From contig JAHHHV010000064.1 in the NCBI GenBank assembly GCA_019359155.1, positions 186,001-250,000 on the forward strand: DNA of 64,000 nucleotides, in the 5' to 3' direction. The first letter of the stretch is position 1. The number at the start of each line of letters is the position of its first letter. The notes beneath the pieces are model-generated. The model saw only the letters and a list, made by a program, of their open reading frames with translations, had not been told where the DNA came from and did not search any database. Source of the stretch: Pegethrix bostrychoides GSE-TBD4-15B. GTDB lineage: Bacteria; Cyanobacteriota; Cyanobacteriia; Elainellales; Elainellaceae. A program made the position numbers and the translations under genes. This document shows positions 1 to 64,000 of the stretch, piece by piece.

Positions 1-151
1 AAGAGTGATTGTCCTGTACAAACTGCACGGCGGCGGCTTTGTCTTGAAACACTTTTTGGTTAAAGCTTTCAAAAAAGAAACCCCGCTCATCGCCAAATAC
101 ACGCGGCTCAATCACCATCACATCAGGAATTTCAGTCGGAATAATGTTCAT
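1..151 (-). CDS. rfbC: dTDP-4-dehydrorhamnose 3,5-epimerase, N-terminal part (runs off left edge)
   Basis: Reading the minus strand from the ATG at 151 gives about 50 residues beginning MNIIPTEIPDVMVIEPRVFG and continuing DERGFFFESFNQ. This is the N-terminus of RmlC/RfbC, the cupin epimerase that makes dTDP-4-keto-L-rhamnose for surface polysaccharides. The first beta strand and the RGFF(F)E motif that contacts substrate are present. The catalytic His/Asp/Tyr lie beyond the edge. A GAGG ribosome site sits 4 nt before the ATG. The next minus-strand gene upstream is a GT2 glycosyltransferase, consistent with a polysaccharide cluster continuing to the left. Confidence 0.85.
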   Translation of the reverse strand, partial: MNIIPTEIPDVMVIEPRVFGDERGFFFESFNQKVFQDKAAAVQFVQDNHS

Positions 152-216
152 CGCAACCTCTCTAGCAAATTTACAGGCGAAATCACAATCAGAATTTCAG
201 TCGGAATTTTGGTCGG

Positions 217-1452
217 CTACGACTTCGATACAGCATCTCGTTCAGTCCGCACCCATTTTGTCTGAGGCCGCACGGCATAGGCCAGGTAGAGCGGAATCTT
301 CCAGAGCAGATAGAAGGGCACGGCTAGCAATGTGAGCGCTGGCAGATCGGCACGTCCGAATTTTAGCCATGCCGATAGAATCGCCGTCAAGATCATTGCG
401 CCTTCAACCGAGAGCAGTGCCATCGGTAGCCAGAGATTTGTGAGTAGCCCTACCGCAACTGCCAGCAGTAGTACCGCGCCCCAGAGTATCACCAGCAGCG
501 ACAGCGGCGGCACCGACAGATCTAAAGCAATCACCAGCAGGTCGAGCCGCTTCTGCCGCAGCGCCTCTTGGAACAAACGCGGCACCTCACGCAGCATCGT
601 TTGCAGATGCCCATGCTCCCAGCGGGTGCGTTGACTTTTGGCGGCCTGCGCCTGCTGTGGCAGTAACCCAATGACTCTGCTGTCGGGGCAAAACAGCGTT
701 GGGTAGCCAGCAATCGCCAGATCCATCGAGAGCTGCATATCTTCGACAATATTACCACTGGCCATCGAGACACTGCGAATGACGCTCCAGGGAAAGGCCA
801 TGCCCGTGCCGGTCAAAATGCCTGGAAAGCCGAGTCGGTCTAAACCCTGAGGCCGTACCCAGTTTTTGACCAAGAAAGCCAGCGCTGAAACTGCATCTTT
901 AGGCTGCGGCTGTGCGGGACGCTCCATTAAATAAGTCGCCTGTACTGGACGACCTGTAGCTGCTGCTGTAGCTGCAATCTGCTCCAGCGTTCCGGGCTGC
1001 ACTAGACAGTCGGCATCCACCACCACCACCACATCGGGCGGGTTGGCCTCTGCCAAAAACTGGAGGCCATAGTCGAGCGCATAGCCTTTGCCGCGCCGCT
1101 CGCTGTCATGCCGTTCAATCACGGTCGCGCCCGTAGCCCGCGCTGCTATAGCCGTTTCGTCGGTGCAGTTATCGGCAATTACGACGAGCCGATCATCGGA
1201 CTTGAGTTCTGTCAAAATCTGGTTGAGCACGGGCTGAATGCCCAACACCTCGTTATGGGCTGGAACCAGTACTGCTAGACGGGGACGCACAGCGACAGCT
1301 TGCCTGCGGGCTGGCCAGAGAGCAGCCAGACATTCAGCGAGCAGCACCGTGGTCGGGATCAATAGCAGCCCCGCCGCTGCCCAAAGCGCAGCCTCAGTAA
1401 AAAGAACGGCAAATGAAGCAAGAGAAGCAGAGAAAATGGCAAACAAAGTCAT
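217..1452 (-). CDS. GT2-family membrane glycosyltransferase
   Basis: About 411 residues. Two N-terminal hydrophobic segments are followed by a GT-A domain starting at RPRLAVLVPAHNE. It has the metal-binding DxD (VVVVDADC), the acceptor-side acid in IVEDMQLSMD and the QxxRW motif (QRTRWEHG). Two or three C-terminal membrane spans follow, ending at a basic tail. This is the layout of processive or polyprenol-linked GT2 enzymes acting at the inner membrane. The substrate cannot be read, but rfbC next door favours envelope or exopolysaccharide synthesis. The frame stays open to a GTG at 1494; I prefer the ATG at 1452, which places the first hydrophobic helix at the N-terminus and has AGGG just upstream. 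Confidence 0.85.
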   Translation of the reverse strand: MTLFAIFSASLASFAVLFTEAALWAAAGLLLIPTTVLLAECLAALWPARRQAVAVRPRLAVLVPAHNEVLGIQPVLNQILTELKSDDRLVVIADNCTDETAIAARATGATVIERHDSERRGKGYALDYGLQFLAEANPPDVVVVVDADCLVQPGTLEQIAATAAATGRPVQATYLMERPAQPQPKDAVSALAFLVKNWVRPQGLDRLGFPGILTGTGMAFPWSVIRSVSMASGNIVEDMQLSMDLAIAGYPTLFCPDSRVIGLLPQQAQAAKSQRTRWEHGHLQTMLREVPRLFQEALRQKRLDLLVIALDLSVPPLSLLVILWGAVLLLAVAVGLLTNLWLPMALLSVEGAMILTAILSAWLKFGRADLPALTLLAVPFYLLWKIPLYLAYAVRPQTKWVRTERDAVSKS

Positions 1453-1569
1453 GTACCCTGGCTTGTTTTTGCAAAGCTTCGCCCAATCTATCACTGTTAC
1501 TATTTGGCCTGAATATAGCTAAGTCACCGAAATGTGAAATGTCTATGATGAAATGCGGTAAAGAAATAC

Positions 1570-1592
1570 AAAAAAAACGGCAGGGGCTGCCG
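1570..1592 (-). terminator. Rho-independent terminator
   Basis: Perfect 6-bp stem CGGCAG/CTGCCG (1578-1583 with 1587-1592) and a 3-nt loop. On the minus strand it is followed by eight T residues. It lies about 135 bp past the stop of the AMIN gene and before the glycosyltransferase, so it separates the two transcripts. Confidence 0.75.
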
Positions 1593-1726
1593 ATTTAGGA
1601 GTATGAACGTCATTTATTCTACTGTAGGCTCTACTGTAGGTTTGAGCGGCAACGACCGGTGGAGTAGGATAAAAACCCTAAACCTAGTTTTAGTTTTTCT
1701 ACCAAGACAACGAATCAAGCCTACAG

Positions 1727-2923
1727 CTAGCGGGGCAAAGGCTGCCCAAACGGAATGATCTGAATTGCGCCCGGTGCCGCTGGACTAAGAACAGGCTGGG
1801 CTTCAGGCTGCGTTTCAGGCTGGGTTTCAGCAGATTGAGCTGCCTGAGCCGCCCGACGCTGCCGCGCAGTTAATCTAGGCTGAGGAGCTGGGTTGGTTGG
1901 AACTTCCGCTTCAGCAGATTCAGTGACTTTGGGCAACTCAGCCGAGCTGGGTGAAGCTGAACTGGCTGCACTATCAGGATTGGCATCATCAGGATTGGCA
2001 TCATCAGGATTGGCATCATCAGGATTAGCATCTTCTGCCGCATTAGCAATCACCGTGCTGAGATCCGGCACGCTAACTCCGTCGGCTGTAGGCAGAGGAA
2101 AAGACCGTGCGCCAGAAGCCATCGCTGACAGGGCGGCTGGCGAATTCGCTCTCAGTCTGGCTGCCTGCTGAGCGCTCGTAGACGACAGCCCTACCGCAGA
2201 GCTTGCAATCTCCAGTTCAGCCGAAGTTGCCGGGAGGGGCGTTGAGAAGTCTACCTGAATAGGAGCTGACGCAGCCGTCACCGGAATCGCGCTCGGTAAA
2301 GCGGGCGCAGCGGCAATCAGATCCGCAGGCACAGGCTGAGCCACGGTAGCGGCAGGCGCTTCAACCGGAATTTCGACTGCACCCGGCTCCAGCGGTGGCA
2401 GACTGTCCGCAGCAGGGCTGGGTGCTTGAGCTAGCGGGATGGCCGGAACCGGACTGGGGAGGATGGGAGCCTTAGAGTCAGGTGCAGCAGCAGCACCCGC
2501 CAGCAGAGGCCGCAGCGTCCAGCGCTGGATTGCAGTCCCGTCTCCCGGAATCTGCTTCAGCTCAACCTGCCCTGGAGCCAGCACGGTATTTGGTGACAGC
2601 TCTAGGACGATGCGCGTCATGCCAGGCTGAAACTGCGCTATGCGGATCTGCCGCACCGCACCGCCGTAAGACTGCTCTGTGGCCGTGCCAACTTCAGTGT
2701 TGGGCAGATCCAGCACGATACGAGCGGGTTCGGCCATCAGGTAATACTGTGGCGTCACGCCTTTGGGCACTGAGATTACCAGCTGCTCGTGGCCTGCATC
2801 AAACTGCCAGTTCTCCAGCGCCAGCGCCGACTCACACAGAGCCGCTACGCCCAAGCCAGCGATTGCTCCGACCATGCCCAGCCGCAGCCCAATTGCCATC
2901 AGTCCTGCTAGATTACTTCGCAT
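1727..2923 (-). CDS. Secreted AMIN-domain protein with low-complexity C-terminal half
   Basis: About 398 residues. A signal peptide (MRSNLAGLM... to ALA) is followed by an AMIN domain, roughly residues 35-135 (LENWQFD..., RIVLDLPNTEVG, RIVLELS). AMIN domains bind peptidoglycan and target amidases or PilQ-type secretins to the envelope. No amidase or secretin domain follows, only an Ala/Pro/Ser-rich tail, so this is probably a wall-binding or adaptor protein. The tail contains four 5-residue NPDDA-type repeats coded by 15-bp units (1973-2032). Start chosen at the ATG at 2923, behind GGGAGGGCAAGA; the longer frame to 3022 would put about 33 residues before the signal peptide. Confidence 0.8.
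   Translation of the reverse strand: MRSNLAGLMAIGLRLGMVGAIAGLGVAALCESALALENWQFDAGHEQLVISVPKGVTPQYYLMAEPARIVLDLPNTEVGTATEQSYGGAVRQIRIAQFQPGMTRIVLELSPNTVLAPGQVELKQIPGDGTAIQRWTLRPLLAGAAAAPDSKAPILPSPVPAIPLAQAPSPAADSLPPLEPGAVEIPVEAPAATVAQPVPADLIAAAPALPSAIPVTAASAPIQVDFSTPLPATSAELEIASSAVGLSSTSAQQAARLRANSPAALSAMASGARSFPLPTADGVSVPDLSTVIANAAEDANPDDANPDDANPDDANPDSAASSASPSSAELPKVTESAEAEVPTNPAPQPRLTARQRRAAQAAQSAETQPETQPEAQPVLSPAAPGAIQIIPFGQPLPR
1973..2032. repeat. Four tandem 15-bp units in the AMIN gene
   Basis: Unit ATCAGGATTGGCATC, four copies (one base change in the fourth). In frame; encodes the Asn-Pro-Asp-Asp-Ala repeats on the minus strand. Confidence 0.95.
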
Positions 2924-3034
2924 TCTTGCCCTCCCGCTGTAGGTTCTGCTGCCGCAATTGCACCAGAAGTTATAGCACCTCCCTGGCAAATTGCCGCAAA
3001 TTATCATGAGTAAATTTGGCAATATGCAAATTTG

Positions 3035-4057
3035 TCAGGTTTGTATAGTGCGATCCTGCCGAGCCTGCGCTGCCGCTTTGACCTGCACCATCCGCTCTCC
3101 CACGGTAACGTTGAGCTGATCGCCAATCAGCAGCACCAGCGAGCTGAGATAGAGCCAAAGCATCAGCACAATCACCGCTCCGACCGTGCCGTAAACCTGG
3201 TTGTAGTTGCCAAAATGCCGGACATAGAGCCGAAACAGTAGCGATAAACTGGCCCAGAGAATGGCGGCAATTACCGCTCCGGGCATAATCGGTTGCCCCG
3301 GATTCCAGCGGCTAGGCCCATAGCGATAGATAAAGCCAAAGGTGATCGACATGATAAACAGTACCAGCGGAAAGGTGAGCAGCCGCCAGAGCCGCAGCAG
3401 ATCCAGCTCAAAGTCGCCGCTATGCCCTGCCAGATTCCGCACCACAATGTCACTGACAAACATCAGGCTGAGCGCCGAGAGCAGCAGCAAAATTGCGCCA
3501 ATGGTTAAACCTACCGCCACCACTCGCGCCTGCCAAAATGGCCGCATCTGAGCGCGTGGAATCCGGTGAATTTGATCGAGCGCCGCCATGGCCGCTGTCA
3601 GCGCCGCCGAAGCCGTCCAGAGCGCCAGTCCAAAGCTCAGCGAAAACAGCCCCCGGTCGCTGCTGGCGCTGACGGCGTTCGCAAAGCTCTGGATCAGCCA
3701 AAGCGCATCCGTTGGCGTGACTTCGCTGAGTTGGCCTGTCAAAGCCTCAAAGGTGACTTTCAGCGGACGAAATAGGCCAATGGCAGTCAAAACCGCCAGA
3801 ATCGCTGGAAATAGCGACAGCATGGCGTTATAGGCCATCTCAGAGGCCAGACCGGGCAGACGCTGTTCGCCCGCGGCCTGCACAGTCTGCCAGATGGTTT
3901 TAAGATTCAGATGACCGAAAAACTGCACGAAGCGAACTGCATCTGAGTGATATTGCGATACTGCTCGGGTCGCCTGTGACTCAAGCGACTTGGCGACAGG
4001 CGCGGAGCGGCGTCTTTTAATCGCCCGATCCATTCTCCGCATCGATTTTGCCCTCAT
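3035..4057 (-). CDS. YihY/BrkB-family inner-membrane protein
   Basis: 340 residues with about six hydrophobic spans. It has the family pattern: an N-terminal amphipathic segment, LASEMAYNAMLSLFPAILAV for span 1, and the central FIYRYGPSRWNPGQPIMPGA loop typical of YihY/BrkB. The biochemical role of the family is not established (once annotated as RNase BN, later withdrawn). The C-terminus is basic and cytoplasmic. GGGAG lies 5 nt before the ATG at 4057. It is only 15 bp from the stop of the upstream histidine kinase, so the two are probably cotranscribed. Confidence 0.85.
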   Translation of the reverse strand: MRAKSMRRMDRAIKRRRSAPVAKSLESQATRAVSQYHSDAVRFVQFFGHLNLKTIWQTVQAAGEQRLPGLASEMAYNAMLSLFPAILAVLTAIGLFRPLKVTFEALTGQLSEVTPTDALWLIQSFANAVSASSDRGLFSLSFGLALWTASAALTAAMAALDQIHRIPRAQMRPFWQARVVAVGLTIGAILLLLSALSLMFVSDIVVRNLAGHSGDFELDLLRLWRLLTFPLVLFIMSITFGFIYRYGPSRWNPGQPIMPGAVIAAILWASLSLLFRLYVRHFGNYNQVYGTVGAVIVLMLWLYLSSLVLLIGDQLNVTVGERMVQVKAAAQARQDRTIQT

Positions 4058-4072
4058 TCTGGCTCCCTGATT

Positions 4073-6109
4073 TTAATCTCCTGGGGTGGGCGATACTGTG
4101 CTCAACGCAGGCAGCGTGACTTGAAACTGCGTCCAGCCCGCCTGACTCGTCACCTGGATCTCGCCCTGCAATCGCTCAACCAGCTTTTGCACTAGCGCCA
4201 GACCCAGACCAGTCCCCCCCTGTTTCCACGGGTCGGCGTTTGGACATCGATAAAATTTATCAAAGATTTTGGAAATTTCAACCTCTGGGATCACAGCTTG
4301 GTTGCGAATTGTAAACGAAATACGGGCAGACGTATCAGATTCTAATCGCACCGTCAGGTTAATTTCTCCACCGGGAGCCGTATATTTGCAGGCGTTGTTG
4401 AGCAGCTCAGCCAGAATCCGCCGCAGCGAAGCCACCTCTGAGGCCACAGCAGGCAGATTTGGAGCAACCTGCATTTGAAACTGATGCTGCCGTGCCGCAA
4501 ACCGGGGCCCAAACGGCTCTAGCAGTTTGGGCAACCAGTCTTGCAGATCGATCTCCTCTAGCTCAATCGGGCGCGGAGCCGCCTGTAGCTGCTGAAGATC
4601 GAGCAGGTCGTTGATCAGTTCGGCCTCGCGGACTGCCTCTTGCTCCAAAATGCCAATATATTTGGCGCGCCGATCGTCGGTGGAGGAATTCCGCAGCATT
4701 TGGATCGCCATTTTGATATTGGTGATTGGAGTTCGCAGTTCATGCGACACCGTGCTGAGGAATTCGTCTTTGAGCCGGTTCAGTTCGGCTAGCTCGCGCA
4801 CCTGCACCTGAGCCGCCTGATAGAGCCGCGCTTGCCGGATCGCAATCGCGCATTGGCTAGCTACCTGCTGCACCAGCCGGATCTCGGAGTCGCTAAACAT
4901 ATGGTCAGGCTGGTGAATTAGCCAGAGGTCGCCCAGCACCGACTGCGCGCCAGGTGGAGCCGCCTCAGATGCCTGAGAATCCACAAAAATCGGGCAGGCC
5001 AGCATCGCTACTCGTCCGCGTTCCGGGTTGGGCAAGAGCGAACAAAACTGAAAGCTCAGAGCCTGCTTCAGCTGCCGATAAATTTCTGAGAAGTTCTCCA
5101 TCTGCGCCACCCGGCCTCGCAAGGTCGGGATCGATGCGGTGTAGTCATACTGGACGGTGGAGGTGCCCTGATTCAGGTCGTAGAGGGCAGCATTACAGCC
5201 TGCGAGCTGCAAAATTACCGTCAGCTCTTGCAGGGCGGCTTCCAAGATCACGCTCTCATCCAGCGAGTCCCGCACCCGTTCCGTAATTCGCTTCAGCGTG
5301 GACTCATACTTCAGCGAATTGAGCAATTCTTCGGTGCGTTGCTGCACCTGCTGCTCTAGATCGGCATTGAGCCGCTGCGACTGCTGATACAGCTCCGAAT
5401 GCTGAAGCGCAATTGCTACTTCGGTAGAAAGCTGCTGGAGCAGCTCAATCTCTGCTAGCTGCCAGTTGCGTGAGCCAGAGCGTTGATGCGCCGAGATCAA
5501 GCCTAGCGTCTGATCGGCTTGCCGCACAGGAGCCGTCAGCAATGCTGTCGCCTGCTGATGTTCAACGAATGGCGCTAGTTCTGGCGCTAGTTCTGGGGCT
5601 AGATGGTCAACCTGATTCAGCACAATCGAGCCAACCGACTGACAAAACCGGATCAGCGCTGCTCCTGCCGTTTTTTCGAGCGCTGTATGCAGCAGTTCTT
5701 CGCCGCCTTCAGCCGCTTCTGCCACAATCGTCGCCTTGTCATCCGCCTGGAACTGATAGATTACGACTCGATCCACCTGTAACAGCTGCTTAACGGCAGC
5801 TACAGTCTGTTCCGCAATCTGATTCGGATCGAGAGACTGTCGCAGACGCTGAATCACCAGCATTAGGCTGCGCTCACGCTGGCACTGAGCCTGCAAGATT
5901 TGCTGCTGCTGCTGCTGCTCTGCCCAAGCGACTTGGAGCTGGACGAGTAAGTCGCTGAGGCTAGACTGCTCAAGATAGCTTGCACCATCTAAACTTGATC
6001 CTACAAGCTGGGTCAGCGACCTGAAGACAGCCTCTAGCTCTGTCTGGGCTGACTCTACCGAGAAATCTGTCAGGGAGTCCAGGGGAGAATCTAAAATGCC
6101 GTCACTCAC
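4073..6109 (-). CDS. GAF-domain sensor histidine kinase
   Basis: 678 residues. A Gln-rich N-terminal coiled coil leads to two GAF-like domains (about 95-240 and 275-430) joined by helices. A HisKA domain follows with H-box FLSTVSHELRTPITNIKM, then a HATPase with N-box LAELLNNACKYTAPGGEI and GTGLGLALVQ. No transmembrane segment is evident, so it is a soluble kinase. No chromophore cysteine/DxCF motif is seen in either GAF, so a phytochrome-like role is not supported. It starts at GTG (6109) with AGGA 5 nt upstream. A 12-bp repeat (5571-5606, three units) gives the Glu-Leu-Ala-Pro run in the first GAF. No response regulator is adjacent. Confidence 0.9.
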   Translation of the reverse strand: MSDGILDSPLDSLTDFSVESAQTELEAVFRSLTQLVGSSLDGASYLEQSSLSDLLVQLQVAWAEQQQQQQILQAQCQRERSLMLVIQRLRQSLDPNQIAEQTVAAVKQLLQVDRVVIYQFQADDKATIVAEAAEGGEELLHTALEKTAGAALIRFCQSVGSIVLNQVDHLAPELAPELAPFVEHQQATALLTAPVRQADQTLGLISAHQRSGSRNWQLAEIELLQQLSTEVAIALQHSELYQQSQRLNADLEQQVQQRTEELLNSLKYESTLKRITERVRDSLDESVILEAALQELTVILQLAGCNAALYDLNQGTSTVQYDYTASIPTLRGRVAQMENFSEIYRQLKQALSFQFCSLLPNPERGRVAMLACPIFVDSQASEAAPPGAQSVLGDLWLIHQPDHMFSDSEIRLVQQVASQCAIAIRQARLYQAAQVQVRELAELNRLKDEFLSTVSHELRTPITNIKMAIQMLRNSSTDDRRAKYIGILEQEAVREAELINDLLDLQQLQAAPRPIELEEIDLQDWLPKLLEPFGPRFAARQHQFQMQVAPNLPAVASEVASLRRILAELLNNACKYTAPGGEINLTVRLESDTSARISFTIRNQAVIPEVEISKIFDKFYRCPNADPWKQGGTGLGLALVQKLVERLQGEIQVTSQAGWTQFQVTLPALSTVSPTPGD

Positions 6110-6219
6110 GGTTATCCTAGCTTCCTCCGCTTAGTTGGCGCATATTTAGTGGGCTGTGGTTCGCGTATGGCTCGCTGTTGGCCTGCCAATATTTAGGCTT
6201 CCCACTCGCGCTAGCAGGT

Positions 6220-6567
6220 CTAACTGGCTGCGCTGTCAATTAAGTGCCACTGGCGATTTTCGGAGACTGCCTGATTCACTAAGTTAAACATTTCGCGACA
6301 GTGATTGTCACTCTGAAGCGGCAGCTCCTCGTTCTTGACCACAATGTTCATCTGCACTTCCGGCTCCTGGACGGCAAACCGATCAATTAGCACTTCAACC
6401 GTGACCAGCTTGCCAAACTTGACATGCCCCGGCAGCTCGCGGGCAACCAGATAATCTTCGGCCATATAAATTACATCCATGCGACAGGAGTGCAGGATGT
6501 CGGTTAATAGATGTCGCAGCCGTTCAAATGACACAGCAACGGTGACTAAACTGGTGTAGCGAGCCAT
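6220..6567 (-). CDS. Conserved cyanobacterial protein of unknown function
   Basis: About 115 residues beginning MARYTSLVTVAVSFERL. Soluble alpha/beta composition, no signal peptide, no recognisable catalytic motif. The central part (VKFGKLVTVEVLIDRF, VQMNIVVKNEELPLQSDNHC) looks like a compact beta-rich fold; I recall similar small proteins only from cyanobacteria. The second ATG (6567) is preferred to the one at 6573 because GGAG then sits 6 nt away instead of abutting the start codon. Confidence 0.7.
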   Translation of the reverse strand: MARYTSLVTVAVSFERLRHLLTDILHSCRMDVIYMAEDYLVARELPGHVKFGKLVTVEVLIDRFAVQEPEVQMNIVVKNEELPLQSDNHCREMFNLVNQAVSENRQWHLIDSAAS

Positions 6568-6901
6568 AGGCATCTCCAGATCTCTAGCGGTTCTCTAGCT
6601 GTGTGACGCGCTCTGAGGCGCTGAGTCTTACTCAACTTTTATCTAGCTTTTTATCGACTTTTTTAACTTCAGCCCTAGCTCTTACCCAACCGGAATTTCA
6701 ATCTGCTGTCAAGCCCCTTTGGAAGCGGAATGTGTCATTTGGCTAAGACCCTGCTAAAGTTCAATCGCACTCTGAATCGTGATTTCTGATCATGGCTTCA
6801 TCTTAGCGGCTGTCTCGGCTCAGATAGACAGGGTTCTTCAAAATGATATCAAATCTGCTCCATGCTCTGCTCTGCTAAAAATGCTCTATTAGAAGCACAT
6901 C
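6568..6901. other. Divergent intergenic region, 334 bp
   Basis: Separates the minus-strand small protein from tmk, so it must hold promoters for both. It contains AT-rich stretches around 6630-6680 and 6840-6890. I see no clear operator, hairpin or RNA gene. Confidence 0.6.
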
Positions 6902-7561
6902 ATGTCAGGAAAGTTTATTGTGTTTGAGGGGGTTGAGGGTTCGGGTAAAACGACGCAGATTCAGCAGATCCAGAGCTGGCTTCAGCGCTGCCGCCTGCTT
7001 GATCCAGCAACTCGGATCGTCACCACTCGCGAACCGGGGGGGACGGCACTGGGACAGCAGCTGCGCCAAATCCTGCTGCAATCTACAGATGACCTAATTC
7101 AAGACCGGACGGAGCTATTGCTCTATGCTGCGGATCGGGCACAGCATGTCGAGGCTTATCTAAAGCCGTTGCTGGCAGCAGGCGCGATCGTTTTGTGCGA
7201 CCGCTACACTGATTCTACAGTGGCTTACCAGGGCTATGGTCGCCAACTTGACCAAATCTTGATTGAACAGCTAAATCAGATTGCTACTGGGGGATTAGTC
7301 AGCGATCTGACGTTCTGGCTCGATGTTGAGGTCGAGCTAGGCTTGGAACGTGCCCAAGGCCGAGCAGCTCACGACCGGATTGAGCGTGCCGATTTGAGCT
7401 TTCATCGCCGAGTGCAGCAGGGCTTTACGCAGCTTGCTGCTGCCCATCCTCAGCGCATCGTCCGGATCGATGCCAGCCTATCTCCAGAGGCGGTCAGCCA
7501 GCAAATTCAGCAGGTCTTGCAGGCGCGGTTGCAGGACTGGTACGGCATAGAATTTGCTTAG
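6902..7561 (+). CDS. tmk: Thymidylate kinase
   Basis: 219 residues; phosphorylates dTMP to dTDP. The P-loop FEGVEGSGKTTQ is at the N-terminus, followed by the substrate loop TREPGGTALGQ, the DRYTDSTVAYQGYGR motif that contacts dTMP, and the lid region GRAAHDRIERADLSFHRRV. Length is usual for bacterial Tmk. It is followed after 26 bp by holB, a common pairing of tmk with the DNA polymerase III delta' gene. Confidence 0.97.
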   Translation: MSGKFIVFEGVEGSGKTTQIQQIQSWLQRCRLLDPATRIVTTREPGGTALGQQLRQILLQSTDDLIQDRTELLLYAADRAQHVEAYLKPLLAAGAIVLCDRYTDSTVAYQGYGRQLDQILIEQLNQIATGGLVSDLTFWLDVEVELGLERAQGRAAHDRIERADLSFHRRVQQGFTQLAAAHPQRIVRIDASLSPEAVSQQIQQVLQARLQDWYGIEFA

Positions 7562-7587
7562 TTGCGGCGTTTAGTTGCTAGATTGCT

Positions 7588-8544
7588 ATGTCTCTTACGT
7601 TTCCTTCGCCCTTTGCGCCCCTCATCGGTCAAGATCAGGCTGTTGAGCTTCTCAGCCGCGCCGTCGGGCTAGACAGAATTGCCCCAGCCTATTTGTTTGC
7701 GGGGGCTGACGGTACAGGGCGTAGACTGGCGGCTCGCTGCTTTGCTGAGCTGCTGCTCGCCCACAAGCTCAATGCAGGTTTGAGACAGCGTATTCAGCAG
7801 GGCAACCATCCAGATCTGCTCTGGGTGGAGCCCACCTATAGCCACAGCGGCAGGTTGGTGAATGCGGCAGAGGCGGCGGAGCTGGGGATCAAACGCCGCG
7901 CTCAACCTGAAATCCGGCTGGCTCAGATCCGCGAGATTTCCCGGTTCTTGAGCCGTCCGCCGCTAGAAGCTCTGCGGTCGCTGGTGGTGATTGAGCAGGC
8001 CGAGAGCATGGCCGAAGCTGCCGCCAACGGACTGCTGAAAACGCTGGAAGAACCGGGTCGCGCCACGCTAATTTTGCTGGCTCCCAGCCCGGAATCGCTT
8101 TTGCCGACGCTGGTTTCGCGCTGCCAGCGGATTCCGTTTCGGCGGCTTGACCCAGCGGCGTTGGCGCAGGTGTTGGTGCAGGCTGGACAGGCTGAGATTT
8201 TACAGCATCCGGAAATTTTGGCGCTAGCGCAGGGCAGTCCCGGTGCGGCAATTAGCCAGTGGCAGTTTTCGCAGTCTGTTCCGCCTGAACTGTTGCAGCA
8301 GCTCGCAGCCCTGCCTAGCTCAGCTCGCGGCTTACTGGAGCTAGCCCGCCAAGTTGATCAAAGCCTCGAACCCGAAGCTCAGCTCTGGCTGTTGGACTAT
8401 CTTCAGCAGATCTACTGGCAGCAGGGAAAATCAAATCGCCTGCTACCCATTGAGGCGGCTCGTCGCTATCTGAAGCAATATGTTCAGTCGCGTCTGGTCT
8501 GGGAGGTGACGCTGCTAGAGCTAGGAGCCGCTGTTTCAATGTGA
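7588..8544 (+). CDS. holB: DNA polymerase III delta' subunit
   Basis: 318 residues, clamp-loader AAA+ fold. Key signatures are LIGQDQAVELLSRAV, AYLFAGADGTGRRLAA (a P-loop whose Lys is replaced by Arg), EQAESMAEAAANGLLKTLEEP and the SRC motif (LPTLVSRCQRIPF) that supplies the Arg finger. delta' subunits are often ATPase-deficient, so the altered P-loop is expected. The four-cysteine zinc module seen in many DnaX/delta' proteins is not present. Cotranscribed with tmk. Confidence 0.92.
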   Translation: MSLTFPSPFAPLIGQDQAVELLSRAVGLDRIAPAYLFAGADGTGRRLAARCFAELLLAHKLNAGLRQRIQQGNHPDLLWVEPTYSHSGRLVNAAEAAELGIKRRAQPEIRLAQIREISRFLSRPPLEALRSLVVIEQAESMAEAAANGLLKTLEEPGRATLILLAPSPESLLPTLVSRCQRIPFRRLDPAALAQVLVQAGQAEILQHPEILALAQGSPGAAISQWQFSQSVPPELLQQLAALPSSARGLLELARQVDQSLEPEAQLWLLDYLQQIYWQQGKSNRLLPIEAARRYLKQYVQSRLVWEVTLLELGAAVSM

Positions 8545-8684
8545 GGGTACGCTGGAGTTGGGCGCTAGAGTCCGGTGATCAGTCTCAGCTGATCGAAAAG
8601 CACAGGCTTGACCAGATCAACGGCGAAGACGAGTGAAGATAACTGGGTTAAGCTGAAGCAATCTGGAGCGTTTAGGACAAACTG

Positions 8685-9257
8685 ATGCTGCAAACCAAAC
8701 CCCGCTTTCAGAATTTTGAGGACTATCTGGCTTACGACGACGGCACCGATAATCTCTATGAGCTATACAACGGAGAGTTGATTGCAGTGCCGCCAGAGTC
8801 AGGATTCAATGTTGGCATCGCTAACTTTCTGTTCGCAGTGTTTTTGCCGATCGTGGGGTATCTACGATTGAGAGGACATGGGCTAGAGCTAGAAGTACGC
8901 GGCGAACCCCGCAACCGCTTTCCAGATCTCACTATCATCCGCGAGGAGCATATCCAGCAAATCATCCGGCGCAACACGATTCGGATGTCAATGGCTCCGC
9001 CGCTGCTTGTGGTAGAAGTCGTCAGTCCGGGCGAGTTGCAGCAGAACCGCGACTATGTGGCTAAGCGCAGCCAATACCAAGATCTGGGCATTCCCGAATA
9101 TTGGCTGATTGATCCGCAGCAGCAAACAGTAACCATCCTGACGCTGCAAGCTGCCGTTTATATTGAATCAATCTTTCGAGATTCAGAACCCATCGTCTCT
9201 ACCCAGTTCCCTGACTTGAACCTGAGCGCTGAGCAGATTTTGCGCGCTGGAGCGTAG
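8685..9257 (+). CDS. Uma2-family (DUF820) PD-(D/E)XK nuclease-like protein
   Basis: 190 residues. The PD-(D/E)XK core is readable: acidic residue in NRFPDLTIIREEH, then PLLVVEVVSPGE for the E-x strand, and a lysine in YVAKRSQYQDLGIPEYWLID. Uma2 proteins are highly multiplied in cyanobacterial genomes, and their biological role is still unclear (predicted endonucleases). No toxin, antitoxin or transposase is adjacent. AGGA lies before the ATG. Confidence 0.85.
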   Translation: MLQTKPRFQNFEDYLAYDDGTDNLYELYNGELIAVPPESGFNVGIANFLFAVFLPIVGYLRLRGHGLELEVRGEPRNRFPDLTIIREEHIQQIIRRNTIRMSMAPPLLVVEVVSPGELQQNRDYVAKRSQYQDLGIPEYWLIDPQQQTVTILTLQAAVYIESIFRDSEPIVSTQFPDLNLSAEQILRAGA

Positions 9258-9263
9258 CTGCTG

Positions 9264-9641
9264 CTATGGAGATGCCCGCTTGAAGGTGAGTTTGATTGCG
9301 CCTTTGTCAGCCAGCTTGCCGCCGCTGCCAAAAATGCTGACCTGCCCTTCGGCGTTGATCTCCACCGATAGCTCCACTTCATCAAGCTGCAACTCGCTCA
9401 CCTGCCCAGCTTGCTCAAACACTTCGCCCACGACCTGCAATAAGCCCTGCATCTGTGTTTTAAGGGCGGCAGCATCGAGCGGTACGCGCTGACGCACAAT
9501 GGTTTTGACGGTTTCGGTGGGGCGCGGTGACCCAAAACTGCCGCCAATATCATTGCTGTTGCGTTCTCCTCGCTGGATCTGAACCGTTTCTGTGGTTTCG
9601 ACTTCGGTGATTAACCAGAGCTGAGCGGCGGGATCGGTCAT
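9264..9641 (-). CDS. Trypco1 / CU044_2847-family protein
   Basis: 125 residues. The C-terminal half matches the small beta-rich 'trypsin-co-occurring' domain 1: DEVELSVEINAEGQVSIFG, a Gly-rich turn and GAIKLTFKR at the end. In the comparative-genomics literature this domain accompanies trypsin-like or caspase-like proteases and STAND NTPases in predicted conflict systems. Here it lies directly downstream of a metacaspase on the same strand (97 bp gap), which is the expected context. AAGGAGAT precedes the ATG. Its own activity is unknown; it may be a protease substrate or regulator. Confidence 0.75.
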   Translation of the reverse strand: MTDPAAQLWLITEVETTETVQIQRGERNSNDIGGSFGSPRPTETVKTIVRQRVPLDAAALKTQMQGLLQVVGEVFEQAGQVSELQLDEVELSVEINAEGQVSIFGSGGKLADKGAIKLTFKRASP

Positions 9642-9737
9642 GCTGCTTGGATCTCCTTAAAAAAATCGAGCGCTTCGCGCAAAGACGGAAGGGAAAAGAA
9701 AAAAGTACAGAGGGCAAAAGGGCAAAAGAGCAAAGGG

Positions 9738-11510
9738 CTACAAAGTCCTCGACGCAGAACAAACAACCCGAAAACCGTAGAGGCCGACGTCGCGAGCCCC
9801 CGCATCATTGACGTCGCGAGTGGCAGAGCGACAATACCGAGGATAGTCGTTCCAGGAACCGCCCCGCAGGACGCGAGAACCTCTGCCAGACTGGGTTTCA
9901 TCGATCCAAGCACTGCCGTCTTTTGGTGCGCCTTTATAGTTTTCATGCCAGTGATCCAAACACCATTCCCAGAGGTTGCCATGCATGTCGTATAGCCCAA
10001 AAGCATTTGGCGGAAAACTACCAACCTCGGTTGTTTGCTCTCGATACTCCCCCTTGGGAGCCGAGCCGTAAGTAGAGTTACCGTCGTAGTTTGCAAGATC
10101 TGTCGTGATCGTTTCACCGAAATGAAACGGCGTTGTGGTTCCAGCTCGACAGGCATATTCCCATTCTGCTTCGCTGGGCAGCCGATACTCAAGCTGAGTT
10201 TTGCGAGATAACCTTGCACAAAATTCCACCGCATCATGCCAGGAAACTTGTTCAACCGGACGGTTCTTGCCTTTAAACCAAGATGGATCATCCTCAAGAT
10301 CTTGCTTAATTTTCGGCAGAGCCGCTACTGCTTTCCACTGCGCCTGCGTCACCAGATATTTGCCCATCCAGAAATCAGGAACGGTCACAAGATGCTGTGG
10401 GCTTTCGCTATCTCTACGCTCTAGTTCTTCCTCTGGTGATCCCATCTGAAAACTTCCGCCCGGAATCCACAGCATTTCCAGCTTGATTTGGTTGCCCAGA
10501 TCCACTTCTCGAACCTGTGCTTCACCAGTCGGAGTTGCGTTGCGCTGTCCAGTCGGCTGAGGAACTGGAGCAACCGGGACAGGCGCTACGGGCACCGCCG
10601 AAACTCGCGCCAGCCGTTCAATGCCTTCAATTGCGTCAGAGTCAGCGCTAGAAACCGCCAGCACGCGAATCCAGAGCTGCTTTGCCAGCTTTACATCTTG
10701 CTGCACCTCCGCCCGCAGCGCATCATTTTTTAGCGTCACAATATCCGACAAATTCGCCTTGCGCGGCAGCAAAATCAAATGATATTTGGTTGGCGGTTCT
10801 ACCACTCCGTAGGGCGTTTGCGGCTTGCGCTTATACTGCTGCACCAGCGGCGGCACCGTGCGACGCAACCGCTCATACAGCCGTTCGACCGTGGCGCAGT
10901 TGCCTTCGCCCTCTAGCCGCAGCCCTTGCAGCAGCGCATAAGTAAAGGCTCCCTGCTGGAGTTCCGCAATCTCATACGAAGACTCCCAGGGGCTGCAAGC
11001 AAACAGCGTAATCACCCCCGGCTGCTTCTCCTGCCCAAACCCAGCGTCGTTTCCCCGTCTGCCGCCGCCACTTCGGCAAGCATCAATCAGCAGCACCACA
11101 TTATCTGCCCCGCTGCGCCGCAAGCGTTCCGTCACATAGTGCAGCGCAATCCCCGAATTTTCCACATCACCCGGGTCAGCGCCGCTCGGCAGCAGATAAT
11201 CGCGCTCGTCATGCCGCTCGCCGTGCCCCGCAAAGAAAAACCAGAGATTGTCTCCCGGCCCAAGAAAGGGCAGGTCAAATCGCACCCGCAGAAAGCGGCG
11301 CAGATTGTCCAGATCAGGCGTCGCATCTAAGTTAGCCCCAAAATCTGCGGGAATTGGGGCGGCATCCTTCGCAAAATGATAGACCTGCTGCGCCTTCAGC
11401 TCCTGCTGAAAAAAATCGCGCATTGCCTCGCTGTCCCGCTGAGCATAGTCTAGCTGTGGCAGGAAGCGGTAATTATTAATGCCAATTGTGATTGCCCAGT
11501 TGCGTCCCAT
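9738..11510 (-). CDS. Metacaspase (peptidase C14) fused to FGE-sulfatase-like domain
   Basis: 590 residues. Residues 1-240 are a caspase-hemoglobinase fold: GRNWAITIGINNY, catalytic His in LWFFFAGHGERHD (about residue 95) and catalytic Cys in VVLLIDACRSGGG (about 143). A helical linker and a Val-Pro-rich stretch (VPVAPVPVAPVP) follow. Residues 340-590 are a formylglycine-generating-enzyme/SUMF1 domain: MLWIPGGSFQMGSPEEE, YRLPSEAEWEYACRAGT, NLWEWCLDHWH, RGGSWNDYPRYCRSATR and GFRVV. Only one of the two FGE active-site cysteines seems to align, so the domain is more likely a binding module than an oxidase. No signal peptide. Operon with the Trypco1 gene. Orthocaspase-FGE fusions are recurrent in multicellular cyanobacteria. 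Confidence 0.9.
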   Translation of the reverse strand: MGRNWAITIGINNYRFLPQLDYAQRDSEAMRDFFQQELKAQQVYHFAKDAAPIPADFGANLDATPDLDNLRRFLRVRFDLPFLGPGDNLWFFFAGHGERHDERDYLLPSGADPGDVENSGIALHYVTERLRRSGADNVVLLIDACRSGGGRRGNDAGFGQEKQPGVITLFACSPWESSYEIAELQQGAFTYALLQGLRLEGEGNCATVERLYERLRRTVPPLVQQYKRKPQTPYGVVEPPTKYHLILLPRKANLSDIVTLKNDALRAEVQQDVKLAKQLWIRVLAVSSADSDAIEGIERLARVSAVPVAPVPVAPVPQPTGQRNATPTGEAQVREVDLGNQIKLEMLWIPGGSFQMGSPEEELERRDSESPQHLVTVPDFWMGKYLVTQAQWKAVAALPKIKQDLEDDPSWFKGKNRPVEQVSWHDAVEFCARLSRKTQLEYRLPSEAEWEYACRAGTTTPFHFGETITTDLANYDGNSTYGSAPKGEYREQTTEVGSFPPNAFGLYDMHGNLWEWCLDHWHENYKGAPKDGSAWIDETQSGRGSRVLRGGSWNDYPRYCRSATRDVNDAGARDVGLYGFRVVCSASRTL

Positions 11511-11561
11511 TTACTCCAGCCTGTTGCCCTCAGCCATCAGTATCGCCGACTCAGCGCCAAT

Positions 11562-12203
11562 CTACCGCTGCCGCTTAGGCCGCCGATACTGGTGCCGCTC
11601 TGAGCGACCGCGCTCATATTCCACTAGCCTGCCGTAATACTCATGCCGATCGAGATCCAGCGACAGAAACACATGCTGACGCGGATTGCCAAAGCCTTTG
11701 CGCGTAAAAAACTTGATCGCAGCTTCATTGGACGGGTCAGTGTCCATCATCAAAGAACTCGCGCCTTCTTCGATCATCCGCTCCACAATTTTGTCTACTA
11801 GCTTGTCGGCAATGCCCCGCCGCTGAAAGTCAGGACTCACGCCCAGCCAGATAATATAGCCATAGGTCCAGGTCGGCTTGTCGATCATTGTCCCCAGAAC
11901 AAAGCCCGCCACCTGTTTGTCTGCTTCGGCCACCAGGCAATATTCCGGGTCAGTGTTGTAAAGCCCAATCACCTCCCACTCTTCCCAAGTGCGGTAAAGC
12001 GAGGGATATTGTTCGCTGGTAAACAGCCGCTCGCCCAGATGATAGACCGGCGAAAGATCATCGATGCCCATTTCGCGGATCTCAAAATCTGGCTGAGGCA
12101 GCGCGATCTCCTCAGAGGGCACAGCCTCAAGCTTGATAGCGGGTAGCTGGATATTTGCGTCAGTCTTAGCGTCAGTCTTAGCGTCAGTCATAGGTGTTTG
12201 CAT
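11562..12203 (-). CDS. GNAT-family N-acetyltransferase
   Basis: 213 residues from the ATG at 12203. The acetyl-CoA binding motif A is IIWLGVSPDFQRRGIADKLV, and the SNEAAIKFFTRKGF signature of RimI-like GNATs follows. It ends in a basic tail (RSERHQYRRPKRQR). The acceptor is unknown; annotation as RimI would be a guess. The N-terminus carries a 12-bp repeat coding for Thr-Asp-Ala-Lys units (12157-12192). Start and stop overlap with the upstream aldo/keto reductase as TGATG, so translation is coupled. Confidence 0.82.
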   Translation of the reverse strand: MQTPMTDAKTDAKTDANIQLPAIKLEAVPSEEIALPQPDFEIREMGIDDLSPVYHLGERLFTSEQYPSLYRTWEEWEVIGLYNTDPEYCLVAEADKQVAGFVLGTMIDKPTWTYGYIIWLGVSPDFQRRGIADKLVDKIVERMIEEGASSLMMDTDPSNEAAIKFFTRKGFGNPRQHVFLSLDLDRHEYYGRLVEYERGRSERHQYRRPKRQR

Positions 12204-13330
12204 CACTCCCAGAGTCTACGTCTGGGCGCGCCATTGAGTCGGTCGTGGGTGTCACGCAGCAGATCCGGGATCGCCAGATTTTCGGGACAGCGCGGCAGGC
12301 AGTCGCCGCAGTCGGTGCAGCGATTCGCTTTGCGACCGGGAAACCAATGTCCAGCATTCTCAAACATCCGGTAGCGATACTGGCCAAAGCTAGTCATATC
12401 ATATGCCACCGCCAGATTCCGCAGCCGCAGCACCTCCGGGATATTGATCTGTTCAGGGCAGGGTAGACAGGCAAAACACTGGCTGCATCGGTGAGCGAGC
12501 TGATTGAGCGGGGTTTGGAGCTGTTGGAGTGCAGCTAGCTCGGCAGCATTCAGCGGCTCCGTCCGCTCGGCCAACTGCATCGGCAGATCCAGCTCAGCCG
12601 GATTCGCGGCTCCAACGCTGAGCGTGGTGATCTGCGGGTTGCTGAGCAAAAAACGGTAAGTGAGTTCCAGCGGCGAGAACGGCTGACAGAGTTCGCTGAG
12701 CTGAGCGGGCGGCTCATACAGCATACCGCCCTTGTCGGCTGGCGAAATGATAAATACGCCCATATCTCGCGCTGCTGCCGCTTCAATCGCCGCCTGATTA
12801 CGCTGATTGAAGTAGTAGTAGTGCAGATTCACAAACTCAAACAGTCCGCTGTCAATCGTTCGCAAAATCAGCTCTAGGGGTGCGTGAGTCGAAAAGCCGA
12901 CATGCCGCACTTTGCCTGCCGCCACCGCCTGCTGCACCGCTTGCATACAGCCGTTTGGATCTTCCACCCAAGCTAGCTGCTCTGCGGTATTCAGGCCGTG
13001 GATCGCCAGACAGTCGATATATTCTGTGTCTAGCCGCTCCAGCGACCGCTGAATAGACTGTGCCATTGGCTCAGCCTCCGGCATTGGCGGCAGCTTGGTT
13101 GTGATATAGAGCGACTGGCGCGTTAGATTTTGGGGCAAATCATGCAGCGCTGCGCCCAGATATTTCTCGCTGTTGCCGTAGCCTAACGCCGTTTCCAGAT
13201 GATTTATGCCCAGCTCTACTGCTCGCCGCACTGTCGCGATGGCCGTCTGCTCCGAGGCCAAATAGCGCATCGTGCCCAGCGACAGCACAGACAAATTCAG
13301 GTTGGTTTTACCGAAGCGGCGGTACTGCAT
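12203..13330 (-). CDS. Aldo/keto reductase with C-terminal 2x[4Fe-4S] ferredoxin-like domain
   Basis: 375 residues. The AKR barrel covers about residues 1-265: RRFGKTNLNLSVLSLGTMR, ETALGYGNSEKYLG (the catalytic Asp/Tyr position, with Glu in place of Asp), and VGFSTHAPLE. A C-terminal domain with two cysteine clusters follows: CSQCFACLPCPEQINIPEVL and CTDCGDCLPRCPENLAIPDL, each followed by proline. This is the common 'aldo/keto reductase, ferredoxin-type' architecture; the substrate is unknown. It is 8 bp downstream of DUF151 and overlaps the GNAT gene by one base. Confidence 0.88.
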   Translation of the reverse strand: MQYRRFGKTNLNLSVLSLGTMRYLASEQTAIATVRRAVELGINHLETALGYGNSEKYLGAALHDLPQNLTRQSLYITTKLPPMPEAEPMAQSIQRSLERLDTEYIDCLAIHGLNTAEQLAWVEDPNGCMQAVQQAVAAGKVRHVGFSTHAPLELILRTIDSGLFEFVNLHYYYFNQRNQAAIEAAAARDMGVFIISPADKGGMLYEPPAQLSELCQPFSPLELTYRFLLSNPQITTLSVGAANPAELDLPMQLAERTEPLNAAELAALQQLQTPLNQLAHRCSQCFACLPCPEQINIPEVLRLRNLAVAYDMTSFGQYRYRMFENAGHWFPGRKANRCTDCGDCLPRCPENLAIPDLLRDTHDRLNGAPRRRLWE

Positions 13331-13338
13331 TCGAGCAG

Positions 13339-13845
13339 CTAGCTCTCGTCACGTTTGCTGAAGCGTCCGCCCTGCTTGAAGTCGTCCGGATTGAGCTTGG
13401 CCAAGAAGTCGCGGAAGGCTTGGCGTTCAGCTTCGTCGGCATCACGGTCTACAGGCATGGAGGCGTCCGCCACCACTTCTTCCATCACCCAGATCGGGCT
13501 TTTGGTGCGGAGGGCGATGGCAATTGCATCACTGGGGCGGGAGTCGATCTCTTTTTTCACCTCGCCCTGCCGCATCATCATGATCGCGTAGAAGGTATTG
13601 TCTTGCAGCGAATGGATCACGATCCGCTCTAGCACCATGTCCCACTCTTCCATCATGTTCACCATCAGGTCGTGGGTGAGTGGACGCGGCGGGGTCTGAT
13701 TTTCCAGGGCGCTGATGATTGCTCTCGCCTGATCCTGCCCGATATAGATCGGAAGCTGCCGCCGCTCGGAGGCATCTCTCAGCAGCACAATGGGGTTGCG
13801 GGACTGGGCGTCCAAGGCAATTCCAGCGACTCGCATTTCAATCAT
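13339..13845 (-). CDS. Bifunctional nuclease family protein (DUF151)
   Basis: 168 residues. DUF151 core: MRVAGIALDAQSRNPIVLLR, LPIYIGQDQARAIISALE, RPLTHDLMVNMMEEW, and KEIDSRPSDAIAIALRTKSPI. The last motif is the most conserved part of this family. Plant and bacterial members have been described as bifunctional nucleases, but cyanobacterial function is untested. First gene of an apparent operon with the aldo/keto reductase and the GNAT protein. Confidence 0.88.
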   Translation of the reverse strand: MIEMRVAGIALDAQSRNPIVLLRDASERRQLPIYIGQDQARAIISALENQTPPRPLTHDLMVNMMEEWDMVLERIVIHSLQDNTFYAIMMMRQGEVKKEIDSRPSDAIAIALRTKSPIWVMEEVVADASMPVDRDADEAERQAFRDFLAKLNPDDFKQGGRFSKRDES

Positions 13846-14219
13846 GGTTCAGCCCTAGAAACGGTGAGAAGAGTAGTGAGGTCGACAGCTTGCTGCATTT
13901 TGGATATACCGCCTAGTGAAGCAATCTAGTCCAGTTTAATGCACCATAATGCACCGATATAGCGTAGCACTCGTGTCCTTAAAGTTAGGCAGTACCCAGA
14001 TTCTAGCCAACCTAGCAAGCCAACTGAACGTAATCTATATTTTCACCATCAATTTGCCAAACAGGTCTGGAAAAAAGGTAAAGGTTTTTAACTCGCGGTT
14101 AAAGATCTGTCTTAAATCGCAAACCTTGTGCAAACCTTGTTTGGTTTGTTCGCTACTGCTCAACCCCAACGTAAAACCCAACGTAAAACCCAACGTAAAA
14201 CCCAGTGTGAAACTCCCGC
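13846..14219. other. Intergenic region, 374 bp
   Basis: Lies upstream of the DUF151 operon and downstream of leuD. It is AT-richer than its flanks and contains the 12-bp tandem repeat at 14165-14212, immediately after the leuD stop. The open frame through it (13949-14350, plus) has no protein character and runs into leuD antisense. Confidence 0.6.
14165..14212. repeat. Four tandem 12-bp units 3' of leuD
   Basis: Unit CCCAACGTAAAA, three perfect copies plus one diverged copy (CCCAGTGTGAAA). It starts 8 bp beyond the leuD stop codon, in its 3' untranslated region. Confidence 0.95.
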
Positions 14220-14825
14220 TCAGCGACTCCAACTCACATAGGGCAGTTTTGCCGCTGTCTGCTGAATGGCTGCACCCTGCGCCACGAGCTGACCGCAGGC
14301 ATCCCAAGTGCCGCCCAGAAACATATTCCGCGCCCCTTCGCCCATGCTAACTGGAATACAAGAGTCGCCAAACCGCACTTGCATAGCCTCTAGATCGAGC
14401 GTGATTGCCGCAGCCGGATGCGCCGCAATCCAGTCTTGCAGGGTTTGGAGAGCGTCTGAGGCAGCAGTGACGCAGGGAATCCCCATGGCCAAGCAGTTAC
14501 CCAAGAAAATTTCGGCAAAGCTCTCGCCCACCAGCGCCTTGATGCCCCACTTGGCGATGGCTTGGGGGGCATGTTCGCGGCTCGACCCGCAGCCAAAGTT
14601 GCGGTTGACCACCAGAATTTCGGCTCCCTGATACTGCGGCTGGTCAAAAGCGTGCTGACCGCTGAGCTGGCTGCGGTCGTCGGCAAAGACCTGCGCCCCC
14701 AGCCCATCAAACGTGACGCAGCGCAAAAATCGCGCCGGAATGATGCGGTCGGTGTCGATGTCGTTGCCAATTAACGGCACAGCGCGACCAGATACAGATT
14801 GAACAATCGATTGAACTTGGCTCAT
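14220..14825 (-). CDS. leuD: 3-isopropylmalate dehydratase small subunit
   Basis: 201 residues; with LeuC it isomerises 2- to 3-isopropylmalate in leucine synthesis. Motifs include [20 protein letters not shown] at the N-terminus and [20 protein letters not shown], the swivelling-domain signature. GGAGGA is 5 nt before the ATG. It is 21 bp downstream of an exonuclease-Nudix gene that separates it from leuC on the same strand. The length is typical. Confidence 0.97.
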
Positions 14826-14846
14826 GGAAATCCTCCTGGTAAAAAA

Positions 14847-15854
14847 CTAGACTAACTCGCCCGCCTCAAGTGAGCGAAACTGGCCGGTTTCGAGCGCAAT
14901 CATCGCCTGCTTGAGCCGCTTGATGCTTCTGGGAAGCAGCAGCTGCGCGGCTGTTTCTAGATTCACAAAGCGATGGGTCAGGAGCTCGTTGTCGGACGGC
15001 AGGGTGATTTTGGCAATCTGGTCAGCAGAGAGCACCCCGCCCCAGTAGACAAACTGAAGGCTTTCGCGACGGTCGCTGGGCGGCATATAGTCGAGGCAAA
15101 GCAGCGTTTCGATCGGCAAGCTCAGCCCCAGCTCTTCCTGTACCTCGCGCCGACAGGCCGCCAGCGGCGACTCTTGGGCTTCAACCATGCCGCCGGGAAG
15201 CAGCCAGTCTGGGCGATAGCTGGGCTGCACCAGCAGCACGTCCCCCTCAGCGTTGCGGATCAAGGCTGCTGCCGCCATTAGCTTACGGCGAGACTCCCGA
15301 TGATGCTCGGCTTTCATGTTGCAAAACAGCACCCCATGCTCTTTGGCATCATCCAACGCGATGTGGCTGTGTGGCAGGTCGGGGGCAAACCAGCGCTGCG
15401 GCATCTGACGCTTGGTGCTGTCGTGGTAGGGTGTCTCCAGCATCGCCATCGCGTAAGTTTTGATATCTAGCCCGCCGTGCGAGAAGGGGCTTTCGCCCAC
15501 GAACCGGATCAAGTACCAATAGACAAACATGAAGTCGAAGGTGGCTGGATAGGCGACGAACACGGGTTTTCCGGGCAGGGCTTTTAGCCAGCTAACATAG
15601 CGGCGCATCGCCTGCTCAGGCGGTTCGAGATCGGTGTGGCAAGCTGCCCAAGCTGCGGGCTGGGTCTGCCACCAGCGCATTGTGTCAGGGTGGGTGCTGG
15701 CTTCGGGCAGGGTTTCGAGATTGGCCGAAAACGTGGCGACGAGGGTTTTATCGCTCAAGTAGGCGGCTGAACCAAAGCTGAGCATGGAGTAGAGTCCGGG
15801 AATCGGGCCATCGGCCTCGATGTCGGTGCTGACGAAGATTTCGGGTGAGGGCAT
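14847..15854 (-). CDS. DEDD-type 3'-5' exonuclease domain fused to a Nudix hydrolase
   Basis: 335 residues with two enzymes in one chain. Residues 1-190 resemble an RNase-H-like DEDD exonuclease: [14 protein letters not shown] (acidic pair of Exo I), [19 protein letters not shown] (Exo II) and [15 protein letters not shown] (Exo III, DEDDh-type His then Asp). Residues 195-335 are a Nudix domain with a perfect GX5EX7REUXEEXGU box in [18 protein letters not shown]... and LLPGGMVE. Neither substrate is known; a nucleotide-pool or oligoribonucleotide clean-up role is plausible. It sits between leuC (42 bp) and leuD (21 bp), so it is likely expressed with leucine genes. Confidence 0.85.
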
Positions 15855-15896
15855 AGGACGTTAAGTGTCAGGTCAGGAGTCAGCCTACTACAGCTA

Positions 15897-17300
15897 CTAC
15901 AGCATTTCCCGCACGTCGGTCACTTTGCCCGTCACGGCAGCAGCAGCCACCATTGCCGGACTCATCAGCAGCGTCCGCCCCGACGAAGAACCCTGCCGCC
16001 CTTTGAAGTTGCGGTTAGAGGAGGAAGCGCTAATTTGACGGCCTTGCAGCTTGTCCGGGTTCATCGCCAGACACATTGAGCAGCCCGCCTCGCGCCATTC
16101 AAAGCCTGCCGCCTCAAAGATTTTGTCGAGTCCTTCCGCTTCAGCCTGCTGCTTTACCCGCTCAGAACCTGGCACCACAAAGGCTTTGATCCCGGCCACC
16201 ACATGCCGTCCCTTCGCCACTTTCGCCGCCTCACGCAGATCGCTGATCCGCCCGTTGGTGCAGCTGCCAATGAAGCAAACGTCGATTTGGGTGCCCTGAA
16301 TCGGCTGACCGGGAGCCAGATCCATATATTTGTAGGCTTCGCCAGCTAGCTCGCGGTCTTCGGCAGTGAGGCTGTCGGGAGTGGGCACGGTTTCGGTGAC
16401 GGCAATACCCTGTCCCGGCGTGATGCCCCAAGTCACGGTCGGGGCAATTTCGGCAGCGTTGAACACCACCAGACCGTCATATTCAGCATCCGCGTCGCTC
16501 CGCAGGCTTGTCCACCAAGCCACCGCCTGCTCCCATTCATCAGCTTGCGGGGCGAAGTCGCGGCCTTGGAGATAATCAAACGTCACCTGATCCGGGTTGA
16601 TGTAGCCGCAGCGCGCGCCGCCTTCGATCGCCATATTGCAGACGGTCATCCGCTCTTCCATGCTCATCTGCTCAAAGGTGCTGCCCGCGAATTCGTAGGC
16701 ATAGCCCACGCCGCCCGTCACGCCCAGCTTACGGATGATATGCAGCACCACGTCTTTGGCATAGACTCCCGGCATGAGGCTGCCGTTGACCTCGACGCGG
16801 CGCACTTTGAGTTTGGAGAGGGCGAGCGTTTGAGAGGCTAGCACGTCGCGGACTTGGCTGGTGCCAATCCCGAAGGCAATCGCCCCAAACGCGCCATGGG
16901 TGGAGGTATGGCTGTCGCCGCAGGCAATGGTCATGCCGGGTTGGGTCAGCCCCTGTTCGGGCGCGATCACATGCACTACGCCCTGATTGCCGGAGCCGAT
17001 GTCGTGGAAGGTGATGCCGTTGGTTTGGGTGTTTTGCTCAATCGCCTGCATCATCTCTTCGGCCATCGCGTCAGCAAAGGGACGCGCCTGATTTTCGGTG
17101 GGGACAATGTGATCGACTGTGGCCACCGTCCGCTCTGGAAACATGACGCTGAGGCCACGTTCGCGCAGCATAGCAAAGGCTTGGGGGCTGGTGACTTCGT
17201 GAATTAGATGTAGGCCAATGAACAGCTGCGTCTGGCCGGAAGGCAGCGTCCCCACCTTGTGCAAGTCCCAAACTTTGTCAAATAATGTGCCTTTGCTCAT
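15897..17300 (-). CDS. leuC: 3-isopropylmalate dehydratase large subunit
   Basis: 467 residues; aconitase superfamily, binds a [4Fe-4S] cluster. Seen: [20 protein letters not shown] start, [19 protein letters not shown], and cluster ligands in [10 protein letters not shown] and [15 protein letters not shown]. The start at the ATG at 17300 matches the usual LeuC N-terminus; the longer frame uses a TTG at 17321. First gene of leuC-exonuclease/Nudix-leuD. Confidence 0.97.
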
Positions 17301-17582
17301 GGCTATTTCAAATGCTCTCAAATAAGTAGGTTCGGCTCGTTTTAGCTGCTGTCACACTGGCGCAGGACTCCAATTTTATCGATAAAGCGATTGTCCTGCA
17401 TCCAGCCGCCAATCTCAGCGTAGAAGCAGCGGAATCGAATGTCCAATTTATTTTTAAGCATGTTGAGCGTGAATTAAGACCTTGAAAGCATTGCTTGAAA
17501 GCATGAAAGAAAATCAGCTAAAAAATATAATTTAGCTTATAAAAGAAAGTGTAAAACTCGAAAACTTATTTTTACAAACTAA
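17301..17582. promoter_or_regulatory. Divergent regulatory region leuC / Lrp-family regulator
   Basis: AT-rich 282 bp between two divergent operons. It contains a perfect 12-bp palindrome TTTATCGATAAA (17375-17386), direct repeats TTGAAAGCAT at 17482-17491 and 17495-17504 spaced 13 bp, and a TATAAT hexamer at 17526-17531 that could serve as the -10 of the regulator gene. Lrp/AsnC proteins usually bind their own promoter, so this is a reasonable autoregulatory site, but no -35 at standard spacing was found. Confidence 0.4.
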
Positions 17583-18041
17583 ATGAGCCTAGATGAAACG
17601 GATTCCAAGCTTGTCCAGCATCTCATGCGGCAAGGTCGCACCACCTGGTCGGAGCTAGCAAATCTACTAGGGCTTTCTGCGCCAGCAGCAGCAGATCGGG
17701 TGCGGCGACTAGAAGAGCGCGGTGTGATTCGCGGCTATGCGGCACAGATTTCTCCCGAAGCGGCAGGCTGCGAGCTATTGGCCTTTATTGCCGTCAGCTT
17801 GGAGCAGTCTCAGCAGCGGGCGGCCTTTCTGCAAAGAGTCGAGGCGCTGTCTGAGATCCAAGAGTGCCACCACGTCACGGGCGCAGACGACTATTTGCTG
17901 AAGGTGCGCTGCCGCAATACTCAGGCCTTGGAACGCCTGATCAGCCAGGAGCTAAAAAGCCTCGACGGACTGAAAACCCACACCACGATTGCCCTTTCGA
18001 CGGTTAAAGAAACTTCGGCACTGCCCCTTTCAGCATCATGA
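17583..18041 (+). CDS. Lrp/AsnC-family transcriptional regulator
   Basis: 152 residues. N-terminal winged helix (LDETDSKLVQHLMRQGRTTW, then LANLLGLSAPAAADRVRRLE as recognition helix, and RGVIRGYAAQI). C-terminal RAM/ligand domain with VEALSEIQECHHVTGADDYL. It overlaps the LysE exporter gene by 4 bp (ATGA). This is the classic arrangement of an amino-acid-sensing regulator with the exporter it controls. Confidence 0.93.
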   Translation: MSLDETDSKLVQHLMRQGRTTWSELANLLGLSAPAAADRVRRLEERGVIRGYAAQISPEAAGCELLAFIAVSLEQSQQRAAFLQRVEALSEIQECHHVTGADDYLLKVRCRNTQALERLISQELKSLDGLKTHTTIALSTVKETSALPLSAS

Positions 18042-18643
18042 ATGACTTCTTTCTACGCGGATTGATTCTCGGCTTTTCAATTGCGGCTCCAGTCGGGCCA
18101 ATTGGCGTATTAGCGATCCGGCGGACGCTAGCGGCAGGCTGGCGCATCGGGCTAGCCACCGGACTGGGAGCAGCCACCGCCGACGGGGTTTACGGCTGCA
18201 TCGCGGGCTTTGGCCTGACGCTGGTTTCGGGCTTCTTGGTGGGGCAAGCGTTTTGGCTTAAGCTATTTGGCGGCTTGTTTCTCTGCTATCTCGGCATGCA
18301 GACCTTTCGCGCCAAACCTGCCGCTGAAGCGGCCAGCGTCAAGAGTCGCGGCTTACTTGAAGCTTACGGCTCAACTTTTCTACTCACGCTCACCAATCCC
18401 GCGACCATTCTCTCGTTTAGCGCCCTGTTTGCGGGGTTGGGCGTTGCGGACGGCAGTTATTTCAACGCCAGCCTGCTGGTGCTCGGCGTATTCTGTGGTT
18501 CGGCGCTCTGGTGGCTGACTTTGAGCAGCAGCGTCAGCCTGTTTCGCAGCCGAATTAGCAGCCAACTCAAATGGCTGAACCGAATTTCCGGTTTAATTCT
18601 GCTAGTCTTTGGCATAATTGCGCTCAGTTCGATTCCATATTAA
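18038..18643 (+). CDS. LysE/RhtB-family amino-acid exporter
   Basis: 201 residues with about six hydrophobic spans. LysE signatures: GLILGFSIAAPVGPIGVLAI at the N-terminus (GxxxPGP-like loop) and LTLTNPATILSF mid-protein. Exports basic or other amino acids by proton-motive force in characterised relatives; substrate not assignable here. Translationally coupled to the Lrp/AsnC gene upstream. Confidence 0.92.
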   Translation: MNDFFLRGLILGFSIAAPVGPIGVLAIRRTLAAGWRIGLATGLGAATADGVYGCIAGFGLTLVSGFLVGQAFWLKLFGGLFLCYLGMQTFRAKPAAEAASVKSRGLLEAYGSTFLLTLTNPATILSFSALFAGLGVADGSYFNASLLVLGVFCGSALWWLTLSSSVSLFRSRISSQLKWLNRISGLILLVFGIIALSSIPY

Positions 18644-18651
18644 GAACCGAG

Positions 18652-19854
18652 ATGCTGGCGAAATTTTGGAAGTGGCTGGGGCTGACTCTTGCCTGCCTGC
18701 TGCTGATGCTAGGAGTCAAAACGGCCTGGGCAGTCGATGCAGTCCAGCCCTCTGGATCTCCTGGCACAGCCTCTCCTGGCACAGTTTCTCCTGGCACAGT
18801 CGAAGATCTGCAAAACCAGCAGCGCCAGATTGAGGCCGACCGCTTGCAGATTGACCAGCAGCAGCAGCGATTGCAACAGCAGGAAAAAGCGGCGCATCAG
18901 ACTCTCAAGAACAGCCAGCAGCAAATCAAAAGCACCTCTGTCGAGATTGAGCAAAACCAACAGCGGCTTCAGCAAAAGAGCCAGCAGCTCAAGCTCTTGG
19001 TGCAGGCGCTCACCAAGGCCGAGCAAGACTACAACCTTCAGCAAACGGCCACCGTGGCGCGGCTGAGGTTTTTGCAGCGACAGGGCAGCAGCTATGGCTG
19101 GGCGGTGCTGCTGCAAAGCAAAGACCTGAACGAGTTTCTAGACAGGCGGCAGCAACTGCGGCGGCTCTATCTAGCCGATCAACAGATTCTCGCCCAGCTC
19201 AAAACCGAGGCTGACAGCATTGCTCAGCAGCGCCGCACGGTCGAAACCCAAAAAAACGAAATTGCGCTGCTCACTCAAGAACTGCTCGCCCAAAAGCTCG
19301 ACTCACAAGAGTCCGCCAAGCAGCAGCAAGATTTAATCAGTCGGCTGCGGCTCGACAAAGGCGCACTCGAAGCTGCTGAAACCCAGTTGGCCAAAGACTC
19401 TGACAACATGACGATCTTGATCCAGCGGCGCAAAGGCATCTTCAACCCCAGCGTTATCCTAAAACCGGGCAAAGGCATCTTTAGCCAGCCCTGTGCCGGA
19501 GAAATCACCAGCGGCTTTGGCTACCGGATTCACCCCATTTTAGGCTACTCACGCTTTCACAGCGGCCTCGACTTTGGAGCCGACTACGGCACGCCAATCC
19601 GCGCTCCTGCTCCCGGCAAGGTGCTGTTTGCGGGCTGGTATGGCGGCTATGGGCAGGCGGTAATTTTGGATCATGGCAACAACGTCACGACGCTCTATGC
19701 CCACGCCAGCGAAATCTACATCAGTGAAGGCCAAGTTGTGCAGCGCGGTACGCCAATAGCGGCAGTAGGCTCCACTGGACTCTCGACGGGGCCACATCTG
19801 CACTTTGAAGTACGAGTCAGCGGTACGCCCGTTGATCCACAAAAATATCTCTAG
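18652..19854 (+). CDS. EnvC/LytM-type M23 peptidase with coiled coil
   Basis: 400 residues. Signal peptide (MLAKFWKWLG... to AWA), a 15-bp repeat giving SPGTA/SPGTV units (18757-18800), a long Gln-rich coiled coil (residues 50-270), then an M23/LytM domain. Zinc ligands and catalytic residues are intact: SRFHSGLDFGADYG, LYAHASE and GPHLHFEVR. So, unlike E. coli EnvC, it should itself cut peptidoglycan cross-bridges. Start at the ATG at 18652, 8 bp after the LysE stop; the longer frame (18571) would overlap lysE. Confidence 0.92.
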   Translation: MLAKFWKWLGLTLACLLLMLGVKTAWAVDAVQPSGSPGTASPGTVSPGTVEDLQNQQRQIEADRLQIDQQQQRLQQQEKAAHQTLKNSQQQIKSTSVEIEQNQQRLQQKSQQLKLLVQALTKAEQDYNLQQTATVARLRFLQRQGSSYGWAVLLQSKDLNEFLDRRQQLRRLYLADQQILAQLKTEADSIAQQRRTVETQKNEIALLTQELLAQKLDSQESAKQQQDLISRLRLDKGALEAAETQLAKDSDNMTILIQRRKGIFNPSVILKPGKGIFSQPCAGEITSGFGYRIHPILGYSRFHSGLDFGADYGTPIRAPAPGKVLFAGWYGGYGQAVILDHGNNVTTLYAHASEIYISEGQVVQRGTPIAAVGSTGLSTGPHLHFEVRVSGTPVDPQKYL

Positions 19855-19871
19855 GGCTGAACCAGATTATC

Positions 19872-19900
19872 TTGCAAGTCATACTCGTTATGAGTATGAT
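19872..19900 (+). promoter_or_regulatory. srx promoter overlapped by a perfect inverted repeat
   Basis: TTGCAA (19872-19877), 17-bp spacer, TATGAT (19895-19900): a consensus-like sigma70 promoter 20-30 bp before the sulfiredoxin ATG. An 8-bp perfect inverted repeat, TCATACTC-GTTAT-GAGTATGA (19879-19899), fills the spacer and covers most of the -10. The geometry is that of a repressor operator. Confidence 0.6.
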
Positions 19901-19925
19901 GTAAGGGTAGCTTGATGATCTGGTT

Positions 19926-20186
19926 ATGAAAGTTCAAGAAATCCCAATTCAGGCGATCCACCGTCCGCTCTATCGCCAAAACGACCCCGAAAAGGTGAAA
20001 GCTCTGATGGCCTCGATTCAGCAAATTGGCCTGCAAGAGCCGATTGATATTCTGGAAGTGGAAGGCACATACTACGGCTTTTCAGGTTGTCACCGCTATG
20101 AAGCCTGTCAGCGGCTGGGACTCGAAACGATCCGCTGCAACGTGCGCCGAGCGCCCAAATCTGTACTGCAAATGCACCTAGCCTAA
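19926..20186 (+). CDS. srx: Sulfiredoxin
   Basis: 86 residues. ParB/sulfiredoxin fold with the catalytic cysteine in YGFSGCHRYEACQRLG, matching the F(S/G)GCHR signature. ATP-dependent reduction of cysteine sulfinic acid in hyperoxidised 2-Cys peroxiredoxins; cytosolic. Its own promoter and a palindromic operator-like site precede it, separating it from the M23 peptidase gene. Cyanobacterial srx genes respond to oxidative stress, and the operator-like site fits such control. The C-terminal SVLQMHLA end is normal for the family. Confidence 0.92.
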   Translation: MKVQEIPIQAIHRPLYRQNDPEKVKALMASIQQIGLQEPIDILEVEGTYYGFSGCHRYEACQRLGLETIRCNVRRAPKSVLQMHLA

Positions 20187-20207
20187 AAGCCTAGCCCCAA
20201 TCAAAAC

Positions 20208-20242
20208 CGGCAGATTGAGCCAAACTACCCAGAGATCTGCCG
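20208..20242 (-). terminator. Hairpin between convergent srx and psb35-like genes
   Basis: Perfect 8-bp inverted repeat CGGCAGAT / ATCTGCCG with a 19-nt loop. On the minus strand it is followed by GGTTTTGATT, a short U tract. Likely the 3' end of the psb35-like transcript, and it may stop srx readthrough as well. Confidence 0.5.
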
Positions 20243-20265
20243 ATCGAAACCTCCCTAAAAAGGCT

Positions 20266-20463
20266 TTACACTTTCGGGTCTTCGCCGTCTACTTCAGGCA
20301 CTACGTCAGGCCGCTCTTTATCTTCCCAACCGGGTGGGCGCTTCGAGTTATACCAGGCAATTGAGCCAATGGTGACGGCAGCGATAAAGCCAACGATATA
20401 AACCGCCGTAAACGCAGTTGGAAAGGCAGAACCTTCGCCCGTTGCCACTTGAAGTAGAGTCAT
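20266..20463 (-). CDS. psb35: Single-span thylakoid peptide, Psb35-like
   Basis: 65 residues: a short lumenal-type N-terminus, one transmembrane helix (TAVYIVGFIAAVTIGSIAWY), then NSKRPPGWEDKERP and an acidic tail. The helix and the SKRPxGWED motif match what I remember of the small photosystem II accessory protein Psb35 (Ssl2148 of Synechocystis), which stabilises CP47-containing assemblies. That identification is from memory of the family and should be checked. As a real gene it is well supported: ATG, conserved composition, and a 3' hairpin. Confidence 0.7.
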   Translation of the reverse strand: MTLLQVATGEGSAFPTAFTAVYIVGFIAAVTIGSIAWYNSKRPPGWEDKERPDVVPEVDGEDPKV

Positions 20464-20616
20464 ACTTAAACCGTCTCCCGTTGTTTCCAGTGCAAATTTG
20501 ATGTTGGAAATACTTTACCCTACTGCCGCAAACCCAAGCTCTCTCAGAATGCGTATTCTGACTCAGTTTTTTTTCAGTTTTTTTGCTAAGGCGCAGCTCA
20601 ATAGCTCGCTCCAGCG

Positions 20617-23115
20617 CTACGGGCTAGCCGGAGCAAGCCCAGGCGGTGCAGGCTCTGCAACAGGCGGCGGTGGCGCAGAGATCGGTGGCGGCTCAGCAGG
20701 CAAGGAATCAATGGCCGCAGGCGGGGGTGCAGGCTCAGAGGGTGCCGATTCTGGGATAAGCGGCGCAGGCTCAGCCGCAGATTCGGCGGGCGCTTGAGAT
20801 TCGGTAGGCGGCGGCGCCGGTTCAGGGGCTGGGGCTGGGTCGCTGCTAGAACCGCCGCTGTCGCTATCAGAACTATCAGAACTGTCGCTAGAGCTGCTGC
20901 CTTCGTTGGAATAAGACTCGCTGGAGGGGGCTGAATAGCTGTCGTCATCCCTCCATTCGCTGCTGCCGCTGTCGCTATCCTCGCTGTCCTGCAAGGGATT
21001 GGGGTCGCTGCTAGCAAAGACGCGACCGGGCTTAACGGGCTGCGCCTTGATGCTACCCTTGCGATTATCGACATCTGGAATATCGGGGAAATCCTCGGCC
21101 TCCATGCCTTCGGTCGCCTCAACCATATAGTTGTACCAAGTGAGGGCGGCGGTGCTGCTCTGGCCGCCTGTGGGACTGCTGTCGTCGTTGCCCATCCAGA
21201 CCCCTGTTACCATCTGCGGAATATAGCCGACGAACCACAGGTCCCGCCGTTTTTCGGAGGTGCCCGTTTTACCCGCTACCTGTCGATCGGGCAAATAGGC
21301 GTTGCGTCCGGTGCCGTTGGCGACAACGCTCTCCAGCATCCAAGTAATAATCGAAGCGCTCTCGGCATCTAGCGCTTGCTCTGGCTTAAATTTTGCCTCG
21401 TAGATCAGCTGACCGAAGCGGTTGTAGATTTTGGTGATGCCATGGACCTCGACATGCTTGCCTGCGTTGGCTAGGGTGCCATAAGCGCTGGTCAGCTCCA
21501 GCAGATTCACCTCAGAGCTACCCAGCGCCAGCGAGTAGGCCGGCAGCAGCTTAGATTGGATGCCCATTTTCTCAGCGAGCTTAACCACTGGATCAAACCC
21601 TACGTCCACCAGCGCTTTCACCGCCACAATATTGATCGAAGAAGTGAGGGCATCCTTCATGGACACCGAGCCGCGATAGTTTTTGCCATAGTTGCGCGGC
21701 TCGTAGCCATCTACCACGTATTTGCCATCGATGTAGCTGCGATAGGGGGAAAACCCAGCCGCAATCGCTGCCGAATAGACAAACGCTTTGAAAGTCGAAC
21801 CGGGCTGACGCTGGGCTTGCGTAGCGCGGTTAAACTGACTCTTGCCAAAATCGTCCCCGCCGATCATGGAGCGAATCTCGCCGTTACGCGGATCGACCGA
21901 AACCAGCGAAGCCTGCTCAAAGCCTTCGTAGGGGCCGTAATTGCGAATCGCATAGTTGATTTTTTCTTGGGCGAGCCTCTGCCACTTCAGATTCAGGGTG
22001 GTTTCAACTGTTAAGCCACCCAGCTCCAGCTCCTCTTTAGAAACCAGCTCTGGCAGCTGCTGCTGCACGTAGGAGGTGAAATAGGGCGCTTCGCTCTTGA
22101 CATAGCGCTGGGCACCCGGCTTGACCGTAATCGGGGCGGCCATTTCAGCATCGCGCTCGGCAGGCGTAATGAAGCCGACATAGGCCATCCGCTCCAAGAC
22201 AATATTGCGGCGCTGGCGGGCCAGATCTGGGTTGATCAACGGCGAATAGTCGCTGGGAGCTGGAGCCATCCCGGCAATCATCGCTATCTCGCCCAGCGTT
22301 AGCTTTTCGACGGGCTTGCTGAAGTAAATCCAGGCGGCATCCGCCACGCCATACGCACCCGACCCCAAATAGACCAGATTTAAGTAGCGCTCCAAGATCT
22401 GCTGCTTGGTAAGTTCAGCCTCCATTTTTTGCGCCAGCAGCGCCTCGCGAACTTTGCGCCCAAGGCTGCGCTCCTGTCCTAAAAATACAATCCGAGCCAG
22501 CTGCTGCGTAATTGTGCTGCCGCCTTCGACGACATCACGCGCCACCAGGTTTTTCAGCGTGGCGCGGCCAATTGCCCCATAGTCCACGCCGTTATGCTGA
22601 TAAAAATCCTGATCCTCTGAGGCAATAAAGGCTTCAGGCAGCAGCAGCGGCATTTTGGTAATTTCCACCTTGTCGCGGGTGGCTGGGCCAATCTGCTGCA
22701 ACACCGTACCGTCGCCCGATTTGATGGTCAGAGATCCCGTCCGCACATAGGTCAGCGCTCCAGCGCTCGCGGGCAAATCGCGCTGAATCACCTGAATCGT
22801 CTGCCAGCCTGCAACTGCCGACCCGCCTAACCCTAAGCTGAGACCGACCACCCCCCAAGCCCACCAGCGCTGATAGAGCGGTGGCGCTGCCAGGTTGGAA
22901 GAAGGCTCTGTGAACCGACGTGGAGGACGACGGCGACGTTTGGGAGGTGACTCTGGGTCTGAAATAGGGTCTGAAATAGGGTCTGAAATGGGGTCTGAAA
23001 GATTGGTGCTGGCCAGACTGGCTTTTACAGCATCGGAGTTGGCAGCATCGGCAGGCAGTCTAGCGCCTCGCTTCGAGTTAGAGATGGCCTTGAGCTTAGT
23101 CAAAAAGTCTGTCAC
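20617..23115 (-). CDS. Class A penicillin-binding protein (PBP1A type)
   Basis: 832 residues. One N-terminal anchor (WAWGVVGLSLGLGGSAVAGW), GT51 glycosyltransferase domain (EDQDFYQHNGVDYGAIGRA; GGSTITQQLARIV; LNLVYLGSGAYG), then transpeptidase with SxxK in RQPGSTFKAFVY, SxN in SSINIVAV and KTG in VAGKTGTSEK. Builds and cross-links peptidoglycan on the periplasmic face. The C-terminal 150 residues are a Ser/Asp then Pro/Glu/Ala-rich tail. The N-terminus has four 12-bp repeats (22955-23002, Ser-Asp-Pro-Ile units). GTG start at 23115 with GAGGA 6 nt upstream. Confidence 0.95.
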   Translation of the reverse strand: MTDFLTKLKAISNSKRGARLPADAANSDAVKASLASTNLSDPISDPISDPISDPESPPKRRRRPPRRFTEPSSNLAAPPLYQRWWAWGVVGLSLGLGGSAVAGWQTIQVIQRDLPASAGALTYVRTGSLTIKSGDGTVLQQIGPATRDKVEITKMPLLLPEAFIASEDQDFYQHNGVDYGAIGRATLKNLVARDVVEGGSTITQQLARIVFLGQERSLGRKVREALLAQKMEAELTKQQILERYLNLVYLGSGAYGVADAAWIYFSKPVEKLTLGEIAMIAGMAPAPSDYSPLINPDLARQRRNIVLERMAYVGFITPAERDAEMAAPITVKPGAQRYVKSEAPYFTSYVQQQLPELVSKEELELGGLTVETTLNLKWQRLAQEKINYAIRNYGPYEGFEQASLVSVDPRNGEIRSMIGGDDFGKSQFNRATQAQRQPGSTFKAFVYSAAIAAGFSPYRSYIDGKYVVDGYEPRNYGKNYRGSVSMKDALTSSINIVAVKALVDVGFDPVVKLAEKMGIQSKLLPAYSLALGSSEVNLLELTSAYGTLANAGKHVEVHGITKIYNRFGQLIYEAKFKPEQALDAESASIITWMLESVVANGTGRNAYLPDRQVAGKTGTSEKRRDLWFVGYIPQMVTGVWMGNDDSSPTGGQSSTAALTWYNYMVEATEGMEAEDFPDIPDVDNRKGSIKAQPVKPGRVFASSDPNPLQDSEDSDSGSSEWRDDDSYSAPSSESYSNEGSSSSDSSDSSDSDSGGSSSDPAPAPEPAPPPTESQAPAESAAEPAPLIPESAPSEPAPPPAAIDSLPAEPPPISAPPPPVAEPAPPGLAPASP
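22955..23002. repeat. Four tandem 12-bp units in the PBP gene
   Basis: Unit GGGTCTGAAATA, four copies with drift in the last two; encodes the cytoplasmic Ser-Asp-Pro-Ile run. Confidence 0.95.
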
Positions 23116-23295
23116 TGCAATTCCTCACAAAGCACCACAGATTTAGAGTCGCGCCTGAGGCTGAGGGGAACCGCTCAGCAGATGACTCAAGGGAACTGGG
23201 TTTAATCGAGTCCGGGCATAACTTCACCCAAAATTAATCTCTTTTGCGACAAAATGCAACCGCAACCCCTTGATTTTAAGTGAGAAATGCGCCAT

Positions 23296-24333
23296 TCAAA
23301 TGCCTGCATGGCCGAGTGCCAGGGCGGTCGTCAGCATCCCAAACACCAAAAACGGCTGAGCGCTAGCCTGATATTTCACGTCGTTTTTTAAGGGGTCACG
23401 CAAAAAATACATATCCTGAAAGGTAATCTGCGGGATGATCAGCAGGATTAGCAGCACTGCGTAGAGGTTTTGGTGAATGCCGATCAGGTAAGCCGCCATG
23501 CCAGACTGAAAGACATCGATCATCAACACGCAGATCCAGGCGGCAGTCGTCACCCCAAACATCACGGGCAGCGACTTGAGGCCAAGCTGGCGGTCACCCT
23601 CGACGCTCTTGAAGTCGTTGACGACCGCAATCCCCAGTCCGGCAAAACTATAAAACAGCGTTAACAGCACAATCGTCCAGTTCAAATCGCCAAACAGGGC
23701 GTGACCTGTCCACCAGGGCAAGGCAATATAGCTGGCTCCCAGCGCAAAATTGCCCGCCCAACCGTTTTGCTTCAGCTTCAGGGGCGGCGCTGAGTAAATG
23801 TAGGCCAAAAACGCGCCGCCGATGGCCAGAAGCGTAATCGTGGGAAATTCATGCCCAGCCCAGCGGTCAAGGCCAAAGGCAATGGCCAAACCTGCGCCCA
23901 GCAGCAGCCAAACTTGCGTCATCACCTGCGGAATCGAGATCGCGCCAGAGGGAATCGGGCGGTAGGGTTCGTTGATGGCATCGATTTCGCGGTCGTAGAA
24001 ATCATTCATCGTCTGGGTGTAGCCCGTCATGATTGGGCCAGAGAGCAGCATACAGGCGGCGGCGATCAGCGTATTTTCCAGCGTCCAGGTGAAGCGCCCT
24101 GAGGAGGCTGCGCCGCAAAGCACGCCCCAAATCAGCGGAATCCAGGTAATCGGCTTCATCAACTGGAGCCGAATCTTCCAAATCGAAGTCTCGCCGGTCT
24201 CTGCGCCTTTCATCCCTAAGAGCTGGCGAGTTCTGGCATTGCGATCGGCTGCATTACTAACCGCAGCGCTGGTTTCTGGCTGGACTTCTGGCTGGACTTC
24301 TGGCTGGACTTCTGGCGGTAGCGATTCAGACAT
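23296..24333 (-). CDS. chlG: Chlorophyll synthase
   Basis: 345 residues, UbiA prenyltransferase superfamily. Esterifies chlorophyllide a with phytyl or geranylgeranyl diphosphate in the thylakoid membrane. The first Asp-rich motif is in TMNDFYDREIDAINEPYRPI, the second in VVNDFKSVEGDRQLGLKSLP, with about eight spans and the ChlG N-terminal RQLLGMKGAETGETSIWKIR. The extreme N-terminus has a 12-bp repeat expansion (Pro-Glu-Val-Gln, 24275-24316) absent from the conserved core. Confidence 0.97.
   Translation of the reverse strand: MSESLPPEVQPEVQPEVQPETSAAVSNAADRNARTRQLLGMKGAETGETSIWKIRLQLMKPITWIPLIWGVLCGAASSGRFTWTLENTLIAAACMLLSGPIMTGYTQTMNDFYDREIDAINEPYRPIPSGAISIPQVMTQVWLLLGAGLAIAFGLDRWAGHEFPTITLLAIGGAFLAYIYSAPPLKLKQNGWAGNFALGASYIALPWWTGHALFGDLNWTIVLLTLFYSFAGLGIAVVNDFKSVEGDRQLGLKSLPVMFGVTTAAWICVLMIDVFQSGMAAYLIGIHQNLYAVLLILLIIPQITFQDMYFLRDPLKNDVKYQASAQPFLVFGMLTTALALGHAGI
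24275..24316. repeat. 3.5 tandem 12-bp units at the chlG 5' end
   Basis: Unit TCTGGCTGGACT on the plus strand; in frame, encodes Pro-Glu-Val-Gln repeats of ChlG. Confidence 0.95.
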
Positions 24334-24447
24334 AAAGATTGCCTAGAGGAGAGTTGCCTGGAATTGAGGTTGAGTCTGCCGAGCAGCAAAGCGTTCAGCT
24401 CTCTAGACTACCGCTCTCTAGACTACCTTAGATTAGATTGGTTCATG

Positions 24448-25563
24448 CTAGCTGGGCTCTTGACTCAGCGTTTGGGAGAGATAGTTGGCTGCCGCCTCGA
24501 CAATCGCAATCGCGTTTTCGTAGACCATGCGGGTTGGCCCCAGCATGCCAACGCTGCCCACCGGAACAGAGCCACGCTGATAGGTGGCCGAAACCAAGGC
24601 GCAAGAGCGGAATGGCTCCAGTGGGTTTTCAGCGCCAATCCGCACGACGGCGCGACCTGTAGCGCGGCTAGGATCTTGACCGGGCAGCGCCGGAGCCGCA
24701 TCAAAAATCAGCGACCAGAGCTGATCTGGCTCTGACTCTAAGATCTGGATAATCGTCTGCACCTGCTGCACTTCTGAAAATTCTGGGTGGCGGCGCAGCA
24801 GTTCCGCCACGCCGTTGATCAAAATTTGGGTGGAAACCGCGACCTGACTGCGCCGATGCAGCTCTCCCACCGAATGACGCAGCGACTCGCCGTAGCGCTC
24901 AAACTCGTGCCCCAGCTTGCCCCAGTCGAGTGTGGCAATTTCGCTGAGGCTGCGGCCTCTCAGCTGGCTGGTCAGGAAGTTGGACAAGATTTGCAGCTCG
25001 CGATCTAGCCGTTCGGCATCTGGCAGCTCGCGCTCGGTCGCGGTGCCGGGGAGCGGCATCAAAATCGACTGGGTTTCGTAGGTGTCTAGCACCACAACCA
25101 GCATGGCGCGAGTCGGGTCTAGCTGCACGAGCTGTAAATGGCGCAGCTGAGCCTGACTGGTTTTGGGCACGGTAATCAGGGCGATATAGCCGCTGATTGC
25201 TGAGAGGATCTGCGCCGCCTCGCGCAATAGTGCCTCGATGCTTAGATCTTCCCAGTGCAGCTGATCGGCCAGAATCTGCTCCACCTGCCGCGCCACCGTA
25301 TCGCAAGGCGTGACCAGATGATCCACGTAGATCCGATAGCCCGAATCAGACGGCACTCGCCCCGCCGAAATATGCGGCTGATAGAGCAGCCCCGATTTTT
25401 CCAGATAGCCCATCGCGTTGCGAATCGTGGCGGGGCTAACTCTGGGGTTAAATCCCTCCACAATTGCCTCTGAGCCAACCGGGCGGGCGGTGGCAATATA
25501 GTGGCGAACTGTCGCTCCTAACACCTGCTGCTGACGAGCGCTGAGCTTGACTGGCGTAGACAT
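24448..25563 (-). CDS. hrcA: Heat-inducible transcription repressor HrcA
   Basis: 371 residues. N-terminal winged helix ([59 protein letters not shown]), a GAF-like middle domain and the C-terminal [20 protein letters not shown] signature. It represses groESL and dnaK operons by binding CIRCE. I did not see a CIRCE inverted repeat (TTAGCACTC-N9-GAGTGCTAA) in the 220 bp upstream, so autoregulation through CIRCE is not supported here. Confidence 0.96.
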
Positions 25564-25786
25564 GGCGTAAAGGCAAATTTGAACGGGTTAGACTTTGAAC
25601 GTTAGACTTTGAGCGGGTTAATTTTGAGCGAGTGAGTACAGATAGCCAATCAGAACCGGGACGGCAAATCACAATCAATTCGGCAAACCGAGATGCAGCT
25701 CTGAATTGATCGAGTTTAATTGAGTGTAATCGAGGCTCTCAAATTTTGCTGGAGACTCCTGTTGCAGCGTCCTGAATGTCAGGCTC

Positions 25787-26137
25787 TCAATAGCAGGGGA
25801 CAGATGGATCAACCTGCATGGAGTAGGCATCAATGCCGCCCGCAATGTTGCGAAGCTGGGTAAAGCCCTGTCCCTGAAGCCAAGCGCACATCTGGGCGGA
25901 GCGTACGCCGTGATGACAAAGCACCAGCGTTTCAATGTTGGGGTCGAACTGCACCAGAATCTGCTCTGACCAAGCCGCAAACTGACTCAGCGGCAGGTTG
26001 ACGAATCCGGGAATTTGAGCAACGGCCAACTCTTCAGGTTCGCGCACGTCAATGAGCTGTAGCGACTGGGGTTGAGCCATGCGTTCGGCAAGCTGCTGGA
26101 CTGTAATTTGGGGAATGGGCGGATTAGAGAGTGGCAT
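25787..26137 (-). CDS. Single-domain rhodanese-like protein
   Basis: 116 residues. Rhodanese fold with LQLIDVREPEELAVAQIPGF (CDC25-like first motif) and active-site loop VLCHHGVRSAQM, catalytic Cys in CHHGVRS, so probably an active sulfurtransferase. It lies upstream of hrcA on the same strand, with 223 bp between, so it may be independently terminated. No partner gene indicates a pathway. Confidence 0.88.
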   Translation of the reverse strand: MPLSNPPIPQITVQQLAERMAQPQSLQLIDVREPEELAVAQIPGFVNLPLSQFAAWSEQILVQFDPNIETLVLCHHGVRSAQMCAWLQGQGFTQLRNIAGGIDAYSMQVDPSVPCY

Positions 26138-26393
26138 AGCGGTCAGAGATTGATCCAGAGCGGATCAGTAAAATTCGGTAAGCCTGATTCCAGTTTGGCA
26201 GAAACTACCGCGACTGCTCAGAGTTTACCGCAGCCGACGCTCAGCAGATCTGCATAAATTTTGCATAAATGCGGAGACTACCCTGCCCGCTGCCTAGCAA
26301 ACCAATTTAAAGATTCGGTGAATTTCGGATGCCGCTGCTGATTTTGATCCGCATCATATTGGGAGTGCCAGAGCGCTAGAGGAGTTCCTGACG

Positions 26394-26597
26394 ATGTTTT
26401 CCCGCCTGCTGCAAGCCATACTGATTACCTCTGCTGCCTATTTAACGATGTTGATGAACACATCGCCGCAGCCGTCCCCTGCGCCTGCAATCGCGACTTG
26501 GCGACTGGCCAATGCTCAGATTAATTTTCGTCGCCCTAGCGCAGGCCAGTTTCAGCGGCCTCAGAGTCGCCAGCCCAGTCGCCAGCCGAGCCGCTAA
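26394..26597 (+). CDS. Possible small secreted peptide
   Basis: 67 residues beginning MFSRLLQAILITSAAYLTML, a plausible signal peptide, then a Pro/Ser/Arg/Gln tail with QPSRQPSR repeats. GAGGAG lies 9 nt before the ATG, and the frame occupies otherwise empty DNA between divergent and convergent neighbours. No family recognised. It could be a decayed or chance frame. Confidence 0.4.
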   Translation: MFSRLLQAILITSAAYLTMLMNTSPQPSPAPAIATWRLANAQINFRRPSAGQFQRPQSRQPSRQPSR

Positions 26598-26679
26598 CAA
26601 AAACACCTGGCCAGCTTCTCTCAGCGCTAAACGAGTCCAATCCCAGCGCCACCCTGGTCTTCACGACCCGAAACCCTAC

Positions 26680-26707
26680 AAAAAAACCCCCAGCTTTTGA
26701 CCGGGGG
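26680..26707 (-). terminator. Rho-independent terminator for the YbjQ-like gene
   Basis: CCCCC/GGGGG stem (26687-26691 with 26703-26707) extended by GG/CT-type inner pairs. On the minus strand it is followed by seven T residues. It lies about 160 bp beyond the YbjQ-like stop codon. Confidence 0.65.
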
Positions 26708-26868
26708 CATCTCTGGAGTAAGGGTTACTCGCTTTATCTTGACCAATTACGCGCCTCTTTACAGTCTTGCTAAGGGCAGATTATTGGCTAGATTTCTGGC
26801 TAGATTATTGGCTGGATTACCGACCAATAGTGCAGCAGTTGATGCGGAAATCCGTTCAGCGCTTCTAT

Positions 26869-27204
26869 TCAGCGATCGGTGCTGAGCCGAACCGCCGTAC
26901 CAGCAGCCGTAATCAGCAGCAGCGTTCCAGTTTCCCCGACTTCAATCGAGCCAGTATCCATCTTGATTCCCACCACGGCATTTGCGCCAATCGCTTTGGC
27001 TCGCTGCTCCAGTTCCGCCAGCGCATCCCGATGGCCGCGCTCAAACACCCGTTCATAGCTGCCGGTGCGTCCGCCCACAATATCGCGGATGCCTGCGAAA
27101 AAGTCGCGAATCGCATTGGAACCATAGACGACTTCTGCCGTCACGACTCCGAGATGTGCCTCGACAACTGCACCTTGAATCACATCAGTTGTTGCTAGAA
27201 TCAT
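26869..27204 (-). CDS. YbjQ/UPF0145 (heavy-metal-binding-like) family protein
   Basis: 111 residues. Family core: VVEAHLGVVTAEVVYGSNAI, RDIVGGRTGSYERVFERGH and KAIGANAVVGIKMDTG. Small soluble oligomeric proteins of unknown role, often called heavy-metal-binding on fold grounds only. Divergent from the TPR gene with 39 bp between start codons. Confidence 0.88.
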   Translation of the reverse strand: MILATTDVIQGAVVEAHLGVVTAEVVYGSNAIRDFFAGIRDIVGGRTGSYERVFERGHRDALAELEQRAKAIGANAVVGIKMDTGSIEVGETGTLLLITAAGTAVRLSTDR

Positions 27205-27243
27205 TTATTGTTCTCACCAGCGCTCCGCGCCAAGATAGCTTCA

Positions 27244-28383
27244 ATGAGATTATCATCCCTGCGACTGACCGTGGGTATTGCCAGCTTACTGGTCAGTTTG
27301 CTGGGGCTAGCTGTTTGCGTCACGGCAGCTCCAGTCACGGCAGCTCCAGCCCAGTTGCCCGTTCAGCTGCCCGTTCGGCTGGCTCAAGCCTCCGCTATCG
27401 ACGAAGATCGGCTCAACGAATTGCTCGATCAAGGCCGTGAGCAGGTGGAAGCTGGCCAAACTGACGAGGCGATTGCCACCTACGAAGCGGCTTTGCAGCT
27501 CGCATCTGACAATGCTCGCATCTACTCAGCCATTGGGTTTCTACAGGCCAAGCAGCGCAACTTTGAGTCAGCCATTGCGGCCTATCAGCAGGCAATTGCC
27601 CTGGATGCGAACAACCCCGACTTCTACTATGCGCTGGGCTTTTGCAAAGCCAATCTGCAAGACTATGAGGGTGCAGCCGCTGCCTACCGTCGCACCACCG
27701 AGCTGCGGCGCAACGACGTTGAGGCTTACCTGGGGCTGGGCGTGGTGCTATCGCGTCTGGGAGATTTTAGAGGTGCAATTGAAGCCTATAAGCAGGTGTT
27801 GGCCACCAACCCCAACAACGCTAGACTCTATGAGTCGACCGGCTCAGCCTATCTTCAGCAAGAGCAATATCCTGAGGCGCTGGAGATGTTTCAGCGAGCA
27901 GTGGCGCTTGATCCGCGCAGCAGCACTACACAGCTGAATTTGGGGGTGGCGCTGCTGAATCTGGGCGAAACGGCTGACGGCATGGTGGCATTGGAAAAAG
28001 CGGCAGCCTTAGAGCCTAAAAACGGCCTGATCTATTTGCAAATTGGCGATGTCTACCGGGCGCAAGGTGATTTTGAGCAAGCGCGCAGCAGCTACGAAAA
28101 GGCCGTGGCGGTGCAGCCCAGCCTCAGAGAAGCGCATCTGGAGCTAGGTGAACTCTATCTCGAAGCGCAAAACTATCTGCGGGCAATTGTCACCTATCGC
28201 AAGCTAGTCGAACTCCAGCCCGAAGATGCGGAAGCTCATTTTCAGCTCGGCGTAGCCTTGCAGGGTCGAGAGCGCAACGCCGAGGCAATCCGCGCCTATC
28301 AGCAGGCGGGCGATCTCTACAGGCAGCAAAACAATGCTGAGGGCGAACAGAAAGCTGAAGCCGCCGCAGAGGCGATCCAATAG
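27244..28383 (+). CDS. Exported TPR-repeat protein
   Basis: 379 residues. Signal peptide MRLSSLRLTVGIASLLVSLL, then a spacer rich in Ala/Pro/Val (15-bp and 12-bp repeats), then about eight tetratricopeptide repeats with the usual W/LG-Y-A-P pattern (e.g. AIGFLQAKQRNFESAIAAYQ). Likely a periplasmic or lumenal scaffold; no enzymatic domain. The start at the ATG at 27244 fits the signal peptide better than the longer TTG frame at 27208. Confidence 0.85.
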   Translation: MRLSSLRLTVGIASLLVSLLGLAVCVTAAPVTAAPAQLPVQLPVRLAQASAIDEDRLNELLDQGREQVEAGQTDEAIATYEAALQLASDNARIYSAIGFLQAKQRNFESAIAAYQQAIALDANNPDFYYALGFCKANLQDYEGAAAAYRRTTELRRNDVEAYLGLGVVLSRLGDFRGAIEAYKQVLATNPNNARLYESTGSAYLQQEQYPEALEMFQRAVALDPRSSTTQLNLGVALLNLGETADGMVALEKAAALEPKNGLIYLQIGDVYRAQGDFEQARSSYEKAVAVQPSLREAHLELGELYLEAQNYLRAIVTYRKLVELQPEDAEAHFQLGVALQGRERNAEAIRAYQQAGDLYRQQNNAEGEQKAEAAAEAIQ

Positions 28384-28461
28384 TCCTGCCCGCCCGTCTG
28401 CTAGAAGGCTGCACAAAATTCTGGTCTATGGCATTCTGCTACTATCGCGCATTAGGTTGCT

Positions 28462-29556
28462 ATGCTTCAGTTCGCCAAACTGCCTCGCTGGGTCAACCTA
28501 GGTCTGGCCTTTCCCATAATCTTTCTCAATGGCTGGCTGTTTCTGCTGTTGATTGAACAGCTAGAGCCGCTGGTCAGCATTCTGATTGCCGCGACGCTGA
28601 TTGCCTTTTTGCTCGACTACCCGATTCGGTTTTTGCAGCAGCTTGGCTCTAGCCGAGGTTTGGCGATTGGGCTGGTGTTTTTAATCTTTGTGATGCTGCT
28701 GAGCTTGCTGGTGCTAGTGCTGGGGCCGCTGATCTTGCAGCAGGCCAACGAGCTGCTGACTGCTCTGCCGCAGTGGATTGAATCAGGCCGACAACAGCTC
28801 AACGAACTAGAAGCCTGGGCAGACACCCAGAACTTGCCTATTGACCTAAGCAGCGCCCTGTCGCAAATTATTGACCGACTGACCAGCAGCCTGCGGTCGC
28901 TGACCCGCCAAGCCGTCAATCTGCTGTTCAACGCCATTGACAGCGTCGTGAACGTGTTTTTGACTGTCGTGTTTGCGGTGTTTCTGACGCTGCGCGGCCA
29001 GACACTTTGGACAGGCTTGTTAGGCTGGCTGCCTGCGCTTTGGAATGAGCAGGTGCGCGAATATCTCCCTGATAACTTTGAGCGCTACATTGCCGGACAG
29101 GCGACGCTGGCGGCAATTTTGGCGAGCGTTCAGACGGTGGTGCTGTTTATCTTGGGTGTGCCGCTGGCGCTGCTGTTTGGCTTTGCGATTGGAGCCGGGA
29201 GCTTGGTGCCGCTGGGCGGGACGCTGGCGATTGCGGTTGTGAGCATTCTGGTGTCGCTGCAAGATGTCTGGCTAGGCGGCAAGGTACTGCTGATTACGCT
29301 CATTGTCAGTCAGGTGTGCGAAAACGTGATTGGCCCGCGGATTGTGGGCGAGCTGATTGGGCTTAATCCAGCTTGGATGCTGATTTCGGTATTCATTGGC
29401 TTCAAGCTGAAAGGGGCGCTGGGTCTATTTATTGCCGTACCCATTGCCAGCTTTATCAAAGGCACGGTCGATCGGATTCGGGCAAGCCGCTCGGCGCTGA
29501 TCACGCTGCCTGAGATTCAGCCTGAAGCGCAAACTGAGCCGAGCCTGCCGGGATGA
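28462..29556 (+). CDS. AI-2E-family transporter (TqsA/PerM-like)
   Basis: 364 residues with seven or eight hydrophobic spans. Family motifs: LLIEQLEPLVSILIAATLIA, the large amphipathic segment with LPQWIESGRQQLNEL, AVFLTLRG, and VCENVIGPRIVGELIGLNPAW near the C-terminus. Relatives export AI-2 or move ions; substrate not inferable. Overlaps the next gene by 4 bp (ATGA), so they are coupled. Confidence 0.9.
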   Translation: MLQFAKLPRWVNLGLAFPIIFLNGWLFLLLIEQLEPLVSILIAATLIAFLLDYPIRFLQQLGSSRGLAIGLVFLIFVMLLSLLVLVLGPLILQQANELLTALPQWIESGRQQLNELEAWADTQNLPIDLSSALSQIIDRLTSSLRSLTRQAVNLLFNAIDSVVNVFLTVVFAVFLTLRGQTLWTGLLGWLPALWNEQVREYLPDNFERYIAGQATLAAILASVQTVVLFILGVPLALLFGFAIGAGSLVPLGGTLAIAVVSILVSLQDVWLGGKVLLITLIVSQVCENVIGPRIVGELIGLNPAWMLISVFIGFKLKGALGLFIAVPIASFIKGTVDRIRASRSALITLPEIQPEAQTEPSLPG

Positions 29557-30005
29557 GCAACTGGATTGGCGCTAATGGCACCGTTGAATCGGGCTATGGA
29601 GTCGCGTCAGGGCAAGCCCAAGATCCGCGCTTTCCACAGGGGACGCTGGCGCTACAGTGGCCGATCTTCGAGCAGCAGAGCCTAGACCTCAGCCCCTATT
29701 TTCTGGGCACGATCAACCTATCGATTGCGCCCCGACGCTATCAAATCAACCAGGCCAAATATACGTTGAGGGCGATCAAATGGTCGCCCACCGAACCTGC
29801 CGAAGACTTTTCGTTTTTTGACTGCCGCCTGGGGGTTGGCTCAACCTGGTTTGAGGGTTTGGTCTACTATCCGCATCCTGAAACCAAGCCTGCCCACTTT
29901 CAGCCGCCCACGACGCTAGAGATTGTCACCAGCTGGATTAGCGGCCTCCAGTACGGCGACTCACTGAGGCTGGAGCTGAAGGCCGAGCAGATTAGCTTGA
30001 TATGA
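29553..30005 (+). CDS. RibK-like cradle-loop barrel protein (archaeal CTP-dependent riboflavin kinase resemblance)
   Basis: 150 residues. By eye it follows the archaeal CTP-dependent riboflavin kinase pattern. There is an N-terminal strand and Gly-rich loop (GTVESGYGVASG), then LSPYFLGTINLSI corresponding to PYxGTLNLxL, whose Thr and Asn coordinate Mg in the archaeal enzyme. FFDCRLGV..., GLVYYPHPETKPAHF (archaeal IVVPxxTxH), TLEIVTS and LQYGDSLRLEL close the barrel. The Gly loop is longer than in archaea. Cyanobacteria normally use bifunctional RibF, so a different substrate is possible. Coupled to the AI-2E transporter. Confidence 0.55.
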   Translation: MSNWIGANGTVESGYGVASGQAQDPRFPQGTLALQWPIFEQQSLDLSPYFLGTINLSIAPRRYQINQAKYTLRAIKWSPTEPAEDFSFFDCRLGVGSTWFEGLVYYPHPETKPAHFQPPTTLEIVTSWISGLQYGDSLRLELKAEQISLI

Positions 30006-30010
30006 CTGAC

Positions 30011-30052
30011 CTGCTGTGACTGGCCTGCTGTGACTGGCCTGCTGTGACTGGC
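30011..30052. repeat. Three tandem 14-bp units between convergent genes
   Basis: Unit CTGCTGTGACTGGC, three perfect copies, with a partial copy to the left. Fills the whole gap between the RibK-like stop and the ftsE stop. Confidence 0.95.
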
Positions 30053-30844
30053 CTAGCCCCGCACCCGCAACAGCCGCCCGTCCCGGATCTGCACGACGGG
30101 GTGATGCGACTGCCGCACCAGATGCTCGTCATGCGTCGTGACCAGCACCGTAATTCCCATTGCGTTGAGCCGCTGCAAGATCTTGATCACCTGGATGGAG
30201 TTATCAGGATCGAGGTTGCCCGTGGGTTCGTCTGCCAGCAAAATGGGCGGTGTGCCGACCACTGCCCGCGCAATGCTGACCCGCTGCTGCTCGCCGCCCG
30301 ACAGCTCGCCCGGAAAGCATTCAGCCTTGTCTTGCAGCCCGACGAGCTTCAGCGTGGGCAGCAGGCGGCGGTGGATTTCTTTGCGGGTAAAGCTCTGGGC
30401 TTGCAGCACAAAGGCCACGTTTTCGGCTACGGTGCGGCTGGGAATCAGCTTGTAGTCCTGAAACACAATTCCAATTTGGCGGCGCAGCTTGGCGATTTGA
30501 GGCCGCTTGAGCTGCGAGAGCGCCATGCCGTTGACCGTGACTTCACCGGCGGCGGCCTGCTCTTCGCCGTAGAGCAACTTCAGCAGCGTTGATTTGCCTG
30601 AGCCAGAAGGCCCGGTCACGAACAAAAACTCACCGCGCTTCACCTGCAGGCTGACTTCGAGCAGGGCGCGACAGCCGTTGTCATAGATTTTGGTCACCCG
30701 CTCTAGCTGAATGCAGGCTCCAGCAGGCTGCTGGAAGGCGGTAGCGGAACGAGATGGCGCAGCTGAGTCGGTCACAGGCGGCACAAACGGCTGGCCAAAC
30801 GGCGGAATCGGTGGGCGCTGCGGAGGATCAGAGGTGACAGACAT
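30053..30844 (-). CDS. ftsE: Cell-division ABC-transporter ATPase FtsE
   Basis: 263 residues. ABC ATPase: Walker A VTGPSGSGKSTLLKLLYG, FtsE-specific IGIVFQDYKLIPSRTVAENV, signature LSGGEQQRVSIARAVV, Walker B PILLADEPTGNLDP, H-loop TTHDEHLV. With FtsX it activates peptidoglycan hydrolases at the division site. It has about 40 extra N-terminal residues rich in Pro (PPQRPPIPPFGQPFVPP). ftsX is not within the visible window: the minus-strand neighbours on each side are unrelated. Confidence 0.88.
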   Translation of the reverse strand: MSVTSDPPQRPPIPPFGQPFVPPVTDSAAPSRSATAFQQPAGACIQLERVTKIYDNGCRALLEVSLQVKRGEFLFVTGPSGSGKSTLLKLLYGEEQAAAGEVTVNGMALSQLKRPQIAKLRRQIGIVFQDYKLIPSRTVAENVAFVLQAQSFTRKEIHRRLLPTLKLVGLQDKAECFPGELSGGEQQRVSIARAVVGTPPILLADEPTGNLDPDNSIQVIKILQRLNAMGITVLVTTHDEHLVRQSHHPVVQIRDGRLLRVRG

Positions 30845-31010
30845 AGCGGTGTAGTGACGGGCTAAACAGGAGGATTGAGCTGGCTAATTGGGATTGCCAG
30901 CCGCTGGCTCGACGCTTATTTTAATCTTTCTGTTCGGAAATGCTGCATTTTAGTTAACTGTTTTAACCGCAGCTCTGAATCACAGCTTGACTGCGGTTTC
31001 TACCGCTGAT

Positions 31011-31571
31011 TCATAGCAGTCTGCCTCCATCATTCCAATTTCCAAACATTCTATTGTCAGCAGTTTTACTCACAAAATTTTGAAGTCGTCGATCGAACTC
31101 ATTAGGATTTTTATGCATTTCTTCAATGTAGCCGATGCGTACTCGACGATACAGATCGGGAAACTCAAGGAAATTAGACCAAGCGCCAGGTTTAGCTCTA
31201 AGGGCTTCTATAATATCTTCAGCAACAATAAATTGCACATTTAGATCGGGAAGTGCCGCTCTCCCAGACTCTGTGATCAATCCCAGTCGCATTAGACGGC
31301 GAGCACGTTCCTTATTGAGTTCTGTCCAATTGCTCTTCTGCTTGCGAGGTGTAAATCTCTGAGCAAGCTCACATGTGGAAAATCGTTTCTGGATACCATC
31401 AATCCAACCGAAACAAATGGCTTCTTCTACTGCATCAAGATAGGTTACTGTTGGCGCTTCGGGACGGTCATCAGATAGCAACCAAATTTCCGTGAGCGTT
31501 TGGTGGTATTTGTCTAACCATTCTCGCCATGCACTTCTATCCTTCGGCTTGATCGTGTTGGCAATGTTCAT
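31011..31571 (-). CDS. YdeI/OmpD-associated family protein
   Basis: 186 residues. Matches the YdeI family: SAWREWLDKYHQTLTEIWLL, YLDAVEEAICFGWIDGIQKR and RFTPRKQKSNWTELNKERAR. Named for bacteriocin-protection/OmpD association; molecular role unknown. Cytosolic, no signal peptide. Base composition is visibly AT-richer than neighbours, suggesting later acquisition. Confidence 0.88.
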   Translation of the reverse strand: MNIANTIKPKDRSAWREWLDKYHQTLTEIWLLSDDRPEAPTVTYLDAVEEAICFGWIDGIQKRFSTCELAQRFTPRKQKSNWTELNKERARRLMRLGLITESGRAALPDLNVQFIVAEDIIEALRAKPGAWSNFLEFPDLYRRVRIGYIEEMHKNPNEFDRRLQNFVSKTADNRMFGNWNDGGRLL

Positions 31572-31683
31572 TAAATTTCATCTATTCGCGGCATGACGAC
31601 AGCTTTAGAAGCGGCTGAATCATATACTGATTCGAGCACCTTGGGCAATATGACAACAACTTGAGCCAATCTTGAGCCAATCT

Positions 31684-32169
31684 TTAGCAATCTTCTCCCA
31701 TTTGCTCACAGGCTCCAATACTCACCCAGCTGCTAGAACCATCTAACCAGATCTCTTTTTTCCAGATCGGCGCATTATGCTTGAGCGTATCGATTGCATA
31801 TTTACAGGCTGCAAATGCCTCGGTGCGGTGTGGACAGCCCACGGCCACCAACACGCTGATTTCGCCAATTTGCAGCTTGCCCGTGCGGTGATGGATCACC
31901 GTATGCGTCACCTCAGGCCAACGCTGCCGAATCTCGGCGGCAATTTGCTGAAACACGCGCAGCGCCATTGGCTCATAGGCTTGATAGTCAAGCGCCACGA
32001 CGGGCTTACCATCTGTACTGTCGCGCACCATGCCGCTCATCAGCACAACCGCGCCGTTGGCTGGAGCCGTCGCCAGTTCGTAGGCGCGATCCACCGACAG
32101 CGGTGCGAAGCTGAAGGCTAGATGGTCGTTGGGGTGGGCGGCAACCATCGGAGCGGCTAAGTTGATCAT
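31684..32169 (-). CDS. moaE: Molybdopterin synthase catalytic subunit MoaE
   Basis: 161 residues. MoaE signatures: GAVVLMSGMVRD, ALDYQAYEPMA, THTVIHHRTGKLQIGE, VAVGCPHRTEAFAACKYAID and the active-site KHNAPIWKKEIW lysines. Transfers MoaD-borne sulfur to precursor Z. moaD is not adjacent. The start could also be the internal Met at residue 8. Confidence 0.95.
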   Translation of the reverse strand: MINLAAPMVAAHPNDHLAFSFAPLSVDRAYELATAPANGAVVLMSGMVRDSTDGKPVVALDYQAYEPMALRVFQQIAAEIRQRWPEVTHTVIHHRTGKLQIGEISVLVAVGCPHRTEAFAACKYAIDTLKHNAPIWKKEIWLDGSSSWVSIGACEQMGEDC

Positions 32170-32304
32170 GCTGGCAGGTAGATAAAGCTAAGTTTTAGAT
32201 TGAGTCTTAGATGAAGCTAGAAACAAGTCTAGCCAGAAGCCTACCTCTATTGTGAAAGATTTGTTAAGAAAGAGGCAGCTTTTTATCCAGACCTGAGGTG
32301 AACC

Positions 32305-33156
32305 TTGCTTGAATCAGAACTCTGGCTGCGGCTGAGCTTATGGCCTGCTCTGTGGTCTGCTCTGAGCCATCCGGCACTCGTTGGCAGCATTCTCGATAGC
32401 GCCATCTGCCGCGCCACAACGGCTTCTGGACGGTGGGCAGCTTTTACTTGGGGAGTCTTGAGCTGGTTATTTTCGATTTCGACGAATCCGACAGTCGTGC
32501 TGCCGCTGCTGCTGGCGCTGATACTTCTGCCCTGGTTCGTCCGCGCCATTCCCAGAAAACGTCAGATTAGCGGCTTTGGAATGCTGCTGCTGCTGCTCTA
32601 TGGCTTCACTTGCTCTGGCCTGGGAATGCGAGTTGGGAACCGCGTTTTGGTGATGCTGCTGCCCAGCGATTCCGGCCAGCCTGCGGATGCCATTGTGGTG
32701 CTGGGGCGCGGGCCAGAGCTGCGGCTAGAGCGCAGTGAGGTGGCAGTCCAGCTCTGGCAGGCTCAGCGAGCGCCGATTGTTTTTGCCAGCGGCAGAGGGG
32801 ACGCTCAGCCCATTGGTGATCTGCTGGCGCAGTCCGGCGTTGCTCCAGAGGCAATTGAGGGTGAACCCTGCTCGCGCACCACCGAGGAAAACGCTCAGTT
32901 TACGGCAGCGCTCTTGCAGCCTCAGGGCGTGCAGAAAATTCTGCTGGTCACTGATCCGCCGCATATGCTGCGCTCTTGGCTTACCTTCCGCAGCTTCGGC
33001 TTTGAGGTGATACCGCATCCCAACCCGCTGCCGCCCAGCTTCAGCTCGCGCAAAAAAGCGTTTCTGCTAGTGCGAGAATATCTGGGGCTGGTCAGCTATA
33101 GCGCACTGGGGCGGTTTTTGCCGCGTGAAGCGCCGCCTGTCACAGAAGTCTCCTAG
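32305..33156 (+). CDS. YdcF/SanA/ElyC family (DUF218) membrane protein
   Basis: 283 residues. Two N-terminal hydrophobic segments, then a DUF218 domain: ADAIVVLGRGPELRLERSEV, PIVFASGRGDAQPIGDLL, TTEENAQFTAALL, and LLVTDPPHMLRSWLTFRSFG. ElyC relatives affect undecaprenyl-phosphate use and envelope synthesis. The start is a TTG (32305) with an excellent GAGGTGA 5 nt upstream and no competing ATG near the N-terminus. Confidence 0.85.
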   Translation: MLESELWLRLSLWPALWSALSHPALVGSILDSAICRATTASGRWAAFTWGVLSWLFSISTNPTVVLPLLLALILLPWFVRAIPRKRQISGFGMLLLLLYGFTCSGLGMRVGNRVLVMLLPSDSGQPADAIVVLGRGPELRLERSEVAVQLWQAQRAPIVFASGRGDAQPIGDLLAQSGVAPEAIEGEPCSRTTEENAQFTAALLQPQGVQKILLVTDPPHMLRSWLTFRSFGFEVIPHPNPLPPSFSSRKKAFLLVREYLGLVSYSALGRFLPREAPPVTEVS

Positions 33157-33196
33157 CTTGCCCGCTAGTCCTGTATCTATATTAGTTCTGCATTTA

Positions 33197-34123
33197 TTAG
33201 TCCTGCATTTGGCCATGCAGCAGCGTCAGGTTTTGAATCAGCCGATGCAGCCGCATTTCTAAAGTTTGCTTGCGAGCCAGCAGAATGCGGAGCTTCTGGT
33301 AACGGGCAATTGCTAAGCCCACGTAAGGCATCTGCTGAGACAGACAGGGGCGTGACCAGAGCTGACCGTCGGCATCTAGGCCGCAGAGTCGATAGCTGAT
33401 CTGAGCGGCAGCATCGGGTGTTGCGAGGACTTGAGCCGTGCGGCAAATTTCCTCTACAGAGTCCATCAGTCGCTCAATTTCAGCATGTCGCAGCGTCGTC
33501 GCGCCCATGATCTGCATCACCTGCGGCGAGCCAGCCGGATGGGACTCCAGCCAGCCGTCGATGATTGGCCCTTCGAGATAGAGCGCCTGAATCTCTAGTA
33601 CCGTCTGCTCCAGCTGAAGCTGCCAGGAAATCACCACAGACTCGATTTCCTTGAGTAGCCCTACAGCCAGATTTGGGTTGAGCGCATGGTGATGGCTGCT
33701 AAAGCTAGCTGGCTTGGCTTTGGGCTGAGGCAATGAGTCTGGACGCGGAGGGCTAGATTTCTGAATCTTGTGGGATTTCTGAATCTTGCGGTTTTGGACA
33801 GGTATCTGGGGTACAGCAGGCGGCAGCAGCTGTGTGAGCTGGCTGAGCGGCTGGCTGAGCGGCTGAGCAGGCTGCGGCGGTGCGGCGGGCAGTGGAAAGC
33901 TTTGCAGCGCTTTGGCTGGCGCGGAAATATTCACCCAATCTTGCACCATCTCTTGCGCCATCTCCTCGGCAATCTGCGCCATAATCGGCGGTTCAATTAG
34001 CGGTTGAGTTGGCGGTTGAGTTGGCGGTTGAGTTGGCAGCAGCTGCTGAGGGCTGGCGAGTTGTCTCGCTGAATGGCTGAGCTGACCCAGAGTATCCTCA
34101 ATGCGCTTTAGTCCAGATTTCAT
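33197..34123 (-). CDS. Conserved cyanobacterial protein, Pro-rich N-half
   Basis: 308 residues, no recognised domain. The N-terminal 130 residues are Pro/Gln-rich with a 12-bp repeat (34001-34036, Gln-Pro-Pro-Thr units) and coiled-coil propensity. The C-terminal 160 residues are well-ordered: LLKEIESVVISWQLQLEQTV, YLEGPIIDGWLESHP and LMDSVEEICRTAQVL, then a helical end. GAGGAG precedes the ATG. Soluble; no context clue. Confidence 0.7.
   Translation of the reverse strand: MKSGLKRIEDTLGQLSHSARQLASPQQLLPTQPPTQPPTQPLIEPPIMAQIAEEMAQEMVQDWVNISAPAKALQSFPLPAAPPQPAQPLSQPLSQLTQLLPPAVPQIPVQNRKIQKSHKIQKSSPPRPDSLPQPKAKPASFSSHHHALNPNLAVGLLKEIESVVISWQLQLEQTVLEIQALYLEGPIIDGWLESHPAGSPQVMQIMGATTLRHAEIERLMDSVEEICRTAQVLATPDAAAQISYRLCGLDADGQLWSRPCLSQQMPYVGLAIARYQKLRILLARKQTLEMRLHRLIQNLTLLHGQMQD
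34001..34036. repeat. Three tandem 12-bp units
   Basis: Unit CGGTTGAGTTGG, three perfect copies in frame; encodes the Gln-Pro-Pro-Thr run. Confidence 0.95.
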
Positions 34124-34260
34124 GCTGCTCCTCGCCGGGGTGAAATAATTGTGGTCTGCGTCATCCGCTTGATCGGGTATTCTATCGATTTCTGCTCAAA
34201 TGGAACTCAAATGGAATCAGATGGATCAGATTCACAGGTTTAGAATTTACGGGTTTGAAG

Positions 34261-34878
34261 ATGACTTTTTTGCTCAATCAAGAATTAACGCCGTCTCAAA
34301 CGCAGCCTCAGCTGATTCTGGTGACGGGGCCAGCCCGCTCTGGCAAAAGCGAATGGGCAGAATATCTGGTGACTGAACTGGCGGCGGGCAACGCGATTAC
34401 CTATGTCGCCACAGCTCAGCTCGATTTAACCGATCCCGACTGGCAGGCCAGAATCAGCCTGCATCAGCAGCGTCGCCCTGCCGACTGGCGCACCCTAGCT
34501 GTCCCCGTTGCGCTCGCCGACACGATTCGGGCCGCCGCAGGCTGTTTGCTGATTGACTCGCTGGGAACTTGGCTGGCCAATCTGCTGGAGCAAGATGCCG
34601 CTGCCTGGGCTGAAACCGCTGACGATCTGCTGCTGAGCCTGAGCCAGAGCGCCGCCCAAATCGTGATTGTGGCTGAAGAGACGGGCTGGGGGGTCGTGCC
34701 AGCTTATGAGACGGGACGCAGCTTTCGAGACAGGCTGGGCAAGCTTACCCGCCAGATCGGCGAACGGGCTAGCGCAGTCTACTTGGTAACGGGCGGTCAT
34801 GCCTTGAATCTGAGTCAGCTGGGCAAGTCGCTCTCGGTGCTGGCTCAAGTTAGCTCTCATGCTGATTCTCAAGCTTAA
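34261..34878 (+). CDS. cobU: Adenosylcobinamide kinase / adenosylcobinamide-phosphate guanylyltransferase
   Basis: 205 residues. P-loop LVTGPARSGKSEWAEYL, AITYVATAQLDLTDPDWQ, RISLHQQRRPADWRTL (the His that receives GMP is in this helix), CLLIDSLGTWLAN and VVAEETGWGVVP. Nucleotide-loop assembly of cobalamin. The start at the ATG (34261) is preferred to the TTG 6 nt upstream. Other cob genes are not in the window. Confidence 0.92.
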   Translation: MTFLLNQELTPSQTQPQLILVTGPARSGKSEWAEYLVTELAAGNAITYVATAQLDLTDPDWQARISLHQQRRPADWRTLAVPVALADTIRAAAGCLLIDSLGTWLANLLEQDAAAWAETADDLLLSLSQSAAQIVIVAEETGWGVVPAYETGRSFRDRLGKLTRQIGERASAVYLVTGGHALNLSQLGKSLSVLAQVSSHADSQA

Positions 34879-34968
34879 GCTTAGCTCTAGGTTTTGAGCC
34901 GATCGAGACAGGCGGAACTCGGTAGCATGGAACTAGAGTAAAGAAATATATTGAGATTCAGCTTCATT

Positions 34969-35010
34969 TCAGCTTTTTGAGGTCAGCTTTTTGAGGTCAG
35001 CTTTTTGAGG
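34969..35010. repeat. Three tandem 14-bp units, each with a GAGG motif
   Basis: Unit TCAGCTTTTTGAGG, three perfect copies. The last GAGG sits 8 nt before the ATG at 35019, so the ribosome-binding site itself has been triplicated. Confidence 0.95.
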
Positions 35011-35018
35011 ACGGATCA

Positions 35019-35435
35019 ATGGCAGCAGCACAGCAAGTCAAAGAATATCTCGCCTACTGGTTTCAGCTCGGCAAGCCGCTCCAGTTTGACCGAGGCGGAG
35101 CTATTTTGCCGCATCCTGTGATTGAGGGAAATGCCTACAGCCCTGCTTTTGAGGCTTGCTGGCAGCGGGTTTTGGCCAGTGGCGGGCAGGGTTGCTATCT
35201 GGCCGGAACCGAGCAGAGCATTGCAGAGCTGCTGAGCGGCGCCTGGGATATGGCCGACTGTGCCCGCTGCGAAATGCCCGTCCCGACGCGCAGCCTGGGC
35301 ATCCAGTCGAGCGCCTGCCCCTGCGCTGATCTACCGGGCTGGCCGAACACCGAACTGCCGCAGCCCCGCTCGCCAATTGACAGCCGCAGTCAGCTAGAGC
35401 AGATTCGTCAGCGGCTTGCCCAAACCCAGAATTAG
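35019..35435 (+). CDS. Conserved cyanobacterial protein with cysteine cluster
   Basis: 138 residues. AAAQQVKEYLAYWFQLGKPL, then a strand-rich part, then cysteines in DCARCEMPVP and SACPCADLPGWPN that could bind a metal. It ends with a Pro-rich linker and a helix. I know similar small proteins only from cyanobacteria and no function. GAGG 8 nt before the ATG. Confidence 0.75.
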   Translation: MAAAQQVKEYLAYWFQLGKPLQFDRGGAILPHPVIEGNAYSPAFEACWQRVLASGGQGCYLAGTEQSIAELLSGAWDMADCARCEMPVPTRSLGIQSSACPCADLPGWPNTELPQPRSPIDSRSQLEQIRQRLAQTQN

Positions 35436-35481
35436 ATCCAAAATCAGATCCAGAATCAAGCTTAGAGCCAGAAATCGCCCA

Positions 35482-36390
35482 TCAGTCGGTCTGCATCCAG
35501 GCTCTAGTCCCAAACGACTGGCAGGCCAAGGCCGCAACTTGGGCAGCTTGGTCGAGAGCTTCAACAAAGCCGGAGTGCAGCAGAAAGTAGCAGAATGCGC
35601 CGTGGAAAATATCGCCTGCACCCAGCGTATCTACGGCCTGGATGCTGGGCACAGATAGCTCGGCCTGCCGAGATGCATCGCGGTACAGAATTGGCTGCTC
35701 GCCCCGTGTTATTGCAATCCGAGGAATTTGCAGCCCTTGCAGATAGTCCAGTACCTCAGTCTGAGTCTGGCAGCAGGGTGGCAGGAAGTTGGCTGAGCAG
35801 ATTGCAGCATCGGCGCAGCGGAGAACAGCCTCAAATCCCGGCTTCCAGCTGCCTGCATCGATCACAACCGGAATGCTGGCTGCTCTGGCCTGTCGGGCAG
35901 TCTCTAGCCCTAGCGCCATCTGATGCCCGTCAATCAGCACGACCTGCACGCCCTGGAGCGCCGCTTGGACAACAGCCGTCGGGATCTGCTCAGGGCTGGC
36001 CTGGATACGGGTGGCGTTAATCGAAATCACGGCGCGTTCGCCCGTTGCCTGCGTCACCAGAATTGAAGAGGTAGGCGGTGGCTCCGGCGAATCCGGCTGC
36101 AAGTCAATGGGTTCAATCTGCTGCGCCAATAGATCTGCCAAGACAAAGCGACCGACAGGGTGGTTACCGATTACCCCCATCAGTCGCGCTATGTTGGGTT
36201 CTGCTGGATTGGCTGAAGCTGGATGAGCTGAGCCTGACAAAAACCGGAAGGCAATCGCGGCGTTGGTGGCTGGGCCGCCTGCGGCAATTGAGTAATCGAG
36301 CGCCACCTGCTTTTGATTCACCTGGGGCAGACTGGCGCTCAGGTAGATCAAGTCCAGCGTCACGAGGCCGACAAACAGCCCGACTGACAT
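35482..36390 (-). CDS. PfkB-family carbohydrate kinase
   Basis: 302 residues. Ribokinase fold: AAGGPATNAAIAFRFLSG (substrate motif), IAITRGEQPILYRD, and AVDTLGAGDIFHGAFCYFLL with the catalytic Asp in GAGD. Substrate not determined. It begins immediately after the sugar transferase stop codon (TAA then ATG), so the two are translated from one message. Confidence 0.9.
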   Translation of the reverse strand: MSVGLFVGLVTLDLIYLSASLPQVNQKQVALDYSIAAGGPATNAAIAFRFLSGSAHPASANPAEPNIARLMGVIGNHPVGRFVLADLLAQQIEPIDLQPDSPEPPPTSSILVTQATGERAVISINATRIQASPEQIPTAVVQAALQGVQVVLIDGHQMALGLETARQARAASIPVVIDAGSWKPGFEAVLRCADAAICSANFLPPCCQTQTEVLDYLQGLQIPRIAITRGEQPILYRDASRQAELSVPSIQAVDTLGAGDIFHGAFCYFLLHSGFVEALDQAAQVAALACQSFGTRAWMQTD

Positions 36391-37077
36391 TTAGCAGGCA
36401 CCCTTGCGGCGCAGCACGACCTGGATTGTTTTGAGAATTAGCTGGATGTCGTAGCCGATCGACCACTGCTGCATATAGTGCAGGTCGAGATCTACAATTT
36501 GCTCAAAGTCGCTGACGCTGGAGCGTCCGTTGGCCTGCCATTCGCCTGTCATACCGGGCTTGACTTCCAGCCGCCGCCAGTGGCGATTGTTGTAGCGGCT
36601 GACCTCATCCAGCGTCGGCGGACGAGTTCCCACTAAGCTCATATCGCCTTTCAGCACGTTCCAGAACTGAGGCAGCTCGTCTAGGCTAGTGCGGCGCAGA
36701 AACTTACCAACACGAGTAATGCGCGGGTCGCTGTCGTTTTTGAAGATATGACCGCTGGCCTGGTTTTGCACCGTATGCTTCAGCTGGTCAGCATTGGCTA
36801 CCATCGAACGGAACTTCCAGATCCGGAACTGCTGACCTCTCCAGCCGCAGCGCACCTGGCTATACAAGATTGGCCCTGGACTGTCGAAGTAGAGCGCTAG
36901 CGCCAGCGGCAGGAAGATGACTGCGGTAATTCCTAGGCCGACAACTGCACCCAAAATATCAAGCGCTCGCTTGGCAGGACTATAAACTGAAGCATGAACC
37001 TGCGATGCTCTGGATTTGGGGGAGAATCCGGCAGCTGCGGAAGAGAGTAGTAAGTGAGCGTTGGAGTGCGTTGTCAT
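36391..37077 (-). CDS. Bacterial sugar transferase (polyprenyl-phosphate hexose-1-phosphate transferase)
   Basis: 228 residues. Hydrophobic entry helix then RIWKFRSMVANADQL, TRVGKFLRRTSLDELPQFWN (catalytic Asp-Glu pair), GDMSLVGTRPP, and PGMTGEWQANGRSS. Transfers hexose-1-P to undecaprenyl phosphate to start exopolysaccharide or O-antigen. It could also start at the ATG at 37119. No SD is clear at either. Confidence 0.93.
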   Translation of the reverse strand: MTTHSNAHLLLSSAAAGFSPKSRASQVHASVYSPAKRALDILGAVVGLGITAVIFLPLALALYFDSPGPILYSQVRCGWRGQQFRIWKFRSMVANADQLKHTVQNQASGHIFKNDSDPRITRVGKFLRRTSLDELPQFWNVLKGDMSLVGTRPPTLDEVSRYNNRHWRRLEVKPGMTGEWQANGRSSVSDFEQIVDLDLHYMQQWSIGYDIQLILKTIQVVLRRKGAC

Positions 37078-37474
37078 AGTCTTGTCGAGTCGTCTACCTA
37101 ATAGGTCGCAAGTGAGCATTGGGGGCGGCTGGCGTTACAATTCGCATTAAACCGCGCTGCATATCTAGCAGTATGGTGGCTGAACCCAGATAACTATAGG
37201 ATTCTGTGGAGCCTTCATTAAGGCTTTACTCAAACGCAAGGATTTTGAAGAGCCGTATGGGATTTCCGTAATACAATGTTGTGATTTATACTGAAATGCT
37301 CTAAGTGGCAAACTGGATGCAGCGGTATTTGCCGACAGGACAGACTCGATCAGCATTCTCAGATGCCTCTAGCTGCGGGCATTTACGGATTTAGACTCTT
37401 GCGCTAGGCTAAACTCGCCATTAGCGCTATTGAATCTAGGTTTTAATCTGCCCTCAATTAATCCCTCAATTCAT
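37078..37474. other. Divergent intergenic region, about 397 bp
   Basis: Between the sugar-transferase operon (minus) and rsmI (plus). AT-rich pieces around 37180-37310. I see no convincing operator, RNA gene or small ORF. Confidence 0.6.
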
Positions 37475-38326
37475 ATGGATATTCAGGCTGGAACGCTCTA
37501 TATTGTCGGCACGCCGATCGGGAACCTGGAAGACATCAGCTTCCGGGCGATCAGTGTCTTGCAGCAGGTGAGCCAGATTGCGGCTGAGGACACGCGGCAT
37601 ACAGGCAGACTGCTCCAGCATTTTCAAATCAGCACGCCGCAGCTCAGCTACCATGACCACAATCGCCAGCAGCGGTTGCCGGAGCTGTTGGCACGGCTGC
37701 AAGCAGGCAGCAGCATCGCGCTGGTCACAGATGCCGGAATGCCGGGAATTTCTGATCCGGGCTGTGAGCTGGTGCAGGCGGCGGTAGCGGCGAGTATTCC
37801 AGTTGTGCCAATTCCGGGAGCAACTGCGGTGATTACGGCACTGAGCGCGGCCGGACTGCCCACCGAGCGATTTGTGTTTGAGGGGTTTCTGCCCGTCAAG
37901 ACGGCAGAGCGGCGGGAGCGACTAGAAGCCCTGCAAGCTGAAGCCCGGACGCTGGTGTTGTATGAAGCGCCTCATCGCCTGCGGCAAACGCTCCAGGATT
38001 TGCAAGACTGCTTTGGGGCGGAGCGGGCGGTGGTGCTAGCGCGCGAACTCACCAAGCTGCACGAACAGTTCTGGCGCGGCAGCTTGGCGGCAGCGCTGCT
38101 CTACTACCAGACACGAGAGCCGCAGGGCGAATTTACGCTGGTGCTGGCCGGACAGACTGCCGCTTTGCCGCAGCTTTCGGAGTCGGCGCTGCTGGCTGAG
38201 CTTCAGCAGTTGATCGATCAGGGAATTTCTCGCTCGCAGGCGAGCCGTCAGCTCGCGCAGCAGACTTCGCTCTCGCGCCGCCAACTCTATCAGCTGGCGC
38301 TCAGTCTCCCTGCCGTGGAGTCTTGA
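37475..38326 (+). CDS. rsmI: 16S rRNA (cytidine(1402)-2'-O)-methyltransferase
   Basis: 283 residues. GTLYIVGTPIGNLEDISFRA, AAEDTRHTGRLLQHF, SYHDHNRQQRLPEL, VTDAGMPGISDPGCELV and YEAPHRLRQTLQDL are RsmI hallmarks. 2'-O-methylates C1402 in the decoding centre. The start at the ATG at 37475 matches the family; the longer frame relies on TTG. Confidence 0.96.
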   Translation: MDIQAGTLYIVGTPIGNLEDISFRAISVLQQVSQIAAEDTRHTGRLLQHFQISTPQLSYHDHNRQQRLPELLARLQAGSSIALVTDAGMPGISDPGCELVQAAVAASIPVVPIPGATAVITALSAAGLPTERFVFEGFLPVKTAERRERLEALQAEARTLVLYEAPHRLRQTLQDLQDCFGAERAVVLARELTKLHEQFWRGSLAAALLYYQTREPQGEFTLVLAGQTAALPQLSESALLAELQQLIDQGISRSQASRQLAQQTSLSRRQLYQLALSLPAVES

Positions 38327-38338
38327 GGCGGCAGGGAG
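38306..38338 (+). terminator. Strong hairpin spanning the rsmI stop codon
   Basis: Perfect 10-bp inverted repeat CTCCCTGCCG / CGGCAGGGAG with a 13-nt loop that contains the rsmI TGA. There is no U tract after it, so it may protect the 3' end or pause rather than terminate. Confidence 0.5.
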
Positions 38339-38438
38339 CAGTAGAATTCAGATCAATTGAGATATTCTATAATCGTTAGCCTGTGCATTCAACATTCTGT
38401 ATCTTGTCCTGTCCAGGTAATCTGCGGCTAGCAAACCT

Positions 38439-39908
38439 ATGGATTTTTCAACCAAGCTTGCGGCAGCGGTTGCCCAAAATCAGTCGTTGCTCTCAGTGGG
38501 GCTAGATCCCAATCCAGAGCTGTTGCCGCAGCAATTTCAGAGCTGTAGCCTGACTCAGCGTTTGTTTAACTGGCTAGAGTTCGTGATTGCCCAAACTGCT
38601 GATCAGGTCTGCGCCTACAAGCCGACTCTGGGCTTTTATCAGGCGTTGGGTGCGCCGGGACTGGAGCTGCTTCAGCAGGTGCTAGCCATCATTCCGCCGC
38701 AGATTCCGGTGATTTTGGATGCCAAGCATGGCGACTTGAACAGCAGCAGCCTGATTGCCAACATGCTGTTTGAGCAGTGGCGGGTCGATGCCGTGACGCT
38801 GAGCGCCTATGCGGGGCAGGATGGGGTAGCGCCGTTTTTGGTCTATCCCGGCAAGCTGGCCTTTGTGCTCTGCTGTACCTCCAATCCTTCGGCGGTCGCT
38901 TTACAGCAGTTTGGGCAGCAGTTTGGGGCGGAGCCGCTGTATTTACAAATCGCCAAAGCTGCCCAGACTTGGGGAACGCCGGAGCAGGTGGGCTTAGAAG
39001 TGGGGACTGGCTCGCCAGAATTGCTGCGGCAGATGCGGAAATTGGCTCCAGAGCGGCTGATTTTGGTTCGTAGCATTTGGCAGGCCGAGGTAGATCTGCC
39101 GGAGCTGATTGGTGCAGGGCTAGATGCCAATGGTGAGGGGCTGCTGATTCCGGTGCCGCAAGACTGGCTGAGTCAGGCCGATCTGGCGAGTTCGGTGCAA
39201 AAGCTGCGCGTCGAAGTGAATCAGATTCGGGCTGAGGCGGTTAGTCCAATAGCGCCGCAGATTCCCGTCGGGGCAGCTTGCGATCTGTGGTCGAGCAATC
39301 TTTGCACGCTGAATCCGCATCCCCATCTGGATTTAATTTTGCAACTCTATGACGTGGGCTGCATTTTGTTCGGTGAGTTTGTGCAGGCATCTGGCGCGAC
39401 GTTTCCGTACTACATTGACCTGCGGAAAATCATTTCCAATCCGCAGCTGTTTCACCAGGTTTTGACCGCCTATGCTGAGATTCTGGCCGGACTGAAGTTC
39501 GACCGGATTGCGGGCATCCCCTACGGCTCGCTGCCAACCGCAACTGGGCTGTCGCTCCGGCTAAACCACCCGATGATCTTTCCGCGCAAGGAGGTGAAAG
39601 CGCACGGCACTCGGCGCTTGATTGAAGGGCATTTTCAGCCGGGAGAAACAGTGGTGGTGGTCGATGACGTGCTGATTAGCGGCAACAGCGCCATTGAAGG
39701 AGCCGAAAAGCTGAAGTCGGCGGGGCTGGAGGTGCAGGATATTGTCGTGCTGTTGGATCACGAGCAAGGAGTCAAGGATCGGCTACGACAGGCGGGTTTT
39801 AATGCCTATGCGGTGCTGACGCTCTCTGAGGTGATTGACACGCTCTACCAAGCAGGCCGAATGAACGAGACCCAGTATCAGGCGTTTGCGAGCGAAGACC
39901 CAGACTGA
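38439..39908 (+). CDS. pyrFE: Fused orotidine-5'-phosphate decarboxylase / orotate phosphoribosyltransferase
   Basis: 489 residues. N-terminal PyrF (group III): LSVGLDPNPELLP, VILDAKHGDLNSSS with the catalytic Lys-Asp pair, DAVTLSAYAGQDGVAPFL. C-terminal PyrE: YIDLRKIISNPQLFHQVL, IAGIPYGSLPTATGLSLRL and the PRPP loop VVVVDDVLISGNSAIEGAEK. It performs the last two steps of UMP synthesis. This PyrF-PyrE order is normal for cyanobacteria. Confidence 0.95.
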   Translation: MDFSTKLAAAVAQNQSLLSVGLDPNPELLPQQFQSCSLTQRLFNWLEFVIAQTADQVCAYKPTLGFYQALGAPGLELLQQVLAIIPPQIPVILDAKHGDLNSSSLIANMLFEQWRVDAVTLSAYAGQDGVAPFLVYPGKLAFVLCCTSNPSAVALQQFGQQFGAEPLYLQIAKAAQTWGTPEQVGLEVGTGSPELLRQMRKLAPERLILVRSIWQAEVDLPELIGAGLDANGEGLLIPVPQDWLSQADLASSVQKLRVEVNQIRAEAVSPIAPQIPVGAACDLWSSNLCTLNPHPHLDLILQLYDVGCILFGEFVQASGATFPYYIDLRKIISNPQLFHQVLTAYAEILAGLKFDRIAGIPYGSLPTATGLSLRLNHPMIFPRKEVKAHGTRRLIEGHFQPGETVVVVDDVLISGNSAIEGAEKLKSAGLEVQDIVVLLDHEQGVKDRLRQAGFNAYAVLTLSEVIDTLYQAGRMNETQYQAFASEDPD

Positions 39909-39948
39909 GTATGCTGTTGAGTCAGTTATGAGTTCAGTTAAAAGTACG

Positions 39949-42900
39949 CTAAATTCCGCGATTTTGAATTGAGATATGCAGCTTGCTAAACGGCACTGAC
40001 CAGTTAATGCCCTCCGTGGGTAAATAGCGAGAGCTGACAATCAGCAGCAGCGCCACCGTTGCTGCCAGCAGCCAAAATGCCCAGGCTGGAAATTTCACCA
40101 GGCCGAGCAGACTGTTGGCGAGGTAGAGAATCACCAGCGACACGATGATCACCAGCAGCAGCCCCGGCAGTTGGCTAACCAAAAGGCCGATGATTCCAAC
40201 TGCTACAATCGGCCAGATCAAGGCGGGCAAGCTGCCTAAAACCGACAGCACCCCAGATGTTTTGGGATTTCTGGAGCGCACCCAGAGATAGAAACTTTGC
40301 AGGGCGCGGTTCAGGACGCGAAACAAAGTGGTATTGCGAACGGCATTGCCTGTCGGCGGCGAATTTAGAATATCGCGCAGCACCAGCCCCGCTCTGGCCG
40401 CAATTTCTTCCAAGACAATCGTCGGTACATCTTCAGCCAGACTTTCGGAACCAACGCGGTAGACGTTGCGGAAATAGTCATCTACCTGCCGTGCATCTTT
40501 GAGCAGTTCGGCCACGGGCGCGGTCGCCAATTCTCTGACCGCAAATGGCGTGATGGCGCGATCAAAATAGCCGGAGACGGGCTGATATTTAGGCTTGAGC
40601 TTTTGCAGCATCAGCATCAGCTGCTGGTTGAGCTGCGTGATATCGCGCTCAGCTGCTTGATCTGCCAAGCGCGGTTTCTCAGCCTGTCCTGCGGCAACCA
40701 ACCGCTTGAGGAAGTCGTAGAGCTGATCGATTGAGGGCGAGACGATCAGTTTGGCGAGCGAGTCGTTGAGATTTCTCCAGCCCTCTGGATCAGCGGCCTT
40801 AAATTGCTGAAAGGCTGCTTCGAGCAGCGCTTCGGGCGGATGCTGCTGCAAGAACTTCTGGAGCTGTCGCGGACTAGAGCCCAGCAGTTTGGCGACGAGT
40901 TGATCAACTTGGTGAATGGCTGGCGGCTGCTGACTCGAACTGCTGAAGATCTGCACTCCCGCAAAAGCTGACTGATAGCCCAAGCCAGCCACCGTTTTTT
41001 GAAAGCTGCGTTTTGAAGGCATCAACTGCTGGCTCCAGTCGATCTGCTCGGCCATTGCGTCTTCCAGCACGTTGCCCAAATCAGCCTTGAGGATAGTGCG
41101 ATGGCCTGCGGTCACCATTGCATCCAAAAATTGCTCTCTAGAGGTCAGGGGTTTGCCTGCCGCCAGATGGCTGAGCTCTTTCAGCAGCAGTACTTTTTCG
41201 GTGGGCGTTGCGTCGGGCAGCGCTTCATCTACCAAGCGATCTAGATAAATTTGAGTTTTCTCGGCAGGGCTAGCATCACCTGGAATTTGAGCCAGCTGGC
41301 GGCGCACAAAGCCCTGAAAGTTCTGCATGGCCTCTGGCGTGAGCAAGGCTTCTACGACTCGGTTTAGGCCATCTAGCCGCCCCCACAAAATATCGTTCGA
41401 GCGCCAAGACTTTTTGAAGAAGCCGCCGAATGCGTTGAGCTGATCTCCAGCCAGCTTGTCGGTTAGCCCTTTGCCTTTACCAAAGCCGAACTGAGCCACA
41501 TCTGGACTGATCCGAATAATTTCAATTTGCTCTTTAGCCTGAATATCTGAAAGATACTCGTAGGAATAAACCTCTTCTTCAATGTAGCGAAAGCAGCGAA
41601 ATTTCGTCAGCAGTTCTTCAGAGAGTACAGAACCGCTGGCTGCAATGAGTTTCTCGGTCGCCTGCTCAATCTTAAACAGAATACTGCAATAGACTTCACT
41701 GTTATTTTCAAAATTCGGCTGCTGTTTGAACTGCTCTTCTAAGCGATAGAAGGACTGCTCTTGCAGCAAGGTCTCCGGCTGACTCAACTGCCCAGCCCGC
41801 TGCTTTAACTGCCCATAGACGCTGGAAAGCTTAGCCGAAACCTGCTGCTCGGCCTCGCTGAATGTCTGCGTTGACTCAGTGATCAGCGCTGCGGGAAGCT
41901 GGTTGAAAAAGTCGGCAGATACCTCAACCAGAGTCTCTTGCTGATCGAGTGCGTCTGGGTCAGTCGTGCGCCTTGATGACGGCTGAAACTCAGGTAGCTG
42001 CTGACTGTCAAACAAAAAGCGATGCAGCGCCAGCAGGTAGTCATAAATTTGCTTACGCGCCGTTTCTCGACTGCCCTCTGCCTGCGCCAGCAAGTCATAA
42101 AACGTTTGGCTCACGGGCTGCGATTGCAGCATTCCGGTCAACGCCGCCTGAACAATTTCGAGCAGCGAGATCTGCCAGCCGATTTTTTCAGCTAGATGCC
42201 TCAGCGTTGGGTGCAGGTCAGGATGCGCGACCTCGTTTTGGTACTGCGGCTCAGTCATACATTCACAGATCTTTTCGAGCAGAAAGAAATGTTTCCTCAA
42301 CGCATAGTTGACATCTAGATTGCGGATCTCTTGCCCGACGCGATGTAGAAAATTCTCTCGCTCTTTTTGCTTCTCTTGATCGGTAATATATTTGGCGAGG
42401 ATTTGAGCTGCTGTTTCTAACAGCGACTGATTTTTGGGGTCAACGCTAGTCTGGTCAATTCTTAGAATCAGGGGCAGAATTCGATCGCGCATTCCAACCA
42501 GGCGACAGCGAAGATAAACCTGTCGTCGTTGAATCATATCCAGCGACGGCTGATCTCCGCGCCGATTAGCTGCTAGCTTCGCTTCCCCGACCCGTTCAGC
42601 AGTCGCTCGCAGAAACTTATAGCGTAAGACACGCTCGTTGCGATCTTTGATTTCCTGCAAGTCGCTTGCAATACTCTCGTAGCGAGGCATTCCCACTAGC
42701 GAATCAGAAACCGTCTCCCAAATGTTCGGCCTCGGCATATTGTTGAACTTGGGACTCCCCAAAAACTGATCCGGGCTAGGATCAATATAAAATAGCCGCC
42801 GCTGCACTGGACGATAGGCAACGCGGTTATAGATTTCGCGAATTGTGTAGCTAAACGGACGGTTATCCAGCACACCGCCGTCTACAAAATGGAGCTTATA

Positions 42901-43755
42901 CCCGTCTGGAGGCGATTTAAGCGGCAGCTCACGCTTAACCAGATCTCCCCAGCGGATCAAACGCTGATCACTTGGGTCGTCAACGACAGACTCTCCAGGC
43001 GGTGGCAGTTTAACACTGACGACCGGGAACGCGACCGGAAAACAGGAGGTAATGCGGCAGAGCTTAGCGAGCGACTGCTGGGTTTGGGGCAGCGGCTGAA
43101 ACGGATGCTTGCGATAACGCCGATATTTCAGCAAAAATACAGTTTTGTGATCTTTAATCTCAATCACCGAACCCGTATTGTCAAACGCTTTAGAGACGCG
43201 GCCTAATGTATCCGTACCGGTCACAAATAGATCCAGCTCGCTAGAATCCGAGAACCATTCGCTGGCTGCCTTTTGTGGCTCAGTGTCCTGCTTATTAGAA
43301 GCCTGCTGGAACGCCTCTGCCAGACTGTCCTGGTAGTAGCCCTCGCCATCCAGCACCGAATTCGTCGGCTGGTGCGGATCAGACTGCTTCAGGTTGGTCT
43401 GCCGCAAAAGCTCGGCAATGTTGCCATTCTCACGCCAGATTTGGGCGAAGTTCTTGAAGTCAACCGCTACGTGCTGATTGCTGTTCGTCAAGGCATAGCT
43501 CAGCAGTACCCCGTTGATTCCGCCTGCGGACGTACCCGAAATCACGTCAACCACAATATCAGAATCAGTTAGTGCCTTCACTAGTTTATAGATGCCGCGC
43601 CCCCGCACCGCATTATAAAACTCTCGGCAAATGCCATTCATATAGATTGCCAGCGAAACGCCGCCGTATACGACTAACCCTAGCCGAAATTCCTGTCGGA
43701 ATTCAGGCTGCTGTAGCGGCGGCAATTTGGCGCCTGCGTTACTATTGCTATTCAT
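39949..43755 (-). CDS. Very long patatin-like lipase with C-terminal membrane anchor
   Basis: 1268 residues. N-terminal patatin domain: oxyanion loop LVVYGGVSLAIYMNGICREF, nucleophile VISGTSAGGINGVLLSYAL and the Asp of the dyad in LHFVDGGVLDNRPFSY, so an active acyl hydrolase is expected. A long helical body of about 800 residues (Gln/Glu-rich, coiled) is followed by about three transmembrane spans near the end (LIWPIVAVGIIGLLV, LLLVIIVSLVILYLANSL, FWLLAATVALLLIVSS). Last gene of the lipoxygenase operon, 28 bp after the P450. A membrane-bound lipase would feed free fatty acids to the lipoxygenase. GAGGTGA lies before the ATG. Confidence 0.92.
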   Translation of the reverse strand: MNSNSNAGAKLPPLQQPEFRQEFRLGLVVYGGVSLAIYMNGICREFYNAVRGRGIYKLVKALTDSDIVVDVISGTSAGGINGVLLSYALTNSNQHVAVDFKNFAQIWRENGNIAELLRQTNLKQSDPHQPTNSVLDGEGYYQDSLAEAFQQASNKQDTEPQKAASEWFSDSSELDLFVTGTDTLGRVSKAFDNTGSVIEIKDHKTVFLLKYRRYRKHPFQPLPQTQQSLAKLCRITSCFPVAFPVVSVKLPPPGESVVDDPSDQRLIRWGDLVKRELPLKSPPDGYKLHFVDGGVLDNRPFSYTIREIYNRVAYRPVQRRLFYIDPSPDQFLGSPKFNNMPRPNIWETVSDSLVGMPRYESIASDLQEIKDRNERVLRYKFLRATAERVGEAKLAANRRGDQPSLDMIQRRQVYLRCRLVGMRDRILPLILRIDQTSVDPKNQSLLETAAQILAKYITDQEKQKERENFLHRVGQEIRNLDVNYALRKHFFLLEKICECMTEPQYQNEVAHPDLHPTLRHLAEKIGWQISLLEIVQAALTGMLQSQPVSQTFYDLLAQAEGSRETARKQIYDYLLALHRFLFDSQQLPEFQPSSRRTTDPDALDQQETLVEVSADFFNQLPAALITESTQTFSEAEQQVSAKLSSVYGQLKQRAGQLSQPETLLQEQSFYRLEEQFKQQPNFENNSEVYCSILFKIEQATEKLIAASGSVLSEELLTKFRCFRYIEEEVYSYEYLSDIQAKEQIEIIRISPDVAQFGFGKGKGLTDKLAGDQLNAFGGFFKKSWRSNDILWGRLDGLNRVVEALLTPEAMQNFQGFVRRQLAQIPGDASPAEKTQIYLDRLVDEALPDATPTEKVLLLKELSHLAAGKPLTSREQFLDAMVTAGHRTILKADLGNVLEDAMAEQIDWSQQLMPSKRSFQKTVAGLGYQSAFAGVQIFSSSSQQPPAIHQVDQLVAKLLGSSPRQLQKFLQQHPPEALLEAAFQQFKAADPEGWRNLNDSLAKLIVSPSIDQLYDFLKRLVAAGQAEKPRLADQAAERDITQLNQQLMLMLQKLKPKYQPVSGYFDRAITPFAVRELATAPVAELLKDARQVDDYFRNVYRVGSESLAEDVPTIVLEEIAARAGLVLRDILNSPPTGNAVRNTTLFRVLNRALQSFYLWVRSRNPKTSGVLSVLGSLPALIWPIVAVGIIGLLVSQLPGLLLVIIVSLVILYLANSLLGLVKFPAWAFWLLAATVALLLIVSSRYLPTEGINWSVPFSKLHISIQNRGI

Positions 43756-43783
43756 GACTCACCTCTTAAAATTTCCCGAATCA

Positions 43784-45139
43784 TTATCCAGCATCGCATT
43801 TTGCGGTTCGCCGCACTCGCCCTACCGCAATCATCACGTCAATCAACATCTCCAGCGCCAGATCTTTGCCGGGGCAAATTCGGCCTGCATGCCGCTCCCC
43901 CACTGCATGAAACCCCATGTGATACGGGCAGAGATTTTCGCGTTCGGCATTAAACTCATAGGTCGTCTCACCCCAGAAACCCTTGTCCAGCAGCCCCAAA
44001 CTCATCGGAATCAGCAGCTTTGTGCCTGCCGGAAACTGCCGCTCTTGACCCGCGATCTCGGCAGTAAACGGCTCGGTGGCGACTCGATGCGTAGCGCTGA
44101 CGGGTGCCCAGAGGCGGGCGCACTCTAATAAAAACAGCCGCACTGCCTCCCGGTCTTGCAGATTGAGCGCGTCCCAATGTTGAGTCGGGTCAATGCTGGC
44201 GGTCTGCTGGTCTTTGTATGCGGGCAACGGACGGTAGCCCATAGCGGTGTAGCCCAGATGCAGCGGCCCTTGCAGCGCCGCAATTCCCATAATCGCAGTC
44301 ATCAGCTTAGCCAGCTCGCGACGTGTCATGCCGTGATACTCAGGACTGTCTTCGACAAAGCTGCTCAGAGCGGGAGACTGCTCGTAAACTGTGGCGGCGC
44401 GCTCGATTAGATCAGGTAAATCGCCGTGCCCCATCAGATTATTTTTTTGCAGCAGACTGCCGATTTCCGCCAGGTAATGCGTTGGCAGCAGGCGACTGTA
44501 ATGCAGGTCAGTCAAGAGCGCTATCGCTTCGACGTTGTCGGGATCAATGCCAAACATGACGTAATGCAGATAGCGCACTAGAAAGCCCATCCAGCCACGC
44601 TGGTCGTTGGTGAAAAACGCGCCGTCAGCATCATGTGGCATCTCGATGTAGTCAACCGCCAACTGGTCGAGTAGGCGATGCGCGGTCGCATCTTGCTGGC
44701 GGGCTGTAGTCGTTTCGTTGAGCAAGTAGCGCTGCATACAGGCGCGAAAGGCGGCGTGATCGCTGTCGTCGAGGTCATTAGACAACGCCAGCAAAAACAG
44801 GTTGCGGCCATTCACGTCCTGATTCGGCGCGTGATTTGCATCTAGAACTGAAGTGCCCAGTCGCCAACTCCGATGCTGAGGCGAGGTGAGCGCTGTTTCC
44901 AACTCGTCAAATTCGCCCATCACTACCTGTCCCGCACAGCAAAACGTTGAGCCAAGCGCCTGCCGCTTACTGTCTAGATAGGTCGGCTCGTTGGCCACCA
45001 GCCCTTCCACAAAGCTGATAATCGGCATCAGGGTTTGGCTCAGGTTCTCTTCTGGATGCTGCAAAGCCCAGGCTTGGAATTCATTCAAGGCTGGATTGAG
45101 TAGAGCAGAGAAAATACTTTCTAGATTGTCTGGATTCAT
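43784..45139 (-). CDS. Divergent cytochrome P450 linked to lipoxygenase
   Basis: 451 residues. P450 C-terminal hallmarks are readable: K-helix ExxR in LLECARLWAPVSATHRVA, the meander (FPAGTKLLIPMSLG, GETTYEFNAERE), and a heme-ligand loop HAVGERHAGRICPGKDLALE with the thiolate Cys at about 424. The I-helix lacks the usual acid-alcohol pair (region LMTAIMGIAALQGPLHLGYT), as in P450s that use peroxides rather than O2 (CYP74, CYP152, fungal Ppo). Given the lipoxygenase 76 bp upstream, a fatty-acid hydroperoxide isomerase, lyase or peroxygenase is likely. No redox partner gene nearby, which fits. Confidence 0.75.
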   Translation of the reverse strand: MNPDNLESIFSALLNPALNEFQAWALQHPEENLSQTLMPIISFVEGLVANEPTYLDSKRQALGSTFCCAGQVVMGEFDELETALTSPQHRSWRLGTSVLDANHAPNQDVNGRNLFLLALSNDLDDSDHAAFRACMQRYLLNETTTARQQDATAHRLLDQLAVDYIEMPHDADGAFFTNDQRGWMGFLVRYLHYVMFGIDPDNVEAIALLTDLHYSRLLPTHYLAEIGSLLQKNNLMGHGDLPDLIERAATVYEQSPALSSFVEDSPEYHGMTRRELAKLMTAIMGIAALQGPLHLGYTAMGYRPLPAYKDQQTASIDPTQHWDALNLQDREAVRLFLLECARLWAPVSATHRVATEPFTAEIAGQERQFPAGTKLLIPMSLGLLDKGFWGETTYEFNAERENLCPYHMGFHAVGERHAGRICPGKDLALEMLIDVMIAVGRVRRTAKCDAG

Positions 45140-45178
45140 GATTGAGATCTCAGTAATAGGATCGGCGACTCATATCTT

Positions 45179-45222
45179 CAAACTAAATGCAAACCAAACG
45201 CAAACTAAACACAAACTAAATA
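45179..45222. repeat. Four tandem 11-bp units between lipoxygenase and P450
   Basis: Variants of CAAACTAAATG (four units, one or two changes each). Lies at the 3' end of the lipoxygenase gene and in the gap before the P450. Confidence 0.9.
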
Positions 45223-47636
45223 TTAATGCTCTGAGGAATATTCACAGGCTTCAGGTGATCATAAGCCCAAGGACGCTCTGCGTTGCGCTGATCGATCGTT
45301 TGGGCGATTCCCTGCAATCGCTGCTGGAACATCCGTAGCGGCTCACTCACCTGAGGATCAGCAAACTGCTGCGGCTCGTACTCTCCCAGCCGGGTAAAGT
45401 AAACCGACCCCAGCAGATAGAGCAAATTAAGCTGCGCCTGCGCCTGCTCCAGCGGCGGCAGCAGATCGAGCCAGTCGCTGAAGCTGGCGGTTTCAATATC
45501 TGACTGCACGGGCGCGTAGCCAGCGGTCGGCATAATTGGCGCAAAGCTCATGACGCTGTTCTGGGGAAAGTTGACGGCAGCATGTTGGGCGCTAGCTGTA
45601 AAAATCACCATCGTCACGGCTTCAATCAAATAAGCCAGCGTCGTAATTTCGCCTGTTCCCGTATTGCCAAAGTCCGGCAAGCGCCCGCCGTCAAAGGCCA
45701 CCAGCTCAGATGCCCAAGCTTGCAGCCGCGCGTCATGCTGCACCGCCGTATCAGAGCCGTAATATAGCCCCAGATAAGCCGTCACCCAGTCCTGAATCGC
45801 ATTCCAAATCAGCAGCCCGTCGTCGCGATAAGGGTAAACTGGCAGGCTGGTTTGATCCGCTACGCCCCGATCTTTGAGCCGCTGCGGCAGCATATCCGCA
45901 TTAAAGCCGCGCCCCAGAAAGCCTTTCACAATCAAAACGCGCGAGTTATCAATCGTGGCAGAGAGCAGCTGATTCACGCCGCCCAGTGGCGACACCAAAA
46001 AGCCCTTCGCCGCATTGTTAATGGCCAGCGTGCCCTGAAAATGCGGCAGCAGCAGGCGAGACAGCGGATGTTCGGCAGGCAGTCGCCGATGGGTTGCCAT
46101 CACAAATGGCTCGATCAATAAATGCGTCCGGGCAAAGTGGGATACGCCCTCGTGAAAGTTGGCATCTGCAATTTGCACAATGGTTTTAGCAATTAGCCAT
46201 GCGGCCTCTGGGGCTGCGGGCGTAACCACCGGATGCTCAGCAGGATTTTGCCCCGCCTGAATCGCCACCGGACGCATTAGCCCACCCGCTAGCGGCACCG
46301 CAAACAGCGCTAGCGGCGCATAGAGATACTTCTGCACTTGCGGCTGCGTGCCAAACGTACCGCCCAGCGCCCCATCCAAAATGCCGTAATCAGCCAGATA
46401 CAGTCGCCCGTCTCGCAGAGCCAGCTCCAGCGAATCCGGCTCGCCCATCACCGTCTGATACTGCGCTTCGGTGACGGGAAAGCGTGGATCGGTGGTCGTC
46501 ATCTGGGTAATCATCAGCGGATTTGGCCCCGCCACCCGCAGCCAAGCAAACATCTCGTCGGCGTACAGGCTAGCCGCCACCTGAGGTCGCTGAATGTAGG
46601 TAAACAGCTGCTCGTAGTCTGCAAGCTGCTGAGGCCGACCCGTGGGCGCTTTCTCCTTGAGACCATCTAGCAGGCGACTCGCAAATGGCCGAATCAAGTC
46701 TGAACCCAGCACTTTAACTAAATTAGAAGACATAAACTGCTCAATCTCTGACGGCTTGGCAGGCACATTTTGCATGAGCCGCTGGAGCGCTGTCTCCACC
46801 CCACTCGAAACTTGCGTCTTGACCGCCGCCGAGGGTGCGCTTCTGAGCATGACTGCCGCCTCGGCACCTCTGGCCGCCGCCGAGATTGCAGCCTGACTAC
46901 TGGCCTGACCATCAGCCTGACCAATAGATGACTGAAGCAACACAGAAGCCTCAATCCCCTTGGCAACCTCAACCGCAGCCGCATTGGGCGGCAGTCCTTG
47001 CAAAATCTTCACCTCGGTTGTGGCGGCTGGCAAACCCTGCGACAACTGCTCGGCGGCAATATCTACGCCCTTAGCAGCTTCAAGATCAGCATTGGCGGGC
47101 AATGCGGCGGGCGCAACGGGCATAGCCGCAGGTGGCAACCCTTCCAGCAGCTGCTCAAGTGCAGTATCAATCCCCTCGGCAACCTGATCCGCCGAAGCCA
47201 CACTCGTCGTCGTACTGGCTGGCGCATTGGACAGAGCCATGGGCTTGACTGCCAGATTCTCTGCCGCTGCCTTTTCCGCCAGCGCATCTCGAAGCAGCAT
47301 CTCCGGTAAAAAGCCAATCAGCGCCCCTACCAGCTTTAGCTTCAGAGCTGGCCCCTGATCCTCCAGCGTTTGATACAGAGTCTGACGCAGAAAATCGCGC
47401 ACATCATCTTCTACGCCTTGCTGGCCCTGATCACCCCGATTGGCGACTAGCGTATTGATCGCTAGATTGATCGCCTGCTTCGCAATCTCCACTAGCCACG
47501 GCTTAGAAAAACTTTCGCTCTGGGGCAGCTTGTCCACCATTGCAATCGGCTCAATATGGCTATAGTTGTACTCATAGACATTCACTGAGGTCTCTATAGC
47601 CTGCTCAATCTGTCCTGCGGAATTTGTCTCAACCAT
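45216..47636 (-). CDS. Lipoxygenase
   Basis: 806 residues. Catalytic iron ligands are all seen: HxxxxH in SHFARTHLLIEPFVMATHRR (about 500), His plus Asn in TASAQHAAVNFPQ (about 685) and the obligatory C-terminal Ile (PQSINI). EMFAWLRVAGPNPLMI and EHPLSRLLLPHFQGTL are further family markers. It lacks the PLAT domain. The N-terminal part VYEYNYSHIEPIAMVDKLP is followed by an unusual insert (about residues 150-290) of degenerate Ala-rich repeats (LEQLLEGLPPAA, AAEQLSQGLPAA, VKILQGLPPNAA). It makes fatty-acid hydroperoxides; regiospecificity unreadable. ATG at 47636, GAGG 7 nt upstream; first gene of the operon. Confidence 0.93.
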   Translation of the reverse strand: MVETNSAGQIEQAIETSVNVYEYNYSHIEPIAMVDKLPQSESFSKPWLVEIAKQAINLAINTLVANRGDQGQQGVEDDVRDFLRQTLYQTLEDQGPALKLKLVGALIGFLPEMLLRDALAEKAAAENLAVKPMALSNAPASTTTSVASADQVAEGIDTALEQLLEGLPPAAMPVAPAALPANADLEAAKGVDIAAEQLSQGLPAATTEVKILQGLPPNAAAVEVAKGIEASVLLQSSIGQADGQASSQAAISAAARGAEAAVMLRSAPSAAVKTQVSSGVETALQRLMQNVPAKPSEIEQFMSSNLVKVLGSDLIRPFASRLLDGLKEKAPTGRPQQLADYEQLFTYIQRPQVAASLYADEMFAWLRVAGPNPLMITQMTTTDPRFPVTEAQYQTVMGEPDSLELALRDGRLYLADYGILDGALGGTFGTQPQVQKYLYAPLALFAVPLAGGLMRPVAIQAGQNPAEHPVVTPAAPEAAWLIAKTIVQIADANFHEGVSHFARTHLLIEPFVMATHRRLPAEHPLSRLLLPHFQGTLAINNAAKGFLVSPLGGVNQLLSATIDNSRVLIVKGFLGRGFNADMLPQRLKDRGVADQTSLPVYPYRDDGLLIWNAIQDWVTAYLGLYYGSDTAVQHDARLQAWASELVAFDGGRLPDFGNTGTGEITTLAYLIEAVTMVIFTASAQHAAVNFPQNSVMSFAPIMPTAGYAPVQSDIETASFSDWLDLLPPLEQAQAQLNLLYLLGSVYFTRLGEYEPQQFADPQVSEPLRMFQQRLQGIAQTIDQRNAERPWAYDHLKPVNIPQSINI

Positions 47637-48000
47637 CACAATGCCTCAATTCTAGTGAATAGTGCTGCACTAAATACTCAGCAATAAATTTTGTAGAGCG
47701 CAATGGGGTCAGCCCCCTCTAGTTTGACGATTCAGATGCTTCTGATTATGCCAGCTTCTGCCTAGATCGCTTCGGTTTTTCTACTATCCTTAACAAGTGC
47801 TTCCAGAATATACGGCTTACTCCCCAAGCATCGTCTTCGTGACAGCTGTTCCCAGGTGGCGTTACGATTGCGTCAGCCTTGCCGCCTTTGGATCAGACTC
47901 GGAATTGCTCCATGGTTCCTGTTCGTCAGGATCGCTGGTGACTCTGTCGCACCACAGTTTGAGGATTTGGGTTAGGTAGAAATGAAACAGAGAAGAAGAC
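47637..48000. other. Intergenic region with a NACHT-HEAT gene relic
   Basis: 364 bp between hicB (stop at 48001) and the lipoxygenase start, so it holds the lipoxygenase promoter. It includes the 60-bp relic at 47919-47977. The rest shows nothing certain; the plus-strand frame 47797-47979 is antisense to the relic and not a gene. Confidence 0.6.
47919..47977 (-). pseudogene. Relic of a second NACHT-HEAT 3' end
   Basis: About 80 percent identical (hand count, 48 of 60 with one gap) to 48513-48572, the last HEAT segment of the NACHT gene. On the minus strand it reads DRVTSDPDEQ, against DRAANDPDEQ in the intact gene, then loses the frame. It indicates a former tandem copy now separated from the intact one by hicBA. 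Confidence 0.6.
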
Positions 48001-48219
48001 TCAAGCAACCTGAAGAACGCTGGGCTCAGGAATTGACTCTCCCTCAGCTTTCCAGGCTTCTAAATACATTTCAATGACTTCTTCACCATGACGAATTGCT
48101 TCTTCACGAGTTTTTCCGTGAGTACAAGGCATGACAACTCGCTCAGCAAATTCTGGAATTGTTACGAGGAAAAGCTGATCGTCATCGGACCATTGAATAG
48201 TCATACTGTATCGGTTCAT
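48001..48219 (-). CDS. hicB: HicB-type antitoxin
   Basis: 72 residues. HicB partial RNase-H fold: YSMTIQWSDDDQLFLVTIPE, FAERVVMPCTHGKTREEAI and a helical AWKAEGESIPEP end. It has no separate DNA-binding domain, so the antitoxin is of the short type. Overlaps hicA by 4 bp (ATGA). Neutralises the HicA mRNA interferase. Confidence 0.9.
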   Translation of the reverse strand: MNRYSMTIQWSDDDQLFLVTIPEFAERVVMPCTHGKTREEAIRHGEEVIEMYLEAWKAEGESIPEPSVLQVA

Positions 48220-48437
48220 TTTTCCTCCCTTCTGAGTGCTTCAAGTTCGATGAGTAATCGTGCTAGCTGTTTTTCTAAATATAGTGGAACATCATCACCG
48301 TCTTTCCCTGAAATCGTCAAAGTTTGCTGAAGCAAAGGATGTCGCCATCTTTCATGACTTCCTTTTCCTCGTTTAGGCAAATAGACAAAACCTTCACGAG
48401 CAATTTGAGTTTTTAATTCTCGCAGTTTTCTGGGCAT
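48216..48437 (-). CDS. hicA: HicA-type mRNA interferase toxin
   Basis: 73 residues, dsRBD-like. Catalytic His in KRGKGSHERWRHP, with TLTISGKDGDDVP following, as in HicA. It begins 10 bp after the NACHT-HEAT stop codon on the same strand. A perfect GGAGGTGA lies inside the NACHT 3' end, 16 nt from the ATG. The spacer can fold as TTGTT-AGAA-AACAA, which would bring that site to a normal distance. HicA and HicB are thus placed to be expressed with the NACHT gene. Confidence 0.9.
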   Translation of the reverse strand: MPRKLRELKTQIAREGFVYLPKRGKGSHERWRHPLLQQTLTISGKDGDDVPLYLEKQLARLLIELEALRREEK

Positions 48438-48446
48438 AGTTGTTTT

Positions 48447-51400
48447 CTAACAATCACCTCCGTTTCTTTGCAATTGGAATTCACTTAACCGCTCCCTCGC
48501 CCACTGTCGTAGCTGTTCGTCGGGATCGTTGGCAGCTCTGTCGCGCAGCAGTTCGAGGGTTTTGGGATAGGTGGGGTAGTGCGTGAGGAGAGTTCTAAGG
48601 GCTTCTTGACGAGGATTACCCTCCCAGTGCTTCTTACGCTCAAATGAATCATTAGTAGCAACTTGGCATAAAAATTCTGTAATTTCGGGAGCGCCTTTCC
48701 AGTATTCTGTAATGATACACAGTGAATTCCAGCGCAAATTTGAATTATCTTCTTTTTGAACTAAATCCTTTAGAATTAGCAGGGTGTCTGAATTATCGCT
48801 CCAATCACGAGATAGTTCGCGCAATGCTTCTATCTGAACCCCCCTAGTTTCTTCTTGATGAGATAAATTTCTAAGAATTGGTAGAGTGTCTGGATCGTCT
48901 TTCCAATGTCTTACTAGTTCCCTTACAGATGCTCTTCTGACATCTGTATTTTCATTACTTTGAGTTAGAAGATTTTTGAGAATTGGTAGGATGTCTGGAT
49001 CATTTCTCCAATGTCTTGCCAGTTCTTCTACAGCAGCTTGTGCCGCCATTGAATCATCCTTTCGTTGAGCGATTGATTTTAGAAAAGGGAGAACATCAAT
49101 ACTATTTCTCCAACCTCGAACGATTGAAGTCACCGCAAAGTATGAAATCCACCATGATGAAGTTTCAGATGATGCATTAAGGCACGTCTGCAACCAACTC
49201 AACACGTGCTTATCTTCGCTCCAAGCTATGGCAACTATCTGAGCCATTTGTATGGCCGCTTCAAAAGTAATTCTCTCAATGGACTGATCCTCTATTTTTC
49301 GTTTAATAGTTTCTAGTAATCGAGCTGATGTTGTAGTTACTGAATTAGGGTTCTTTACTTCGATCAGACATTGAGTAGCAAGCAGTAAACCTCTAATTTC
49401 TCGCTCTGAAAAAAGGTCATTTTCTGCATCATCGGCTTTCCTCACCATCAGAAACTCAATCAGTTGCCCCGCAAACTTTGCATCAATCATTCCGCAAATC
49501 AGCCGCAACACCTCATGCCAAGTCTCATCCTGCCAATTCTGACCAAACACTTCATCCCGCAACTGCTCAAACGTCAGCGTCCGGGATTTCTCGAAACGAT
49601 GTACGATTTCCGTTGCACAGAAATATTCTAGGAAGGTGCGGTGGACGAAGCCGTAGGTGTCAGCTCCTCGGTCGCAGAGAATCCAGTTGCGGTGGCGGAG
49701 TTGGCCAATCAAGCCGTTCGCTTTTTCGCGTGGTTCACTAAAGCCCTGCTCGCGGAGATAGTCGGTTAGGATGCGGGTGAGGCGTTCGGCGCTGATCAGA
49801 TTGCCCTGCAAGCCTTGCTCACCTGCCTGCATTTCGTAGGCAATCAGCCGCAGCATTTCCTGCTTTTCGCGTCGCCCGATTGTGTCCATCGGTAGCTGCA
49901 AGCGCTTATGATCCACGTCCCAGTGGTAGAGCAATACCCGCGAAGCGTGATCGTACAGATCAGCCCGATCACGCGGCAACTCCTGCCGTCGATTTAGGAT
50001 TGCCATCATCGTCAGCAGCAGTGGATTATCGGCCAGATTTTGGATCGCGTTGGAGTTAGCGATTGCCTCTTTTAGTCTTGTCACCAGTCGCGGCTTGTCG
50101 GGGTCATTGCCCAATGCCAACCTGTACCAGCGGTCGATAAATTCATGGATCTCGTCGGTGTTAAGCGGCTGGATCGTGAAGTGACGAAAATTGGCGTGCT
50201 GCAAGCGTTCTGGGTTATAGCCAATAATCCGCGAGGTGATGATAATTTGTGCTTTCGGGTACTGCTGCGCGAAGCGAATCATATCGTCAATGATCGCCAA
50301 TTGAGTCGAGCGCTCAAACACTTCGTCCAAACCGTCGAACATTACCAGCGTCGAGTCTGACTGCAAATACTGATGAAGCTGCTGCTGATCAAACTGCCAG
50401 TCCGCTCCCCGCCCCCGATGCAAAAACTCCAAAAACCCGTCAACCTGCGCTAGCGCATAGTCTCGTAGCTCAATCAACAGCGGCAGAGTTGCTGTCTTAC
50501 CTTCCGCCCATTCCAGCGCCAGATATTGCAGCAGCGTCGATTTCCCCGCTCCCGGATCGCCTAGTATTACAGCCAGTTTGCCCCCTGAATCACCCATAAA
50601 TGGGGCACTTTGAATTCCGGTTCCCCCTTTTTCAAGGGCTAGGGGGGATCTCGCTAACACCTCCAGCACCTTACGAGACGGTTGCTGAAAATACTCGCTG
50701 CGATATTGCGCCAGCGCATCAGCAGATAGATCGGCTTCGAGCTGTCCCTGCGCTTGCAACTGACGCTTCAAATCTAGCGGTAGCTCATAGCGCGTTGGCG
50801 GCAGAGCTTCCCGCACCGTCTGCTCAATAAACATATTCCAGAGCTTGATTACATCCCCCCGATCCGTGCTGTCAATGGCATACAGCTTTAAGTGTCCATA
50901 GCTGCACTGCAAGCTCTCTCGGTATTTGGCAACATCAAAGCCGGGTGAAATTTGAGCGGTGTTTTGGGCGATCTGCTCCAACAGATTAGTTTCCAGCAAG
51001 GCTCGCAGTTCCGGCGTTTCGCGCAGAATTCGCCGCACTTTTTTAAGATATTTGCTGCCCACCTGCTGCCAGTCAAACTCGGCTGGCAGCACCGGAAACG
51101 GCCTGCCTCTCCGGCAAGAGCGCTGCCAAACTGTGGCCAGAGCCTCGGCATCAATCGCGGCGCAGTCCGGCTCAAACGCTTTGCCCAGCAGGGGCTTCAC
51201 CGCCTCATCCTGCACAAACTGAATCAGCGCCGGATCGTAGCGGTCGCGGATCTCAGCTTTGGAGAGATCTTGATCCTCCAGCTCATCCGCCACAACCACC
51301 AGAAAGGCTTTCAGAGCGCCCGCCACCGCCCGTTTTGTCACCTCTGGCTGGGCTGAAGTAATTCCTGCTTTGAGGCAACCCTTGAAGAAATCTTTCACAT

Positions 51401-51506
51401 AGTCTTCGGCGGCAGTCTGCCCCAGCTTCAGGATCTGCTCAAAGATCACCTTGCCCAGTTCAGAGCCCAGTTCTGCTGCGCCAATTGTCACCAACCATTC
51501 CAGCAT
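48447..51506 (-). CDS. NACHT NTPase with C-terminal HEAT repeats (predicted STAND defence protein)
   Basis: 1019 residues. N-terminal helical domain (1-250), then NACHT: Walker A AVILGDPGAGKSTLLQYLA, Walker B STLVMFDGLDEVFE, sensor AQIIITSRIIGY, and GxP-type NLADNPLLLTMMAIL. A winged-helix part follows with YGFVHRTFLEYFCATEIVHR. From about 750 to the end come HEAT-like repeats of roughly 37 residues with the pattern ELxRHWxDDPDTLPILK. Relatives are bacterial NACHT (bNACHT/Avs-like) immune proteins in which the repeats sense phage products. A palindromic repeat is inserted in frame at 50580-50651. The 3' part is AT-richer than neighbours. Confidence 0.9.
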   Translation of the reverse strand: MLEWLVTIGAAELGSELGKVIFEQILKLGQTAAEDYVKDFFKGCLKAGITSAQPEVTKRAVAGALKAFLVVVADELEDQDLSKAEIRDRYDPALIQFVQDEAVKPLLGKAFEPDCAAIDAEALATVWQRSCRRGRPFPVLPAEFDWQQVGSKYLKKVRRILRETPELRALLETNLLEQIAQNTAQISPGFDVAKYRESLQCSYGHLKLYAIDSTDRGDVIKLWNMFIEQTVREALPPTRYELPLDLKRQLQAQGQLEADLSADALAQYRSEYFQQPSRKVLEVLARSPLALEKGGTGIQSAPFMGDSGGKLAVILGDPGAGKSTLLQYLALEWAEGKTATLPLLIELRDYALAQVDGFLEFLHRGRGADWQFDQQQLHQYLQSDSTLVMFDGLDEVFERSTQLAIIDDMIRFAQQYPKAQIIITSRIIGYNPERLQHANFRHFTIQPLNTDEIHEFIDRWYRLALGNDPDKPRLVTRLKEAIANSNAIQNLADNPLLLTMMAILNRRQELPRDRADLYDHASRVLLYHWDVDHKRLQLPMDTIGRREKQEMLRLIAYEMQAGEQGLQGNLISAERLTRILTDYLREQGFSEPREKANGLIGQLRHRNWILCDRGADTYGFVHRTFLEYFCATEIVHRFEKSRTLTFEQLRDEVFGQNWQDETWHEVLRLICGMIDAKFAGQLIEFLMVRKADDAENDLFSEREIRGLLLATQCLIEVKNPNSVTTTSARLLETIKRKIEDQSIERITFEAAIQMAQIVAIAWSEDKHVLSWLQTCLNASSETSSWWISYFAVTSIVRGWRNSIDVLPFLKSIAQRKDDSMAAQAAVEELARHWRNDPDILPILKNLLTQSNENTDVRRASVRELVRHWKDDPDTLPILRNLSHQEETRGVQIEALRELSRDWSDNSDTLLILKDLVQKEDNSNLRWNSLCIITEYWKGAPEITEFLCQVATNDSFERKKHWEGNPRQEALRTLLTHYPTYPKTLELLRDRAANDPDEQLRQWARERLSEFQLQRNGGDC
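50580..50651. repeat. Cyanobacterial palindromic repeat in frame inside the NACHT gene
   Basis: Outer arms CCCCCT (50581-50586) and AGGGGGGATC (50641-50650) enclose the sequence TTTGAATTCC and a CCCCCTTTTT / AAGGG inner arm. This is the well-known GATCCCCC...GGGGGATC mobile palindrome of cyanobacteria, partly degenerated. It is translated as SPLALEKGGTGIQSAPFM on the minus strand, directly N-terminal to the P-loop. Confidence 0.75.
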
Positions 51507-51573
51507 AGAGAAACCCCAGAAGTGGCTCTCCTTTACTATCGCATTTACTATCGCATTTAGAGCCTGAAGCCAG

Positions 51574-52248
51574 CTACTCTCGCAGCACGTAGCCCACGCC
51601 GCGCACCGTTTGAATCAGGCGTTTTTCCTGGTTTTCTTCCAGCTTCAGGCGCAGGTAGCGGACGTAGACCTCAATGATATTGGAGTCGCCCATAAAGTCG
51701 TAGCCCCAGACCTTTTCGAGAATCTGATCGCGGGTGATTACCTGACGCGGATGGCTGATCAAATAGTCGAGCAGCTCAAATTCTTTGGCGGTCAGCTCAA
51801 TTGAGCGTCCGCTGCGATGCACTTCGCGACTGCTGCGATTGAGCGTTAGGTCGTCAAATTGCAGCAGGTCGGGGTTGTCTTCGTGGTTGCGGCGTAGATG
51901 TGCCCGGACGCGCGCGAGCAGCTCCTCAATGCTGAAGGGCTTCACCACATAGTCATCGGCTCCGGCATCTAGTCCGGCCACGCGGTCGCTGACTTCATCT
52001 TTGGCGGTGAGCAAAATCACCGGCACCTTGCTGCCCGTGGCTCTCAGGCGACGACAAACTTCCAAACCTGTCATTCCTGGCATCATCCAGTCTAAAATCA
52101 GCAGATCTGGAGGCGATTCCCGCGCCATTGTCAAACCCGTGAAGCCATCGTGCGCCACGCTGATGCTGTAGCCTTCACTCGTTAGCTCTAGCTCAATAAA
52201 CCGAGCTAATCTTTCTTCATCCTCAACCAGCAGAATTGTTGCGCTCAT
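51574..52248 (-). CDS. OmpR/PhoB-family response regulator
   Basis: 224 residues. Receiver with DEE acidic pocket (LLVEDEERLARF), phospho-acceptor Asp in LLILDWMMPGMTGLEV, KPFSIEELLARVRAHLRR, then a winged helix (LTAKEFELLDYLISHPRQVI, YVRYLRLKLEE, VRGVGYVLRE). Sequence layout is close to NblR-type regulators of cyanobacteria, but I cannot confirm that name. It follows its sensor kinase by 48 bp, and the gap has a short repeated CTAAAAGTAA motif. Confidence 0.93.
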   Translation of the reverse strand: MSATILLVEDEERLARFIELELTSEGYSISVAHDGFTGLTMARESPPDLLILDWMMPGMTGLEVCRRLRATGSKVPVILLTAKDEVSDRVAGLDAGADDYVVKPFSIEELLARVRAHLRRNHEDNPDLLQFDDLTLNRSSREVHRSGRSIELTAKEFELLDYLISHPRQVITRDQILEKVWGYDFMGDSNIIEVYVRYLRLKLEENQEKRLIQTVRGVGYVLRE

Positions 52249-52296
52249 GATGTCTACCTGAAAGTAACTAGGGCTAAAAGTAAGGGCTAAAAGTAA

Positions 52297-53772
52297 CTAG
52301 GGGCTATCTAAAACGAGATCTGCCTGCAATTCAACAGTAAACGTACTGCCTGCTCCGGGTTGCGACAGAACGCTGACTGTCCCCTCCATTGCTTCAACCA
52401 GCGACTTGACAATTGCTAAGCCCAGCCCCATGCCGCCCGTCGCTCGACAGCGAGACTGCTCAACCCGGTAAAATGGCTCAAACAGCCGCGCCTGATCAGC
52501 CGCCGCAATGCCGCAGCCCTGATCGCTGACCTGAATCAGCGCTCGATTTCCCGTCTGGGTTAATTGCACCACAACTGGCTGATCCGGCTCAGAAAACTGT
52601 ACAGCGTTTTTGAGCAGATGCAGTATCACCCGATGCAGCGCCTTGGCCTCAGCCTGCACCACGACAAGCGTTTTGGCCTCCAGCTTGACCCGATTGCCCT
52701 GCGGATCAGCAACTCGTAAGGCAGTTTCAACTAAGTCGTTTAGCATCACGGGCTTGAGGCTGTAGGCTGTCTCACCGCTGTAGCTGCGGCCTAGATCCAG
52801 CAAATCCTGCAATAGCTCCACCATTCGATCCACCTCAGAGGCCGCTATTTCTAACGCCTCTCGCTGAGCCGGAGTGAGGTTATCGCCACGTCGCAGGGTG
52901 CTTTTGAGATAGCCCTGCACCAGACAAAAAGAGGTGCGTAGCTCATGCGAGAGGCTGTTGGTGAAGTCGCGCTGCTTCTCGCCCGTTTCTGATAAATGGG
53001 CAGAGAGCGAACTCATGACCTGCACCAGCCCTGCTACCTCTCTGGGCACTTCTAGCGAAACGGGAGAAGCCACTGCGCCAAGAGGCATTTGCTCAGCCTG
53101 CGCCACCGCCAGTTGGTTGACTCGCCGCAGTGGGCTAAGCACCTGGCGAATATACATCGCCATCAGGGCGGCAATTGGCAAGAGCGCCAGCACCGTGCCA
53201 AACAGCAGCTGATTCACCAGCATGGAGAGCACGTCGTAGTCATGCGTAATGTCGCGCGCCAGATAGAGTTCGCCCACCAGTTGCCCAGACTGCCGCAGCA
53301 ATTGTCGATCGCAGACGAGCTGCCGTCCGTTGACGCGCTGTACCGTGGTGCCAATGGGCAGCATTGACAAGGCATCTGGCGTCATTTCGATTGATGTTTC
53401 GCCTGCTATCACCGCAGCCTGACTAGTATTTTTCGCAAAACTCGTGAGCTTGCCTGCCTGCATTAGCTTGCCGTTAGGCTGCTTGACTCCGACCCAGAGG
53501 TTGGGCGATGCCCATTCGGCAATGTGGCTTTGCCACTGGGCTGGCGCAGTTGTAACCAGCTGGCGGCTCAGATGTCCCGTGATTTGCTGCATTTCCTGCT
53601 GATGATCCACCACCAGCATTTTCCGCATTTTCCAGGTTGTCCAGCTGCCAATTGTCCCAATGCTCAACAGCGCAATCGTGGTAATGCCTGCCGTCAACCG
53701 GAGCTGAAGTGAACTACGACCAATTGGCTCAATTGTCCAACCCTTGCGCTTAGTTTGCCGCTTAGTCTGCAT
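52297..53772 (-). CDS. Membrane sensor histidine kinase
   Basis: 491 residues. Two transmembrane helices (LTAGITTIALLSIGTIGSW and LFGTVLALLPIAALMAMYI) bound a periplasmic sensor of about 150 residues, then HAMP, HisKA and HATPase. N-box LHLLKNAVQFSE, G1 DQGCGIA, G2 GGMGLGLAIVKSL. The H-box reads SLSHELRTSFCLVQGYL: the proline that follows HELRT in nearly all HisKA domains is Ser here. It may retain function or alter phosphatase balance. Paired with the response regulator downstream. Confidence 0.93.
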   Translation of the reverse strand: MQTKRQTKRKGWTIEPIGRSSLQLRLTAGITTIALLSIGTIGSWTTWKMRKMLVVDHQQEMQQITGHLSRQLVTTAPAQWQSHIAEWASPNLWVGVKQPNGKLMQAGKLTSFAKNTSQAAVIAGETSIEMTPDALSMLPIGTTVQRVNGRQLVCDRQLLRQSGQLVGELYLARDITHDYDVLSMLVNQLLFGTVLALLPIAALMAMYIRQVLSPLRRVNQLAVAQAEQMPLGAVASPVSLEVPREVAGLVQVMSSLSAHLSETGEKQRDFTNSLSHELRTSFCLVQGYLKSTLRRGDNLTPAQREALEIAASEVDRMVELLQDLLDLGRSYSGETAYSLKPVMLNDLVETALRVADPQGNRVKLEAKTLVVVQAEAKALHRVILHLLKNAVQFSEPDQPVVVQLTQTGNRALIQVSDQGCGIAAADQARLFEPFYRVEQSRCRATGGMGLGLAIVKSLVEAMEGTVSVLSQPGAGSTFTVELQADLVLDSP

Positions 53773-53962
53773 GAAACACCATTCGACTGGAAAGAGCGCT
53801 TGTGAACAACATCTGCTTCACTTTGTAGTGTAGCCGAGCCATCCTTGGCCTAGATGATTTTTCCCTGAGTGCTGGCTCAAAAGCTGCTGAGGGTTTGGCA
53901 GCAATTTAGTCTAGATCCAGACTGGCTCCAGACTGGATCTAGACTGGATCTAGTCCAGATCC

Positions 53963-55036
53963 TCAAATTTCTATCCAGACCGAAACTGAACCGCTGCGGC
54001 AGTAAAACTCCCCCCAGCCTTCTGCGTTAGTCCGAACCGTTCCCTGGATATGCTCAGTCAAATCGTAATAGGCTGCGTCCGGTTGCCCAGTTTCCATCCA
54101 CTTGCTGCCGCCCCAGCCGTCGCTCATGATCACCGCCATCGTTTTAGGATGCATCGCATTGCCCCAGCGCGTCCAGCCAACTACGCAGGGTTGGTCGAAG
54201 TAATCCATTTGCTGTCCGTAGGCGTGGTGTCGACGGGCTTGCAGAAATCTGTCCAGCAGCCAGCGGTGTGAGTCGAGCCAAATTTCTGACTCTTTGCCCT
54301 CTGAGTTTGGGGTGCAATTCGGGGTGCAATTCGGGGTGCAGCGAGCGCCATAGTAATCGGGGTAGAACAGACAGGGATAGCCCTCACGACGCAACAGAAT
54401 AATTGCATAGGCTAGCGGCTTGAACCAGGATTCGACGGCCGAATTGGGCACCGAATTGGGCGCAGAATTGGGCGCCGAATTGGGCGATGGCGAGCGGTGG
54501 TTCTCGATGAAGGTGATGGCCAGAGCGGGCTGCTGCTGGACTAGCGTATTGGAGAGCAGCTGACTCATGTCGTAGTAGCCACTGGCACGACTGGCGCGGT
54601 GGAAGTTAAAATGCAGCGGCACGTCTAGGAGCAAGACTCGCCCTGCCGTATCGCTAATGTACTGATGCAGATTCTCAATCTGTTCTGTCCAATACTCGCT
54701 CATCATAAACAGCTGTGGCTCCGAGGTCTGCTGTAAGATTGACTCTCGTAAGCTGGGTGGCAGATCTGCATCTAGACAGAACCCGTCGGCGTTCATCTGA
54801 TCCGGCGGCTCGGCAGATCGCTGGAGATAAATCTGCATCCCGGCAGCCTGGAAGGCAGCAGCCGTTTGCTGGTATTGCTGTAGCGCTACTTCTGCGGTAA
54901 TTTTTGGCAGCCAGATTGCCGTTACTCCAGCTTGGAATAGCTCGCTTGCCTGCGCTTGCAGCGTCTGTAGATGCAGGTTGAAATCGAGAATATGGGCGTG
55001 AAACGCCTGCAAAAGTACGCCGTTGGGTTCTGACAT
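53963..55036 (-). CDS. Degenerate GH13 alpha-amylase-like protein (predicted pseudoenzyme)
   Basis: 357 residues from the ATG at 55036. It follows a cytoplasmic GH13_5 amylase: NGVLLQAFHAHILDFNLHLQ, AGVTAIWLPKI, MSEYWTEQIENLHQYI, LLDVPLHFNFHRASRASGYY, FKPLAYAIILLRREGYPCLF. But the conserved regions are damaged. Region I (DVVLNH) is missing. Region II reads DGFCLDADL, with the invariant Arg replaced by Cys. Region IV reads ENHRSPSP instead of DNHD, losing the catalytic Asp. Chain shortened by over 100 residues. Two 12-bp repeat expansions (54309-54340 and 54438-54485) interrupt loops. Probably not a hydrolase. Confidence 0.8.
   Translation of the reverse strand: MSEPNGVLLQAFHAHILDFNLHLQTLQAQASELFQAGVTAIWLPKITAEVALQQYQQTAAAFQAAGMQIYLQRSAEPPDQMNADGFCLDADLPPSLRESILQQTSEPQLFMMSEYWTEQIENLHQYISDTAGRVLLLDVPLHFNFHRASRASGYYDMSQLLSNTLVQQQPALAITFIENHRSPSPNSAPNSAPNSVPNSAVESWFKPLAYAIILLRREGYPCLFYPDYYGARCTPNCTPNCTPNSEGKESEIWLDSHRWLLDRFLQARRHHAYGQQMDYFDQPCVVGWTRWGNAMHPKTMAVIMSDGWGGSKWMETGQPDAAYYDLTEHIQGTVRTNAEGWGEFYCRSGSVSVWIEI
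54438..54485. repeat. Four tandem 12-bp units in the GH13-like gene
   Basis: Unit GCCGAATTGGGC with minor changes; encodes Pro-Asn-Ser-Ala repeats right after the altered region IV. A second set with unit GGGGTGCAATTC is at 54309-54340 (Cys-Thr-Pro-Asn). Confidence 0.95.
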
Positions 55037-55117
55037 CAAGCTGCTGGCTGCGTAAGAATAAGACTCTATATTCTCGCCGTTCTTTGACCTTTCCGACAAG
55101 ATTCCCTTTCCGACCAG

Positions 55118-55819
55118 ATGCCAATGGCCTTTATCTCAGATCAGCTGACTAGCCAGCCGTTTGACATTGACCAAGCCATCTTGCTCCTGCGTCAAGCGGT
55201 GCGGCCATTTCCGAAAGCGGCCATGTTTGAGCTGGCCGACTTAGGCTACGGTTCGCCCTTTGAGCAGCTGGTTGCCTGCATCATCTCCATTCGCACCTAT
55301 GACGAGGTGAGCCTGTTGGTGGCGCAACGCCTGTTTGCACAAGCGCGTCGGCCTGCTGAACTGCTGAACCTCACGCCAGATCGGATCAGGCAGCTGATTC
55401 AAGACTGCACCTATGCTGACACCAAAGCTGACCAAATCTGGCAGATTGCAGAACGCATTGTGCGAGACTATGACGGCGAACTGCCCTGCGACGTGGAGAT
55501 TCTCAAGTCGTTTAGAGGCGTTGGCCCTAAATGTGCTCATCTGACGCTGGGGGTAGGCTGCGGGCTGCCTTACATCAGCGTCGATTCGCATGTGCATCAG
55601 GTGACAAATCGCTGGGGCTATGTACAAACCAAAACCCCCGAAAAGACGCTAGCGGCTCTAGAAGCCAAGCTGCCTCAGGTTTATTGGATCGAAATCAATC
55701 GGCTTTTGGTACCGTTTGGCAAGCATATCTGCCGGAGCCTCCCCCAATGCTCACGCTGTCCGCTGCAAGCCATCTGCCCGCAGGTGGGGGTCACAGGACG
55801 CGCTGTCAAAAATCGGTAG
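55118..55819 (+). CDS. Endonuclease III-like DNA glycosylase
   Basis: 233 residues, HhH-GPD fold. ACIISIRTYDEVS (normally SxQTTD), HhH ILKSFRGVGPKCAHLTLG with the catalytic Lys, and catalytic Asp in YISVDSHVHQVTNRWG. The C-terminal iron-sulfur cysteines are CRSLPQCSRCPLQAIC, with one residue less in the first gap than C-x6-C-x2-C-x5-C of E. coli Nth. An Nth paralog for oxidised pyrimidines is likely; it could be the second of two in the genome. Divergent from the amylase-like gene. Confidence 0.9.
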   Translation: MPMAFISDQLTSQPFDIDQAILLLRQAVRPFPKAAMFELADLGYGSPFEQLVACIISIRTYDEVSLLVAQRLFAQARRPAELLNLTPDRIRQLIQDCTYADTKADQIWQIAERIVRDYDGELPCDVEILKSFRGVGPKCAHLTLGVGCGLPYISVDSHVHQVTNRWGYVQTKTPEKTLAALEAKLPQVYWIEINRLLVPFGKHICRSLPQCSRCPLQAICPQVGVTGRAVKNR

Positions 55820-55864
55820 GTTAGATGCTACTTTGAAGCTACTTTCAGGCTGATTTAAGCGCTG

Positions 55865-56134
55865 CTAAAACGCCTGAATCCATTCTTTGATCTGGTATTC
55901 TGTCCAGATACCGTGCTGCCAGTATGGGTCAGCCTCCACAAGCTGCTGCGCTGCCGCCTCGGTTTCGGCTTCATAGACTCCGAAGACCTGGGTTAAATCC
56001 TGGGTTGGCCCCAGCGTAATCAGCGCACCGTCAGCCTGAAGCTGCTTCAAGCGATCTAGATGAGCCTGACGGTGAGGTGCTCGCTTCTCCAGGACATCTT
56101 CACAGTATCGACCAAACAGGACATATTTTGGCAT
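55865..56134 (-). CDS. YciI-family protein
   Basis: 89 residues: KYVLFGRYCEDVLEKRAPHR, HLDRLKQLQADGALITLGPT, AAQQLVEADPYWQHGIW. Ferredoxin-like dimer family with the conserved His and Asp, function not established. Single gene, convergent with the endonuclease. Confidence 0.9.
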   Translation of the reverse strand: MPKYVLFGRYCEDVLEKRAPHRQAHLDRLKQLQADGALITLGPTQDLTQVFGVYEAETEAAAQQLVEADPYWQHGIWTEYQIKEWIQAF

Positions 56135-56297
56135 GGTGATCTAGAGTGATTACTTTAATGACTATATCTCGATTACTGTGATTACTTTAATGATGATTTT
56201 GCCGAGGGTATTTATCTTAAGAAAATAAGATTTATAAATATTCTCTTTTATACTCCATAACGTATTATTATTCAGCTTTCAACTCAGAATCTACCCC

Positions 56298-57242
56298 ATG
56301 TCAACCTCAGCCCAGCCTGCCCTCCAGCGCCCCGTCACTCAGTTTTATGACTGGCGGAGCTATCGCTGTGCCTATGAACTCTGGCCTGCCTCAGAGAGCG
56401 GGCAACAGAGCGAGCAACAGAGCGAACAACAGAGCGAACAGCCGCCTATCCTGCTAGTTCATCCGATTGGTGTTGGGCTATCACGCCGCTTCTGGGATCG
56501 GTGGATTGCGGCTTGGCGCAAGGCTCACCCCAACCAGGCGATCTACAATCCCGACCTGCTGGGCTGCGGGGAAAGCCCGATGCCGCGACTGGCCTATCAG
56601 TCTCAAGACTGGGCTGAACAGCTGGCGCATTTAATCGGCCTTATTCAGCAGCCGGTGATTTTGCTGGTGCAGGGGGCTTCGCTGCCAATCGCGATTGAGC
56701 TAATTCAGGCTCACCCCAAGCTGGTGAAAGCGCTGGTGCTCTCAGGGCCACCCGCCTGGAAGCTGATCACGCAGGCAACGCCCGTCTGGCAGCAGCAGCT
56801 GGCCTGGAAGCTGTTTGACTCGCCGCTGGGTCTGGGCTTTTATCAATATGCAAAACGCCGTCAGTTTATTCAGAGCTTTTCGGTGCGGCAGCTCTTTGCC
56901 AGCGCTGCCGATGTCGATGCAGAATGGCTCGATCAGCTCACTACAGACGGGCAGGTGAATGCGAGCCGTCACGCGGTGTTCTCTTTCCTGGCAGGATTTT
57001 GGCGGCGAGACTACAGCCCAATCTTGGCTCAGCTGACAGTTCCGACGCTGGTTGTGCTGGGCGATACTGCTTCTAGCATCAGCCGCACCAGCGCTGCCGA
57101 AACGCCCAGTCAGCGTATGGCAGACTACTTGCAACACTGGCCACAGGCGGAGGGCAAACAAATTCCGGGTCGCAATCTGCTGCCCTACGAATCGACGCAG
57201 GCGTTTGTGGCAGCAATGCTGCCATTTGTGCAGGCTCTCTAA
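56298..57242 (+). CDS. Alpha/beta hydrolase
   Basis: 314 residues. Oxyanion His-Pro region ILLVHPIGVGLSRRFWDRW, nucleophile elbow VILLVQGASLPIAIELIQ (GxSxx, Ser), TVPTLVVLGDTASSIS near the acid. The catalytic His is not obvious at the usual place, so activity is uncertain. Inserted Ser-Glu-Gln-Gln repeats (12-bp units at 56395-56442) extend an N-terminal loop. Followed by the MATE gene on the same strand. Confidence 0.82.
   Translation: MSTSAQPALQRPVTQFYDWRSYRCAYELWPASESGQQSEQQSEQQSEQPPILLVHPIGVGLSRRFWDRWIAAWRKAHPNQAIYNPDLLGCGESPMPRLAYQSQDWAEQLAHLIGLIQQPVILLVQGASLPIAIELIQAHPKLVKALVLSGPPAWKLITQATPVWQQQLAWKLFDSPLGLGFYQYAKRRQFIQSFSVRQLFASAADVDAEWLDQLTTDGQVNASRHAVFSFLAGFWRRDYSPILAQLTVPTLVVLGDTASSISRTSAAETPSQRMADYLQHWPQAEGKQIPGRNLLPYESTQAFVAAMLPFVQAL
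56395..56442. repeat. Four tandem 12-bp units in the hydrolase gene
   Basis: Unit AGAGCGAACAAC with small changes; encodes Ser-Glu-Gln-Gln repeats. Confidence 0.95.
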
Positions 57243-57291
57243 AGCGCGCATTTAAGAAATCTATTTAAGAAATCTACTGAGGGAGAACTAT

Positions 57292-58725
57292 CTGAGTCAG
57301 CCACTGCCTTTTCAGCCGCCTGTTCAATCGCCCTCACTGCGCGAACAGTTTGTCCGTCTCGCCGCAGTCAACGTGCTGTCCAATCTGCTGGTGCCGCTGG
57401 CGGGGCTAATCGATATCGCTTTTTTGGGACATTTGAGCGAGGTGCGGCATCTGGCGGGTGTGGCGCTGGCCACGGTGCTGTTCAACTACATCTACTGGTC
57501 ATTTGGCTTTTTGCGGATGGGTACGACGGGCATCACAGCGCAGGCGATGGGGCGCGAGGAACCCGACGAAGTACTGCTGATTGGCCTACGGCATGGGATG
57601 ATTGCCCTGCTGATTGGGCTGGGCATTTTGCTGTTGCAGTGGCCGCTCAAGGTCGTGGGGTTTTGGCTGCTGAGCGCCAGCCCAGAGGTGAAGCGCTCAG
57701 GCGAGGCATTCTACGATGCGCTGATCTGGGGTGCGCCTGCGACTCTGCTGGGATTTGTGCTAATTGGCTGGTTTTTGGGGCGGGCAGAGGGCGGCAAAGT
57801 GCTGGTGCTGACGGCGGTTTCCAGCAGTACCAACGTGATTTTAGACTACTGGCTAATTGTGCGGCTGGGCTGGGGCAGCGCTGGCGCGGGAGCCGCAACG
57901 GCAATCAGTCAATATCTGGTGGTGCTGGTCGGGATGGGGCTGCTGCTGCGGGAGCTGCGACCTGCCCATTGGCGAGGGATGAGTCGTCGGGGCTGGGATC
58001 GGCTCTGGGATCGGCTCTGGGATCGGGTGGCGCTGCGGCAGCTGCTGCGGCTCAACGGCGAGATATTTTTGCGAACGCTGACCCTGGTGACGACATTTGC
58101 GCTGTTCACCAATCTCAGCTCCGGCTTTGGCACGAATGTTTTGGCTGCCAATACGCTGCTGCTGCAAGCGATCACCTTTGCCGCCTACTTTATTGACGGC
58201 CTAGCCTTCGCGACTGAGAGTTTGGCAGGGCTGCTGTCGGGCCGGGGCAGAGGCGGACTGCAGCAGCTGCTGTGGCTAGCGGGCAGCCTGAGCCTGGGTC
58301 TGGGGCTGCTGTTTGGCTGCCTCTATATCAGCCAGTCAGCGCTGCTGTTTGGCCGACTGACCCGCCATGCAGAACTACTGAGCCTAGTGCAGCGCTATGT
58401 GATCTGGCTGCTGCCCATACTGGGATTTGGCTCGATAGCCTATATGCTAGACGGCTATTTTCTAGGCTTGGCTCAAGGTCGCATCCTGCGTCAGTCGTCG
58501 ATTTTGGCGACGCTGCTGGGGTTTGTGCCGGCAGCAGTTCTGGCTTGGCATCTGCACAATTTGGATCTGCTCTGGCTGGCGCTGACGCTGTTTATGCTGA
58601 TGCGCGCCCTGACGCTGGGGCTAAACCTGGCCGGGACGCTGCGGATGGCTTGCCCAGATAGGCTTGACTCGGATGCTCCCAGTCTAGGCGCTCCCAGCGC
58701 AAATAAAGGCATCCCATTAGAATAG
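57292..58725 (+). CDS. MATE-family efflux transporter, apparent CTG start
   Basis: 477 residues with about 12 spans. MATE signatures: LREQFVRLAAVNVLSNLLVP, GLIDIAFLGHL, TTGITAQAMG, VSSSTNVILDYWLI. In the DinF-like branch; sodium- or proton-driven exporter. The first ATG/GTG (57373) would cut into transmembrane helix 1. The in-frame CTG at 57292 has GAGGGAG 6 nt upstream and gives the N-terminus MSQPLPFQPP that the family expects. A 12-bp repeat (57993-58026) gives Trp-Asp-Arg-Leu units in a cytoplasmic loop. Confidence 0.88.
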   Translation: MSQPLPFQPPVQSPSLREQFVRLAAVNVLSNLLVPLAGLIDIAFLGHLSEVRHLAGVALATVLFNYIYWSFGFLRMGTTGITAQAMGREEPDEVLLIGLRHGMIALLIGLGILLLQWPLKVVGFWLLSASPEVKRSGEAFYDALIWGAPATLLGFVLIGWFLGRAEGGKVLVLTAVSSSTNVILDYWLIVRLGWGSAGAGAATAISQYLVVLVGMGLLLRELRPAHWRGMSRRGWDRLWDRLWDRVALRQLLRLNGEIFLRTLTLVTTFALFTNLSSGFGTNVLAANTLLLQAITFAAYFIDGLAFATESLAGLLSGRGRGGLQQLLWLAGSLSLGLGLLFGCLYISQSALLFGRLTRHAELLSLVQRYVIWLLPILGFGSIAYMLDGYFLGLAQGRILRQSSILATLLGFVPAAVLAWHLHNLDLLWLALTLFMLMRALTLGLNLAGTLRMACPDRLDSDAPSLGAPSANKGIPLE

Positions 58726-58754
58726 AGAAGCACTCCATTACGCTTCTCTCACCC

Positions 58755-59519
58755 ATGAATCTTCTCACGCAAACTCTCCACTTGCTAGGTTCAGGTGCCG
58801 CCGCCTATATCACCGCCAGCAGCCTGCGCGACCCCAAAACCCGGCCTGACGTGCTGGCAGGCTTTCAGATGGCTGAAGCGGGAGCCGTGCCCTTTATCGA
58901 AGCGCTGTCGGAGCGTGCCGCTGCCGAAGCAGACGACTGGTTGGCCGAACGGCTGCTGCGTCATGCCAACGACGAACGCCGCCACAGCCAGATTTTTGCT
59001 CACGCTCTGAAGCAGCTCAACAAGCAGCTGATTGATTTCAGTCAGATTCCCCAACAGACTGCTGACGGCAAACCCGACGAGCGGCGACGCAGTCCGTTTT
59101 TTGAGGCTTACTTTACGGGCTATTCCAAGGCCGACATGGCTCCCGACCAGATTGACTGGGTGATGTTTATGATTAGCACGCATATTCTGGAGCTAGATGC
59201 CAGCAAAGACTTTCTGCGGATGGCCGCAGTTTTGCCGACTAGCGACATGGCCAGCGTCAATCTCAAAAAAGCGCTGCTCAGCATAGCCGATGACGAAAAG
59301 CGCCATGCGGCCTACCTGCTCGAAGCCGCCCAGCGTCGCTTGCCCTATGCCGAAGTAACCGGGTTAGTAGACGAATGGCGCGAGCGTAAGGTGAATGCGC
59401 TGGTGGCGATGGTGGGCGGTATGCTGAACCGCAAAGGAGGGGCAATTCCCTCTCTAGCGCGGGATGGCGTACCTGTCGAAATGAGCGAAAGTGAAAACCG
59501 CGAACTGATTGCCGCCTAG
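58755..59519 (+). CDS. Ferritin-like di-iron domain protein
   Basis: 254 residues, all-helical. Metal ligands appear as Glu plus ExxH pairs: MAEAGAVPFIE, RHANDERRHSQIF, THILELDASKDF and IADDEKRHAAYLLE. That is a carboxylate-bridged di-iron site. Related cyanobacterial proteins of unknown function exist; an oxygenase or oxidase role is possible, storage is less likely. Preceded by the MATE gene. Confidence 0.8.
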   Translation: MNLLTQTLHLLGSGAAAYITASSLRDPKTRPDVLAGFQMAEAGAVPFIEALSERAAAEADDWLAERLLRHANDERRHSQIFAHALKQLNKQLIDFSQIPQQTADGKPDERRRSPFFEAYFTGYSKADMAPDQIDWVMFMISTHILELDASKDFLRMAAVLPTSDMASVNLKKALLSIADDEKRHAAYLLEAAQRRLPYAEVTGLVDEWRERKVNALVAMVGGMLNRKGGAIPSLARDGVPVEMSESENRELIAA

Positions 59520-59546
59520 TCGATTTGCTGCCTAGTCGCTAGATCA

Positions 59547-60899
59547 ATGCCGATGCATCTGAATCGAATCCCGCTGCTGTTGGTCGGACTGCTGGTGAGC
59601 TGCACTTTAGCGCCACAAGCAGATCCAGAAGCCTCTCAAACCCCAGTTGCTGCTAAAGCTCCAGCATCGCCAGAGCGCGGAACCGCTTCTCAGACTGTGC
59701 CTGAGTCTGCCCGGATTGCCACAAAGCCGCTGAACTCAGCGCCGATTCAGATCACGCTAGCTGACTTGCCCCAGCCCTTTGCCACCGACAGCGCCTCAAA
59801 ATCGCCCAACGTGATTGACATTCCGGCGAATCCATCGCTGAACGTTCCCGCAGGCTTTGAGGTCAACGTTTTTGCAGAAGGGCTGGAGCGACCTCGCTGG
59901 CTAGCGCTCACGCCAACGGGGGAGGTGCTGGTTACAGAGACCCCCCAGAACCGGATCACGCTCCTGAGCGATCCAAATCAAGACGGCGTGGCCGAGCAAA
60001 AGCAGCAGTTTGCCACAGCCGACAACGGACTGAACCAGCCGCTGGGCATGGCGTTTGCCGATAATTATTTCTTTCTGGGCAACACCAACGCTGTGCTGCG
60101 CTTCCCCTATCAGTCTGGGCAGATACAGCTGAGCGGACGAGGCGAGCAGATTGCCGCACTGCCAGCCGACGGCTATAACAACCACTGGACGCGCAACGTG
60201 GTGGTTTCGCCAGACCAGCAGCGGCTCTACGTTTCGATTGGTTCTGCCTCTAACGTGGATGTCGAACCTGCTCCCCGCGCTTCGGTGCAGGTGATGGATT
60301 TCAACGGCCAGAGCAGCAGTTTTGCTACAGGACTCCGCAATCCGGTGGGGCTAGACTTTCATCCGGTCACGGGCGAACTCTACACCACGGTCAACGAACG
60401 CGACGGGCTAGGCGACAACCTGGTGCCTGACTATTTCACCCGCATCCAGCAAGGCGAGTTCTACGGCTGGCCTTACGCCTACTTGAGTGCCGACCGCCTC
60501 GATCCGCGTCAGGTTCGGGGCGACCAGAGCATTAACCCAGAGCTAGCGGCTCGCACCCAAACGCCCGACCTGTTGTTTCAGGCACATTCGGCGGCGCTGG
60601 GGCTGCAATTCTATGACGGTCAGACTTTCCCAGAGCGCTATCGCAATGGCGCATTTGTAGCCTTTCGCGGCTCCTGGAATCGCAATCAGGGCACAGGCTA
60701 CAAAATTGTGTTTGTGCCGTTTGGCTCTGACAACCGTCCAACTGGTGCATACGAAGATTTTGTCACCGGATTTCTGGTTGATCCCGCTGGCCCAACAACC
60801 TGGGGGCGTCCAGTCGGGCTGCTGACCTTGCCTGATGGCAGCCTGCTGTTCACCGAAGAAGCCAATGGCCGTATCTACCGCGTCCAGTATCGCGGCTGA
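59547..60899 (+). CDS. PQQ-dependent sugar dehydrogenase-like lipoprotein
   Basis: 450 residues. Lipobox LLVSC near the N-terminus, linker rich in Ala/Pro, then a six-bladed propeller: GFEVNVFAEGLERPRWLALT, NHWTRNVVVSPDQQRLYVSI, TGLRNPVGLDFHPVTGELY, and WNRNQGTGYKIVFVPF. Sorbosone/aldose dehydrogenase family. Cofactor is usually PQQ, but cyanobacteria often lack PQQ synthesis, so function is open. Anchored in the outer or plasma membrane by a lipid. Confidence 0.88.
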   Translation: MPMHLNRIPLLLVGLLVSCTLAPQADPEASQTPVAAKAPASPERGTASQTVPESARIATKPLNSAPIQITLADLPQPFATDSASKSPNVIDIPANPSLNVPAGFEVNVFAEGLERPRWLALTPTGEVLVTETPQNRITLLSDPNQDGVAEQKQQFATADNGLNQPLGMAFADNYFFLGNTNAVLRFPYQSGQIQLSGRGEQIAALPADGYNNHWTRNVVVSPDQQRLYVSIGSASNVDVEPAPRASVQVMDFNGQSSSFATGLRNPVGLDFHPVTGELYTTVNERDGLGDNLVPDYFTRIQQGEFYGWPYAYLSADRLDPRQVRGDQSINPELAARTQTPDLLFQAHSAALGLQFYDGQTFPERYRNGAFVAFRGSWNRNQGTGYKIVFVPFGSDNRPTGAYEDFVTGFLVDPAGPTTWGRPVGLLTLPDGSLLFTEEANGRIYRVQYRG

Positions 60900-60925
60900 A
60901 GTTCCAAAGCTAGGCTTCTGACCTG

Positions 60926-61132
60926 CTAATCTGGCTTGCCAATCTGCTGATTTTTGCCCTTAACTGGCGGCAGGCTATCCACCAATCCCAGCTCGAAAGC
61001 AATATCAGGCAGATCGCCCGCGATATATTTGCCCGGTTCAAACAGTCGCCCCGGCGTGAGGCAGACCTGACGCAGCTCAACTAGCTCAGTTGGTAAAAAG
61101 CTGCGGCGAAACTGACGGTGTTCGATGCTCAT
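60926..61132 (-). CDS. Small conserved cyanobacterial protein
   Basis: 68 residues: MSIEHRQFRRSFLPTELVEL, LTPGRLFEPGKYIAGDLPDI. No motif; soluble. Overlaps the DUF1802 gene by 4 bp (ATGA), and the arrangement suggests the two work together. Confidence 0.75.
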   Translation of the reverse strand: MSIEHRQFRRSFLPTELVELRQVCLTPGRLFEPGKYIAGDLPDIAFELGLVDSLPPVKGKNQQIGKPD

Positions 61133-61779
61133 TGGTAGCTTACTTCTGAGGTGGCTAGAGGGCTGAGATCGTGACTCAGGCGCATTCGCTGCTCTGTGTA
61201 GGCGGTGTCGCTCAAGGCAGGGGTAGCGCGGGCAGCCAGATCTGTGGCCAGATCTACAGCCAGATCTGCGGCCAAATCGATCCAGGATTTACAGCCGCTA
61301 TACGCCTCGCGATACGGGATCATTTGGGGGTGATCCAGCCTGTAGACCCGCAGCAGCAAAGCCGTGAGCGGCAGCTTGGGCTTCCACCTTAGCCGCTCGG
61401 TGACAAAGCGCTCGTTCCAAATATGGTGAGGCAGCAGTGCTGCGATATCTGCGGCTGACTCCAGCTCTAGCCCGTCTGTGACTTTTGCCCAGGCCTGAAT
61501 CTCGACTGTTTCTGGATGCCAGCCCGACTCGACGGGCTGCACCTGACAAGCATAGTCGGGCTTGAGCAGCTCTGGCTTTTGGTGTTCGTAGGTGGGATAG
61601 AGCCAAAACTGAGCTGGCTGAGCGGCTTGGGGCAGCACAAACCGCTGCTCATGAATGCCACCTTTGCGGAGCAACAAGATAGTTTCGCCGTGAGCCAATG
61701 CCGCAACTGCAACCGCCCATTCTTTCAGCGCTAGCCCCTGGATTGCTGGTTGGGAAGTGGAACTGTGGATGCTTTCCAA
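61129..61779 (-). CDS. DUF1802-family protein, TTG start
   Basis: 216 residues. ALKEWAVAVAALAHGETILL and LRKGGIHE at the N-terminus are diagnostic of DUF1802; FWLYPTYEHQKPELLK follows. Function unknown. TTG at 61779 with AGGAGA 6 nt upstream and no in-frame ATG. A repeat-rich C-terminus (DLAADLAVDLATDL) is coded by 12-bp units near 61225-61275. Confidence 0.85.
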   Translation of the reverse strand: MESIHSSTSQPAIQGLALKEWAVAVAALAHGETILLLRKGGIHEQRFVLPQAAQPAQFWLYPTYEHQKPELLKPDYACQVQPVESGWHPETVEIQAWAKVTDGLELESAADIAALLPHHIWNERFVTERLRWKPKLPLTALLLRVYRLDHPQMIPYREAYSGCKSWIDLAADLAVDLATDLAARATPALSDTAYTEQRMRLSHDLSPLATSEVSYQ

Positions 61780-62364
61780 AGCTGTCTCCTACTAGCGGAT
61801 GCTGCTTCTAGATTCTAGTCAAAAATACATATTTAAAAAAATACATATTTAAAACATATTAAAAAAGACTAGCTCCTCCCAGAACCAGTCTTTAGCAGTT
61901 TACAGACCTGTTGCTGTCAGGAACTTCTGCTGACAGCCGTTATCAATCAACCCCATCTACAAGACTGTGCGTTTATATGAGCACTCATGTAGAGGCAGCT
62001 CACACCGCAGCTTCCCAGGCAGCAGATGAACTTAAGGATATCTACAACTTCGCGATATCCAATTCCAGAAGCTATAGTAACAAAATACACAGACACTTTT
62101 CATAAAACTTTACAGGTGATTGAAGGGCAGGCCATAACTTGAGCTAATCAGTGCTAACCAGCTCTGCCTCCCGCCTCAGTGCCTGCAAGTGTCTCTAATA
62201 GTCCCTAATAAATTGCGGCGACGAGTCGGGTTGATAAATTGCTAGCCCAACCTGACACTTTTACCTGGCAGTCTGCGTCTGATCTCTTATTCGCACAGGT
62301 ATATGGTGCGGCTCAATTTACGCTTTAGGTTTACTCTTTTAGACTCTTCAACAAGGATTTTGCT
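61780..62364. other. Intergenic region, 585 bp, with two hairpins
   Basis: Upstream of DUF1802 (minus) and of the COP23 gene (plus). AT-rich repeats TACATATTTAAAA at 61827-61858. A terminator-like stem AAAGACT/AGTCTTT at 61864-61893 followed on the minus strand by six T. A 12-position imperfect hairpin at 61957-61992 (arms CTACAAGACTGT and GCACTCATGTAG). No protein-like frame; the open frame at 61911-62105 starts with TTG and has no character. Confidence 0.6.
61864..61893 (-). terminator. Terminator-like hairpin in the DUF1802 leader
   Basis: Seven perfect pairs AAAGACT/AGTCTTT plus one pair after a mismatch, then TTTTTT on the minus strand. It lies 85 bp before the DUF1802 start codon, so it could attenuate that gene or end an unseen minus transcript. 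Confidence 0.4.
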
Positions 62365-63243
62365 ATGAATTCATCGGCGTCTCAGGTTCGGTCTTCTGTA
62401 CGGCTGGCAGTCGGCCTGCTCCTGCTGGGCAGCAACTTGGCATTTGCTAACTCGGCTCAGGCGCTGCCCGACTGGGTGAATCAAATTCTCTCGAACTCAG
62501 CCTCCAGCTCCGCTTCAAATCAAAGCATCTCTCAAGGCTCAACCTCACGTCCGGCTCCGCGCTCCGCTCCTGTAGCTGGCGAGCGTTCTGCCCCTGCCAG
62601 CTCAACGAATGCTCCGAATAGCGCTCCGGCTAACTCTCAACTAGACGAGGTTCGATTTAGCTGTCAGGTTGCTAACGGCGAGCCTACCGTGATGTACAGC
62701 CCCCAAAGTCAGCCCGGAAAGTACTATGCTTGGGCAACTCCAACAGCGTTGGGCGGCGGCTGGAGTTCAGAACGACGCTGCAACGAAATCAGCCGTCGGC
62801 TAGAATTCTATCGGCCAGATGGACTGCTGGAGCTGCAAACTGGTCTAGAAAACGGCTACAACACCGTCTGTGTGACGACTGAAGCCCTGTCTGCCTGCCG
62901 AATTGTGCTAACGGTTCCTCCTGGCCAAAATCCAGTTGCAATCCGAGACCGAATCTTTAACAACCTGCTGGTGGCGGATAGCGGCCAGCAAACTACGGCG
63001 GTGACGGCCTATCAAGATAGCGGCAGCGGCATCCTCAATCAGATTGGGCAGGCGCTGGGCGTAGATTTGGGAGCGAGCGGCGGTTCAGCCAGACGCAGCC
63101 CCAGCAGCATTAACCTGCGGCCTTTCCTAGATACGGCAGATGGTGGCACGGGCGCTAGGCTAAGCGGTGCTGCTGCGGGACAGGCTGGTGATCAATCTGG
63201 CGGTCAATCTGGAACTCGACTTAATCCAGGTAACTTCCGCTAG
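62365..63243 (+). CDS. Secreted COP23-domain protein
   Basis: 292 residues. Signal peptide (AVGLLLLGSNLAFANSAQA), a Ser/Ala/Pro spacer, then the COP23 domain, residues 95-210: VRFSCQVANGEPTVMYSPQS, WSSERRCNEISRRLEFYR, NGYNTVCVTTE, ACRIVLTVPPGQNP. Cysteines probably pair. A Gly/Ser tail follows. The founding member is a circadian-oscillating membrane-associated protein of Synechococcus RF-1. Function unknown. AAGGA 7 nt before the ATG. Confidence 0.9.
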   Translation: MNSSASQVRSSVRLAVGLLLLGSNLAFANSAQALPDWVNQILSNSASSSASNQSISQGSTSRPAPRSAPVAGERSAPASSTNAPNSAPANSQLDEVRFSCQVANGEPTVMYSPQSQPGKYYAWATPTALGGGWSSERRCNEISRRLEFYRPDGLLELQTGLENGYNTVCVTTEALSACRIVLTVPPGQNPVAIRDRIFNNLLVADSGQQTTAVTAYQDSGSGILNQIGQALGVDLGASGGSARRSPSSINLRPFLDTADGGTGARLSGAAAGQAGDQSGGQSGTRLNPGNFR

Positions 63244-63340
63244 CGTCGGGCTGGATATTCAGGCAACAGGTTCAGAACAGGTTAGAACCGCATGGGGCAT
63301 GGGGCAAATATAGGCAGAACAGCGCTAATCTGAACAGCAG

Positions 63341-64000
63341 TTAGCCCAAGACTCGCTGCAAAAAAGCTGTGATTTCGCCCCAGGCCGCATCGGTAGCCGC
63401 CGGATCAAAGCGAGGGCCATCATCGCGCATAAAGGTATGGTCAGCGCCTTCGTACAGCACCGTTTTATGGCGGACTCCAGTCTGTGCCAGCCCCGCCTCA
63501 ATGGCCTGCCGACCTTCAGCCGGAATATGTGGATCGAGCCTGCCGAAAATTAGCAGCAGTTCGCTCTGCAAGTCAGCTAGCCGTGAGAGCGTATCGGCGG
63601 TTCCGCGCCCTAGCTTGCCGCTGTGGATGCCGGTTGGGTAGCAGCAGACTGCGGCCTTGATGTCAGGCTGGAAAGCTGCTCGACAAGCCAGATGGCCACC
63701 AATGCAAAAGCCCATTGTGCCAAGCCGATCGGGGTTGACACTGGGTTCAGCCTTGAGCCAGTCCAGCACCGCCAGCGCGTCGGCATCAAACCCAGAAATT
63801 TCGCTGCGGCGGGCAGCATCGTTTCCCTGCATTCGCCCAATATCATTGGGTTCAATCACCCTGCCGACTGGCTCTAGGCGGTGAAAGATTTCGGGGGCTG
63901 CGACAAGATAGCCATAGCCCGCCAAGTGATCGGCTAACCGCAGCATTGGGCCGCCCAGCTGATAGATATCTGAGTAGAACAGAATGCCGGGATAGCGGCC
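63341..64000 (-). CDS. Dienelactone hydrolase family protein (runs off right edge)
   Basis: 220 residues visible; the N-terminus is beyond the edge. After GRYPGILFYSDIYQLGGPML come MGFCIGGHLACRAAF with the nucleophilic Cys, FGRLDPHIPAEG with the Asp and GADHTFMRDDGPR with the His, an intact DLH triad. The C-terminus ends at ITAFLQRVLG. It probably cleaves small lactones or esters. Confidence 0.9.
   Translation of the reverse strand, partial: GRYPGILFYSDIYQLGGPMLRLADHLAGYGYLVAAPEIFHRLEPVGRVIEPNDIGRMQGNDAARRSEISGFDADALAVLDWLKAEPSVNPDRLGTMGFCIGGHLACRAAFQPDIKAAVCCYPTGIHSGKLGRGTADTLSRLADLQSELLLIFGRLDPHIPAEGRQAIEAGLAQTGVRHKTVLYEGADHTFMRDDGPRFDPAATDAAWGEITAFLQRVLG

Follow-up and report, generated by a model that had tools for sequence, protein, structure and literature searches.

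A stretch of 64,000 nucleotides (hereinafter, the window; GenBank assembly GCA_019359155.1, contig JAHHHV010000064.1, positions 186,001 to 250,000) from the cyanobacterium Pegethrix bostrychoides GSE-TBD4-15B contains three consecutive minus-strand genes that encode a lipoxygenase (LOX), a highly divergent cytochrome P450, here denoted P450-A, and a patatin-like hydrolase (Table 1). The genes are separated by gaps of 76 and 28 bp, and a consensus scan of the minus strand between positions 39700 and 48500 detected no terminator-like site, which is compatible with, but does not prove, a single transcript. A preliminary description made from the sequence alone had reported this arrangement, along with a complete set of LOX iron ligands, a P450 lacking the usual O2-activating I-helix pair and a membrane-anchored patatin-like protein with a Ser-Asp dyad, and our analysis confirms the observation.

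Table 1. Coordinates of the features in the window and in related loci (L, individual loci; G, genomes)
Locus	Coordinates	Strand	Feature
Window	45216-47639	-	Lipoxygenase, 807 aa from GTG; ATG at 47636
Window	about 46740-47250		Ala-rich region in the N-terminal half of the lipoxygenase
Window	45140-45215	-	Lipoxygenase-P450 intergenic spacer
Window	about 45177-45220		About four tandem copies of an 11-base repeat (TTTAGTTTGNN), beginning in the lipoxygenase stop codon
Window	43784-45139	-	P450-A, 451 aa
Window	39949-43755	-	Patatin-like hydrolase (TIGR03607), 1268 aa
Window	48447-51506	-	NACHT NTPase with NNH2 N-terminus and HEAT repeats, 807 bp upstream of the lipoxygenase
L171 (G294)	4387-6153		Animal-type haem peroxidase
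L216 (G019)	4570-5838		Protein that by eye looks catalase-related
L218	4031-5770		P450-E with N-terminal repeat region
L219	3651-5381		P450-E with N-terminal repeat region
L019 (Microcoleus vaginatus HSN003)	9594-11130		Small-protein gene split by transposase ORFs
L024	6643-7323		LRAT-domain gene
L025	310-996		LRAT-domain gene
L207 (Microcoleus)	9848-10888		ORF with, by eye, a ferredoxin-like Cys motif
L208 (Trichodesmium)	3914-6154		Small-protein gene head to head with two genes that by eye encode peroxiredoxins

The LOX matches the Pfam family PF00305 (E=1e-59; 203 bits against a cut-off of 23.6), and its best solved relatives are named 15-lipoxygenase or linoleate 9/13-lipoxygenase, the first of these being 8x8f (E=6e-118). 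In an alignment of 46 LOXs, all five iron ligands of the window protein are present (His496, His501, His686, Asn690 and the C-terminal residue Ile807), and Ala544 occupies the site that, according to the Coffa-Brash rule, marks S-lipoxygenases. The same Ala is present in 16 of the 16 LOXs in this alignment that adjoin P450-A or P450-B (see below), but also in 22 of the 30 others. The long N-terminal region of the window LOX is Ala-rich and contains, by eye, about five imperfect copies of a motif resembling GxExAxxxL, which are partly present in locus L010 and variable in L013 and L171; such a region is unusual for a LOX.

P450-A is so divergent that the window protein has no Pfam match even at an E-value of 10, and two of its relatives reach PF00067 only at 0.03 and 0.05. 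A phmmer search detects the C-terminal part of BM3 P450 (E=0.005), whereas a search of PDB sequences with the P450-A profile yielded, at E-values up to 0.1, only CNOT1 chains (0.004-0.009 over 62 columns), which we take to be chance matches. Nevertheless, the assignment to the P450 superfamily is supported by the conservation of the ExxR motif (E339, R342), R400 and the haem-binding Cys422 within CPGK, and by a predicted structure of modest quality (pLDDT 59.7, pTM 0.62), for which the 50 Foldseek matches listed are all P450s (best E=7e-4). The I-helix reads IAALQGPL in the position where 32 of 32 ordinary cyanobacterial P450s compared contain an acid followed by Thr (forms of AG.ETT). Thus, P450-A has Gln-Gly in place of the acid-alcohol pair that activates O2.

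The patatin-like protein scores 460 bits against TIGR03607 (cut-off 262) and matches PF01734 (E=2e-14); it contains Ser76 within GTSAG, Asp292 within DGG, and hydrophobic C-terminal stretches at about residues 1166-1247. The NACHT NTPase encoded upstream of the LOX shows weak similarity to antiphage NACHT proteins, below their cut-offs.

Recurrent linkage of lipoxygenases with divergent P450s

To assess whether the association between the LOX and P450-A is conserved, we analyzed the distribution and neighborhoods of both genes. P450-A was detected in 6 of 292 cyanobacterial genomes in an even sample of the phylum (three further weak hits in this sample are P450-B), in 5 of 36 genomes of the order to which the window belongs, and in 20 loci of another collection. 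Removal of duplicates (L010 and G303, L012 and G297, L013 and G314, L021 and G039), recognized by sequence length only, left 26 loci. Of these, 11 have a LOX within about 1 kb (the window, L010, L012, L013, L017, L022, L028, L029, G245, G149 and G155), in both gene orders and in convergent orientation. Another 11 have an uncharacterized small protein gene beside P450-A (L011, L014, L015, L016, L018, L019, L020, L021, L023, L027 and G099; split by transposase genes in L019), and four, G294, L024, L025 and L026, have neither in the DNA examined. Many of the 26 loci are close kin: nine or ten come from Microcoleus-like genomes, and L028 and L029 as well as L017 and L022 are near-copies. Locus L017 is filed under Tatlockia but its LOX and P450 are nearly those of Gloeocapsa L022, so that it is probably a mis-binned cyanobacterial contig.

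If P450-A depends on LOX, genomes lacking a LOX next to P450-A would be expected to encode one elsewhere. This is the case for all 15 such genomes, namely, G039, G099, G294 and the other 12 (12 of 12), so that LOX co-occurs with P450-A in 26 of 26 genomes, compared with 46 of the 292 sampled genomes. The hypergeometric probability is 1.1e-5 for the six P450-A genomes of the sample, 2.2e-7 for the eight genomes with the full-length small protein, and 6e-11 for the twelve with either, without correction for kinship; at the genus level, 8 of 8 carrier genera against 26 of 116 genera gives 2.5e-6, and within the order, 5 of 5 against 11 of 36 gives 0.0012. No match to P450-A or to the small protein was found in 72,556 plasmid records, so that plasmid carriage is not supported.

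In phylogenetic trees of LOXs, those linked to P450-A occupy three places. In one genus, G103 carries, at the same locus and downstream of the same gene, a 98.7% identical LOX without the P450 that G245, G149 and G155 carry 21 bp upstream of it; other small differences exist, such as a further gene behind the LOX of G103, and this pattern could reflect either gain or loss. LOXs close to those linked to P450-A and P450-B also occur without a neighboring P450 (L100, L107, L171, L202). In one of these, L171 of G294, an animal-type haem peroxidase (PF03098, E=1e-112) is encoded 144 bp upstream of the LOX and is a possible second dioxygenase.

Examination of 59 of the 62 LOX loci counted in the 292-genome sample (G074, G060 and one locus of G101, on contig C71, were left out) showed that 16 of these, in 15 of the 46 LOX genomes, have a P450 within 0.5 kb; with roughly five P450s per genome, as counted in 11 genomes, we estimate that chance would give far less than one. 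The linked P450s belong to several types, which fall into three groups. P450-B, which is about 23% identical to P450-A (profile match E=2e-10), lies between the LOX and the small protein in the six genomes where it was found, G024 (two copies), G091, G125, G167, G174 and G284, although this constant company might partly reflect the fact that P450-B was found through the P450-A, LOX and small-protein searches. P450-C (Acaryochloris L200 and L216 of G019) and P450-D (L089, L090) also lie beside LOXs, whereas P450-E lies beside more divergent LOXs (L218, L219, L221). The LOXs beside P450-E, and the one in L216, have no His aligned to the first iron ligand, so that their activity is less certain. 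In L216, the LOX and P450-C are accompanied by the protein of catalase-related appearance, and the N-terminal repeat region of P450-E in L218 and L219 (GKYVGRCNGC-like) recalls, by eye, a fascin or ricin-type domain.

Phylogenetic analysis of the P450s, based on 8 of the P450-A members in short searches with long branches flagged, and including no CYP74, CYP152 or fungal sequences, placed P450-A and P450-B in one clade apart from the 32 ordinary cyanobacterial P450s (SH-aLRT 95 and 99 in two trees), C and D in another (99), and E in its own (100), next to one ordinary P450. The A, B, C and D members aligned lack the acid-alcohol pair, although C retains a Ser in place of the Thr and D has Arg-Asn; in contrast, E keeps the pair in 2 of 3 members, so that loss of the pair is not a rule for LOX-linked P450s. 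Conservation of the LOX-P450 neighborhood in other genomes and a position of the P450 outside the ordinary monooxygenases had been set beforehand as conditions whose failure would refute the proposed pathway, and neither failed, the second with respect to the 32 ordinary cyanobacterial P450s compared.

Genes accompanying the LOX-P450 pair

In contrast to the strong link between the LOX and the P450, the patatin is a weak member of the association. Among the 26 P450-A loci, it lies beside the pair in 2 only, the window and L010 (also L167), which comes from a genome of the same genus. The gene order in the two is the same, with a gap of 28 bp in the window and 194 bp in L010, and the proteins are 55-77% identical; only the three genes and a distant regulator-type match (31%) are shared, whereas the flanks differ. 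In G294 and G314, the patatin is encoded on another contig than the P450, and G296 and G298 encode it without either LOX or P450-A. We therefore reject the patatin as a fixed third member, and one dedicated three-step pathway, as proposed in the preliminary description, with the lipase obligatory, appears doubtful. The LRAT-domain gene located 0.6-0.9 kb upstream of P450-A in Trichodesmium and Okeania was likewise rejected as a common partner because it is present in only 2 of the 26 loci (L024, L025).

Two unforeseen partners were detected. The first is the small protein of about 184 residues, which is strongly conserved (41 invariant columns in 11 members) but has no credible match in Pfam (best 0.035, single members), NCBIfam (two members) or PDB sequences. 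In the 292-genome sample, it was found in 8 genomes, each time beside P450-A or P450-B; a ninth genome, G231, has only a 32-residue fragment with stops and was not counted. The link is not strict: of 16 P450-A genomes searched with the small-protein profile, 4 have it, and it is absent from the genome of the window. Trichodesmium G334 has two copies with neither P450 nor LOX in the stretches examined (L208, L209), and Okeania G336 has one copy 2.2 kb from a LOX, with a TnpB-like transposon gene in between (L204), and its P450-A on another contig.

The second partner is an alpha/beta hydrolase with a predicted Asp nucleophile (VGHDWG), which adjoins P450-A in two lineages, in G294 (L169) and in L017, and is present as a broken copy in L022. 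The best solved relatives are epoxide hydrolases (5ng7, E=9e-36 for the L169 protein); this assignment rests on these relatives and on the Asp nucleophile, which dehalogenases share, rather than on the lid tyrosines. Among 17 genomes searched, copies with 64% or more identity over most of the protein occur only in these three, whereas the other long matches listed (150 residues or more) are 33% or less, the best in the window genome being 32%. Although indirect and derived from relatives of the window, this association points to an epoxide as the product of P450-A.

A predicted oxylipin pathway

Taken together, these observations most likely reflect a cyanobacterial oxylipin module, that is, one that probably makes hormone-like oxidized fatty acids. 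In this view, to which we assign fairly high but by no means full confidence, the LOX would make a fatty acid hydroperoxide, probably S-configured given the Ala at the Coffa site, and P450-A would bind the hydroperoxide at its haem, split the O-O bond without O2, NADPH or a reductase, and rearrange it, most likely to an epoxide-type product (epoxy alcohol or allene oxide), as CYP74 enzymes do. In the window organism, the patatin may release the fatty acid substrate but would be a local addition. The genes, their motifs, the recurrent linkage and the co-occurrence are established by the analysis, whereas the reaction with hydroperoxides itself, the substrate, the configuration of the hydroperoxide, the independence of O2 and the product are inferred in the absence of activity data. 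The preliminary interpretation, under which the lipase frees the fatty acid, the LOX makes the hydroperoxide and the P450 rearranges or cleaves it in parallel to the plant LOX/CYP74 route, is thus partly supported: the functional parallel is well supported by context, but membership in CYP74 is not, and the role of the lipase is only weakly supported.

The closest analogy is the plant pathway in which a LOX is followed by a CYP74 enzyme (allene oxide synthase, hydroperoxide lyase or epoxyalcohol synthase), which needs neither O2 nor a reductase (PMC6627107; PMC10813956). P450-A resembles CYP74 in lacking the acid-alcohol pair, and when 1000 chains were aligned to the predicted structure, the first six entries were all CYP74A allene oxide synthases (Z 14.2-14.0); however, the model is weak and the next rows (13.7) count as tied. 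The I-helix segment of P450-A contains no Asn such as the active-site Asn321 of Arabidopsis allene oxide synthase, in an alignment with no CYP74 row to fix the position. The nine-residue Cys-loop insertion that is a hallmark of CYP74 (PMC6627107) is absent: the distance from the second Arg of the ERR triad to the Cys is 22 residues in 8 of 8 P450-A members measured, compared with 20-28 in 30 ordinary P450s, and that from the ExxR Glu to the Cys is 83 against a median of 78, so that the loop is altered (Phe 12, not 7, residues before the Cys) but nine residues are not gained. We therefore consider P450-A to be a separate family, CYP74-like in its inferred mode of action but not CYP74, and, unlike in the plant pathway, the genes are neighbors in bacteria. 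The CYP74 clan is reported from plants, Proteobacteria, algae and Metazoa, whereas cyanobacteria are named there only for catalase-related enzymes (PMC8124189).

Two alternative roles of P450-A appear unlikely but cannot be dismissed. P450-A could be a peroxygenase that, like the CYP152 fatty acid peroxygenases, bacterial P450s that use peroxide, employs the LOX hydroperoxide or H2O2 as oxidant to hydroxylate or decarboxylate a second molecule rather than isomerizing the hydroperoxide itself. This possibility is compatible with the loss of the acid-alcohol pair; furthermore, P450-B matches CYP152 chains (3e-4), although plant diterpene P450s match better (3e-9), and the Arg in the acid position of P450-D recalls the I-helix Arg-Pro motif of CYP152. 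However, P450-A itself has Gln-Gly in this position, and the co-occurrence with LOX in 26 of 26 genomes suggests that the LOX product is the substrate. Even less likely, P450-A could be a monooxygenase with an unusual I-helix that hydroxylates LOX products or another lipid with the help of redox partners. Some P450s without the acid-alcohol pair are still monooxygenases, the LOX-linked P450-E keeps the pair in 2 of 3 members, and redox partners need not be neighbors; by eye, the ferredoxin-like Cys motif in L207 lies 2 kb from a Microcoleus LOX. Conversely, both the acid and the Thr are gone in P450-A and P450-B, and inspection by eye of the window ORFs between 35482 and 52248 revealed no redox partner gene, with neighbors in other genomes not systematically annotated.

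Cyanobacterial pairs of a LOX with a haem enzyme acting on its hydroperoxide have been described in Anabaena and Acaryochloris (PMC8124189; PMC6627107), but there the partner is a catalase-related allene oxide synthase or lyase, is fused to the LOX and takes R-hydroperoxides (PMC6627107), whereas here it is an unfused P450 beside LOXs with the S-type Ala. Fungal linoleate diol, epoxyalcohol and allene oxide synthases also couple a dioxygenase to a self-sufficient P450 isomerase (PMC13049297); these, however, are eukaryotic fusions with a haem dioxygenase instead of a LOX. In the literature examined (PMC13049297; PMC11719350; PMC10813956; PMC6627107; PMC8124189; PMC6164985), catalase-related partners or mini-LOXs are described in cyanobacteria and CYP74 in other groups; no title or abstract opening among the papers covered describes a cyanobacterial LOX-P450 cluster, although, with only part of the literature and few subscription papers covered, a description elsewhere is possible. 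If the proposed scheme is correct, the LOX plus P450 solution to making signaling lipids arose in bacteria with P450 families other than CYP74, more than once, and the compact operon of LOX, P450 and an unknown protein is one in which a new enzyme family can be found by simple biochemistry. It could also supply an origin for oxylipins and volatiles of mat-forming and bloom-forming cyanobacteria such as Microcoleus, Trichodesmium and Okeania.

A more far-reaching, speculative and on present evidence unlikely scenario is that cyanobacteria assembled LOX-P450 oxylipin pathways several times from P450 groups other than CYP74 (A+B, C+D and perhaps E), and that the small protein in the LOX-P450-B-small-protein operons is a new oxylipin cyclase or isomerase. 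This would make a bacterial counterpart of the plant LOX-AOS-AOC route and could explain reports of OPDA and jasmonate-like compounds in some cyanobacteria (PMC6164985). None of 11 members of the small-protein family matches the Pfam allene oxide cyclase family; in the poor AlphaFold model (pLDDT 51), the predicted run of beta strands recalls a barrel, but no structural match is significant (best Z 4.7; Foldseek E no better than 0.47), and we draw no conclusion on the fold. In Trichodesmium, the small-protein gene in L208 is arranged head to head with the two genes that appear to encode peroxiredoxins.
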